Positions 1 through 64,000 of a stretch of DNA of 64,000 bases are shown piece by piece (the stretch's first letter is position 1; the number at the start of each line of letters is the position of its first letter). Location: positions 2,272,125 through 2,336,124 of the forward strand of contig RPFO01000130.1 of NCBI GenBank assembly GCA_009746045.1, in the 5' to 3' direction. The position numbers were made by a program, and so were the translations under genes. Origin of the DNA: Mesostigma viride (Eukaryota; Streptophyta; Mesostigmatophyceae; Mesostigmatales; Mesostigmataceae). The notes below the pieces were generated by a model. The model had not been told where the DNA came from. It did no database searches and was given only the letters and a program-made list of their open reading frames with translations.

Positions 1-268
1 TGTGCTGGTACAGTGCCCATATATGCGTGTGTGCGCGCATTACAACCACCAGCCGCAACGGCAGGCCCCCCTGGGCTACTCCCCTGTCTGGTCGAATGCC
101 TACCGCTCGTATAAGCATCGCACTCACATGATCCCTAGTTCATATCCTTATGCTCATGCCACACTGTGGTGCCTATACACAGCCGCAATGGGAGCGCCCT
201 CCCATGACCATGCCTGTATGGTGATGCTCATGTGCTGCCCATCTATGTGCGCACATGACTACCAACAG

Positions 269-4816
<4,548 letters not shown>

Positions 4817-5048
4817 AAAGTTTCTCTAGCGCTTGCTTAGCGCTTGCCAACAACCTCACACTGCAACCTCTTTTGTGGCCTGTATTCCTTGACCTTGCAT
4901 GAAGTGACTAATCCTGACATAGCTCTTCCAGATGTCTGGCCTGCGCTGGTTGTCTCGATCTTGGATAGCTAGCTAGCACATTTTCCGAACTAATGGCACC
5001 GCTCTCCGGTAAAGAGTTTCTTTCGCAGTTGGGTTATACTACAAATGT

Positions 5049-5352
5049 TGGGAGAGCGATCGCAGCAATGGTGCTCACCACTAGACACTCCCGGCCAGTT
5101 AGGCTCGAAACACACGCCCTGATCAAACAAGATGTTTCCGGCCCCACCGTCTAGGTCATCTAGTGTCTCTTAGCATAAGCCAGCCATTGTCTCACTTCAT
5201 AATTGCAATGAACAAGGCTACACATTTCCATCTCCATTCATATTCATCACCCTGAACGACTGGAACACGCGGAAAAGCTTAACGGCAGGCTCGAGCTACC
5301 ATGGTCCCGATTCTCCAGATTTCTGGCATGTGCTGGTTGTCTCATTGATACT
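5049..5352 (+). repeat. Diverged copy of the Penelope-like element 3' region
   Basis: It aligns along its length with 10343-10636, starting GGGAGAGCGATCGCAGCAAT and ending with the element's terminal module (GTGCTGGTTGTCTCATTG). There are scattered substitutions and small indels, so it is older than the two nearly identical copies at 5.8 and 10.4 kb. Confidence 0.8.
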
Positions 5353-5600
5353 CTGGCATGCCTACGGATCAGGAGATCCCTTTAGCCCCGAAATCGGTGC
5401 CAGAGCTCCTAGTTCGAAACCTGCTGGAGCTACACTGAGTTTTCTCCGTAATTGCCCCTACCAATTGATCGGCAGCAATTAGTGTGCTATTTGCTGTTCG
5501 ATCGCCTGAGACGATCAAGTGACGAAAGATTGGGAAAGCCGGCCACAATGTCTCACAAGTTTGAGATGTTCAAATGCGAAGTGAAGCCAAGTCAAGAATG

Positions 5601-5652
5601 CATTAATTAATTAATTAGGAACATAACTCCGTTGGGAGTATCTGTAGCACAT
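5601..5652 (-). mobile_element. LINE 3'-end fragment, minus strand
   Basis: Read on the minus strand it has ATGTGCTACA, then the hairpin CTCCCAACGGAG, then an (AATT)n tail. This matches the module at 16.5 kb. It lies between the two upstream Penelope 3' copies. Confidence 0.55.
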
Positions 5653-7017
5653 AGCCTAGAGAGGGGGCATATGAGCCTATAGTACATTCTAAGCTACTTC
5701 CTGCAAGGGTGGGAATGTAAACAACACTTGCTCTAGGTGCACTTGGGCACCTGCACCACCCAGAGTCTCGGGCAACTCCCAGCTAAGGGGAGCCCGTCAT
5801 AGGTGGGGAAGATCAACATAGCTATACAACTAGGCTAGAAACACTAGGCTAGAAACACACGCCCTGATCAAGCATGCTGTTTCCGGCCCCACCGTCTAGG
5901 TCATCTAGTCGCTCCACACGTAAGCCAGCCATAATTTCAATGCACAAGGATACACATTTCCATCACCATTCATCTTCATCATCCTGAACGACTCGAAAAC
6001 GCGGAAAAGATAACGGCAGGCTCGAGCTACCATGGTCCGGATTCTCCCGATTTCTGGCCTGCGCTGGTTGTCTCTTTGATATTAGATTGGTTGAATATAG
6101 TTCGTTTTCGGCTAGGAGGCGTGGCCTTTGCATGACGGGCAAGAGGATTTCAGCCGTGGGCAACCAAGCACACATGTCGTCGGGCTAGTCCGACGAGTGC
6201 GCACGTGAACCGGCACTCCCGGTCACACACGACACCATAGAGATAGTCAGCTGCACCGCCTCATGTCGGCGAAACCCATAGTTCCATCGGAATCGTTTCA
6301 GCGGCCGGCATTTCCTCTCCGCGTTTCCTCAACCTCGTTTTCAGGATCATACTCATCGTTCCTGCATTTTCCTCTTCCACGCAGGTTGTGGCTTTTTTGA
6401 AAGCCACGAATGTACCCGGGGATGGGACGCTTCGGCTGCCTCAATGCCTACACATTCAATACGATGTCCCCCTCTCACCTTCCTCCATCATTCCGCTCAC
6501 ATTGCACTACGTGTCTGTGTTTTGTTCTTTTTCTTGTTCTCGTTTGTTTTGCTGTTCTTGTCCTTTTTCTTTTACTTTTACTGAGGGAGCTAGGCTGGGC
6601 TGCGCGCTGTGTGTGCTACTCTCGTGTTTTTCTGTGGGCACTTGAGAGACTAACCAAGGATCGGGCCCCCCACACGGCAATATCAGCCTTTGCTTTTGTT
6701 TACCCTCCCATATCTCTTTACAAACGCCAAAAAAACACAAAGGCAGGAGCACGGTGACTCATCTGGAACATGAAGAAGGGAAATCTTTTCGTTACAGGAA
6801 AGAGGTGTCAAGTATGACAATTGGAAGGCCCCCCCACTGGGAATCCACATGTTCCGAGTCCATTCAGCTGTGTTGTTAGCCACATCCTGCCCCGGGGAGA
6901 TGCATCATGGACCACCGCTATCGCGTAACGGGTGTTACGCAGTGAATATTGACTTACCTCAATATGCTCCGCTCTGGTTCTGTTTGATGTCTTAGCTCTC
7001 AGTGCATCTGAATCATC

Positions 7018-10000
7018 ATGAAACACCTTATGACTTTCTGGCATGCTCTTACCCTCCACAGAATACGGCAATCCAGTGGCATTGATTACCGGAAGTACAC
7101 TGCTATTTCTCGGCAGTTCCCCTATCGTATCTCCTCACAGGCATGGCGGAAGCGTTGTCGCATCAACACGCGCCATAACCATCACTGCAAGGATGACCAT
7201 ACTCTACGTCGCCTCCGGCGCTTACAGCGCACGCATTTGTCGCTTACCAACTCCACTCGCCCACACCCCGTAAGCACCCATCGCGTCATTTATGCCATTT
7301 ACAACCGCAGGTACCCTCAGCGTATCTACGTTGGCCAGACGCAACGGGATGCCTGGACGCGTTTTCAGGAACATGTCCGAGCGGCACGCCGCCTTCATAT
7401 TGGCCGCCCTGCCGCCAACGACGACACCCCCCTACATGGCGCCATGGCCCAATACGGGTGGTGGGATTGGCGAGTCGTCCCCTTGGAACATGTCCCCGGC
7501 ACCTTTACCGGCGCCGCTTTTCGCAAAGCCGCAGGGCATCGGGAAACGTTTTGGAAACGAATGTTACATGCATTTCTGCCCCACGGTTTTTGCATTGAAG
7601 GCAAGAGTTTCAAAGCTCGGTCTCGCCGCCGCCCGCCTCCCCTCCGTCCCCGCCCTCTTATGTTCATCCGTGCCTGGCGTCTGAAGCACAATCTCCACCC
7701 ATATCGCCCCTATCCCCCCAGCGTCACCCCGGCCCCTCCACCTTCCACACATGTGTCCACCGATCCTTCCCTTTACTCCACCAGTCTCCGCTGCTTACGT
7801 CACATGTCTCGGCTTATGCAACGCGGCAACTTTCATGCATCCTATCTCGAAGCCTGCAGCTTGAAGAAGCTTACCAGCTTACACATTGCCGTCGGGTCGT
7901 GCTCCCCAGCTGATCTGCAAGTCCCCCGCTCCCATGCCACTAGTCTGCGAGGCCTTCTCTCACGTATCATTCGGCACCGTGTCAATGGGAATGCAGATGC
8001 ACTGCGTCCGCGCCGTTTGCTGATCTCACCTTTCATTCATGCTGCGATGGATGAGCTGTGTTTGCCACACATTCTGCATTTGCCGCAAGTGCAGGCTGCG
8101 ATGCCGCTCGTGGTGCGCAACACTTTCGGCACTCCCATTGCCGCCTGGCATTACTCTCCCACCTTGGGACAAATGGTTTTCAGCAACGGGAAGGTCAGCC
8201 GCGATACAACGCCCACCGAGCTGGCCACCATCTTGGCAGGGCCCTGCCCCTGCCAACAACAACGGTATTTCAAGTACCTTGATCCCACCTCACAGCACGT
8301 CATGACCGCTGACCTCAGCATCCTGCCGAGCCACACGCTTGTAGACCTTTTTGCCAAAGGCACCAAGTTTCGGCCGTGGGTCCAGCGCACGTGTGCCAAA
8401 GAGGTGAATGCACTGCTCTCCACATCACTGCGCAAATTTTGCAATGCCATGAGCACGGACCTACAGCTTGCTCCCCTTGCCATGGAACCGTGGTTTCGCG
8501 CCGTCATTCACGAATGCAATGCACGTCTCACCAGGCTTGATTACCGTCTCCAGCAGGTCCACCGCACCACCTGGCTCAACACCACAGATAAAGCACTTCT
8601 TGACCACTTCAAGCAGGACTTTATCATCACGTGTGTTGACAAGAGTGCCAACAACTTTGCTTTCATATGCAAGAAGCACTACCTTGCTACTTTGCAACAC
8701 GAGTTGGCGTCCAGCCCTACCTATGTTCAGCGTGCACAGTCCACCGCCAGTATCACTGCTGCTCATCGGGCTTTTCTGCACAGCCAAAACATTTTTGCTC
8801 GGGCATTCCTTAAGCGGCAGCGACGCGCCACCACCACTACGTTCCCATATCTGTATCTCACTCTTAAGCTGCACAAAACTCCTGTTGCTTTGCGCACCAT
8901 TGCTGCGTCGCATTCAGCCCCACTGATGCCTCTCTCGAAACTCATCTGCCATGCTTTGAATGCTCTTCTCCCCGAAGCCAATGCATTATGGGTGGAGGTG
9001 CTGTCGAATGCCGGGTATGAATGCGCTGGTAGTTGGATCGTCATAGACTCAGCCCAAGTACGCCTACGCCTTGCCGCCCTTAGCCGTTCTAAGACAGCAG
9101 CAGAGAAACGTATACCTATGCCCATAGCCACCTATGATTTCACCACTCTATATACCACACTAGATTTGCACGATTTGAAAGCTCGTTTAGATAGCCTCCT
9201 TACTCGTCTGTATGCACGTAGGCCTCACGGGCGCAACCACCTGCACGTGCGTGTTTCTCAGACCAAGCCCACGGCAACGTGGCTCTCAGGGATCGCGGCA
9301 GGTGCTATCGTGCGGGATGGTTATAATTATATTATCACGAAGGCTGACCTTGTCCATTGGATCTCTTATCTTGTTGATAACACCTTCATCTGTTTTGCGG
9401 GCAATGTATACCAACAAGCTATCGGCATCCCTATGGGCACTAACTGTGCCGGGCTCCTTGCAAACCTCTATCTATACACTTATGAGCTTGCATTCATGGA
9501 GAATCTCATTGCCTCAAACGATGATGTTCTCATCAGGCGTTTTATCCATACATGTCGATACATTGATGATGTCATCGCTTTCGACAACCCTGATTTCGCA
9601 ACCCATTTGTATATCACCGCTGGTCTGCCTGGCATCTACCCGCAAGCGTCCCTCACATTAAAGCTCACGTCGGAGGATACTCATTGCAATTACCTCGATC
9701 TTAACATTACCCATAACAAGAAGGGCTGGCGTACGGCTATCTATGATAAGCGCAAGGATCCTAAATACCAGCAAATTCCTTTTATTCGTTACCCCGATAT
9801 TCACAGTCTCCTTTCCCACACAGCAAAATATGGTGTTGTTCTTTCTCAGTTACATCGTTTTTCCCGTCTTTGTTCTTATCGTGTTGATTTCATCACGACT
9901 CTTGTTGAACTCTTGCAGCGTTTATTGGTCAAAGACTATGACCGAGCCATTATGCTCCGTCAAGTCCGATGTTTTTTGCAACGTCACCCACATCTGTTCG

Positions 10001-10074
10001 GTGCTGCCCCTTGGCACAAGCTCTACAAACAGGTCGTGGACCGGCTGGATCGCATAGTATCTCCGCACATCTGA
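7018..10074 (+). CDS. Penelope-like retroelement protein: GIY-YIG endonuclease plus reverse transcriptase
   Basis: This is an uninterrupted ORF of 1018 codons from ATG 7018. Residues about 89-195 form a GIY-YIG nuclease: IYAIYN, then RIYVGQT, an Arg/His helix (RFQEHVRAAR) and a later Glu in RETFWKRMLHAF. The RT follows: motif A TYDFTTLYTTL (about 702-712), motif B IPMGTNCAGLLANLYLY (about 804-820), motif C CRYIDDVIAF with catalytic YIDD (about 846-855), and YLDLNI (about 892). In most Penelope elements the GIY-YIG domain is C-terminal; here it precedes the RT. Upstream is a basic His/Cys stretch (HNHHCKDDH) that might bind zinc. The protein would nick target DNA and prime reverse transcription. 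The truncated copy at 29.3-30.7 kb differs by small indels near the C-terminus and reads on in another frame, so the exact natural end is uncertain. Confidence 0.9.
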   Translation: MKHLMTFWHALTLHRIRQSSGIDYRKYTAISRQFPYRISSQAWRKRCRINTRHNHHCKDDHTLRRLRRLQRTHLSLTNSTRPHPVSTHRVIYAIYNRRYPQRIYVGQTQRDAWTRFQEHVRAARRLHIGRPAANDDTPLHGAMAQYGWWDWRVVPLEHVPGTFTGAAFRKAAGHRETFWKRMLHAFLPHGFCIEGKSFKARSRRRPPPLRPRPLMFIRAWRLKHNLHPYRPYPPSVTPAPPPSTHVSTDPSLYSTSLRCLRHMSRLMQRGNFHASYLEACSLKKLTSLHIAVGSCSPADLQVPRSHATSLRGLLSRIIRHRVNGNADALRPRRLLISPFIHAAMDELCLPHILHLPQVQAAMPLVVRNTFGTPIAAWHYSPTLGQMVFSNGKVSRDTTPTELATILAGPCPCQQQRYFKYLDPTSQHVMTADLSILPSHTLVDLFAKGTKFRPWVQRTCAKEVNALLSTSLRKFCNAMSTDLQLAPLAMEPWFRAVIHECNARLTRLDYRLQQVHRTTWLNTTDKALLDHFKQDFIITCVDKSANNFAFICKKHYLATLQHELASSPTYVQRAQSTASITAAHRAFLHSQNIFARAFLKRQRRATTTTFPYLYLTLKLHKTPVALRTIAASHSAPLMPLSKLICHALNALLPEANALWVEVLSNAGYECAGSWIVIDSAQVRLRLAALSRSKTAAEKRIPMPIATYDFTTLYTTLDLHDLKARLDSLLTRLYARRPHGRNHLHVRVSQTKPTATWLSGIAAGAIVRDGYNYIITKADLVHWISYLVDNTFICFAGNVYQQAIGIPMGTNCAGLLANLYLYTYELAFMENLIASNDDVLIRRFIHTCRYIDDVIAFDNPDFATHLYITAGLPGIYPQASLTLKLTSEDTHCNYLDLNITHNKKGWRTAIYDKRKDPKYQQIPFIRYPDIHSLLSHTAKYGVVLSQLHRFSRLCSYRVDFITTLVELLQRLLVKDYDRAIMLRQVRCFLQRHPHLFGAAPWHKLYKQVVDRLDRIVSPHI

Positions 10075-10342
10075 ACCCTGTGATGCCAGATCTCCTTTGC
10101 GGCCGTTCCGAGCTTGGCACTGGATTCGTTGTCCACATCGTCGCGTCGCTGCCGCAACACGATGTTTTCTGGCATCCGCGGGCTTTTGGTTCCCGCCGCA
10201 CATTTGAAAGTGCTGTCCTCCGGCTTTTTGCCTTTGCACCGTGTGCAGTTCTTGGACGTTTGGAATCATGGCATGGCTAACGTGATGACTGACTAGCTAG
10301 ACCTTTTCAGTGGTTTTCCATTTGCGGGTATTTCCTCGTAAA

Positions 10343-10636
10343 TGGTGGGAGAGCGATCGCAGCAATGGTGCTCACCACTAGACACTCCCGGCCAGTTAGG
10401 CTAGAAACACACGCGCCCTGATCAAGCATGCTGTTTCCGGCCCCACCGTCTAGGTCATCTAGTCGCTCCACACGTAAGCCAGCCATAATTTCAATGCACA
10501 AGGATACACATTTCCATCACCATTCATCTTCATCATCCTGAACGACTCGAAAACGCGGAAAAGATAACGGCAGGCTCGAGCTACCATGGTCCGGATTCTC
10601 CCGATTTCTGGCCTGCGCTGGTTGTCTCTTTGATAC
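10343..10636 (+). repeat. Penelope-like element 3' untranslated region and terminus
   Basis: This is the copy just downstream of the ORF. It begins GGGAGAGCGATCGC and ends CTGGTTGTCTCTTTG. Similar segments occur at 5049-5352, 5826-6080 and, inverted, at the start of 29350-30722; the last 27-63 bp occur alone at several other sites. Confidence 0.85.
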
Positions 10637-10819
10637 AAGAGCTAGGGCATGGCTTCTCAGCAGAGAGTGACTCCCTGCATGGGCACTGCATAATTAAATA
10701 AAGCTAGGCATCATCTGGAGTGTGGCTCATCATAGGCACACATGTACATGACTAAAAATGCTAGGCCTCAGCTGGTATAGTGCCTGTAGTAGGCGGGCAT
10801 GTACAAGGCCACTGTCTAA

Positions 10820-12237
10820 CTATTCTACACTACTGCTGCTGTATTCCCCTAGGCTAGCTGGGGCGTCTGGGGTCGCTGGGGCCGCGGTGGTCAAGGGGGT
10901 CGCGTGCCAGGGCTTGTGGCCGACGTAGATGGCCGCCCCCTTCCAGTACAAGGGCTGGCCCGCCTTGGTCTGCCGGAGCTGGAGGTAGGTCGGCCATAGC
11001 TCCCGTCGCCGTTGTTGCTGCGCCAGGGTCAAGAAGTCGTCCACGGTGAAGGGAGTGTTCTCGAGCCGCTTGCGGCGTCTGAGAAACGAAATCTTGTCTG
11101 CTGGGCTCTCAAAGATGAGAAGAAGCGGAGGCGCCCCTGCCTTAATTACCCCGCGCGCGGGGTCCGAGGCGGTGGGCGGTCAGCTTAATCTCACCAAGGA
11201 GGCCCATGTGTGCAAGGATTTTGCTCTCAAACGCACGTGCAAGCTTCTCGGAATTCTAACCTTCCTCCATGTCGAAGTTCTTGAGGATGGCGTTGAGGCT
11301 GCGCTTGGCGAGCTCAACCTCCTCGCGGAGGTCAAGCGTTTGCCGTTGGAGCTGGGCTGCGACAGCGGGCGGAGGTGGTGGAGGTGGTATGTTGCTTAAG
11401 CATGTCCGCCCAGGTCGTGATGGGAGGAGCATCGCCGGCCAGGCCAGCAGGGGCTGGCTTGGCGGCAAGGTCCTTCACCACCTGGGCGGTGAGGCCTGCG
11501 GTGTTCTGCAGGACCTCGATAGCGATGGCATTGTCCTTAAGACGCTGGTCGATGTCGCGGAGCTGGGCGGTGATGGCGTCAGAGGAGGGGGTGGTGGCGG
11601 TGGAGGCGTGAGGCGAGGAGGCTGGAGGTGGCGGTGGAGATGGTGGGGAGCTCAGCGGCCAGCGTGCCGCCCATTGCCGCCACATCTGTGGCAAGGGGGG
11701 TCACGTGCTGCTCGAAAGCTTCCTTAAGGAGGGCGCGGATGGGGGATTCGGTCAAGGTGGTGGTGATGGGCTTGGGGGGCCAAAGCTCCCCGATGGAGCG
11801 TCCAAGGAGGGAGAAAAGGTCGTAGATCTGCAGCCGGGGGCGGGGGGCGGTGAAGATGTACTCGTATGGGCGCCGCTGCTGGTGAGCCTCGACGAGACGA
11901 CCCTGATGGAAGAGCGCTGCTTGCACTGTTCAATAAGCGAGTCGGTTGATCCCCAGAACACGTAGTTCAGGATGCGGTCTTCAGTGAGCTTGTCAAAAAA
12001 GCCGGGTTGGCTGGCGTCAAAGTCGTCAAAAATCGGCTCGGCAGGGCGACTGCGCTTGGGTTCAGGCGACGCTGCTGGCGAGGCGAGCCCGGGAGGGGGC
12101 TGGGCGACCACTAGAGCTTGGCTAGTGGCGCCGCTGCCTTCTGGGCCGGTGGGCGAAGCTGCAGCCGAAGCTGCAGACGTATTTTCATTGCCGAGCGCAG
12201 CCGCCAGGCTGCGTTGCGTCGAGAGGCGTTTGCTCAT
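10820..12237 (-). pseudogene. Decayed ORF1/Gag-like protein of a LINE, minus strand
   Basis: Minus-strand reading from ATG 12237 gives a Pro/Ser-rich start (MSKRLSTQRSLAAALG). With frame changes it continues into a helical, coiled-coil-like region (AITAQLRDIDQRLKDNAIAI and REEVELAKRSLNAILKNF). The end reads TPFTVDDFLTLAQQQRR followed by ELWPTYLQLRQTKAG. Coiled coil followed by such a basic domain suits a LINE ORF1 or Gag-type RNA-binding protein, but I recognise no strict family motif. At least three frame breaks are needed, so it is dead. It faces away from the LINE RT remnant that follows, so the two are either different insertions or an inverted pair. Confidence 0.5.
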
Positions 12238-12598
12238 CGTATATTGCGTAATAGCTTCGGAAAATTATATCAGCATGTGCGTCGTAGAAAGACGCGTCGA
12301 CTGTGATATTCACGGCTAATTAAATTCGGTGCTCAAACGTGAAAGTTATGAGCTCCGCCGTCAGATATGGCTACCTCGTGGCCCATCGAGCTACCATGGT
12401 GAATGCATGGAGAATGCATGCTGAATCCATGGAGAATGCATGTTGTTTCTTTATAGGGTTTCTTTATAGGCGTGCGCTTACTATTGCATATGAGATGGAA
12501 TAGGCCAGTAATTGATCAGATGGCTGGCCCAATGTGCCTGGCTGTCGGCCAGCCATCTATAGCTCCATCCCCGCTGGCTACACTTATAAACACCCCCG

Positions 12599-12625
12599 CA
12601 TAGGCCTGCGCTGGTTGTCTGATTG
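12599..12625 (+). mobile_element. 27-bp Penelope 3'-end insertion with 13-bp target duplication
   Basis: The insert (CATAGGCCTGCGCTGGTTG...GATTG) matches the terminal Penelope module. It is flanked by exact direct copies of ATAAACACCCCCG at 12586-12598 and 12626-12638. Confidence 0.85.
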
Positions 12626-12639
12626 ATAAACACCCCCGG

Positions 12640-14875
12640 CCGCATAGAAAGGCAGCTCGCAACCAGGGCAAGGACATGTGGTACCACCTCGATCGACCGG
12701 CTCGGCGGCCGGCGGCAGCGCACCCCGGTGGAGCACACGGGGGACGGCACGGCGCCGGTAAGCCTTGACCGCTGGTTGGGCAGGTTGGCCCACAATGTTT
12801 CCTTGACAGGTGGGGCTCGCGCCCCCCCCCCCGCCGCAGGCGCCGCTTCATCCCGAGACGGCCGCCCGCCTCGGTGTTGCAGGACCCCCCCCGCCGCCGG
12901 CGCCCCCCTCCTTGGCCGCGGACTACCAAGTCCCCGCCTTGCAGGAGGGCTAGCTGCCTTGCCACCAACGACGTCGATCGTCCACCCCTTCACTTTGAAG
13001 GAAGTGGACGGCGCCCTTGCTCGCCTGCGGTACGACGCGGCCGTCGGTGCCGACCACCTTTCTGCTGAGCTGCTGAAGACCCCTGACCCGGCGGTGAGGG
13101 ATTTTCTGCTGGCGTTCTGCAACCGTGTCCTGCTCGATCTCTGATGAGCCTCCGCCTGCTGAGTGGCAGACGGCCATCCGCGTCATGCTGTACAAAAAGG
13201 GCTCTGCTGCATGCTGACCCCGGTAACTACCGGGGTGTCTGCCTCCAGAGCGCCGCGCTGAAGGTCTTCATGCGCATGATGCTGCACAGGCTCCGCGCTG
13301 CGCTGGACCCACACCTGGGTGAGTCTCCGATCGATGGGTTTTCACCGTGGTGGCGTGGTCGTAACACTGTCATGGCTGTATTTGTCGCGCGCCGGTTGAT
13401 GGAGGCCGGATGAGGTGCGTCGCCTTTAATTGCCCTGATGGTCTGCCGCTGGTCTTCATTTTTGTCGACTATTTCAAGGCCTTTGACACGGTCCTCTGGG
13501 AGGTTCTTTGGGCCATCCTAGCTCTGGATCGGGTACCACCTGCGTTTATTGCTGCCATTCGTCGAGGTATGTATGAGGGCTCACAGGCAGTAGTGCGGAC
13601 TGCGGAAGGCACCACCCCACGTACCATTGATTCCCCCTTCACCACGGGGTGTGGCGAGGTTGTGTCCTGTCCCCATATCTGTACGTTCATTATTGTCGTG
13701 GATCACGTCATGCGCCAGGCACGTGCGTGCTTTGCTGCTCTTAAGGGGTTTGAGCCCGGCTTGCATGGACATCCTTAACGAGTGCGAGCACGGTGGGGTT
13801 GGCACTGGCTACCGCCTGGCTGACCTGATTTATGCGGACGACACCACCCTCATCGCGCGCCTCGAGCACATTCAGACCTGGCTGGACTGTCTGGGCTTGG
13901 AGGCGAGGGCGGTGGGGTTGGAGAGTAGTGTCAAAGCTGAGGCGATGGTGATCGGGCCTCCAGTCGCCCACCGCTGCCGCGCCTGCTCGACGGGACGGAG
14001 GTTCCGTTCCGTGACCGCTTCAAACTGCTGGGGAGCACGCTCCCTGACACCGACGACGATGTGGGCATCCGCATGCATCAGCCTGGCCTGGCCTGGGCCA
14101 GGCTCCGTTCGCTCATTTATACCTACTGGCGCTCGAAGGGCCTGGGCCCTGGGCGAGCACTGCAAGCGCATGCTCTTCAAGGTCCTCGTCCTCACGGTGC
14201 TTACGTATGGCGCCGAGGCGTGGACACTCACGGACACACTGGCGGCTAAGCTAGACGGCACGGTTTACAGGATGCTCCGACAGGTCCTGAATGTAGGTTT
14301 TTCCAAGCGTAGGACATTAGAGTCTTTGTATCAGGGTATGCCCCGTAGTTTCGGACGAGATTAGGCAGCGTAGGATAGCAATTGTAGGACATCTTGCTCG
14401 CACCAGCCAGGTCGACACCGCCCTTGGTCTGGCAGGCCCCCACGCCGGGCTTGGCCAACCCGGGCGGCATATCCTGACCTGGCGGTGGCCCCAAGGACAT
14501 CCCCAGGAAGCTAGGTAAGCCTGCCATGAACTAGCTACACCCAGATGTTGCTGGCCCACCTAGCTAGTGGTCCCAGCCCAGTTTGAACACCGCATCCACT
14601 CCCTCTCCCTTCTTTGGACTGCCATGCAGAACAAGAAGCGGTGGCAGAAGATTGTCAAGGCTCACACGCCAGCCCCTGTGGGCAAGCCAACCCCCCCCAA
14701 GAGGAAGGGGCGTTTTGCTGAGTAGCGTAGTTAGGATTTTCTAGACTAGATAGCTTAGAGTTATAGGTTAGGTCGATTATGCGGCTTCTCCCCCCTCCAC
14801 CCATCCAACATGGAATATGTGCTACATGACCCCCCAACGGAGGCATGTTATAATTTAATTTAATTTAATTTAATA
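12640..14875 (+). mobile_element. Decayed LINE (non-LTR retrotransposon), 3' part
   Basis: It holds an RT-like region, a C-terminal ORF2 end (FEHRIHSLSLLWTAMQ...KGRFAE, stop near 14733), a short 3' UTR with a CCCCAACGGAGG hairpin and an (AATTT)n tail at about 14850-14875. No endonuclease domain is visible. The 5' part is missing or beyond recognition. Confidence 0.75.
12960..14733 (+). pseudogene. LINE reverse transcriptase remnant
   Basis: Fragments in shifting frames follow the order of a non-LTR RT. They are: FTLKEVDGALARLRYDAAVG (12980 on), DPGNYRGVCLQSAALKVFMR (13220), the motif A-like FIFVDYFKAFDTVLWEV (13457), the catalytic LIYADDTTLIARLEH (13826), and the thumb-like LTVLTYGAEAWTLTD (14190). 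At least four frame shifts or stops separate them, so no active enzyme is made. The catalytic YADD is kept. A second fragment of a related element lies on the minus strand at 51.86-52.5 kb. Confidence 0.8.
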
Positions 14876-15035
14876 GAAAGGCAGCACTTGAACGGGCTGA
14901 TACTCCACAATCATAGCTGGCTGGACAGGACCCCTAGGGTAGGGAGCTTAGAATACTAGAGTTGGCTTGATGTGGTAGATAGATTAGACCCGTAGGACTG
15001 TGGGTCCCCATCCATCCATCCATCCATCGGGGCCG

Positions 15036-15084
15036 TAATTGCTCCGTGACTCCCCAACGGGAGCACGAGTCTAATTAATTAATA
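15036..15084 (+). mobile_element. LINE-type 3' end (hairpin plus AATT tail)
   Basis: GACTCCCCAACGGGAGCACG is followed by TCTAATTAATTAAT, the same module as at 14823-14875 with a different tail phase. No coding part is attached. Confidence 0.5.
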
Positions 15085-15248
15085 GCTGGGCCTACAGGCA
15101 GGCTGTCTTGCTGTGGCTCGAATTTCGATGATCGAAACGGAGGGCTAAAGCCCTAGCCATACCATACTGAGCATTCCTAACATGAACATCTCCTTTGACT
15201 GTTTACACTATACAGCCCCCGGTGGACCCGCCATGCAGATATAGCAAG

Positions 15249-15311
15249 ATAACAGCCGGCTCGAGCTACCATGGTCCGGATTCTCCCGATTATGCGCTGG
15301 TTGTCTCCTTG
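15249..15311 (+). mobile_element. 63-bp Penelope 3'-end insertion with 8-bp target duplication
   Basis: It matches the last part of the Penelope 3' UTR, with a small internal gap, and ends GGTTGTCTCCTTG. ATAGCAAG is repeated exactly at 15241-15248 and 15312-15319. Confidence 0.85.
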
Positions 15312-15369
15312 ATAGCAAGGGACAGATCGATGCTGCCACGGGGGCGCGAGCGATCGAGGTAAGAAGGCA

Positions 15370-15398
15370 CAGATCAAAGAGACAACCAGTGCAGGCCA
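15370..15398 (-). mobile_element. About 29-bp Penelope 3'-end insertion, minus strand
   Basis: CAAAGAGACAACCAGTGCAG is the reverse complement of the Penelope terminus. The flanks GCACAGAT and GCACATAT could be an eroded target duplication with one mismatch. Confidence 0.6.
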
Positions 15399-15399
15399 G

Positions 15400-17280
15400 A
15401 ACTGCACATATACCCGGCCCGGCCTGCAGTATATACATGCGCAGGGTGATCGTGCATTGATGGACATTCCGACCACGACTGATGATGTGCATGCCAAAGG
15501 TATTCCAGGATGTATCAGCTAGAGAGCAGTTGCCAGTGAGGAATCAATTTAAGCTCAAGACCACAGGCTGTCTATGAGCACCGGCATATGGAGGTCAGGG
15601 GAAAGTGAGGTCCGAGCGCTTGGAAGGCTGGGAGGCTGATGTTGTTTTGCCTCCGGTGGAATCGTGCAACTAAGCACCAACTTCAGTGTCTACAGCAACG
15701 AGTCCAAGACCACACATGCAAATGGCTTCATAGAAAAAAATCCACTCCAGAAAATAGGCCGATCAATCAGGGCAGCGAACTCCAATCTCTGGCCAGTCAT
15801 GAATGCCGGAGGAACTGAAGGCGCTGTGTTCCCACGAGGAGGACCATGCGCCCCCCGACCACATGGCACCGTGCTTCCCATTACGTCAGGTCGGCCCTTA
15901 TACCAACGGCCGCGCTCGCAATGCAAGCCGGACGCTTGGCGTCCCTGTTTGTGCGCTGACGATGAGAAGGTCGTGGACAAAATCCCATCTACTGTCTGTC
16001 AGGTCATGCTCTTGACATTCTCGCCATGAAGTGGGCTAACTTGTGGCCAGGTCTACGAACCGACATGTTGCTAGTTAGATTTGAAGGACAACGTAGTTGA
16101 TCTAAAATTAAGCCAGGTACCCATATGCCCAGTCACAACAAACGAGTGGTCGCTCCCACGTCGGTTGACCAACTATGGGCAGCGCAGAAGAACCAAGAGA
16201 GGTCGCAGGGGGGAAAAGACGCCAGCGACTCCGCTCGCAAATTGTACGCTAAAACTGTTATGAAGTCTGGGCGTTACATGGCCGAGCGAAGTGGCAAGCT
16301 TCTCACCAGCATGGCATAACAACAAGGCAATATCGATGTTTCACATCACGCTCACTTGCAGACGCGGCGATGCAAAGGAACAGTCAATAGAGATGCCGTC
16401 AGTTGATTTTTTACACGATACTGGAACATCTAGGTAAGTACGAGATTGCCACTGTCATAACACATCGCTAATACCCCCCCTCCATCCATCCACGGGAATA
16501 TGTGCTACATGATCTCCCAACGGAGTCATGTTATAATTTATTTTTTTTTAATTTAATACCTAGCTTGGGGGATGGCGTCCTCCCACTGGAAAATAAATAA
16601 ATAAATAAATCATCTAAAACTCTGGAAAAAGACCGTGTAAGTAACCTGTAAGTAATGCCAATTGCGCTCTGTGCAGGCGCGGATAGGTACAGTGGTATAC
16701 CCGCAAGGTAAATTCTTTTTGTCCGGTCTTCCTGGGTCTTTCAACTCTTGATCCTCCACATAATATGCGCCACGCGGCAGGAATCGGTGATGAGTGCCTG
16801 CGGTCTGCAGCAACCGTCATGGGCAGCGCGCCAGCTTGCAGAACACCGTCGTGGGCAGCGCGGTTACTATCGGGAGGTACTTCATCTACTGCCGGGAGCT
16901 ACCGCCGGTTTGGTACGGCCGTACAGGAAGCACAGCACTAGCCAAGCATTGACACGAGCACGCAAACCTTGACACCTAACAACCCCGAGGACAAACGACT
17001 GAAACGAATGAAACGACCTGAGGAATTTTGCCGCAGCGGTGATCTTTTCGAGTTTCTACTGTCTGAACTCCTTTATTTTGGTGACCTCCATGACTTATGG
17101 CATTTGAGATCGGAATTAAAAACGAGGGACGCTTCTATCCGAATCCGGTCTGGCAATAGACGATGTAAAATCAATGCTTTGTTCGTTACATGCACGATTG
17201 TCGCACTAGGCCGTGGATGCTAATCCAAGGTTGCCTGAAGCGTCGGGGGAAACACTATGCCTAATTGAAAGCCCTTCCTG
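15400..17280. other. Intergenic stretch without a recognised gene
   Basis: Only short ORFs under about 125 codons occur, with no family motif and no consistent splicing. The stretch holds one LINE-type 3' end at 16.5 kb and an AT-rich run near 16590-16610. ORFs at 15664-16029 and 16969-17223 look random. Confidence 0.6.
16497..16555 (+). mobile_element. LINE 3' end (hairpin plus T/A tail)
   Basis: GGAATATGTGCTACATGAT, then CTCCCAACGGAG and CATGTTATAATTT closely match the 3' end of the LINE at 14.8 kb, including the sequence before the hairpin. So it is the same family inserted separately. Confidence 0.65.
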
Positions 17281-17287
17281 TGCTGCT

Positions 17288-17294
17288 TATAAAT
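17288..17294 (+). promoter_or_regulatory. Candidate TATA box of the CorA/ZntB-type gene
   Basis: TATAAAT within GCTTATAAATGCAG lies about 120 bp before ATG 17415. The TATA-plus-GCAG context resembles the TATAAAAGCAG boxes of the divergent gene pair near 62.4 and 63.0 kb. Confidence 0.45.
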
Positions 17295-17414
17295 GCAGTC
17301 TTTACCACGCGAGGATCAGTGGCATTGGCGCATGTGGATGTTAAGATAATGCTGTCAGCTAGCCGCATGCAGAAGACAAGCTGAGTAGCAGCAAACTCGA
17401 AGAGCAGGCACGCC

Positions 17415-20400
17415 ATGGATAAACACGATTTTAATTGGTTGAATACATTCCCTGTCCAGGTGGACGACACGGAAATGGACGTTGAACGCCCTGTCCCTCC
17501 GCCCACCTCGCAGCGCAGCGGCGTAGACGCTGTTCCCTTAGATGAGGACGAATGGGCGACCGCCAAAGTCCGTTACAACCCTTCCAAATACGAGCCCTAC
17601 CTGCCGGACGGGAAGCCCTGGCATACCGGGAGCTTCAAGAATGCCGAGAGCTCCTTCCTGGACTACACGCCCACCGGCGTCTACTTCCGCAACCAGCAGC
17701 ATCCCGGACAAATCCTCGAAGGCCTCCAAGCCGGCTCCGGCAGCGCCGCGCCGGACGCCCAGCCCCTCCTCCGCGGCGAGGGCTCCGTGCTCAAGGGCGG
17801 CAGCAGCTACTCGCGCTCCAAGACCATGCTCCAGCGCAACGTGGAAAAGGAGATCCGTGACGTCATGGGCCTGAACCGGACGGCCAGCCTGCTCGGCCTG
17901 AGCCGCACAGGGAGCCTTGTGCGCGGCCCCAGCCACACCGTGAGCATCGACCCGGTCGACCTTCCCCCTCAGGACAAGTCCTACACAGCCGAGGGGGCTG
18001 CGCCCGAGGCGCCATCTTCCCCCAAGACCATGGCGCGCACGTGGCGGGATATCCGCTCCCGTGTCACCCAGGCCTCGGGCGTCGTGCGGCGCATGGACCG
18101 TGCTGACAAACGCGACAGCATACCCTCCCGCCCCTTGGTCTCCTACCGCAAGTCCCTCCAGTCCGTCACCGAGTCGGTGGGCTCCCCCCGTTATGCTGGC
18201 GGCGACGCCCAGCACTTCTGGTCCTCCCTCACATCCACCCCCCGCCGTCTCACCGCCGGGTTCGAGTCACCGCTGGGGCCCGGCACAGGGAACACCCCCC
18301 AAGGGACCCGCCTGGGCAACGGCCCGAGCCCCAGCCAGGGTCCCGGCCGCCGGTCCACGCGCCCCTCGGCGGACAAACAGGCCCACGAGGGGCTGGACCA
18401 CCTGGGCTTGCTGTCGATCGCTTCCGCGGGGGACAAGTCCGGCCCAGGGAGCGACGGGTCGCCCGCCGAAGGGGACAGGGAGGGGGAGGGCCGGCCGAGG
18501 GGGTCATACGACACTCTCCCGGCCGCAGTGGGGCCGAGGAAGCTGTCGACGGAGGACGATGGGCTGATCTTTGGGTGAGTGTGGGGGGCAGGGGAGGGGG
18601 GAGGGTTTGAGGGATGGAGAGGTGGGATGAAAGGGGAGGGGCGAGCGAACTGGGAAGTGACGAAGGGATGGGGAACAGGGGGGGAGTGAAGTGGGTGGAG
18701 GAGGAATAGGGAAAGGAGAGGGGGGCTGGGGCAGGTAACTGGAGGGGGATGAAGAAGGGGATGGTTACTGTTATCAAGGGAGGGAAAGGTGAGGATAGAG
18801 GGGGGGAGAGGGAGAACTGGAGGGGGTGGGGGGGAGAATGTAGGGCTGAAGGGAATGAGGGAGCTGGGAGGGATATTGCCACGGATGGCGCAAATTAGTG
18901 AAAGGGGAGCGGCTTTCACAAATTAGCCACGTCTGTGCCTATCAGGTTGGCATGTTAGTGCACATGGGCCGGCACCCATTGATGCACATTCACATGCACA
19001 TGCACATGCACATGCACATGCACATGCACACGCACACGCACACGCACACGCACACGCACACGCACACGCACACGCACACGCACACGCACACGCACACACA
19101 CACGCACACGCACACGCACACGCACATGCACATGCACATGCACATGCACATGCACATGCACATGCACATGCACATGCACATGCACATGCACATGCACATG
19201 CACATGCACATGCACATGCACATGCACATGCACATGCGCATCCACAAGGGTGGGTTGGGAGTCGAGGCTGCTTAGCCCAGGGGGCTATGATTCCATCGTT
19301 TGCGCCATCACGCCTGCCATGTAGCACCCCGCTTGTCTAGGCGTACTTAAGAGCAGCTGCTGGTCGGTTGCTGGACGCCCTCTCTCGTGTCGTTGACAAG
19401 CTGGGTTATTGCTCTTGTGTAGTTTGCAAGGTAGGCAACGATCATGTGTTGTTTGCAAGCTGGGTTATTGCTCTTGTGTAGTTTGCAAGCTAGGCAACGA
19501 TCATGTGTTGTTTGCAAGCTGGGTAATTGCTCTTGTGTAGTTTGCAAGCTAGGATACGATCATGTGTTGTTTGCAAGCTAGGTCATCGGCCGCGTGGACT
19601 CTGTGTGGCCCGTCCGTGGGATGCTTCCCTGTCCCCATGGGCCACTCGGCTGTCTGTGTGGCAGTCACTGTGGGAGGTGGTAATCTGTGTGTGTGGGGGG
19701 GGTTCACTGTGGCGGGAATTCCATAAGGGATCAAACGTGCCTTCTTAAAAGTTTGTGTTCCATGAATCTTTAAACAGAGGCACCAGAACTGGTACCACAA
19801 AATAGAAAATTTCCCGATTACCACACGAATTGGAACATAACACTAGTACTCCTACACACACAGATCTCGAATGATTTATCTAGTACCAAATCCGACAGGC
19901 TTGCATCACTCCCCGGAAAGGAGAACTTTTGCGGATGACTGTAGGTGTCAGTTGGCGATGCCTTAGGATCAGGAGACGTCCGTCCTATAGTCAGCAAAAG
20001 TTGGTGCGAGAGGTCCCCAGTTCGATTCCGGCCTGGATTCATTTGCAGATCGCGTTTTCCGCGGACAGGCACTGAGCGCAAATGGTTTTCACCTTTGCGG
20101 CGTGCCAAATCAGAATAACACTGGAAGCACTGACAAACTTTCTTTATTACTAAATGGAAAAATGAAAGGTTGCCATATCAGCATGGATGGACTGATGAAG
20201 TATTGCAAGTGGTCACTATGGCCCATGCGGTGGTCACTATATGCTACTGCCCAGGTACCGCCTCAACGGCATGGGAGGCGGCGTGGCCACCACGCTGGAG
20301 GAGTGGGAGGCGATGCCGGGGGACGTGGAGAACCCCGTGTGGCTGCACCTGGACGGCAACTCCAGCGCGGCCTACACCTGGCTATGGCTGCAGAGCGGGC

Positions 20401-23400
20401 TGGAGAAGCTGGTGGTGGAGGCGCTCTTTGCCGACGACGTGAGTGATGGGGTTTACTCTACTACTGTAAGGGTATAGAGGGACCGGGTGATGTGGGGGGA
20501 GAAGCTGGCGGTTGAGGCGCTCTTTGCCGATGACGTGAGTGGGCGATGGTAGTGGGTGTTGAGTGGCAGTGGGTATAGTGGGCGCTGAGTAACTTGGGGG
20601 AAGCTGGTGGTGGAGGCGCTCTTTGCAGATGACGTGAGTGGGATGACTATAGTTGGTGATATTGTAGTGTAGTGACTATAGGCAAGCTGGTGGCTCGGCA
20701 ATGTTTGCGGATGGTTTGGGCACCTCACTTTCGGGTCTTAGAGGATCTATCCTTTTCTCTGCTGACCCTCAGCTCCCCAGTACTCGTTCGCCTTCCCCCC
20801 CCCATACCCCCTTACCCACTTACCCACTTACCCCCTTACCCACTTACCCCCTTAACCCCCCTTACCCCCCTCCCCCTTACCCCCCTTACCCCCCTCACCC
20901 CCCTCACCCCCTCACCCCCCTCACCCCCTCACCCCCTCACCCCCCTCACCCCCTCACCCCCTCACCCCTCTCACCCCCCTCACCCCCTCACCCCCCTCAC
21001 CCCCTCACCCCCCTCACCCCCCTCACCCCCTTACCCCCTTAGCCCCTTAGCCCCCTTACCGCCCTTACCCCCTTACCCCCTCCACACCCTTACCACCCTT
21101 ACCACCCTTACCCCCTCACCCCCTCACCCTCTCACCCCCTCACCCCCCTCACCCCTCACCCCCTCACCCCCCTCACCCCCTTACCCCCTTAGCCCCCTTA
21201 CCCCCCTACCCCCTTACCCCCTTACCCCCCTTACCCCCTTACCCCCCTTACCCCCTTGCCCCTTACCCGCCTTACCCCCCGTACCCCCCGTACCCCCCAG
21301 TACCTTGGTTGTGTTCTGGCCACCAGACCTGTCCGCTGCCCTGTGTGATTTGACCTTGATAACCCTTGTGATCATCGGCCCTTGTTTCACCCCCCTCGTT
21401 GCCTTCGTTTGGTGCCACCCGATGGGCCTGCCCTCCCCCTTGGTTTTCTAACCTCCGTCATCTGGCCTTGATGAACCCCAGTGCTCATCTTGATAACCCC
21501 TATCTGACCTTGATAACCCCTTTGGTTTCTCAACCTCGGTCACCTGACCTTTATGAATGAATCAATCAATTAGCACGTAGACTGCGCCACGATGATAAAC
21601 CCCGTGCTCATCAGCCCTCGCCCCCCCCCTACTGCGCCGTGTCGTGTGCATGCCACCGGCCCACCAGACGCGCCCGCGCTCGTCCGGCTTCAACAAGGGC
21701 ACCCTCTTTGTGCTGCGCGCCGTCAACGTCAACCGAGGGTCGCACCAGGAGGACATGGTCTCCCTGCGGCTGTTTGTCATGGTGCGCGAGGCCGCTGGTC
21801 TACTGTGTTTGACCTGTGTATGATCTACCAGCCGTGGCTATCTGTTCAGTGGGGTTGTGGCACTCGCTTGCTTCGGGGCATGGTTTGTCATGGTGAGCCG
21901 CACACTAATTATATTTTTACTATCCATGGCATTATGTATGTGTATAGTTGCCTATTTGCATGAGCTGGTGCTGGCTGGCTTCATGGCGTCGCCTCCCTGG
22001 GATTCTCCAGCATGGAATGAACAACTCTCGGTGAACAAAACTGCGTTTGTATGTGTCTGCTGTAGCTTCAAATGCTTGGGCTCCGGTGTTAGCGTGCACC
22101 AGCCGGGCCTGTATAGAAAGTCACCCATGACCCGCCGTGGGTGTTGGAGTGCCTCCTTGCGCCGGACATGGTGACTTTCCGACTGATAATGCCACGGTGA
22201 GCCGCGCTCTATTTTTGTCTTGCACTTTGTTTTCTGTTGAAAAAATTTCATAGATGTTGAAAGGAACGCTGGTATCTCACAGTTCTCCTATTGCCCTAGC
22301 TCCTGATTGTAGCGATGCCTATTTTGCGACCGTCCCTACACTCGTCCCTAGTGTCTTCTTCTGGCACTCACCGCGTTCCCAGTTCCCGTGTCTTGTGCAC
22401 CTGTCATTGTGTGGTGACGCTGCTTTGCAAGGTTGAGCACACGCTCGGCGTGGCTCGTCTGGGGTGCTTGCAGCCCGAGCTGCTGGTCACCATACCACCT
22501 AATTGATCATTCGTACCATTTTATAGCAAAACACATCTACTTAGTCACCCTACTCGTCGTCGTTGCTTGCAGCCGGAGCGGTCGGCCATGGTACAATGTC
22601 ACTGAGCACATCTACTTGGTCACTGGTCTTGCTGTGACTACTTGCAGCCGGAGCTGCTGGTCACCGTGCGCCGGCGGCCACTGCTTGCGGAGGACGACGT
22701 GCGTGCGCTGCTGGCGCACGAGAAAGGGCCGCGCACGGCCGCAGGAATCGCAGTGCTGTTCTGTGAACGCTGCTCGCTGCACATGGTGCCGCTGGTGGAC
22801 GAGCTGGAGGTGAGGGCGCGGCTGGATATAGGCATACCACCAGTATTCATTGAGAGCATCTCGGTGCTGTTCTGCGAACGCTCGCTGCACACGGTGCTGC
22901 ACGTGGAATGTGGATGGCGTGGGGCGTGGTCGCCCCTAATCCCACTCGTTGATCCGAAATGTGGACTCCAGACCTTATTCTGGGCGCCTCTAATCGCGCT
23001 CGTTTATTCTATCTAGATGTCCACTCTAGAGTCTAGGCTTATTATTGTCGCCCCTAATCGCACTCGTTTATTCTATCTAGATGTTCGCTCTAGAATCTAG
23101 ACCTTATTCTGGTCACTTCCTGGACTGGATGGAGCACTAGTGGAGCATCTGCTTCTACCTCCTATATAACTTAATCCATATAACCTAGCATTCTCTTTCC
23201 TTTACCAGGCCAGCCTGGACTGGATTGAGCACCAGTGGAGCACGGATGAGCAGTTTCTTGGAGGGTAACCACCCACCCCTAGCCCTATTCCTTATCCCTA
23301 CTTGGACAACATAACAATGCAGGACAACCTGGACTGGATTGAGCATCAATGGAGCACCGACGAGGAGCTGGACAAGCGCAACGGGGCAAGCGTGGAGCTG

Positions 23401-26400
23401 TCCAACCTGCGGCGGCGGGTGGTGCAGATTCGGAGATTCGTGCACCCGCAGCGCGCCGCGATTCTGGACCTGCTCTCCGAGAACAGCGAGGGGCCGCAAT
23501 GTGGGTGGCTGGCTATACTGTAATGTAGTAGAATAGACCCATTGCACAATACGTAGAGCGTGAGGGGCCGCCATATTGGACCTGCTCTCTGAAAACAGCG
23601 GAGGGGCGCAATGTGGGTGCTGGGTATAAATAGAAGTGTGGTGGAGGGGCCTAATGTGGGTGGGTGTGGCTCTAACTTTTGGAAGAAGCAGCGCCTTGTG
23701 CATGCAAGCTGTAGATACAAATAGGGCATTAAGGAGCATACAACACAGAAGTTGATAAATAAAATAGGAGTATAGGAATAAAGTAAATAGGGTGTAAAAG
23801 GGGCAGTATGTGGGTTGCCAGCAATTTTCTTTTCCTCACTGGAAAGATATATATATATATATATATATATATAAGAAGATGTATGTAAGAAGATATATAT
23901 AAGAAGATATATTCCATATATATATGAGTCTGGTACAAGGGGCCTCGTTTGGGTCACCAGGGTTACAATAGAAAGGGTCGCAACTGGGTGAGCTATTGGG
24001 GGCTGGATGGGGTTGACCCCGTCATGCATATGATATGGATAGGACAAGAAGGGGTAAAGTCTAGGGGTAGCGCTTCTAGGGCTGAAAGGCTAAGATTTCA
24101 GGTCGCATCCTGTGAAGACACATTCACGGTATGCAAATGCCACAGCATGCGTAGCTTGGGTGACATGGTTGGTGTAAAGGGGCCCGGGTGTTGATGCTGG
24201 TCTCTAGATGAGATGTATGGCAAAAGGGGCTGTTGCTGGTTTGATAAATCTTCACAGTAGTAGATGATGGAATGTATTATCATCACCATTATTATTGTTG
24301 TTGTTATTACTGCTTGTATCTATCGTCAGGTGCCCGGGGTGTGGTACAACAGCTTCCCTAGCAGAGAAGCAAGAAACTGGGGTTGAAAGCCTAGCAGAGA
24401 AGCAAGTGGTGTTATTGAGCACAGTTTTACCAACTTCTGCTGCATCGTTGAGAACTATTACTTTGTGTGCGAGTGACTTACGTTTCAGTGGCCAACCTCG
24501 CCTTGCCTCTGTTTTCTGTTTCCCCGTTACACATTTGCCCTCCCCCCCACCAGGGCATGACTTCCACCGGCAAAAGCTGCGCGAGGTGGCAGAGACTACG
24601 ACACGGCTGCTGGAGGACCTGAACGTGGTGTGGGAGCGAGCCAACGTGCTGCTGGTGCGTGGGCCAGGATAATTTGGTGCTACGAAATCATGTGTGCTAG
24701 GCGAATGTCTTGGTAATGACTCACGTGTATGCCAAGGTGCTGCTGGAGCGTGGACTATGGAAAATCATCATTGGAAAATCATCATTGGCTGGGTGATCGC
24801 TTGATCTTCTACTCTCTTGATCCCCTACTGTTTATATACTGGTATTCTATTGATCCCCTACTGTTTATATACTGGTATTCTATTGATCGCCTACTGTTTA
24901 TATACTGGTATTCTATTGATCCCCTACTGTTTATATACTGGTGTTCTATTGATCGCCTCCTGTTTATATACTGGTATTCTATTGATCCCCTACTGTTTAT
25001 ATACTGGTGTTCTATTGATCCCCTACTGTTTATTTACTGGTATTCTATTGATCCCCTACTGTTTATATACTGGTGTTCTATTGATCCCCTACTGTTTATA
25101 TACTGGTATTCTATTGATCCCCTACTGTTTATATACTGGTATTCTATTGATCCCCTACTGTTTATTTACTGGTATTCTATTGATCCCCTACTGTTTATAT
25201 ACTGGTGTTCTATTGATCCCCTACTGTTTATTTACTGGTATTCTATTGATCCCCTACTGTTTATATACTGGTATTCTATTGATCCCCTACTGTTTATATA
25301 CTGGTGTTCTATTGATCCCCTACTGTTTATATACTGGTATTCTATTGATCCCCTACTGTTTATATACTGGTATTCTATTGATCCCCTACTGTTTATATAC
25401 TGGTGTTCTATTGATCCCCTACTGTTTATATACTGGTATTCTATTGATCCCCTACTGTTTATATACTGGTATTCTATTGATCCCCTACTGTTTATATACT
25501 GGTGTTCTATTGATCCCCTACTGTTTATATACTGGTATTCTATTGATCCCCTACTGTTTATATACTGGTATTCTATTGATCCCCTACTGTTTATATACTG
25601 GTGTTCTATTGATCCCCTACTGTTTATTTACTGGTATTCTATTGATCCCCTACTGTTTATATACTGGTATTCTATTGATCCCCTACTGTTTATTTACTGG
25701 TATTCTATTGATCCCCTACTGTTTATTTACTGGTATTCTATTGATCCCCTACTGTTTATATACTGGTATTCTATTGATCCCCTACTGTTTATTTACTGGT
25801 ATTCTATTGATCCCCTACTGTTTATATACTGGTATTCTATTGATCCCCTACTGTTTATTTACTGGTATTCTATTGATCCCCTACTGTTTATATACTGGTA
25901 TTCTATTGATCCCCTGCTGTTTATATACTGGTATTCTATTGATCCCCTGCTGTTCTTCTGCGATTCCGTTTACATATTCTATTGATCCCCCCCCTGGGGT
26001 ATATCAAGTCCGCCCCCCTTAGCCACCGCCACCTCCTGCCCAAGATTTGGCATTTATTGATACTTGTTGCTAATTGCCTTTGCGCAAACGCCGACGTGCA
26101 GTCGGCGCAGACGGCCTGCCCCCGCTCCCCCCCCCTAAGCGCACTCACAACGATAATCTGTGGAACCTTGCCATTTGCCACGTGCACGAAACAGGACGAC
26201 ATGCGGTCGGCGCACGCCGAGGCGGTCTCCCACCGCGTGTACCTTCTGTCTGTCGTCACAGGCATATTCCTCCCCCTGACTTTCATCACGGGAATGCTGG
26301 GCATCAACGTGGGGGGCTTGCCCATGGCGCACGAGGACTACGGCTTCTCGGTCATCGTCGTCTTCTGCCTCATCTGCATGGTGGTCGAGCTCATCGCGTT

Positions 26401-26431
26401 CCGAGCACTCGGCTGGCTTAAGTTCACATAA
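17415..26431 (+). CDS. CorA/ZntB-type divalent cation transporter, seven exons
   Basis: Exons: 17415-18574, 20255-20438, 21668-21781, 22648-22809, 23323-23500, 24554-24654 and 26195-26431. All introns are GT-AG, phases agree, and the total is 2136 nt (711 aa plus stop). ATG 17415 has a good context (GCCATGG). The first about 386 residues are a Ser/Pro/Gly-rich, probably disordered cytosolic region. The CorA fold follows: NPVWLHLDG; TRPRSSGFNKGTLFVLRAVN and VNRGSHQEDMVSLRLFV, typical of ZntB-like members; LLVTVRRRPLLAEDD; a long helix with LRRRVVQIRRFVHPQRAAIL and LLEDLNVVWERANVLL. Last come two membrane helices flanking TGMLGINVGG (GIN in place of CorA GMN). It should form a pentameric Mg/Zn-type channel or transporter. 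The substrate and membrane cannot be read from sequence. Introns are filled with satellites and partial exon copies. Confidence 0.88.
18985..19236 (+). repeat. (CACATG)n-(CACACG)n-(CACATG)n hexamer array in intron 1 of the transporter
   Basis: Pure hexamer blocks: CACATG to about 19026, CACACG to about 19122, then CACATG again. The two block types alternate without losing register. Confidence 0.95.
19397..19590 (+). repeat. 59-bp minisatellite, about 3.3 copies
   Basis: CAAGCTGGGTTATTGCTCTT recurs at 19397, 19456 and 19515, and partly at 19574: an exact 59-bp period within intron 1 of the transporter. Confidence 0.9.
19843..20122 (+). mobile_element. SINE-like repeat with tRNA T-arm-like box B, intact copy
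   Basis: About 280 bp from TAGTACTCCTACACACACAG to CCAAATCAGAATAACA. It contains GAGGTCCCCAGTTCGATTCC, which fits a tRNA T-arm / Pol III box B. A second copy at 29203-30868 is split by a Penelope insertion. No ORF is present. This copy lies in intron 1 of the transporter gene, just before exon 2. Confidence 0.6.
20500..20641 (+). repeat. Two partial copies of the 3' end of transporter exon 2, including the donor
   Basis: Exon 2 ends GTGGAGGCGCTCTTTGCC then GACGAC|GTGAGTG. About 43 bp of this end recurs at 20500-20542 and 20597-20641 with few changes, each with its own GTGAGTG donor. A weaker trace is at 20684. These are tandem duplicates across the exon-intron boundary. Confidence 0.85.
20790..21302 (+). 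repeat. C-rich minisatellite (CCCCCTTAC / CCCCCTCAC)n in intron 2 of the transporter
   Basis: About 510 bp of CCCCTTA and CCCCTCA units with variable C-run length. The opposite strand is G-rich and quadruplex prone. The translated Pro/Leu/Thr ORFs are artefacts. Confidence 0.93.
22464..22595 (+). repeat. Two partial copies of the acceptor end of transporter exon 4
   Basis: Exon 4 starts CTTGCAG|CCGGAGCTGCTGG at 22648. Matching acceptor-plus-exon starts lie upstream at 22464-22492 (GCTTGCAGCCCGAGCTGCTG) and 22563-22590 (GCTTGCAGCCGGAGCGGTC). Confidence 0.8.
22859..23130 (+). repeat. Partial copy of exon 4 interior and a roughly 75-bp tandem duplication
   Basis: 22859-22903 repeats GTGCTGTTCTG..GAACGC and CTCGCTGCACA..GGTGC of exon 4. 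Downstream, CTCGTTTATTCTATCTAGAT occurs twice (22998 and about 23064) within a roughly 75-bp duplication. Confidence 0.7.
23205..23253 (+). repeat. Partial copy of the 5' end of transporter exon 5
   Basis: CCTGGACTGGATTGAGCACC and then AGTGGAGCACGGATGAG copy the start of exon 5 (23323 on) about 115 bp upstream. A weaker trace lies at about 23117-23150. Confidence 0.85.
23555..23660 (+). repeat. Partial copies of the 3' end of transporter exon 5
   Basis: GGACCTGCTCTCTGAAAACAG at 23578, then GGCGCAATGTGGGTG (about 23606) and GGGGCCTAATGTGGGTG (about 23645), repeat the end of exon 5 with its GTGGGT donor. Confidence 0.75.
23848..23875. repeat. (AT)n microsatellite in intron 5 of the transporter
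   Basis: A pure AT run followed by imperfect ATATAAGAAG repeats to about 23930. Confidence 0.9.
24815..25970 (+). repeat. 33-bp minisatellite, about 35 copies, in intron 6 of the transporter
   Basis: The unit starts GATCCCCTACTGTTTATATA and recurs every 33 bp, with TATATA/TATTTA and TATTC/TGTTC variants that form a higher-order pattern. Because 33 is a multiple of 3, stop-free frames over 400 codons long appear; they are not genes. Confidence 0.96.
26090..26135 (+). repeat. Partial copy of the start of transporter exon 7
   Basis: CCGACGTGCAGTCGGCGCAG resembles the start of exon 7 (GACGACATGCGGTCGGCGCA, 26195 on) about 103 bp upstream, with decay. Confidence 0.55.
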
Positions 26432-26582
26432 GAGTAGCGGGCGCGGGGGGCTAAAGTTCACATGAAACCAGCGGACACGGATCTGCATTGATCGATTCTT
26501 GGGACATGTGATCCAAGCCTGCATGGGTGGGGGGGATGCGTCGCGCTTTTTGCACGCGCGAGCTTGCAACAGATCACTTAAC

Positions 26583-26782
26583 GGAGAAGGAAAGGCCCGT
26601 GCGTGACGGAGAAGGAAAGGCCCGTGCGTGACGGAGAAGGAAAGGCCCGTGCGTGACGGAGAAGGAAAGGCCCGTGCGTGACGGAGAAGGAAAGGCCCGT
26701 GCGTGACGGAGAAGGAAAGGCCCGTGCGTGACGGAGAAGGAAAGGCCCGTGCGTGACGGAGAAGGAAAGGCCCGTGCGTGAC
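26583..26782 (+). repeat. 25-bp minisatellite, eight near-identical copies
   Basis: The unit starts GGAGAAGGAAAGGCCCGTGC and has a 25-bp period, almost without variation, which implies recent expansion. It lies 150 bp after the transporter stop codon. Confidence 0.95.
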
Positions 26783-26841
26783 GTCAAGTGCTGGAAGGAA
26801 ACTGGCGCACAAATCCGGTGGCACGGCGTCTATGTATCGAT

Positions 26842-26884
26842 GAGACAACCCGCGCAGGCCAGAATCTGGACCATGGCTTGAGCC
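26842..26884 (-). mobile_element. Penelope 3'-end fragment, minus strand
   Basis: GAGACAACCCGCGCAGGCCA, then a short GAATCTGGACCATGG stretch, is the reverse complement of the Penelope end. No clear target duplication is seen. Confidence 0.6.
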
Positions 26885-27042
26885 TGGTGCATAGGCATAA
26901 TGGGATGTCATAGGCCTGGTGTATATCCATTACGGGATGTCATAGGCCTGGTGCATAGGCATAATGGGATGTCATAGGCCTGGTGTATATCCATTATGGG
27001 ATGTCATAGGCCTGGTGTATATCCATTATGGGATGTCATAGA
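26883..27042 (+). repeat. 32-bp minisatellite, five copies
   Basis: CCTGGTGCATAGGCATAATG and CCTGGTGTATATCCATTATG variants alternate every 32 bp. Confidence 0.9.
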
Positions 27043-27044
27043 CA

Positions 27045-28950
27045 TAGACATCAACGCCCACTTTGGGGGGGCGCCGGTATGACTGCTAGATGCCAGCGCG
27101 AGCTGACGTACCGCGCCATTCTCATGTCCCGGCTCGTGGGACAAGGATTGACCCGACAGGCTGGTTTCAGCTCGTTGGACCGGCAAGGGCGTCCAGGAGA
27201 GCCTGTGGGAAAGGGCTTTCAGGAAGGGGCGTTCGCAAATGGCTTTCGGAAAGGGTTTCCAAGTATGGGTTTCGGGAAGCTATTCATAGCCTTGCATGAC
27301 AAGCACCTGTTTGGACAGGGGGCCATTCCAACCCAAGGGGAGGTAGTGACAGGCGGTTTGCGCTTGGCTGGATGGGCTGCGGTTACCCCTCAAGGGGCAG
27401 CTGTGGTTCTGCTTGATGCACGCGGACTCATATTCACATGGCAGACTGGCTCCTTCTCAAGGCTGGCTCCTCGGTTTCAAGACTGGTTCCACCTTGTTAC
27501 GATCAGCTCCTCAAGTGGCTCCCATCCCTATTCATGGCTCTCATTCTTGTAAGAGGCCACTTGGTCAGAGCCTTCCTGGCTCCAGGCAGCATCGTCGTGG
27601 CATTGCAGGCCGTGTGGTGGCAAGCCAGGCCTTGTGGAATCCCCCCTCAAGGCGGGCGGAGACAGGGACCTCTGCCGCGTGAAGACTTCAGGGCCCTTCA
27701 GGCGTGGACTGGCTTGTCCCATCGCCGGATGGCGATGGCGTGAGGGTGAGGCCAAGCATGATCGCGCCACTTGGCAGTCACATGCACAACAGGTGCTCCC
27801 AACCTGGGCTTGGTCACACACTGTTTCGTCTATTTTTAGCGCCCCTCGCACCTCAACGAATGGGGCTTTTTTGAGGTCGCGTGGCGATGCCATTTTTTAT
27901 GCGATGCAGGGAAACGGGCTTTGAATGATGAAGTTTTGACTTCATACACAGTTAATGTTCCCCGGGTGGAGGGTTGATGGTATTTGGGGGGGGGGGGGGG
28001 CGGAGGATGCTCATCGCTTGGCTTTATGGGCCATGAGGGTGCCCCATGCGCGGCTGTGTGCAGCCTGGAACGGTGGAGGGAGCGTGCTCGTGTGCCAGTT
28101 GCTGGTGCAGAGCTCAGAGCTCGCCCCAAGGACTGGCTAGTGATGCGGCTTTGCAAGGCAATCCCTTGGCTTGCTTGGTTGGCTCGCGATAATGTTGTGG
28201 TTGGATGCTGCTCTGGGTTCATCGCACGGCTCGTCCGGTTTCCCGGCAGCATGGGGCGCTGGAGTGCGCAAGAATACGTTGGCTGCCGCCTGGGACTGTT
28301 GAGTTCCCGGGAGATTCCGCGGCTCCGGAACTTGCCTGGTTCACTGCCCAGTACTGGTGTGCCCAGCTGGTTCACTGCCCAGTATGGTGGTGGGGGCCAA
28401 ATTAGTTTTGTTGGCCGTGACATGGAGTCAGAGCTGGCATGGCTGGCTTTTCTGGCATCAACTGCTGCCTCAGAATGGTCTGCTATTTCCCAAAGCCTGC
28501 AGAGCTCACCTCCTACGTTTGCATGGCGCAGCTAGGGATGTGGTGCCTGCCAGGTGTGCCGCTCAGCCTGTGAGCACATTTATCCCTCTTGTACTAGCAT
28601 TATGGCTGCAACGTGTTATTGGGAATCCTGACAGTGCATCGTGCAAACAGGTCCCTTTGATATTGTGTGGGCTCTTGTGTCTTCAAGCTTGTGCGGTGCT
28701 TATCATCAGGAGGCAAATACTATATTATTGAGGATGAGACTTTGCAACGATGTAGGTGGACATTCTTTTTGGCCTGTGTTGGCTATTTGTTGGGACAGTC
28801 TGTTCGGCAGATCTTTTCTTATATTTCCTTTGTCCCTTGTATAAAGGTTTCTGTGGTGGAAATTTTGCAGGCTCACGAGTAATTTATTAATTGATCATGT
28901 TCCATGTATCTTCAGGAGTATTAATGAACTTCTAATTATTGTCCAAAAAC
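27045..28950. other. Stretch without a recognised gene
   Basis: ORFs up to about 195 codons occur on both strands, but none shows a family motif or agreement between overlapping frames. The sequence 27100-27500 is rich in degenerate GGCTTTC/GGCTGG motifs. A poly-G run lies at 27989-28000. Confidence 0.55.
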
Positions 28951-28967
28951 AGCATAAACTAGCTAAA

Positions 28968-29004
28968 TTCTCCCGATTTCTGGCCTGCGCTGGTTGTCTC
29001 CTTG
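28968..29004 (+). mobile_element. 37-bp Penelope 3'-end insertion with 14-bp target duplication
   Basis: The insert begins TTCTCCCGATTTCTGGCC and ends GGTTGTCTCCTTG. ATAAACTAGCTAAA is repeated exactly at 28954-28967 and 29005-29018. Confidence 0.92.
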
Positions 29005-29349
29005 ATAAACTAGCTAAAAAATTGAAGAAAAATCGACGGTCCCGGCGCGAATTTTTGGGCGCCGCAAAAATTCGCAGTACTCGTCCGTACCGTGAACAAG
29101 TGGTGCGCGGTGCGCGCACCCCTTGCGGAGCTGGCCACGGCGACAGCTTTCAGGCAAAACTAGACAAATATAACATGCACAAGTCTCGCGTGCAGACACG
29201 TGTGTAGTACTCCTACACACACAGATCTCGAATGATTAATCTAGTACCAAATCCGAAAGGCTTGCATCACTCCCCGGAAAGGAGAACTTTTGCGGATGAC
29301 TGTAGGTGTAAGTTGGCGATGCCCTAGGATCCGGAGACGTCCGTCCTAT

Positions 29350-30722
29350 CAAGGAGACAACCAGCGCAGGCCAGAAATCGGGAGAATCCGGACCATGGTA
29401 GCTCGAGCCTGCCGTTATCTTGTCCGCGTGTTCGAGTCGTTCAGGATGATGAATATGAATGGTGATGGAAATGTGTATCCGTGTGCATTGAAATTATGGC
29501 TGGCTTACGTGTAGAGCGACTAGATGACCTAGACAGTGGGGCCGGAAACAGCATGCTTGATCAGGGCGTGTGTTTCGAGCCTAGCTGGCCGGGAGTGTCT
29601 AGTGGTGAGCACCATTGCTGCGATCGCTCTCCCACCATTTACGAGGAAATACCCGCAAATGGAAAACCACTGAAAAGGTAGCTAGTCAGTCATCACGTTA
29701 GCCATGCCATGATTCCAAACGTCCAAGAACTGCACACGGTGTAAAGGCAAAAAGCCGGAGGACATCACTTCCAAATGTGCGGCGGGAACCAAAAGCCCGC
29801 GGATGCCAGAAAACATCGTGTTGCTGCAGCGACGCGACGATGTGGACAACGAATCCAGTGCCAAGCTCGGAACGGCCGCAAAGGAGATCTGGCATCACAG
29901 GGTTCAGATGTGCGGAGATACTATGCGATCCAGCCGGTCCACGACCTGTTTGTAGAGCTTGTGCCAAGGGGCAGCACCGGCCGAACAGATGTGGGTGACG
30001 TTGCAAAAAACATCGGACTTGACGTCCGAGCATAATGTCTCGGTCATAGTCTTTGACCAATAAACGCTGCAAGAGTTCAACAAGAGTCGTGATGAAATCA
30101 ACACGATAAGAACAAAGACGGGAAAAACGATGTAACTGAGAAAGAACAACACCATATTTTGCTGTGTGGGAAAGGAGACTGTGAATATTGGGGTAACGAA
30201 TAAAAGGAACTTGCTGGTATTTAGGATCCTTGCGCTTATCATAGACAGCCGTACGCCAGCCCTTCTTGTCATGGGTAATGTTAAGATTGAGGTAATTGCA
30301 ATGAGTATCCTCCGACGTGAGCTTTAATGTGAGGGACGCTTGCGGGTAGATGCCAGGCAGACCAGCGGTGATATACACATGGGTTGCGAAATCAGGGTTG
30401 TCGAAAGCGATGACATCATCAATGTATCGACATGTATGGATAAAACGCCTGATGAGAACAGCATCGTTTGAGGCAATGAGATTCTCCATGAATGCAAGCT
30501 CATAAGTGTATAGATAGAGGTTTGCAAGGAGCCCGGCACAGTTAGTGCCCATAGGGATGCCGATAGCTTGTTGGTATACATTGCCCGCAAAACAAATGAA
30601 GGTGTTATCAACAAGATAAGAGATCCAATGAACAAGGTCAGCCTTCGTGATAATATAATTATAACCATCCCGCACGATAGCACCTGCCGCGATCCCTGAG
30701 AGCCACGTTGCCGTGGGCTTGC
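29350..30722 (-). mobile_element. 5'-truncated Penelope-like element, 1373 bp, with 6-bp target duplication
   Basis: On the minus strand it runs from within the RT domain to the common 3' terminus (…GTCTCCTTG). It keeps motif B (IPMGTNCAGLLANLYLY) and YIDD. Against the copy at 7-10.6 kb it is close to identical, with a 3-bp (GGA) and a 4-bp (CCGG) insertion near the end of the ORF, the latter shifting frame. It is a dead 5'-truncated copy. Confidence 0.9.
29698..30675 (-). pseudogene. Truncated Penelope reverse transcriptase
   Basis: This is the C-terminal third of the RT (YIDD present), starting within a codon upstream of motif B. It has no GIY-YIG domain and no motif A, so it cannot act alone. 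Confidence 0.85.
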
Positions 30723-31060
30723 TCCTATAGTCAGCGAAAGTTGGTGCGAGAGGTCCCCAGTTCGATTCCGGTCGGATTCATTTGCAGATCGCGTTTTCCG
30801 CGTTTTCCGCGGACCGGCACTGAACGCAAATGGTTTTCACCTTTGCGGCGTGCCAAATCAGAATAACATGCGGAATGCACAGAAATTGCGAGAATCTTGA
30901 AGGTGATGAGTATATGATGTTATTTCATCGCTAAGTTTGTGCGATTTGCAATGTCGATAATTTTATTGATGACCATCGCCGCGGGGGTCCAGTCGTTGAA
31001 AATTTTCACGTTTTTTCTACTATTTCGTTGAAAATTTGCCATTTTGTAAAAATTTTCACG

Positions 31061-31299
31061 CTTTTTCTACTATTGGCTCAAGGCGTATTTTTCTCGTTTC
31101 TTGTTTTCAGGATTAGATAAAAAAAGTGGTTTTTCATTAAAAAATAGGTTACACAGCCATTTTAAGTCACCCAGGTAAAGCTTTCGTGCTGAAGGCGTAC
31201 GCCTCATCAAAACACACCATATCTAGTCATCACATGGACCTCATGAAACCACATCATCCCATGGCACGCATTTCTGCAGTCACATGTGCTGGGTTTTCT
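31061..31299 (-). mobile_element. 3'-terminal segment of the HUH transposon, minus strand
   Basis: It is the inverse of 47520-47757 with few changes, read from ...GGGTTTTCT at 31299 to TTTTTCTACTATTGGCTC. At 47.5 kb the same segment directly follows the stop codon of the HUH element's last ORF. Here it is separated from its coding part by the retrotransposon that ends at 39823. This shows that the retrotransposon segment sits inside the left HUH copy. Confidence 0.75.
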
Positions 31300-31860
31300 G
31301 TCGCGCGCCGTTCCGATTTGCACGAGTATTGGCTTTACGCGGGGCCGCCACGCGGCCGGCCCGGGGGACGAGGCAAGGCAGCTAGGCATTGCGCGTGTGC
31401 GAGTTGTTACGCCTTTGGCATTTGGGCCTTACGGGAGCAACGCATGCGCCGTAGAGCGACGCGCAGCACTGGGAGTTGACAGCGGTACTGACATGCGTTA
31501 CCAGGAGGTCATTGCCAACGCTGGCAAGCAGCACGCACTGGCTGCTGGACTACAACACGGACCAAACTAGGCTGCCAGCCTGGCAATTATGCGGGTCGTG
31601 CAGGCTGAACATGCACGTGCACGCAAACTGGCGCTTTATTGATCTCGAGAACTGTCCGCTGCAGGTAGATAATGTCGTGCAATCTTGGCATTGATATTCG
31701 GCAGGCTGGCAAGCCGCTTTTGTGAATGCGACCAGGCAGCTTTTCTCGTCAGGGCCAGCCAGCTAGTTGTCGTACATGCTTGGTGATATAGTTGTTTGGC
31801 AAGCTCAGGGGTCGGCAAGCCGACACTGGAGTGATCTGCGACAAGGGCATTTTGTCGTCT

Positions 31861-31892
31861 GGGATTTCTGGCCTACGCAGGTTGTCTAGTTG
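31861..31892 (+). mobile_element. 32-bp Penelope 3'-end insertion with 12-bp target duplication
   Basis: The insert begins GGGATTTCTGGCCTACGCAG and ends GGTTGTCTAGTTG. ATTTTGTCGTCT is repeated exactly at 31849-31860 and 31893-31904. Confidence 0.9.
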
Positions 31893-31904
31893 ATTTTGTC
31901 GTCT

Positions 31905-33072
31905 AAAGAGAAAGTGCTAGATGATATGTTTCATATGCGGAACAGGGAGTCGTTGCAGACAACGACTTAGGATTTTGTGTACTTTTAGGTCTTGGTGCTG
32001 ACCAAAGCCGAGTGCCACGGAGTAGCTTTGGTGTAATTGAAGCAGTATGGACGACAAAGCGGTTGTCGTCAGGATCAGATACTGAGCGTGGCTACGAGGT
32101 AAGGCTGACGCAAGATATTGCGTAAGTGTGAGGCATTCATTGGGATAAGTGTGTGTTTCCACCAGGGCGTTGGATGTAGCTCTGTGTGGATCCTTGAACT
32201 CTGTCTTGGTCATGGTGGTGCGTGGCAAGTGTGGCCAGCCCTCCTTTCTTTCATCGAGCCCAGCCATTGCTGAAACAGAGCTGCCAAGTTAGGTAGAGTA
32301 TTGGTAATAAAAACGTTATTTCATTTGCAACAAAGAACACAGTGTGAAGCCTAACCTAGTCATACCTCACTCTCAGGTCTCACCTTTTTGAGAAGTGCAG
32401 TTGGCACTGGCTTCTCGTCTTATCCACACAGAGCTAACTGAGAGTTGGTAGGTAAGCTTGGTCAAGGCTGAGGCCTCTTCCTGAATACTAGGAATAGAGG
32501 TAAAGCTGGCTGTGCAAGGCTGTCAAGGCAGGCAGCTTGCAAGCAGGTCCTGAAGCAGCATTGGTTTTCAGCTTTCAGGCAATTGTTTTCTTTCTCCTTG
32601 CCCTGTGCATCTGGTGTGGTGCCAGCAAGTTGAAGGGGCCAAGTGGTGGCCCCTGTGGTGCATACTGATTTTGCACTACGTCTGCTCACTCTGTAGCCCA
32701 GTGATTGGTTGCAGAAACGGTGCTCACGAGAGCACAAGCACGAAGCTTGATGGCAGACCAAGATGGTCAACATCAAGGGGGCGCCAACCCCAACCAAGGC
32801 ACGGTGGTGGATGGCGCACCGCGGCAGGGTGATGCTGCAGGCACGCAGGCATCCTTGCCAACTGGCGACAACGGCAATGGGCCACTCGTCCCACCAGCAG
32901 CCTCGGGTTCCGGGATGGGCAATGGGGGGGGGTCGCCGATCGGAGTGGTGGCGTTGTTGGTGGTGGTGGTGACACATCGGTCGTCAACGGAGGGCTGGGT
33001 GGCAGCGCGGCAGGTCCTCAAGATGGAACAGTACTTCCCATCACACCATCATCGCAGATACGGCTCAGCGGG
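31905..33072. other. Leader of the retrotransposon, possible LTR end and Gag start
   Basis: No full LTR can be proven because no second copy exists. A TGGTTGCAGAAACGG stretch at about 32706 could be a tRNA-primer binding site. A reading frame beginning MADQDGQHQGG (32748) looks like a Gag N-terminus but is broken before 33.07 kb. Confidence 0.35.
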
Positions 33073-36000
33073 TTGGCAGGCACCGGGCTAGCGCCGGGGC
33101 CAAGTGCCAGCCAGGGGGTGGGTGCGGATGTGTTGCAGCAGATTTTGCAACATGTAGCACAATCCCAACAACAGATGCAGCAGCAACAGCAGGCTATGCA
33201 GTTGCAGCAGCAGCAGACGGCGCAGTTGGCGGCGCAGATTGCAAGTCTGCACGCGACGTGGACCGCGCAAGCAACGCTGACACCAGCGCCGCACCTACCA
33301 CACCACAGCCGCAAGTGTTGCAGCCGCAGGCGCAAGTTTGGCAGCCCCAAGCGCAGGTGTTGCAGTCGCAGGTGCCTTTAATGTCGCAGGCACCATCCGT
33401 GCAGCCACAGGCGCAAGCGCCACAGATGCAGGCGTCGCGGCAGCATGTGCCTGGGATGCCTAGTGCACAAACTGGGTTTTCTTTTGGCGTGCCGCATGCG
33501 CCGGCACCAACAAACCCAGCGACGCCACGGCTACAAACACCGTGGGTGCGGCCAGGCATCATTCCGGGATTGCAGCGAGGCAGTCCATACACGGTGGAAC
33601 GAGGCTATGGGCTGGAGCCGAGGTTTGTGGCTACTCTACCAAGGACGCCAAGCATGCCGGTGGGCTACAATGGGTCGCCGATTGAGGGATCCAAGGTGGG
33701 AATGCCGGTGCAAGCGCAGGTGGAGCTCAAGGACAGGTATACTGCTGACGGTGGGCTTGTTGACATCAACCAAGCCTATTGGAAATATAAGACTTGGCTG
33801 CACCAGCAGTATATCGTCACGCATAACCAGCTGCCGAAGTCCTTTGAGATGGACAACATCCCAATGTTTTTCTCGGGCAACACGCAAAAGCTGGTGCAGC
33901 GGTGGGTCACAGGCTACCATGAGGTGGCGCTGAAGACGGGAAGATCCGATGTGTGGTACAGGCGCGACCAACAAGGCTTGCCGGACTACCAACACGTGGT
34001 ATTTGACGTCGACCCTGCCGAGGAGCTGTGGGAACTGCTGCGCGCCAAGTACGCCCACTCCTCCACCAAGGCGGAGGCGGAGTGGCATGATTTCAAGGTG
34101 GGGGACAAGGAGTCGCCTGACGCCACGATGGACCGCCTGGAGGTCTTGCGGGATGAGGTCCCGGCATGGACGGAGGCGGAGGCGTGTGAGAAGTGGCTCA
34201 AGGCGTTGGGTCCAAAAGCTGCCATGATCCCACAACCTAGATTTGGTTGTCATTGGGACCTGGCCCAGCTGTGCACGGAAGTGCATGCGTTCAACCGGCG
34301 ACAGGCACGGGGTCTCCCGGACCTAGTGGAGCTGGTACGCCAAGAAGTCGCCCAAGCGCACAAGGGTAACAGGGTGGGTGGCGCGCAATCAGGCGGTGGA
34401 GGGTCCAGCGGTGGAAGGGGTGGACCAAGCAGCCGGCAGTTTGGGTCGCAGGCGGACAAGCCAGCCAGCGCGGGGGGCGACAACACGGCCTCCAGCAGCA
34501 CCGGCCAGGCGACGGCTGACCCGCACAAGGCATGTTGGATCTGCGGGAAGCCAGATCACGTGAAGCGGGCCTGCCCAGCCCAGTGCAAGAAGGAGCACGC
34601 GGCTGGAACGCCCGCCCATGCTCCGGCAGGGTGCAAGTACCCAGTGGTCACCAAGACCGTGCAAGCACATGCAGCGGCCATGGTGGCGGCCGACAGCACG
34701 CCAACAGAGCAGGCAGCTGAGGTATCGGCAGCGCCGGCGTCACCCAGCCAACCGAGTGGGCAGGCGGCGGGGATGGAAGCGTATGACGCGTATACGCTGG
34801 TGGAGCAACCCGACTTGTTCTGGGCTCCTATCCATGCCGTCGAGGTCCAGGCAGCTACCCGAGGCAAGCAGGCACGGGCATTGCCGTCGTTCCTACCAAC
34901 CACGGGAAATGGTGAGGGGGGGCCACCCCAGCTTCCTGCATCGTTCCCGGCAGGTTCAACCGGCGGTGAGTCATCGCTGCTGGAGCACCCGAACCCCGCC
35001 GACGCCGAGCAGCGGCGCAAGCTGCCACCATTCTTGCCAGTGGATGGAGTGATTGATGCTCCCTTGTTTTCTGCCAGGCAAGTGATTGATGGCTGCGGGC
35101 AGCGGGGCATCACGTTGGTGCACCAAGCAGCTGCGGCACTGCAGCGGTGCGCCGACAGCCTAGACGCACGCACATTGCCGGTGGCGGAAACTGCGCGGCG
35201 GGTCACCATGCCAGTTATGCCGGCAACCCCGGCAGACGTCCCAGCACCAACCATGCCCCGGGAAGCAACCCGCGAGGAGCGGATGTCACGGGTGCCGAGG
35301 ACAGTCACGGTGGCAAAGCACCCTGATGGGTCCCCGGCTATCGCTTTCCAGGCAATCAGCGAGGACGGCACTTGTTGGGGCCCTATGGTGTGCCCCAGCG
35401 CAAAGTCCGTCACCAAGCTGGATGGCGGAGCCGGGCCGCTCGTGATCACCATGGAGCTGGCCAAGATGTGTGGTGCGACCCGTGAGAACGGCGGGCTCAT
35501 AGACAGCACCGTTCTCGTGGAGGGATGGAAAGGGCCAGCGGCGCGACCCGATGCAATGACTTCCATGCTGATCAACGTCATCCTCAACCCCACGGACCCA
35601 AAGCGGATGGCCTGCGTGGCTGTGCCGGCCTTGGTGGTCGACAGGTGTGGGTATGCGGCCCTTATCGGGATGGACGTCATGTATCGCCTCGGGCTCATAA
35701 TTGACCCTTGGCTGGAGGTTGCGACCTACCGCCGTGATTGGCAGGGGGAGGGGAAGCAAAAGGCGCTTCTTCCCATTCAGTGCAGCAGCGACACGGAGCC
35801 TAACCCGCAGGGGGTGGTGTCGCTAGACGCGTGTGTGGCTGCAGTGGTGTCGCCCGCCAGCATAGAGGTGGAGCCAGGGGATGCGGCTGAGAACTGGGGG
35901 GGGGGCGTGTGGCCGGACGCGCAAGCGGTGCACATGGCGCAAGCGGCTAGCGACAAGCGTGCGCGCGATAGGCACCGGTGTGTGCTGCCTGCGGCATTGC

Positions 36001-36103
36001 CAGCGCGGGATACGCAGAGGCAAAGTTGGCTTGCCCAGGTTGCGCCCCTGCCACGCCTGCGCGATGTGCGCACACGGGCGATGGCATGTCAGGCACTGCC
36101 CAA
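33073..36103 (+). pseudogene. Retrotransposon Gag and protease, continuous up to the palindromic insertion
   Basis: An N-terminal Gln-rich part starts at 33073 in another frame. From 33258 a single frame runs to the insertion point. Q/P-rich linker, then a capsid-like helical region (about 33750-34380: YWKYKTWLHQQY, ELWELLRAKYAH, WLKALGPKA). Next is a CCHC zinc knuckle CWICGKPDHVKRAC at 34533-34574. The retropepsin-like part has LDGGAGPLVITMELAK (about 35418; active-site DGGAG instead of the usual D-S/T-GA) and YAALIGMDVMYRLGLIID (35653 on). At 36099-36103 the frame meets the 887-bp palindrome. The last codons before the insertion and the first after it are in phase, so Gag, protease and methyltransferase were one polyprotein. 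The element is defective because of the insertion and later breaks. Confidence 0.82.
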
Positions 36104-36990
36104 AGTTACGTTAAACAGTGCCGGAACCTTTTTGCCGCCTGAGGCAAATCGGGCCGGAACACTATTTTGCCCGGAATAACCACTTCCGAGCACCCAAGTT
36201 AATTCGGCCGAATTAACTTGGGTGCTCGGAAGTGGTTATTCCGGGCAAAATAGTGTTCCGGCCCGATTTGCCTCAGGCGGCAAAAAGGTTCCGGCACTGT
36301 TTAACGTAACTAAAACCTGGCCTCGTGGAGGGGGACGAAGAGCCCGAGACATCCGCCTAGGCCGCTGAGCACGCACCACTAAATGCGCCGGAGCTGCCTC
36401 AGTGAGGATTCGAACCCCTGACCTCCAAGGTGCACAGGTTTTAGTTACGTTAAACAGTGCCGGAACCTTTTTGCCGCCTGAGGCAAATCGGGCCGGAACA
36501 CTATTTTGCCCGGAATAACCACTTCCGAGCACCCAAGTTAATTCGGCCGAATTAACTTGGGTGCTCGGAAGTGGTTATTCCGGGCAAAATAGTGTTCCGG
36601 CCCGATTTGCCTCAGGCGGCAAAAAGGTTCCGGCACTGTTTAACGTAACTAAAACCTGTGCACCTTGGAGGTCAGGGGTTCGAATCCTCACTGAGGCAGC
36701 TCCGGCGCATTTAGTGGTGCGTGCTCAGCGGCCTAGGCGGATGTCTCGGGCTCTTCGTCCCCCCTCCACGAGGCCAGGTTTTAGTTACGTTAAACAGTGC
36801 CGGAACCTTTTTGCCGCCTGAGGCAAATCGGGCCGGAACACTATTTTGCCCGGAATAACCACTTCCGAGCACCCAAGTTAATTCGGCCGAATTAACTTGG
36901 GTGCTCGGAAGTGGTTATTCCGGGCAAAATAGTGTTCCGGCCCGATTTGCCTCAGGCGGCAAAAAGGTTCCGGCACTGTTTAACGTAACT
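36104..36990. mobile_element. 887-bp palindromic element P-S-P-S'-P with 5-bp target duplication
   Basis: Three copies of a perfect 208-bp palindrome (36104-36311, 36443-36650, 36783-36990; arms AGTTACGTTAAACAGTGCCG...) alternate with a 131/132-bp spacer in opposite orientations. The whole element is therefore one near-perfect palindrome. The target CCCAA is duplicated at 36099-36103 and 36991-36995. The spacer holds GGTCAGGGGTTCGAATCC, a tRNA T-arm / box B-like sequence (36672 on; inverted at about 36403-36421). No ORF is coding. The superfamily is not clear; a foldback or MITE-like DNA element or a hairpin-borne insertion is possible. Confidence 0.88.
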
Positions 36991-37707
36991 CCCAAGGGTG
37001 CTGGGGGGAAGCGGCGCCAGCCGGGTGCCATCACGCAGTACCCCGGCTTTAGTGCAGAGGTGCTGGAACGCATCCCGGACTTCGGGCGTGCCACCGTCGT
37101 GCTGGAGCTGTTCGCAGGTATGGGTGGCGGCATAGCCGGTTTCCTGAGCGGCGGGGGGGTATGCAACAAGCTCATTGCGGTGGAGGCATCGCTCACAGCC
37201 AGGGCGGCATATTTGCACCACTGCGCTATCTTGTCGCAAGCATACCCAGCACAATTTCCTCCATCCGCCTGGGCTGATGTCTTCAACGAGGGCACTCATG
37301 AGGTGCGCTTCCTTGGGCAGCAGCAGCTGCGCCGCCTCATCTCACAACATGGCGAGGTAGGGTTGGTCATTGCTGGCTGGGAGTGCCAAGGCATGAGCCA
37401 GGCTGGGCATGGCCAAGGCCTTGCCGACAGCAGGAGCGGCCTATTTTGGGACATGCTGCGCATTGTGGGCGAGCTCCAGCAGCTGCAGCAGGTGCCACCC
37501 GCCTACTTATTCGAAAATGTAGTGGCGGTGGACAGTCCCAGCCCCACTGTTCGGGAGGATTGGGGCACCATTGTGGGTATTTTGGGGGAACCCGTGGTGT
37601 CGGACAATGCCGGCCGGGCTGGGAGGGAATACCCATCGGCTGCGCGCGTTCTGGACCAACATCGCTGGCCAAGGTTCTACGCAGGCGGTGATGCAGCACG
37701 TCGCTAG
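36991..37707 (+). pseudogene. C5-cytosine DNA methyltransferase domain within the retrotransposon polyprotein
   Basis: Motif I is VVLELFAGMGGGIAGF (37098-37145). The motif IV region is GWECQGMSQAG (37375-37407), with Glu where most C5-methyltransferases have Pro before the catalytic Cys; motif VI is LFENVVAV (37507-37530). A single extra G in the GGG at 37616-37618, absent from the inverted copy, shifts the frame so this ORF stops at 37707. The true continuation, including a motif VIII-like THRLRAFWTNI, is in the next frame. The enzyme would methylate cytosine C5 using S-adenosylmethionine. In a retrotransposon it may mark the element's own copies. Upstream it is in phase with Gag-protease once the palindromic insertion is discounted. 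Confidence 0.85.
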
Positions 37708-38731
37708 CCAGATTGAGCTGCCACCGGTCGATGTCGTGTTGCCCAGTCAACCCACGGCGCAGTATGTGGAGCACGATGATCAGGCACCCTACGCGCCCGT
37801 CAACAAGGCAGGCGCCCCCATGCGAGCACTGCCCACCCTTGTCAGCTACCAAGGGTCCCAGGCTTATCGTGACCGGGGCAAGGGGCTTGTGTGGGAGCGT
37901 GCCAGAGGTCTCTTGGTTCAGCCACCCGCGGGGTTTCGTGAACTAAGCATGGGCTTTGCCGAAGGTGCATCCGCAGCCCCAGGTCTCCTGGAGGTGGAGC
38001 GATGGTCGCTCATTGGCCAGGCCATGTCAGCCTGGCAGGTGGGGTACACCTTGCTAGCAGCGCAAGGTGTGCGGAGGGTGCAGCGGGTTGCATTCCCCGT
38101 CCATGCTGCGACTGCACAGGCGCAGAGTGACACTTCTCCACCCACCGGTGCTGCGCCGGCTGGTGTGCCTAAGGCGGAGCGTGCAGGCGGCAGGGGCCAA
38201 GGGTGGTCCTACACCTGGCGGCAGGTATGGTCAGTCGTCCTCATGACTGCGCTCCTCACCAGCTGTGTGTTCTCGGCGGCTCCGGCCTTTCAGTTCCTCG
38301 TGGCGAAGGCCCAACGGCAGGTGGGAGAGCGAGGCATTACGCCGGGAGCGGCGGCATACATGTTGTTTCAGTCGGCGGCCGTGCGCGGTCCCACGGTGGC
38401 TGTGCACAATGTCTCGAGCGCAAGCGACCCGGCAGCAAACCATCAATTGAGCGTCTGTGAGCACCTCACAGCTGAGCAACGTGCGAGGCTGCTCAAGTGG
38501 CTGGAAGGTGCGCGCAACGCGTTTGCATTCAGCAGTCAAGAGCTGGGATGCTACAATGGTGGGCAGATGCGGGTCCCGCTGGACACCGATCAGCCACTGT
38601 TTCACCGACAACACCGGCTGAGTCAGGCTGATCTGGAGTTTGTGCAGCAGCAATGCGAGGAGCTGGAGGCTGCTGGCATCATTCGGTCATCCGCATCCTT
38701 CTTGGGCGCCACGACGGTCGCGGCCACATAG
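37619..38731 (+). pseudogene. Methyltransferase C-terminal half and beginning of Ty3/gypsy-type RT
   Basis: In frame 2 it reads RLRAFWTNI, a variable target-recognition-like region, then RELSMGFAEG and LIGQAMSAWQVGYTL, which fit methyltransferase motifs IX-X. A hydrophobic helix (SVVLMTALLTSCVFSAAPAF, about 38233) follows. The last part matches the N-terminal edge of gypsy RTs: AFSSQELGCYNGG, PLFHRQHRLSQADLEFVQQ and EELEAAGIIRSS. It stops at the hairpin loop near 38731, so no catalytic RT motif is present. Confidence 0.78.
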
Positions 38732-38733
38732 TT

Positions 38734-39823
38734 GGATGTGGATGACCGAATGATGCCAGCAGCCTCCAGCTCCTCGCATTGCTGCTGCACAAACTCGAGA
38801 TCAGCCTGACTCAGCCGGTGTTGTCGGTGAAACAGTGGCTGATCGGTGTCCAGCGGGACCCGCATCTGCCCACCATTGTAGCATCCCAGCTCTTGACTGC
38901 TGAATGCAAACGCGTTGCGCGCACCTTCTAGCCACTTGAGCAGCCTCGCACGTTGCTCAGCTGTGAGGTGCTCACAGACGCTCCATTGATGGTTTGCTGC
39001 CGGGTCGCTTGCGCTCGAGACATTGTGCACAGCCACCGTGGGACCGCGCACGGCCGCCGACTGAAACAACATGTATGCCGCCGCTCCCGGCGTAATGCCT
39101 CGCTCTCCCACCTGCCGTTGGGCCTTCGCCACGAGGAACTGAAAGGCCGGAGCCGCCGAGAACACACAGCTGGTGAGGAGCGCAGTCATGAGGACGACTG
39201 ACCATACCTGCCGCCAGGTGTAGGACCACCCTTGGCCCCTGCCGCCTGCACGCTCCGCCTTAGGCACACCAGCCGGCGCAGCACCGGTGGGTGGAGAAGT
39301 GTCACTCTGCGCCTGTGCAGTCGCAGCATGGACGGGGAATGCAACCCGCTGCACCCTCCGCACACCTTGCGCTGCTAGCAAGGTGTACCCCACCTGCCAG
39401 GCTGACATGGCCTGGCCAATGAGCGACCATCGCTCCACCTCCAGGAGACCTGGGGCTGCGGATGCACCTTCGGCAAAGCCCATGCTTAGTTCACGAAACC
39501 CCGCGGGTGGCTGAACCAAGAGACCTCTGGCACGCTCCCACACAAGCCCCTTGCCCCGGTCACGATAAGCCTGGGACCCTTGGTAGCTGACAAGGGTGGG
39601 CAGTGCTCGCATGGGGGCGCCTGCCTTGTTGACGGGCGCGTAGGGTGCCTGATCATCGTGCTCCACATACTGCGCCATGAGTTGACTGGGCAACACGACA
39701 TCGACCGGTGGCAGCTCAATCTGGCTAGCGACGTGCTGCATCACCGCCTGCGTAGAACCTTGGCCAACGATGTTGGTCCAGAACGCGCGCAGCCGATGGG
39801 TATTCCCTCCCAGCCGGCCGGCA
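38734..39823 (-). pseudogene. Inverted copy of the methyltransferase C-half and RT start
   Basis: On the minus strand it repeats 37608-38698 with a few substitutions (for example NIVGQ for NIAGQ, NHQWSV for NHQLSV) and without the extra G. Its frame is open from the HUH ORF at 40068 through the junction at about 39824 to 38623. The junction fuses HUH-element codons (...LQDREN) to retrotransposon codons (TAGRLGG...). I regard the fused ORF of 481 codons as a by-product of the rearrangement, not as a selected gene. Confidence 0.8.
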
Positions 39824-39829
39824 GTGTTT

Positions 39830-40319
39830 TCGCGGTCTTGTAACACTTTCTCAATGAGGGAGTCGTCATCCAAGTCATTGTTGTTACGCGGAGGGCGTCG
39901 CACCTCATCGAGGATGGCGTCCATGTCTATTGCCATGGCCTCCCTCTTGGCAGCCCATTCTTGCCGCAGCCCAGCACGTGCGTTGGGAAACACGGGGGCC
40001 AACTGATCTGTCTCAAAGTAACGCTCACGCGGATTAAACAACGCGCACTCTAAGGCTCGTGCAATCACATGCAGTGAGTCGGCTCTACGATGATTTCGAA
40101 TGCTGATTGGGCACGGGGATAGTCCAGACCCCTTCCAACTAGGAATTTTGCGTCTAGGGAGAAGCGACCTGTATTGAACATGTGCGCCAATGTCCTGATC
40201 AAGCTAGGCTCGCGGCTGATGTCATTGTGATGTTTGTACCAGTACACCGCAGCCCGTTCTAGTATGTTGTAGGCATTCAGACACATCCTGCCCTTCAAAG
40301 TGGGCGATCCATGGAGCAT
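39830..40319 (-). pseudogene. C-terminal ORFs of the HUH element, left copy
   Basis: Minus-strand frames LKGRMCLNAYNILERAAVYW (40290 down) and MIARALECALFNPRERYFET (40068 down) correspond to 46959-47521 in the right arm. The last about 22 codons are lost at the junction with the retrotransposon. Function unrecognised. Confidence 0.5.
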
Positions 40320-40363
40320 GCATGTACTCTATTCTACCCTCTTCCATTTCATCCATGTCAATG

Positions 40364-40904
40364 TCATGCCAGGTACAATATTTCGAAGCTCTGCTCGTTT
40401 TCAGATTTGAGCAAGTAGCCGATCATCCCCGAATAGTTGATCTTGTGGCTGTTCTTCACCTCCCTAATTGTGATACTTGGTTTCCTTTTGTCAAATTTGC
40501 CTTCATCATCCACTGGGTTGCCCCACCCAAGCGCGGCCTTACAAGTAAGTTCCAACTTCAGTGTACGCCCGTGTGGACGTGGCCTGAATTTCCATTAACA
40601 TATGGGCATGTTTGTGATCTTCTAGTTGGCCTTCCTCAATGATTGACAGGCCCTTTTTACCATTCTTTTCATGGAATGCAGTTATAATGCCGATTTCCTC
40701 ATCTGTCAAGTGACGGCTTCCGCCAGACACGGTCATGTGGACTACGAAGGTTTTCAGCACGGTTGGAGCCTTGCGCTTCTTCTTGGGCTTCAGGGGAACA
40801 AAGTCCTCCCCTTCGTCTTCATCATCTTCACCCGGTGCCTCTGGCGCTTCATCTGCATCCAGCACCCCTTCAACTTGGATGGCACAATCCTTGACAGAAA
40901 ACAT
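40364..40904 (-). pseudogene. HUH (Rep-like) endonuclease of the transposon, left copy
   Basis: From ATG 40904 (minus): an acidic linker, PLKPKKKRKAPTV (nuclear-localisation-like), motif 1-like VVHMTVSGGSRH, then the HUH motif in DHKHAHMLME, and after a frame change INYSGMIGYLLKSENE with a Tyr-x-x-Lys motif (YLLK). The order motif 1, HUH, YxxK with one Tyr is that of rolling-circle Rep nucleases and of Replitron transposons. A 1-nt frame disruption just after HMLME is present in both arms, so it predates the palindrome or hides an intron. The right copy has ACG at the position of this ATG. Confidence 0.7.
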
Positions 40905-40952
40905 AGTGATAAAAGAAAATATGAGGAAACAAACAAGTTGAAAACACTTACC

Positions 40953-41298
40953 GTTTTTTAAGCTGAGCGTTCACATGCTTGGTCAGCCCACGCCTCGTCC
41001 TAGCGGTCCAAGGGGGCGTGCAACACGCACAGGTCAGGGGGTTGGTGGCTTCGACAGGCCCATCATCTTCTTCAAAGGTCACATGCACAGGCACCTCCTG
41101 GGACAAGTCAGGCGTATCATCTAGCACATTGTCAATGTCTTACTCGTCATCATCGTACACTACTTTGTTACGACGACGCAGCGTCCGCCCCTCCACCTCA
41201 GGCGGGGGATGGTTCTCCGCCTGAGGAGGCAGGCTGTCCTCCGGTGGAGGGGGCGACGGCGGCGTCGGAGGTGGCGGGCTGCTTGCTGGGCCGCTCAT
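40953..41298 (-). pseudogene. Acidic/Pro-rich N-terminal exon of the HUH element, left copy
   Basis: It starts MSGPASSPPPPTPPSPPPP and has an in-frame TAA after VVYDDDE, then continues open with DIDNVLDDTPDLSQE, a Cys/His patch (CACCTPPWTARTRRGLTKH) and a GTAAGT donor. The same TAA is in the right arm. Either there is an intron or read-through here, or the ancestor was already dead. Confidence 0.45.
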
Positions 41299-41310
41299 TG
41301 TCGTAGTTAC

Positions 41311-41690
41311 CACTCCTTGTGATGATTGCATGTCCCCTTGACCCAAGGATGGCTTGTGGGGTCTTGCATGGGGTAGCACTGCCGCGGCAGTTACCACTCC
41401 TTGTGATGATTGCACGTCCCCTTGACGCAAGGACGGCTTGTGGGGTCTTGCATGGGGTGGCACTGCCGGCAGTTACCACTCCTTGTGATGACTGCATGTC
41501 CCCTTGACGCAAGGACGGCTTGTGGGGTCTTGCATAGGGTAGCACTGCCGGCAGTTACCACTCCTTGTGATGATTGCATGTCCCCTTGACACAAGGACGG
41601 CTTGTGGGGTCTTGCATAGGCTAGCACTGCCGGCAGTTACCACTCCTTGTGATGATTGCGTGTCCTCGCGACGCAAGGATGCACTAGGAA
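41311..41690 (-). repeat. About 80-bp minisatellite, five copies (left arm)
   Basis: GTTACCACTCCTTGTGATGA recurs about every 80-87 bp. The mirror array is at 45597-45977. Confidence 0.9.
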
Positions 41691-41850
41691 GTTGGGCTGT
41701 GAGATTTTTCTCACAAAACCTCAACTTTGTGGCGATTGGCATGTTTTACATGAGAAATCTCAGTGAGTCCTAATAAATCTCACCAAAGTACGTGTTTCGG
41801 ATGAGAATGGGTAAAAAAATCTTAAGCAAAGTTAACATTCTCGTGTTTAA

Positions 41851-43192
41851 CCCTTAGTCCGCTGACCCATTTTTGGCACTTTCATACCACTGAAAATAAA
41901 AAAAATCATAACTCACAGGCCACAACTCCAAACACCCCCAACCAAGATGCTAGGAGTATCTACACTTCAAGGGCTTTCAGAATATGCAGTAATACCACGG
42001 CTTTATCAAAGCATTTGGATGATAGCTCTACTCAAAGTTGGCCAAAAGACGATCTTTTTTCCCCAAGAAAAGTCTACCCCCCCCTAACTTTCCAGGTAGG
42101 GTAGGGAATCTCAATATCAACATTGGACAACTTACTTGGATAGTCCAATGGGGGTTTCCTTGGGTCAGACCACCCGGATAACCCATTAGACCTATATAAG
42201 GTGCTCATATACGTGTGTGGGTTACGCGCGCGTAAACAGCCATCTATGACATGCAATACAAGAATGCATTATAACAAGCTATAAAAGATTGCCAAAGGTG
42301 CTGGAATACAAACATGTTACCTACCTGCATTAACGAAATGCTATGCTCCAAAGAAATGCCATAAACTGGTCACTTTCAGGGCTAATACCGCTCTTTACAG
42401 CAGGCATGGAAGCTTGCTGAAAGGTGCACTAAAATCTCGTCAAATATAATGCATGGGAGACGTATTCCGCTGCAAAAGACACGCAAACACGTTGCCGTAT
42501 CTGGCTCGTACACGTCCTAACCGGATTCCAGTGGCCGGGACCCTCATATCTCACACATACCATTGCTTTACAGGCATAGGTCGCCATAGCCGCATCATTC
42601 ATGCATCCTTTATGATTACCAGTTGATGCTGCGTTCAAAGATTACCTATAAACGCGTTCGCATTCCCAGCAAACGCATCAGCGGACATCCCGTACCTAAT
42701 TTGGATGCTTGGGCTGGCGCAGACTGCCCGGCCATGAGGATAAAATGGAAATGTGATAGGCGATGACTTGTCTGGCACTGACGACCAAGAAGGCAGTATT
42801 TTCCTACCTGTATTTTCCCAATCCTAAAAATCTGGCCATGTCTGACCTACGAAAATCACGCATCATCTTTCTGAGCAACATTCTAAACCGTTTCTAGCCG
42901 CGAGACGCAAAATTTCCCTGATAATGGCACGTTGGCAGCCATATCTCGTCACGCGCGCGCGCGAGTGAAAATTTCCCGCCAAAGTCACGTGACCCCCTAT
43001 GATTACAGCCCTATAATTACCAGGCTATGGCGGATATTACCCCCAAACCTATGCATCACCTTCGTCCCTAAGTGTTCCCGGACCCACCGGACAACTGTCC
43101 TCCGTCACGGGTGGCGCGGCGCTCTCGGCGCGGCGCGAAATTCGACCGTCAGTCAAACGCCCCGACAGGTCGGGGGGTTAGCTGACTAGGGG
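41851..43192. mobile_element. piggyBac-like non-autonomous element at TTAA
   Basis: About 1.34 kb present only in the left arm. The right arm has the empty site (TTAA at 45421-45424). The ends are CCCTTAGTCCGCTGACC and, inverted, CCCCTAGTCAGCTAACC, following TTAA at 41847-41850 and followed by TTTTAA. TTAA targets and CCC-starting inverted repeats are piggyBac hallmarks. No transposase ORF is present; short ORFs inside are random. Confidence 0.8.
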
Positions 43193-44289
43193 TTTTAAAA
43201 GTGACAGCTTTTTTGGTGGGGATATGACGTTTGATAATACATAGTAATTGTTATATATTTATTGCATATCTCCGTTATAGGAGTTATATTTGGTTTTATA
43301 ACATTACTTAGTGGGGAGATCATGTAATATTAATCATGCATATTACACGTCGCAAGGCACTTGAATCATCATCTATAAAAGGTTGCCATGGCATGGGCTG
43401 AATGATGATAAGTAACGTTTGCTGTTTGTTTTTGTGTTTAAAAGCGGTTGCAGGGGGGGGGGGGGGGTACGCGGTGATTGCCATGAGACGCAGTTACTTA
43501 GGTAACTTTACCATTCATCCACCCACTAGACATGGAAAATTGACATGCACAAAAGGTTGCTTTGCCACGTAAGTGGACTACGAGACGGAAGCAGCATAGT
43601 GGATGTTCTATGCATATGGCAAGGTCATTTGCTGCCTAAACGGTGCTCTTTCGTGTGTCTGAAATACTTGAATGCGTGCATACGCTCCGGCTTTCCTCCC
43701 CCCCCCCCCCCCTTTGCCTGGTGTACATATGCCAGCAACACAGGCCCGTTGTGGCAGCTGCTTGGGACCTACGTTGACCTGCTCGGGACCTATATTCACC
43801 ATGGGGTTAATGCATTCATGTGGGGGTAATCTTCCTTGGCGCAAGATGATCCAGACGACACGGCGGCGCTCGGTAGGTAGCACGAACCTACGCAGATAAT
43901 GATTGCCAGGCAGTTTACTCCTTAGCTTGAAGCGACACCGTACTACTGCGTGCCTCTGTTTTGCCGGCAAAACGTCTCAATATGCATACTTTCTATGTAC
44001 TGGCCGTCAGTGCATGAAACCGGGGAGTATGATTGGAATAGTAGTTGCTGCGGCCAGTCACATAATGGTGTGACTTTAATACATCACCAGACAAAAATTA
44101 AACAGGGCGCAGCTTGCCGACATCTCTCATAGTGAAAGTGCTTGTTGCACGTGACATATTTAGGCGCGTAGATTGGACTAGGTATCTAAGGGTTATCTAG
44201 ATTTTTTTCATATGTTTGTACATTCCTTATCATTTTGGACATAGCACTGCCTCTGGTGGCCTACATCCACCTTTAGGGTCAGAGTATTG

Positions 44290-44325
44290 TTTCATGTGTG
44301 TCTGTTTCTCCTCTTCCAGCCAGGC
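44290..44325. other. 36-bp loop at the centre of the HUH palindrome
   Basis: The arms meet at CAGAGTATTG (44280-44289) and CAATACTCTG (44326-44335). The loop between is a single-copy, T-rich sequence. Confidence 0.9.
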
Positions 44326-45596
44326 AATACTCTGACCCTAAAGGTGGATGTAGGCCACCAGAGGCAGTGCTATGTCCAAAATGATAAGGAATGTACAAAC
44401 ATATGAAAAAAATCTAGATAACCCTTAGATACCTAGTCCAATCTACGCGCCTAAATATGTCACATGCAACAAGCACTTTCACTATGAGAGATGTCGGCAA
44501 GCTGCGCCCTGTTTAATTTTTGTCTGGTGATGTAAGTCACACCATTATGTGACTGGCCGCAGCAACTTCTATTCCCCTTCTATTATACTCCCCGGTTTCA
44601 TGCACTGACGGCCAGTACATAGAAAGTATGCATATTGAGACGTTTTGCCGGCAAAACAGAGGCACACAGTAGTACGCTGTCGCTTCAAGCTAAGGAGTAA
44701 ACTGCCTGGCAATCATTATCTGCGTAGGTTCGTGCTACCTACCGAGCGCCGCCGTGTCGTCTGGATCATCTTGCGCCAAGGAAGATAGCCCCCATGTGAA
44801 TGCATTAACCCCATGGTGAATATAGGTCCCGAGCAGGTCAACGTAGGTCCCAAGCAGCTGCCACAACGGGCCTGTGTTGCTGGCATACACCAAGCAAAGG
44901 GGGGCGGGGGGGGGGAGGAAAGCCGGAGCGTATGCACGCATTCAAGTATTCCAGACACACGAAAGAGCACCATTTAGGCAGCAAATGACCTTGCCATATG
45001 CATAGAACATCTGGACACTATGCTGCTTCCGTCTCGTAGTCCACTTACGTTGCAAAGCAACCTTTTGTGCATGTCAATTCTCCACGTTTAGTGGGTGGAT
45101 GAATGGTAAAGTTACCTAAGTAACTGCGTCTCATGGCAATCACCGCGTACCCCCCCCCCCCCCCCCCCTGCAACCGATTTTAAACACAAAAACAAACAGC
45201 AAACGTTACTTATCATCATTCACCCCATGCCATGGCAACCTTTTATAGATGATGATTCAAGTGCCTTGCGACGTGTAATATGCATGATTAATATTACATG
45301 ATCTCCCCACTAAGTAATGTTATAAAACCAAATATAACTCCTATAACGGAGATATGCAATAAATATATAGCAATTACTATGTATTATCAAACGTCATATC
45401 CCCACCAAAAAAGCTGTCACTTAAACACCAGAATGTTAACTTTGCTTAAGATTTTTTTACCCATTCTCATCCGAAACACGTACTTTGGTGAGATTTATTA
45501 GGACTCACTGAGATTTCTCATGTAAAACATGCCAACCGCCACAAAGTTGAGGTTTTGTGAGAAAAATCTCACAGCCCAACTTCCTAGTGCATCCTT

Positions 45597-45977
45597 GCGT
45601 CACGGGGACACGCACTCATCACAAGGAGTGGTAATTGTCGGCAGTGCTACCCTATCATGTTTACAAGACCCCACAAGCCGTCCTTGCGTCAAGGGGACAT
45701 GCAATCATCACAAGGAGTGGTAACTGCCGGCAGTGCTACCCTATGCAAGACCCCACAAGCCGTCCTTGCGTCAAGGGGACATGCATTCATCACAAGGAGT
45801 GGTAACTACCGGCAGTGCCACCCCATGCAAGACCCCACAAGCTGTCCTTGCGTCAAGGGGACATGCAATCATCACAAGGAGTGGTAACTGCCGCGGCAGT
45901 GCTACCCCATGCAAGACCCCACAAGCCATCCTTGGGTCAAGGGGACATGCAATCATCACAAGGAGTGGTAACTGCGA
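45597..45977 (+). repeat. About 80-bp minisatellite, five copies (right arm)
   Basis: Units contain CATCACAAGGAGTGGTAACT and GACCCCACAAGCCGTCCTTG. They lie directly before the ATG of the acidic exon (45980) and may be part of its 5' region. Confidence 0.9.
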
Positions 45978-45979
45978 CA

Positions 45980-46326
45980 ATGAGCGGCCCAGCAAGCAGC
46001 CCGCCACCTCCGACGCCGCCGTCGCCCCCTCCACCGGAGGACGACCTGCCTCCTCAGGCGGAGAACCATCCCCCGCCTGAGGTGGAGGGGCGGACGCTGC
46101 GTCGTCGTAACAAAGTAGTGTACGATGATGACGAGTAAGACATTGACAATGTGCTAGATGATACGCCTGACTTGTCCCAGGAGGTGCCTGTGCATGTGAC
46201 CTTTGAAGAAGATGATGGGCCTGTCGAAGCCACCAACCCCCTGACCTGTGCGTGTTGCACGCCCCCTTGGACCGCTAGGACGAGGCGTGGGCTGACCAAG
46301 CATGTGAACGCTCAGCTTAAAAAACG
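45980..46326 (+). pseudogene. Acidic/Pro-rich N-terminal exon of the HUH element, right copy
   Basis: ATG 45980. It reads as in the left arm: Pro-rich start, in-frame TAA at 46136-46138, then an open stretch to the donor GTAAGT at 46327. The intron would run 46327-46388 (ending TCAAG). The phase does not join cleanly to the HUH frame, so the splice model is uncertain. Confidence 0.45.
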
Positions 46327-46388
46327 GTAAGTGTTTTCAACTTGTTTGTTTCCTCATATTTTCTTTTATCACTACGTTTTCTGTCAAG

Positions 46389-46916
46389 GATTGTGCCATC
46401 CAAGTTGAAGAGGTGCTGGATGCAGATGAAGCGCCAGAGGCACCGGGTGAAGATGATGAAGACGAAGGGGAGGACTTTGTTCCCCTGAAGCCCAAGAAGA
46501 AGCGCAAGGCTCCGACCGTGCTGAAAACCTTCGCAGTCCACATGACCGTGTCGGGCGGAAGCCGTCACTTGGCAGATGAGGAAATCGGCATTATAACTGC
46601 ATTCCATGAAAAGAATGGTAAAAAGGGCCTGTCAATCATTGAGGAAGGCCAACTAGAAGATCACAAACATGCCCATATGTTAATGGAAATTCAGGCCACG
46701 TCCACACGGGCGTACACTGAAGTTGGAACTTACTTGTAAGGCCGCGCTTGGGTGGGGCAACCCAGTGGATGATGAAGGCAAATTTGACAAAAGGAAACCA
46801 AGTATCACAATTAGGGAGGTGAAGAACAGCCACAAGATCAACTATTCGGGGATGATCGGCTACTTGCTCAAATCTGAAAACGAGCAGAGCTTCGAAATAT
46901 TGTACCTGGCATGACA
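46389..46916 (+). pseudogene. HUH (Rep-like) endonuclease, right copy
   Basis: It has KPKKKRKAPTVLKTFAVHMT, SGGSRHLADEEIGI, HUH in HKHAHMLME (about 46665) and, after the frame change, SHKINYSGMIGYLLKSENE (46832 on) with Tyr-x-x-Lys. Such enzymes nick one DNA strand and stay bound through Tyr. One catalytic Tyr and no helicase suit the Replitron group. Both arms share the same frame break, so the copy looks inactive unless spliced in an unseen way. Confidence 0.7.
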
Positions 46917-46922
46917 TTGACA

Positions 46923-47521
46923 TGGATGAAATGGAAGAGGGTAGAATAGAGTACATGCATGCTCCATGGATCGCCCACTTTGAAGGGCAGGATGTGTCTG
47001 AATGCCTACAACATACTAGAACGGGCTGCGGTGTACTGGTACAAACATCACAATGACATCAGCCGCGAGCCTAGCTTGATCAGGACATTGGCGCACATGT
47101 TCAATACAGGTCGCTTCTCCCTAGACGCAAAATTCCTAGTTGGAAGGGGTTTGGACTATCCCTGTGCCCAATCAGCATTCGAAATCATCGTAGAGCCGAC
47201 TCACTGCATGTGATTGCACGAGCCTTAGAGTGCGCGCTGTTTAATCCGCGTGAGCGTTACTTTGAGACAGATCAGTTGGCCCCCGTGTTTCCCAACGCAC
47301 GTGTTGGGCTGCGGCAAGAACGGGCTGCCGAGAGGGAGGCCATGGCAATAGACATGGACGCCATCCTCGATGAGGTGCGACGCCCTCCGCGTAACAACAA
47401 TGACTTGGATGATGACTCCCTCATTGAGAAAGTGTTACAAGACCGCGAAAACAAGGCGCGGCAGAAACGCCCTATTCAGGTGGACAGCGATAGCGAGTCT
47501 TATGAGTCTGAACTCGAGTAG
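46923..47521 (+). pseudogene. C-terminal ORFs of the HUH element, right copy
   Basis: Two frames, NILERAAVYWYKHHNDISRE (about 47012) and MIARALECALFNPRERYFET (47210), end in an acidic tail ...DSDSESYESELE. Not recognised. They are probably one original C-terminal region separated by a frame shift. Confidence 0.5.
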
Positions 47522-47808
47522 AAAACCCAGCACATGTGACTGCAGAAATGCGTGCCATGGGATGATGTGATTTCATGAGGTCCATGTGATGACTAGATAT
47601 GGTGTGTTTTGATGAGGCGTACGCCTTCAGCACGAAAGCTTTACCTGGGTGACTTAAAATGGCTGTGTAACCTATTTTTTAATGAAAAACCACTTTTTTG
47701 ATCTAATCCTGAAAACAAGAAACGAGAAAAATACGCCTCGAGCCAATAGTAGAAAAAACTAGTAAGGCAGGCGAATCCGAAATTTTCGTCGCGAGGAATA
47801 ATTTTTCA

Positions 47809-49759
47809 TGTCCCACGTAGCTCCCACAAAAACCAGCATCTTAAAACAATAAGTGGAAGCATACATGTGACACTAATTGACATGCCCGGAGGCACGCCGT
47901 TCAAGGCCCTTCATGAAGTACGTTGCCCTAGAGGCAACCAAGACAAGGGTGGGTGGGTGGGGAGCAAAGAAAGAGGCCGACAAAACCAGCCAGAGCGGCT
48001 TTTAGTCGCAAAACCTCCCTTATCCCTAGCTAACTGACGTCATTAAACCCTTATGTTCAGTGGATGCTAGTAAGACGCTAACCGTACAGACCGGGGGTAG
48101 AATATCCCGAATCTGCACGGCTAGTATTAAATAATGCGTAGGTTGTTCTTTTCAGGGGCACTGCACCTCACGCCCCGTTCCGCCCGGGTATAATCAACCC
48201 AAGCGCGGAACGCACATTCTATTTAATTCATTTTTCAACCATGCACTATATTGCATCTACTAATCACAAAAGCTCTAGCCAAACAGCTACGAGTAAACAC
48301 TACGACCTATAAGCCGCTCATCCAGCGGCCTCTTGTTCCCGCATTCACGTATAGAAGAAACTCCGTTCAAAGAACCCCGATTCATGTCCCACGTAGCTCC
48401 CACAAAAACCAGCATCTTAAAACAATAAGTGGAAGCATACATGTGACACTAATTGACATGCCCGGAGGCACGCCGTTCAAGGCCCTTCATGAAGTACGTT
48501 GCCCAATCACCCCCGCCCTGGCTTTCCCTTGAAGCCGCACTCCACCTTGCTCGTTGTCACAAGTGACCGCCCTGCCGCAAAACGGGAGCCCCCCACATCG
48601 GGAGGCGTGTGCCCGGCGGCTGTGGATGCATGGCCAGGCCCAAAAAGGCCCAGCGCATTTGCACTGCGATTGCGCACGGCCAGCCTATCATGACCCCTCT
48701 CGGGGCCCCGAGTCGGTACCGCTATGGCCGTCTCCCCATAGACCCGGGGTGCTTCGAGAAAAAACGTGGACCTAGCCCAGGCCCCGCCAGCCCGGATGCC
48801 CGAGGCCACAGCCCCAGGCACCTGGCTGAACGAGAGTCCGTTCAGCCAAGACCGCATTCCCCCCCGAGGTTTCTATGCGTGGGGAAAAAATTTCTAGCTT
48901 AGGCGCTTTTCCCATCGCCGTCCCCAGCCCCAACCACCCCCCCTCGGCGGAAGGCAATTGCAAAGTTTGCTGGCCAGCAGCAATTTCCGAAGAAAAAGCC
49001 GCAGGCCGCGGACCGAGACACGGGTCGCCAGTGCCAGCCATCCGGCTCCAACCCGGGGTGCAAGCATCCCCAGGTACGGAGCACCAGCTCGCGCACTGGG
49101 CCGACCAAGCGACAGTTGAGCACCTGTCACGGCATCCGGCCCACCAAAGACCCCAAGCTGGGGAAAAGGTGCGGACCGGAGGTAATCATTTTCTTTTCTT
49201 TTAGTTAACCGGGCGAGGAACTACGCCTGGCCGGTTAACAACTGGAAGTCTCACCACTGGCCAAGTGGCCAGTGCAACCAGTGCTTTTGGGATTTTGCTC
49301 CCCAGCACCCATAGCTGCGGCTGCCGCCGCAACGACAACGAGCAAAGAAAGAGGCCGACAAAACCAGCCAGAGCGGCTTTTAGTCGCAAAACCTCCCTTA
49401 TCCCTAGCTAACTGACGTCATTAAACCCTTATGTTCAGTGGATGCTAGTAAGACGCTAACCGTACAGACCGGGGGTAGAATATCCCGAATCTGCACGGCT
49501 AGTATTAAATAATGCGTAGGTTGTTCTTTTCAGGGGCACTGCACCTCACGCCCCGTTCCGCCCGGGTATAATCAACCCAAGCGCGGAACGCACATTCTAT
49601 TTAATTCATTTTTCAACCATGCACTATATTGCATCTACTAATCACAAAAGCTCTAGCCAAACAGCTACGAGTAAACACTACGACCTATAAGCCGCTCATC
49701 CAGCGGCCTCTTGTTCCCGCATTCACGTATAGAAGAAACTCCGTTCAAAGAACCCCGAA
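47809..49759 (+). repeat. Tandem direct repeats A-(C)-B twice, about 120 bp and 420 bp
   Basis: Segment A (CATGTCCCACGTAGCTCCC...) occurs at 47811-47930 and 48385-48505. Segment B (GAGCAAAGAAAGAGGCCGAC...AACCCCGA) occurs at 47961-48382 and 49339-49759. Between the second A and second B lies an 834-bp GC-rich part, C. The first unit lacks nearly all of C, with the shared GAGCAAAG at the deletion point. It could be a tandem array of a non-autonomous element. B lacks TG...CA ends, so I do not call it an LTR. Confidence 0.75.
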
Positions 49760-51860
49760 GAATGCACGCTGGCGGCGGTGATTGTCAGGCTTTATGGGAT
49801 TTACTTAGCGTCAAGGATGCATTTGCATTGTCAATAGAAAATCATAAAGAAATTCGCCGGGGTTTTGCAAGATTTCCGTCATTTTCGGTAAGACACTGTC
49901 CAGGCTCGCCGGATGCGCCTCTCATCCTTCCATGGAAGGTTGGTGTTTCTTGCGCCGCTCGGAAAAGGACACTGCCAGTAATGGTACGATCCCGTGCTGA
50001 GCGTCCCCCTATAAATGTTTCGCTTCAAGGGTTGTCAACGCAAGTTTTTGCCTTCTATCCGCGCAGTTAGCGCCAGGTAGCATGTCAGTCCGTGATGCGC
50101 ATCGCCAGATTCCTGGCAGCTTTCAGTGATTTTATCTAGGTTGCATCCCTGGGAGTGTCAAATCATGAGCCGTGGCTTGTTGGCAAGTTGGCAGGGATTC
50201 GTCGAGTGGATCTTGGAAGGAGTTTAGTAGTAAAAACAGTCAGTTTTGAATGAATATTGACGCAGCCTTTCTTAGCAGCGGCGTCAATGTGCTTAGAGTC
50301 TCACAAGCTTGAGGTTGTTTCTTAGCAAACAATTGCGCTAGAAAGAAAGGCTATCGTTGGCGTTCTGAGGGGCATATTGCATGGGTGGAACTGCATGTAG
50401 GTAGGGGATACAGTTGTTTTCTTGGCCTCTCTCCCACTGAATTATGGGGCAGCCCTGTCATATGCTAGCAAGGCGGAGTAACCATGGTAAGAAGCCCTGG
50501 CACGCAGCATTTATAATTAGTATGCTTTCTCTATGGACTGTCTACATTGTTCCCCTTGGTTGGGCAATTAGTGGCTATGGCTTTCTAGGGTCTATTTGCA
50601 TTGGACGCCTTGGTTTTGGTATGATGATCACAACATAAGCCTAGAATATGCTGGCTAGACATGTACCTGCCTTGTTGCTGTGCACCCACCCATGAGGTTG
50701 CCCGTGCCAAGGTATAAGGCAAGGGCACAAGAGGTGCCCAGCCACCTCCTTGTACGTTGTGCTCGAATTGCACATGGTCTGGAGCCATTTGGATGGCATA
50801 GAAAGTGTTAGTGTGCCGTAATACTCACTATTGCGTTCCTTAGCGTCTGTGCAGGTGGCCAACTGCCCAACGCTATTTCTTCCAAGTTTGTAGTCAGAAT
50901 GAGCTCAAACTTTGTGGGATTATGTTTGCCTATGTCTAGTATTTGTTTATATCTATCCAGGGCCAAATGATGTGCCTATGATTTGTTTCATTTTTTCCAG
51001 CCCAAAAAAGTACCCTTTTGGCGGGAAAATCAATAACTAACATAATAATGATTATTTTGGGGTGCCAATTAGCTGGAAAATGTGCAAACTCAGGGAACTG
51101 AAGGGAATATATTGACACATGCAAAATGATGCCCCCATTGTCATAGGCAAAATGGGTAAAAAACAGTGTCCTTTGCTGCTATTTTTAGCGCAATACCGGT
51201 GCATAATTGTGTATATCACCCTCAACATGTGGTGGGATGGACCCCCCCACATCCCATTCACATGCCAAAATCATCTCTTGGGTCCCCCTAGGCCAGCCCT
51301 GCATGTTATTCCATAAGATGGTTTTAGGGGTTCTGGCATGGGACCCTCCCCTTACCATATCTCCGTGGGGAGTTTATTGATTAATTAATTTACACGTGAC
51401 TGCGTCACGCGAGCATAAGTCCTCAGTGGGATGGGAATGGGATGGAATGGATTAAGCTAGCTATCTAGGTCCTATTGACCTATCTAGGTCCTATTGATTG
51501 ATGTCTATTAATTAATCTAGGTCCTAAATATAGGGTTGTGGGCACCACGGCCCGAATCGCTATGAATGCCAAACTGGGTCACACGCAAAGCTCCCACTGA
51601 CTTGGGGGTGGTCTCCTTCATCGATCACTACCTGCCACCTATACTATCCAAGTGCGAGCCATCTGCCTCCATAATACAGACAAACCAGGAGGCTGCCCGG
51701 CCAGGCGTGAGCCCGTCCCGTCTAGTGTAGCACATGTCCATGCCTAGCCGGCCTATCACGGAAAGTCCACGGATGGCGGCCCGGCCGTGCGCTGCTTGAG
51801 GCACGCCATGTGAGGACAAATTAAACGGCCGGGCGGTGCGGGCTTGGTGCCAGCTAGTTA
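49760..51860. other. Stretch without a recognised gene
   Basis: Only short ORFs with no motif. An AATTAATTAA run near 51382 and CTATCTAGGTCCTATTGA repeats at 51460-51530 resemble LINE 3'-tail material. Confidence 0.55.
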
Positions 51861-52480
51861 GCTATCTGATGTGTCCACCTGCTCTATGAGGGCCAGGTGC
51901 CCGGCTAGGCCCAGGTGCTTGTGACTAAGAATGTGGGAAACGTATGGTAAATCAGTGTACATGCAAATCCTCATAGCTAATGTGCAAACCAAATGGGATC
52001 TATTAAGGGCCTTGCGCAGCATCTTGATGACGTTGCCGTCGAGTCGTTTCTCAAACTCCTGCGTCAGCGTCCATGTCTCGGCGCCGTAGGTCAGGATCGT
52101 CAGAATGACGACCTTGAAGAGGTCACGCTTGACGATCCGGGGTAGGGCGGGGCTGCTCCACCAGCGGCAGTGGTCATGGAGCTGCGCCCACGCCATGCCG
52201 ATCCGGGTCGTCATGGCATCCTCACAGTCGGGAAGCCAACTGCCTAGCCAGAGCTCTTGAAGCCGCCTAAAGTAGGGCAATTTACCTCGGTGTTGTCTAA
52301 GAGGCGGAGTGTGGGCGGGGGCCCGGCCAGACCAAGGGCCATGGCCTCCGGTTTGGGGCTGATTTCTAGACCGCTAGCACGAGCCTGAGCCGGCCAAGCA
52401 GTCCAGCCAAAGTTGGGCAGACTCCGGCTTAATCTCAATGAGCGTGATGTCGTCGGTATAAATGAGGTCAGCGAGTAAAT
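51860..52480 (-). pseudogene. LINE reverse transcriptase fragment, minus strand
   Basis: On the minus strand: LTSFIPTT / LIYTDDITLI (about 52470; a YADD-box variant YTDD), then WLDCLAG, LPYFRRLQELWLGSWLPDCE (52270) and KVVILTILTYGAETWTLTQE (52103). These parallel the LINE at 13.8-14.2 kb. Stops and frame shifts make it dead. Confidence 0.72.
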
Positions 52481-52537
52481 TTTGCTGGCCGTTGGTCGGC
52501 CCCCCTTCCCCAAGCTCATTTTTTATCACTAGGCCAG

Positions 52538-53140
52538 GTGCGCGTGGGCAGCATGCAAAGCGGCAAAGCGGGCGACACCCTGATGCTCCATATCGAATGG
52601 GAATACACGAAAGAGCAACTCATGATGTACGCTACCAAAAGCCAGAAGATCGATCGGTGTAGCTGGGAGCCCATCAACAACATCGCCGGCAACTGCGACT
52701 CGGCCATCAAGACATTCCTGGAAGAGTTCGTGACAACGAAGGAAAAGAAATGCATGGTTAGTAATCGGATCGACCACAGGGAGGTCAGGAGGCAGTGGCA
52801 CATCATCAAGGCGTCACGGGAGGTAGGGCAGGAAGAGCCGCCTCTCAAGAAGCTCAAGCCCAACCACGACCAGTCGGGTGCGGATGCTGCACACTCCGAT
52901 GACTCATAACCATGAACACGATGACCATTACGAATACGACCATGACGAGCCTTCCTCCAACACGCCACCTACAATCCCTAGCAAACTGGGGGACAGGACG
53001 GCGAACGCCGAGCCCGACACGCTCCTGGATGAGCAAAGGGCAGCAGCTGCTGCACTGGCATAGCACCTGAAAAGGTGGCAGGAGGAGGCTGCCAACGCCC
53101 AGGCTCAGCTGGCCTTAGTGTTAGCTGACTGCGTGTCCTG
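52538..53140 (+). pseudogene. Unrecognised decayed coding region next to the left arm
   Basis: One frame gives 124 codons (MRVGSMQSGKAGDTLMLHIE..., 52538-52909). After a shift, an acidic His-rich stretch (NHEHDDHYEYDHDE) and a helical tail (LLDEQRAAAAALA, stop, HLKRWQEEAANAQAQ) follow. The composition is protein-like, but I recognise no family. It ends where the inverted repeat begins. Confidence 0.4.
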
Positions 53141-53156
53141 TAATATATGTTGATAG

Positions 53157-55227
53157 GGATGGACATCGAAATGGCCACCAAGAACGCCTGCTGCTCCTGG
53201 TTCTCATCGTTCAGGAAATCAAGCACTTCACCGACGACCTCCGGCACAACGAATACGACTCGCCTCTCTGCGACGGCAATATGTGCAATTCCGGCGATAT
53301 GCTCGACCGCAACGGGCTACTCACAGACACCCCGCTGGAGAGATGCAAAAAGTGCAATACGCCCACCAGAGCCGACCGCATCTTCATTGGCAGCGATGGC
53401 CAGGCAGCCCACTGCGTCAAGTGCTAGGATCCCGCATTCGAGCAGTTTGCCTTCGAGCACCAGAGACGCATGAAGGATAACCCTGAACTCGCCAAGCTTT
53501 TTCCAGACATGGTGGACACGAACGAGTACATCAAGTGGATCTACCCTGGCACCGCTGAGGTCGTTGAAGCCAACTTTGCTCTCACCTCCGCCAGCGACCC
53601 CGGTCGCGCCAAGGTTTCTCTTCTTGCTCAGCCTGCTCAGCCAACCTTCCTTCGCGGGGCGCCCATCAAAAGGAAGCTAAAGGAAGTCCGCAAGTTCTTC
53701 GCCTATGTGGGGCCAGGGTGGAGAATCACGAGCTCATCAAGAAGCCCAAGGTGGAGGTGGACGTTGCCCCGGTGGGACTGGTGGAGAATGCCGAAGAAGT
53801 CAAGATGCCTAAGGTGGAGGAGGAGAATGCCGAAGACGTCAAGACACCGGGCAAGCTGGAGGAGGTCGTCCCGTTCACCTTCAGGGAAACCTTTGTTGGA
53901 AAGGTAGAGGAAACTAATGGGTTTTACACAATGCCTTGTGCTTGGCCTTGCTACCCTTGCACCTTGCAGGTGATGAAAGACTGAGCTTGAAGACCATGGA
54001 AGAGAGACCAGAAAAAGAGTTTTATTTAATAGATTTAGAGGTTAGGAAAAAGAGGTTAGGAAAAAGTTGAATGGAGGTTCGATAGAGGTTCAATAGAGGT
54101 GCAATAGAGGTTCCATAGAGGTTAAATGGAGGTTCCTGCCCTTAGGTGGCAGTTTCCTTTTATACCTTTTAGGCTAGGAAGGATGACATCAGCAATGACA
54201 TCATCACAGAAGCTTGTAGAAACATCCTAGCATATTCCTAGCATATTCCCAGCATATTCTCAGTATATTCCAGGAATATTCCTGGCATATTCTTAGAACA
54301 TTCCTGACATGATCCAATGAGCTGGCATAATAGCTAGATGCCAAGTGTCTACGTAATAATGTGCCACATAACATAATTAATACAGTGACACATCTCTTCT
54401 CCTTGGAGTGACAAGTGTCATGCAATGAGTCTACCCACTTGTCATAATGTAAGTCATAACATGTGTCATCATGAGCTTCCAACACTTGTCAGCTCATGGA
54501 CCAAACACTTGTCCACTAGTTAGGCCATAGCACCACTTGTCAATCAAATACGTGATGCTACTAGGCTGACTCAGGGTACAAGTCATCCATGTCCAAGTAT
54601 AGGACTATGGCACATGAATATTGATCAGCTCATTGAGCCCGATTCATCTAGCTCATCATAGCTATCAAATTCCCAATCCATAAGTAATCAATCCAACAAG
54701 ATATAAATCAGGCTGGGATATACTGTGGTCAGGTGGATATAATATCCCTAACAACCTTCACCGTTGAAATGGCCAGAATCCAGTTCAAAAAGGAGCCTGG
54801 CAACTCCTACAACGCCTTCATCGCGGACGTCCTCAACGGGTCCACGTGGGCCAACGGGGTCACCCCTGAGACCAAGGACTTTGCCCGGCTCAAGCACGAG
54901 TTCGTCACCATGAAGCTGGGCTGCGACCACAAGGTCAACAGTAGCCCCGTTGTCTGCAACGTCTGGAAGACCCAGGGGCACTTCTTCTTCAGTGCAGTGG
55001 GCCACATCACCGACTATAGGGTCTCCTTCGACTGTGTCATGGCGACTCTGCGCAACTCTTCCCCTCTCCAGGTCTTCTGCCCTCTCTGCGAGGTTGAGAA
55101 CTCCAAGCACAGGCTGGAGTTCCCCTACTTCCGCTACGACGTGGCCCAGTCTGGCTACGCTGCCGTGATCAACGAGTTGGCCACCAAGCGCACCAACACA
55201 TGCTACCTTTCCAAACTCCGTTTTTAA
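53157..55227 (+). pseudogene. Zinc-cluster protein gene, left copy, broken
   Basis: It matches the minus-strand gene at 60915-62121. Differences: a TAG in VKC|stop at 53425-53427 (Trp in the right copy), no upstream promoter or start, and a solo LTR at 53894-54753. It keeps RCKKCNTPTRAD, which the right copy has lost from frame by a 2-bp insertion. The C-terminal part (MARIQFKKEPGNSYNAFIAD ... CPLCEVENSKH) is open from 54733 to 55227. Confidence 0.75.
53894..54753 (+). mobile_element. 860-bp solo LTR (copia-type size of target duplication), 5-bp target duplication
   Basis: It begins TGTTGGAAAG and ends ATCCCTAACA (TGTTRG...CTAACA termini). ACCTT is duplicated at 53889-53893 and 54754-54758. 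The right arm has the empty site. Inside are two short tandem arrays: GAGGTTC.ATA units (54072-54135) and GCATATTCC units (54225-54305). No internal retroviral region is present, so it is a solo LTR left by recombination. Confidence 0.92.
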
Positions 55228-55782
55228 ACATTTGGGAGTAAAATGTTGAAGCTCTGATAAACGGCTCATAAGGCCCTCATAACGTGTCAGATACCTCACC
55301 GGTGTTTTTCACCGTGTATGAAACCCCTTTATGCGTATCTTCAATGTGTTTGATGAGAGTTCACATAAAGCAGGAATACCCGTGTAGGTATTCTCTCTTT
55401 AGGATATATAGTTCCCAGGCCGCCGCCACGTTGCATACAGTATCGCACAGTTCCCAAGATTGCAAGGCCTGCTTCGGCAACGCCTGCGTTTGGGCTCCCA
55501 TTCCCCAAATTCCCAAACCAGCCAAGTGCCTAACCAACTTCGGGGACTTTCGAGGACTTCATACCATTCCCATGACATGGCGTGTGGCACTGATGGCGTG
55601 TGGCAACATGGCGCCTTTCAGTAGTTTATTTTACATCTCGACCAGTTGTGGCACTTTTGACACGACAACTTTATCACAACAATGAGCCGTGCGGTGGACT
55701 TATAGCACTTAACCTGTTAAAAAAGGGTCGCACTTGATCGATGATTGGAGGTGCTGCCCAAGCGGCCCTTATATAACGACGA

Positions 55783-55992
55783 ATGCCACCAATGACAGAA
55801 CCCACGGTTGATCCTGATCCTTTTGATCTTGGGCACAATTACCCTTTTACTACCTCCAGAACATCTGGCGGGAGGGTGAGGCATTATATTCAAATGTTTG
55901 TCGACAAAAAAGTATTCCGGGTAACGACAGAAAGAGATGGGACAGATACTTATTATTTCGACTCGTCGTACGACGCTTTCAAGCATCTGTGA
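55783..55992 (+). CDS. Small conserved-in-both-arms ORF, 69 aa, left copy
   Basis: MPPMTEPTVDPDPFDLGHNY through RHYIQMFVDKKVFRVTTERD to YDAFKHL. The right-arm copy (60150-60359) gives the same protein. TATATAA lies just before the ATG, which would leave almost no leader. Function unknown; it may be an exon of a larger unit or chance. Confidence 0.35.
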   Translation: MPPMTEPTVDPDPFDLGHNYPFTTSRTSGGRVRHYIQMFVDKKVFRVTTERDGTDTYYFDSSYDAFKHL

Positions 55993-56472
55993 CAAATGGT
56001 TAGGGATAATCCGTAAGACCCGTTTTTAACACCGGCACGTCAGCATCTGGCGGTGAAGCTGTACAACCGGTTATATGAGCTGAACGGTTCGTATACTTCG
56101 CGACTTGTGTTTTGGGGATACAGGCAGCATATACTGTTTGAGGATGCAAGGTTAAATAATTCACATCTCCAGCCTGGTTCAACTACTATGTGGGCTTGTT
56201 ATGCCATAGTTTGGACGGGTTTGCTGTGTAGTCATGGCCAGCACGTTCCCGTCCTACTGGCTTGTGCGCGTTCAATTGACGTAAAATGCCATTTTAAATG
56301 CCATTTTGTGAAACTGCAATTTTTAATGCCATTTCGTCCGCGGTCGCAGCAATTCCAACTGACAGCTGCGAAGGGCGGCAGTAGCAGCAGGAGCATGAGT
56401 AGCAGCTGCTGCAGGAGCAGCAGCAGGAGGAGGAGCACGAGCAGCATCAGCAGCAGGAGGAGGAGGAGCAGA

Positions 56473-57351
<879 letters not shown>

Positions 57352-58488
57352 CAGCCACTGCCAGTGTCTTTTGCGGATCTTGGTAAGATGCTTAGGTGGT
57401 GTCACCTATTTTCAAACGCGCTTGATCCGTTGGTCGGACCATGATGCACCATGATTATCGGAGCAATTTGTGGTGTGATAGGCTTTAACCCATGACCTAG
57501 TTCTTCATGGTGATGTATCTTGTAGCAGCTGTTTACGTGTTTAGCACCCCCGCTGCTTTTTTATGGCTGGCCGCGACAAGCCCGGAGCAAGTGGATGCTA
57601 AATGAATGGCGGGGGAGGGGATTTGTCACCCTCTTAATGCAACTGTCGGGAAAGGGAAGAACCTCCCTTTGTTTCCTCCCCCCAGACGGGGAAAGAAAGC
57701 TCCCATTAAACAGTTCTTTTACTTCGGGCGGGGGGAAGGGGTTGACCCATCAAACACCCGAGGCGCCCCTCCAATGGAAGGGGAGGTAGGGGGTTCGCCC
57801 TTCCACCCCTTCCTGTCCACCCCATCCCTCCCTCAACACACACTCGCTCCGGGCTTGTCGCAACCAGTCGGTTAGAAGCTAACCTATAAGCGCTCCAAGT
57901 GGTGCAGTACTCAGGGTGATATTACGGTAGACGAGTTGTCCCAGTTTTTTTTTCCCACATAAATCAATAGGCTTTGTAAAAGCTCATGAGTATCTTATTA
58001 CTCACGATTTTTGTTTACCATGTTAGCTAAGGTCGGGGGCTTTGTGGTGCAATGTGGGAGTACAGCTTCCCCTGAGTGCTATAGATTTTTGGATTGTTTT
58101 GCCAGCTGGCTGATTATTCACTCTGGTTACTGATTTGGGTTCGATGCTGTGTTGTGGAATGCACAGAGAACATGTCAGACCGGTTGGGCAACCTGACTTT
58201 GGGGGCTGCACGACCTAGTAAGTTGCAGGCTTGCAACTATTCTTTAGTGATGTATCTCGGAAGTAGGTGCATGTTGCGCTTAAAATATGTCTATGTACTG
58301 GTGCTTTTCTCACTGCTTAGTCTGGGACAAATTAGCTAATGGGAGCACTATAAACCTGTTGGCTGCCACAAAACTCTGATGCACTAGAAGTGTACTTGTG
58401 TTCAATGTTTATGTGGCTAATGTGCCCCGAGGAACGACACACAGTACTTGGTGGCATTTGTGTGCTTTGCTTGTTTCTACGGCATGTG
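57352..58488. other. Single-copy part of the palindrome spacer, no recognised gene
   Basis: Only short ORFs under 90 codons with no motif. GCCCGGAGC at 57577 and GCTCCGGGC at 57856 form a short inverted pair around a purine/pyrimidine-rich 270 bp. Confidence 0.55.
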
Positions 58489-59813
<1,325 letters not shown>

Positions 59814-59818
59814 CTCCT

Positions 59819-62121
59819 GAATTGTAGTTTCACAAAATGGCACTTAAAATGGCATTTTTACGTCAATTGAACGCGCACAAGCCAGTAGGACGGGAACGTG
59901 CTGGCCATGACTACACAGCAAACCCGTCCAAACTATGGCACAACAAGCCCACATAGTAGTTGGACCAGGCTGGAGATGTGAATTATTTAACCTTGCATCC
60001 TCAAACAGTATATGCTGCCTGTATCCCCAAAACACAAGTCGCGAAATATACGAACCGTTCAGCTCATATAACCGGTTGTACAGCTTCACCGCCAGATGCT
60101 GACGTGCCGGTGTTAAAAACGGGTCTTACGGATTATCCCTAACCATTTGTCACAGATGCTTGAAAGCGTCGTACGACGAGTCGAAATAATAAGTATCTGT
60201 CCCATCTCTTTCTGTCGTTACCCGGAATACTTTTTTGTCGACAAACATTTGAATATAATGCCTCACCCTCCCGCCAGATGTTCTGGAGGTAGTAAAAGGG
60301 TAATTGTGCCCAAGATCAAAAGGATCAGGATCAACCGTGGGTTCTGTCATTGGTGGCATTCGTCGTTATATAAGGGCCGCTTGGGCAGCACCTCCAATCA
60401 TCGATCAAGTGCGACCCTTTTTTAACAGGTTAAGTGCTATAAGTCCACCGCACGGCTCATTGTTGTGATAAAGTTGTCGTGTCAAAAGTGCCACAACTGG
60501 TCGAGATGTAAAATAAACTACTGAAAGGCGCCATGTTGCCACACGCCATCAGTGCCACACGCCATGTCATGGGAATGGTATGAAGTCCTCGAAAGTCCCC
60601 GAAGTTGGTTAGGCACTTGGCTGGTTTGGGAATTTGGGGAATGGGAGCCCAAACGCAGGCGTTGCCGAAGCAGGCCTTGCAATCTTGGGAACTGTGCGAT
60701 ACTGTATGCAACGTGGCGGCGGCCTGGGAACTATATATCCTAAAGAGAGAATACCTACACGGGTATTCCTGCTTTATGTGAACTCTCATCAAACACATTG
60801 AAGATACGCATAAAGGGGTTTCATACACGGTGAAAACCACCGGTGAGGTATCCGACACGTTATGAGGGCCTTATGAGCCGTTTATCAGAGCTTCAACATT
60901 TTACTCCCAAATGTTTAAAAACGGAGTTTGGAAAGGTAGCATGTGTTGGTGCGCTTGGTGGCCAGCTCGTTGATCACGGCAGCGTAGCCAGACTGGGCCA
61001 CGTCGTAGCGGAAGTAGGGGAACTCCAGCCTGTGCTTGGAGTTCTCAACCTCGCAGAGAGGGCAGAAGACCTGGAGAGGGGAAGAGTTGCGCAGAGTCGC
61101 CATGACACAGTCGAAGGAGACCCTATAGTCGGTGATGTGGCCCACTGCACTGAAGAAGAAGTGCCCCTGGGTCTTCCAGACGTTGCAGACAACGGGGCTA
61201 CTGTTGACCTCGTGGTCGCAGCCCAGCTTCATGGTGACGAACTCGTGCTTGAGCCGGGCAAAGTCCTCGGTCTGAGGGGTGACCCCGTTGGCCCACGTGG
61301 ACCCGTTGAGGACGTCCGCGATGAAGGCGTTGTAGGAGTTGCCAGGCTCCTTTTTGAACTGGATTCTGGCCATTTCAACGGTGAAGGTTTCCCTGAAGTT
61401 GATCGGGGCGACCTCCTCCAGCTTGCCAGGTGTCTTGACGTCTTCGGCATTCTCCTCCTCCACCTTGGGCTTCTTGACTTCTTCGGCATTCTCCACCAGT
61501 CCCACCGGGGCAACGTCCACCTCCACCTTGGGCTTCTTGATGAGCTCGTGATTCTCCACCCTGGCCCCACGGAGGCGAAGAACTTGCGGTCGTCCTCCAG
61601 CTTCCTTTTGATGCGCGCCCCACGAAGGAAGGTTGGCTGAGCAGGCTGAGCAGGAAGAGAAACCTTGGCGTGACCAGGGTCGCTGGCGGAGGTGAGAGCA
61701 AAGTTGGCTTCAACGACCTCAGCGGTGCCAGGGTTGATCCACTTAATGTACTCGTCCGTGTCCACCATGTCTGAAAAAAGCTTGGCGAGTTCAGGGTTAT
61801 CCTTCATGCGTCTCTCGTGCTCGAAGGCGAACTGCTCGAATGCGGGATCCCAGCACTTGACGCAGTGGGCTGCCTGGCCATCGCTGCCAATGAAGATGCG
61901 GTCGGCTCTGGTGGGCGTATTGCACTTTTTGCATCTCTCCCCAGCGGGGTGTCTGTGAGCAGCCCGTTGCGGTCGAGCATATCGCCGGACTTGCACATAT
62001 TGCCGTCGCAGAGAGGCGAGTCGTATCCGTTGTGCCGGAGGTCGTCGGTGAAGTGCTTGATTTCCTGAACGATGAGAACCAGGAGCAGCGGGCGTTCTTG
62101 GTGGCCATTTCGATGTCCATC
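59819..62121 (-). repeat. Right arm of the second large inverted repeat
   Basis: It mirrors 53157-56323 minus the solo LTR. The outer edge falls just inside the zinc-cluster gene, so only this arm keeps that gene's start and promoter. Confidence 0.92.
60150..60359 (-). CDS. Small conserved-in-both-arms ORF, 69 aa, right copy
   Basis: Same protein as 55783-55992, minus strand, also with TATATAA just before the ATG. Identity of two arms that are young relative to each other is weak evidence of selection. Confidence 0.35.
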   Translation of the reverse strand: MPPMTEPTVDPDPFDLGHNYPFTTSRTSGGRVRHYIQMFVDKKVFRVTTERDGTDTYYFDSSYDAFKHL

Positions 62122-62180
62122 CCGTTGTAGTGATCCATCATCTCGACGACGACTTGGCGAGTTGCCTTGGGGAGGTGCAT
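60915..62180 (-). pseudogene. Zinc-cluster protein gene with its promoter, right copy, frame-shifted
   Basis: From ATG 62180: MHLPKATRQVVVEMMDHYNG, then after a frame change VQEIKHFTDDLRHNGYDS with PLCDGNMC. A 2-bp insertion near 61939 (absent from the left copy) precedes RCKKCNTPTRAD...AAHCVKCWD, a four-Cys zinc cluster. A Lys/Glu-rich repeat part (ELIKKPKVEVDVAPV, VKKPKVEEENAEDVKTP) in another frame leads to a globular end with CDHEVNSSPVVCNVW and VFCPLCEVENSKH, stop at 60915. Three frame changes are needed, two shared with the left copy, so either unseen introns exist or the gene is dead. Family not recognised. Its zinc-pair style resembles the divergent RING/TRAF-type gene. Confidence 0.6.
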
Positions 62181-62395
62181 CTCGCAAATGTGCGATCCTG
62201 TGACGGGGTAGAAACGGGTGTTTGTGTATCGTGTGTGCTTGGACAAGTCACCGGATGCCTTGGGGACAGCCTGCCCCCTCTGTTTGTACGGAGTGGCGGT
62301 AGCTATGATTTTTTTTGTAGGAGGGAGAACGAGAGGTTGGCCGTGCAGGTGGTTGGTTGGTGAGCGAAGTGCCTTGGAGGTGGTGGGCGGGCTGC

Positions 62396-63015
62396 TTTTA
62401 TACCCACCGGAGCACGGGATGCAGCTCCATTCCCTGGCGAAGTCGAATTCAGCAAATTGGTGGTCGGGCGGCTTGCCACGAGGCCCGCCAGCGGGGATAG
62501 CGGGAAACGGTACGACGGTTACGTGTTGTGCCACGGGGGTTACGTGCTCGGAACTGGGCGTAACTGACACTTTCTGAATCTCGTGGGCGTCTATGTGGAA
62601 AATTCAGACTTGAGTTACTGGCCGCGGGACTTTGAAACGGTAGTAACAGAAATTTTACAAAAACCGCTCGTGGGCAACTACGTGGAAAATTCAGACTTCA
62701 GTTACTGGCCGCGGGAACTTGGCAGCTGGGCGTAACGAAAACTTGCAGAACCTCGTGGGCGGCTGCGTGGAAAATTCAGACGTCCGTTACTGGCCGCGCG
62801 ACTTCGAAACGGTAGTAACGGAATTAACTTGCTGAATCTCGTGCCGGACGGCTAAGTGGAGGTTTCAGACAGGCGTTACGTGCCACGGGGGTAAAAAACT
62901 GCCACAGGTTGCACAAATCCCGTGCCACGTCTCCCGAATTCCGGCGTGTCAGAAATCCCGTGGCTGTGGATCAAAGTCATATCGAGCTGCGTCCGAGGTC
63001 GAAATGCGTATAAAA
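62396..63015. promoter_or_regulatory. Divergent promoter region with two TATA boxes and four repeat modules
   Basis: TATAAAA lies on the minus strand at 62396-62402 (GGTATAAAAGCAGC) and on the plus strand at 63009-63015 (CGTATAAAAGCAGG). Between them an 85-90-bp module (CTCGTGGGC..CTACGTGGAAA, ATTCAGAC, GTTACTGGCCGCG, GTAACG) occurs about four times from 62577, the last copy decayed. GTTACGTG and CCACGGGGG motifs recur at 62518-62570. The genes on both sides start 216 and 74 bp from their TATA boxes. Confidence 0.7.
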
Positions 63016-63088
63016 GCAGGGGGGTTGTCTCTGCAACGCACTCTCTCGCCAGCCATCACATCAACACACCCAAACGCTGTCGCCGTCA

Positions 63089-64000
63089 ATGCAGGCTATG
63101 GCCCGTAGTAGACAAACGGGAAGAATGACATCTAGTTGCAGTGGATTGCTTCGTCCCACGAATGCCAAAGGAGCTGGCAGTGCATCTGGCAGTGGAAGTG
63201 GAAGGGCCAGTGGAAGTGGAAGGCAGCGGCGTGAAAAGCGCCAAATGGATGCACTTTCATGTTTGTGATGACATTCTTTTTCTGCTTTGGTTTGGTTGAT
63301 GTGGATGCAGTTCCCATTTTCTGTTTGCTGGTGCTGATTTCTGCCTTCATGTGCCTGCCCCAACCCCTCCTGCTCCTTTTTTGCAGACCTGCTGCCTCAA
63401 GACAAGATTTTGCGGAGATCTGTTCTCACCCCGTGCCTGTGTTTGGCGAGGAGGGGGACTTTGACGAGGGCAATGACATGTTCTCACTGCTGAGAAACAC
63501 TTTCAAGGCCACCAAGCTCATTCTGGACACCACGAAGTTCGAATGCGCCATCTGCTTGCAGGAGAGAACGACCTTCGTCACCCTCTTCCTCGGGAACGAG
63601 TCAGTCCACCCCTGCAACATCTTCATCTCCGATACGTGCGCCACCACCCAGCTGCATGGCTTCAACAACAGCTGCCCGCAGTGCCGCAAGCCCCTTCGCT
63701 CATCTGGGCAGCCGTTTGCACCCAACCCTAAGCTAAACAGTGTGGCTAGGAGGGGCGGGTTCAAGGCCTGCGAGCATCCTGGCTGCTTCCGGATCGTGCC
63801 GGTGGACAAGGCGGAGGAGCACGAAGAGGAGTGCGCCTATGTACAACTCCTATTGGTGCGGCAACACCGTCTCCTTCATGATGCTGACAACACCAGCATG
63901 TCCAGGAAGCTGGGATGTGGGCTCATTGGCAAGAAGCAAGCCATGACCGAGCACATGGCCGATTGCCTGGAAGAAGATCTGGCGAAGAAGCTGGACTCCA
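63089..64000 (+). CDS. RING/TRAF-type zinc-finger protein, two exons seen, runs off the window
   Basis: ATG 63089 follows the plus TATA box by 74 bp. Exon 1 codes for a Ser/Gly-rich start (MQAMARSRQTGRMTSS..). The intron ends TTTTTTGCAG at about 63386; its donor is probably near 63226-63267 but not certain. Exon 2 is open to the end. FECAICLQERTTF (63538 on) with a later HPCN, CATTQLHG and CPQCRKPL fits a RING-like cross-brace. Then CEHPGCFRIVPVDKAEEHEEEC, a C-x4-C-x11-H-x3-C finger of TRAF/SIAH type, followed by a second CGLIGKK..TEHMADC. A ubiquitin-ligase or adaptor role is possible but inferred from motifs only. It shares its promoter region with the minus-strand zinc-cluster gene. Confidence 0.6.

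Follow-up and report, generated by a model that had tools for sequence, protein, structure and literature searches.

A cytosine methyltransferase carried by a broken, likely Gypsy-type retrotransposon in DNA likely from Mesostigma viride

Retrotransposons are usually targets of DNA methylation, and an element equipped with a de novo methyltransferase reverses the roles. The nearest known case is the Gypsy element KnitGypsy-Dnmt3 of the alga Klebsormidium nitens, whose Pol ORF encodes a DNMT3, the text of the report giving no domain order (PMC5890265). Its methyltransferase is constrained (Ka/Ks < 0.2) and yielded no methylation in yeast, a result that the authors call inconclusive; two SymbioDIRS-Dnmt3 enzymes carry out de novo CG methylation in yeast (PMC5890265). 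These systems, from K. nitens and Symbiodinium, agree with the statement in the first-pass annotation of this DNA that captured methyltransferases are known from dinoflagellates and a charophyte alga. Ideas akin to evasion or recruitment of silencing were already raised in the same study (de Mendoza 2018, PMC5890265).

The locus considered here lies in a window of 64,000 nt, the whole stretch of DNA analysed (contig RPFO01000130.1), and comprises a broken, likely Gypsy-type retrotransposon whose host is likely M. viride, an alga at the base of Streptophyta (PMC6947507). The host lineage had been proposed as possibly new, in keeping with the absence of any mention of Mesostigma from the main texts of de Mendoza 2018 (PMC5890265) and PMC12344493; no report of an M. 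viride methyltransferase-bearing retrotransposon was found in the running text of open-licence PMC papers. On balance we lean slightly towards the reading that a Gypsy-type polyprotein, with an enzyme of predicted DNMT3 fold between a protease-like domain and an apparent reverse transcriptase (RT) start, methylates newly made DNA of the element ahead of insertion or during it.

Gag, protease and the join to the methyltransferase

Gag and protease-like sequence occupy 33258..36103 (+), the portion preceding an insert of a 973-aa ORF that ends at 36179. The Gag part is 98-100% identical over 133-308 aa to the M. viride gene models P0030, P0033 and P0035, and includes a candidate zinc knuckle at 34530-34577 (+); zf-CCHC falls below the cut-off in three proteins, the window ORF (17.7 bits, cut-off 20.8), P0029 and P0032. 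An ORF at 33073-33381 differs in frame from the main Gag-protease ORF, and Gag therefore likely has a further break, a second one for the copy, which near the Gag start likely also disables it.

The protease-like domain (35289..35783, +) has an active-site-like LDGGA at 35418-35432, with DGGA where D-S/T-G is expected, and ALIGMDV downstream. It is 47% identical (73/154) to the corresponding domain of P0031, where the motif reads LDSGA and Asp_protease_2 gives a sub-threshold match (E 0.034). Pfam found no match in the window's own protease piece, and the AF2 model of the domain is not confident (mean pLDDT 33.9). The protease is thus putative, called from motifs and from the weak, sub-threshold Pfam matches of P0031.

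Between protease and methyltransferase lies an insertion (36104..36990, strandless; inverted repeats I6, I8-I10, I18 and I19), a near-perfect palindrome (99.8% by self-BLAST) with CCCAA on both sides, at 36099-36103 and 36991-36995, just as the first-pass annotation had described it. The Gag-protease frame is 0 mod 3 and that of the N-terminal methyltransferase part is 1; because insert and duplication together measure 892 bp (3x297+1), the two were in one phase before the insertion. This phasing, also claimed at first pass, agrees with gene models P0001, P0002 and P0004, in which protease and methyltransferase motifs read through insert-free, and with P0007, which crosses the same junction and reaches to about 20 residues before motif I.

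Thirteen M. viride gene models were retrieved, of which eight were searched with Pfam and five (P0007, P0030, P0033, P0034 and P0035) were compared by BLAST with the window only; the models may include false introns, and P0001 lacks motifs I-III. Gag or protease is joined to a methyltransferase in 4/13, among them a subfamily whose methyltransferase identity is 62%, and two further models extend to the stretch just before motif I; the order Gag, protease-like domain, methyltransferase is seen in the window and in other host gene models. That chance or rearrangement placed a host methyltransferase gene next to a fragment of Gag, the alternative named at first pass, would suit a locus so heavily rearranged by palindromes and an inverted duplication, but it is rejected as highly improbable, since other gene models share the join and the phase is retained after allowing for the insert length. 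The recurrence of the join, seen in two or more subfamilies of this host, upholds the first-pass claim of a retrotransposon polyprotein carrying a methyltransferase and supports capture of the enzyme by such a polyprotein.

Methyltransferase motifs and affiliation

The ORF at 36901-37704 matches PF00145 (E 1e-11; 45.3 bits, cut-off 22), as do P0001, P0003, P0031 and P0036, also above the cut-off. The N part (36997..37632, +) contains motif I (ELFAGM, 37105-37122), motif IV (WECQ, read with its catalytic Cys codon at 37384-37386, +) and motif VI (FENV, 37510-37521). The C part (37616..38092, +), which shares 97% identity with P0003 across 205 aa, contains motif VIII (HRLRAFWTN, 37634-37660), motif IX (ALPTLV) and, by reading, motif X (GQAMS, 38015-38029, +). 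All five motifs claimed at first pass (I, VI, VIII, IX and X) are therefore legible, with motif IV in addition. The frame break reported before motif VIII is likewise real: it falls between motifs VI and VIII, the N part being in frame 1 and the C part in frame 2, and the site is open in P0001, P0003 and P0031 and in an inverted second copy within the window.

The catalytic features in the window are the motif IV Cys (WECQ), the motif VI Glu (FENV) and the motif VIII R-x-R (HRLR). C5 methyltransferases elsewhere have PC at motif IV, and a Glu before the Cys is unusual. Here motif IV is ECQ in 7/10 rows of the family alignment, and because ECQ replaces the usual PC, activity is not certain. Such a replacement would fit a non-catalytic structural or regulatory passenger kept within the Pol fold, as would the loss of R-x-R in part of a wider set (kept in 15 of 22 rows with motif VIII) and a conservation excess that is only modest (the C part itself has 54/99 in the conservation data). 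This is unlikely, however: among the rows that span them, the motif IV Cys is kept in 10/10 and R-x-R in 13/14, and the seven losses in the wider set all resemble one metagenome group, that of P0005/P0012. From conservation we infer that the methyltransferase was kept by selection while the element was active. Between the arms of the inverted duplication there are 2 silent and 9 amino-acid-changing codons, 5/9 of the latter at the centre, and these changes are uninformative on selection.

The predicted fold is that of a DNMT3, the closest solved structures being DNMT3A and DNMT3B, to which the family has about 25% identity. Motif VIII, HRxRxFWxN, is common to DNMT3A and the family in a weak alignment through P0010 (E 0.21); unlike the animal enzymes, the family has no ADD or PWWP domain by Pfam, and its motif IV is ECQ or PCQ. 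Sequence searches of PDB do not point to DNMT3. The best matches are to DRM (E 0.0022 and 0.0013), the top plant entry being 4onj (E 0.002), titled 'DNA methyltransferase' and presumably tobacco DRM, with DRM2 entries next; the family profile retrieved only M.HhaI from PDB (E 0.35), and P0003 matched no methyltransferase there. In DRM enzymes motifs VI-X precede motifs I-V. Membership in this rearranged class (PMC5890265) was rejected, the window pieces, P0031 and P0003 all having the ordinary order I, IV, VI, VIII, IX, X.

An active enzyme within the polyprotein might also have a target other than cDNA: RNA, whether the genomic one or the tRNA that serves as primer, or else DNA of the host. 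RNA methylation has been raised for LINE-type elements (PMC5890265), and the odd motif IV would suit a shifted substrate, but the predicted fold is nearest to DNMT3 DNA enzymes and the two SymbioDIRS-Dnmt3 proteins act on CG DNA in yeast (PMC5890265), so that we regard such a target as quite improbable.

The family tree (18 rows of family members and one outside row, P0038, with no DNMT3 reference sequences) has 3/15 well supported inner branches, and only one of its groupings was used, that of the window sequence with P0003, P0031 and P0006 (98/100). A bacterial or viral origin was rejected, as eight queries against IMG/VR and one against GTDB genomes gave no tblastn-confirmed relative, with patterns short and close enough that distant kin could escape.

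The damaged copy and its edges

Between the methyltransferase and the RT leader lies a hydrophobic stretch of 19 residues (38234..38290, +), where Kyte-Doolittle hydropathy in the C part peaks (window value 1.93); Prorocentrum lima record P0006 has similar sequence, its own top window being elsewhere. By reading, 38440..38715 (+) comprises the RT leader and first part of RT, which we take to be the start of a Gypsy RT, and ends at the inverted duplication; searches with this stub found no match in PDB and nothing meaningful in Pfam. The inverted copy of the leader region matches the post-methyltransferase part of P0010 over 60 aa (E 7e-8, one-sequence search), and P0010, from a different organism, has the same order of methyltransferase and RT leader. 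Pfam detected no RT in the eight M. viride gene models. In the first-pass placement of the methyltransferase between protease and RT, the RT side thus comprises a leader and first strands, by motif reading and the match to P0010, and the protease side is called from motifs and weak Pfam matches of P0031.

At 37604-39827 the copy enters a 2.2-kb inverted self-duplication. The second copy of the methyltransferase C part and RT leader (38717..39815, -; repeat I2, 1,099 nt, 99%) lies in an ORF at 38623-40203 that is open where the plus-strand copy is broken. The near-perfect repeat with almost no spacer would be expected if duplication and palindromes were partly assembly artefacts and the layout past 37604 unreal, the Gag-protease-methyltransferase join being unaffected. 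The arms differ at 14 places, however, 8 of them at 38693-38711 near the centre and 6 outside it, where a copied read would not differ, barring error; an artefact thus seems rather improbable.

The left edge is set by surrounding palindrome arms: 31062-31299 pairs with 47757-47520, and 31300, the first unshared base, marks the element's boundary. A candidate 5' LTR and leader occupy 31300..32704 (+), with a TG start at the junction (31299-31300). No second LTR was found within the 64-kb window, and the first-pass label of LTR retrotransposon is to that extent unconfirmed. A primer-binding site for initiator tRNA-Met, the tRNA examined, had 0 matches from 31300 to 33000 when three or fewer mismatches were allowed (41 in the whole window, 51.4 expected). 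Nor does the window show an RT body, RNase H or integrase, the copy being cut off at the RT start. With its methyltransferase frame break, insert, inverted duplication and missing RT body, the copy in the window is dead.

For the coding part CpG observed/expected is 0.64-0.79, compared with 0.60-0.91 in other stretches and 1.02 in the palindromic insert, and TpG+CpA is 1.48-1.54 in the coding part versus 0.84-1.34 in other stretches; as a trace of methylation these figures are suggestive at most, the copy's CpG content not being distinctly low. Rfam gave 12 miRNA- or sRNA-like matches on palindromes and the inverted-duplication centre, all below gathering scores and taken as chance.

Proposed self-methylation and the described elements

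Under the favoured reading of self-methylation, the methyltransferase would enter the particle as part of Pol, as expected for this kind of element, and would act on cDNA once it is double-stranded; by analogy with the two Symbiodinium DIRS enzymes in yeast, CG would be its most likely target site (PMC5890265). Host maintenance enzymes could then preserve the mark, and a new copy would resemble methylated host DNA from the start. Self-methylation might hide the element from host silencing or recruit it, as the first-pass annotation had proposed. Bisulfite data are published for M. viride, and elements of this kind form two or more diverged subfamilies in it, so why an element would methylate DNA can be asked of young versus old copies in one unicellular host.

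Relatives in metagenomes suggest that this kind of element is commoner than the two published lineages; no protein named K. nitens was among the protein matches listed. One ancient DNMT3-type capture may even have founded a long-lived, widespread self-methylating Gypsy lineage with fixed protease-methyltransferase-RT order, spanning streptophyte algae, many environmental eukaryotes and, by horizontal transfer, a dinoflagellate, a tentative proposal that we doubt more than we credit.

Among the described systems, KnitGypsy-Dnmt3 resembles the window element in having a DNMT3-related, non-rearranged methyltransferase with conserved catalytic residues in a streptophyte alga, but belongs to another algal class than the window's host (Mesostigmatophyceae) and has DIRS-like repeats (PMC5890265). 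SymbioDIRS-Dnmt3 of Symbiodinium likewise has a DNMT3 in a Pol polyprotein, one with RT, but is a DIRS element with a tyrosine recombinase, whereas the window element has a front of Gag, zinc-knuckle-like and protease-like sequence (PMC5890265). SymbioLINE-Dnmt, also from Symbiodinium, shares a retrotransposon-borne cytosine methyltransferase but is a LINE, with an enzyme of an orphan DNMT lineage in an ORF upstream of RT (PMC5890265). The cytosine methyltransferase-bearing retrotransposon described here is a further case beside these earlier ones in a related alga and in dinoflagellates.

A methyltransferase joined to Gag and a protease-like region

Gag and the protease-like region (PR) of the element occupy a 973-aa ORF (33258-36179, + strand, by ORF reading), in which a zinc-knuckle-like zf-CCHC match falls below the Pfam cut-off (17.7 against 20.8 bits). 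All four matches of the first protein search (4/4) were Mesostigma viride gene models, and the window's Gag is 98-100% identical to the M. viride models P0030, P0033 and P0035 across 133-308 aa, which makes M. viride the very likely source of the window. The protease-like stretch (35289-35783, +) bears the motifs LDGGA ... ALIGMDV. At the active site (35418-35432) the window family, P0001 included, has DGGA, and P0031 has DSGA; on these residues, protease activity in the window family may be low or lost.

The Gag-PR ORF is interrupted by an 887-bp palindrome (36104-36990) with CCCAA on either flank. This insert is a composite of three perfect 208-bp palindromes (36104-36311, 36443-36650 and 36783-36990), the two spacers between them being mutual reverse complements; GGTTCGAATCC, within a spacer, resembles a tRNA T-arm. 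By coordinate arithmetic, subtraction of the insert plus duplication (892 bp) brings Gag-PR and the methyltransferase into a common phase. Together with insert-free gene models, this bears out the first-pass annotation, which had placed Gag, protease and methyltransferase in phase once the insert was discounted.

The join without the insert is found in four of 13 retrieved M. viride models, a biased set, part of which was retrieved via the methyltransferase, so that copies lacking it may exist. P0001 has protease and methyltransferase, motifs I-III being absent from the model; in P0002 the linker continues into motif I and beyond; P0004, of a diverged family, matches at 60% over 142 aa (PR end and linker) and 79% over 71 aa (methyltransferase); and P0031 is Gag-PR-methyltransferase, with 62% methyltransferase identity (BLAST). 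P0007 and P0032 extend only to about 20 residues preceding motif I, P0003 begins within the methyltransferase, and the remaining six of 13 match Gag only. This recurrent join supports the earlier view of a methyltransferase captured by a retrotransposon, not a host gene neighbouring it by chance. Because gene models may include false introns, their support for the join and the open frame is good, short of final. In one model, P0029, a TMEM128 domain is fused to the element's Gag, reflecting either a gene-model fusion or insertion into a host gene.

The methyltransferase N part (36997-37632, +) is of the C5-cytosine type (PF00145, E 1e-11 against ORF 36901-37704). Motifs VIII, IX and X follow one frame on, in the C part (37616-38092, +); at the site of this frame break P0001, P0003, P0031 and the window's inverted copy are uninterrupted. 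A hydrophobic stretch (38234-38290, +) in the following linker precedes a putative Gypsy-type RT leader and first strands, assigned by reading and ending at 38715 (+). In the order seen, the methyltransferase stands between the protease-like region and the putative RT start, as proposed; no further RT follows, the sequence folding back after 38715, and a Pfam scan of eight M. viride models gave no RT. The C part and RT leader are duplicated head-to-head, inverted, over 37604-39827 (inverted copy I2, 99%, 38717-39815, - strand), which could have arisen by fold-back repair, from a cDNA hairpin or as an artefact of assembly.

Surroundings of the copy and other features

A giant palindrome (39825-47453, centre near 44307; outer arm pieces 31062-31299 and 47520-47757) holds the retrotransposon segment (31300-39824, 8.5 kb) in its left arm. 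The right arm represents the site without the segment, with 66 bp (47454-47519) in its place. The left arm is also longer by about 1.35 kb (41851-43198). The left edge of the segment starts with TG, LTR-like; on the right the segment breaks off within the methyltransferase, so that an intact insertion cannot be read. As to the LTR assignment made previously, no LTR pair was seen in the window; the TG of the left edge marks a candidate 5' LTR.

Elsewhere, a 1,020-aa ORF (7012-10074, by ORF reading), a fragment of which lies on the opposite strand (29698-30777, -), resembles a Penelope-like element, and close to the N terminus it has a GIY-YIG-like stretch; it has no Pfam match. Long simple or tandem repeats with several frames open occur at 1000-2400, 24720-26000, 56400-57400 and 58350-59850.

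Conservation and distribution

Between the window family and P0031, identity is 64% in the methyltransferase N part (117/183) and 55% in the C part (54/99), compared with 47% in PR (73/154), 40% in Gag (42/104) and 31% in the PR-methyltransferase linker (28/89). The N part exceeds PR (p 0.003), as does the whole methyltransferase (171/282, p 0.009), and P0004 points in the same direction (methyltransferase 56/71 vs PR end and linker 85/142, p 0.006). This ranking supports constraint on the methyltransferase, as judged by sequence identity, a comparison distinct from dN/dS and made between domains whose natural rates vary.

A profile search gave at least 27 matches: four M. viride models, one record labelled Prorocentrum lima and 22 metagenome proteins; metagenome cluster P0012 represents 61 sequences. 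In the protein P0010, encoded on a 9.1-kb contig, the methyltransferase is followed by a region matching the window's RT leader (19/60 identical, E 7e-8, one-sequence search); since P0010 shows this order, it occurs outside Mesostigma in at least one case. No relatives were confirmed in IMG/VR or GTDB contigs. The record P0006, P. lima by name, encodes a close relative at 52% over 167 aa, the linker after the methyltransferase included. An 18-row tree groups the P. lima record with the window, P0003 and P0031 in a single clade (98/100); the position of this record reflects either data-set contamination or horizontal transfer.

Proposed self-marking and known systems

Being a Pol component, the methyltransferase would be packaged together with RT, and its substrate would be double-stranded cDNA, with CG the most likely target site. 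New insertions would thus carry methylation from birth, and host maintenance would keep the mark afterwards. M. viride has 5mC, most commonly at CG (PMC6947507). Two SymbioDIRS-Dnmt3 enzymes, borne by Symbiodinium DIRS elements, produced CG methylation in yeast, and the K. nitens Gypsy enzyme, KnitGypsy-Dnmt3, produced none in a test that its authors call inconclusive (PMC5890265). We infer self-marking by the enzyme, for hiding or for self-restraint; comparable ideas already appear in the discussion of PMC5890265.

The accessible literature makes no mention of M. viride as a host of such an element, of a second subfamily in it, of the conservation ranking or of the metagenome relatives. To that extent the suggestion that the host lineage may be new stands. 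Accessory domains are reviewed in PMC6338049, and PMC12344493 mentions DNMT3 in streptophyte and dinoflagellate elements of the LTR Copia and DIRS types. The nearest known case of a DNMT3 in Gypsy Pol is that of K. nitens (PMC5890265).
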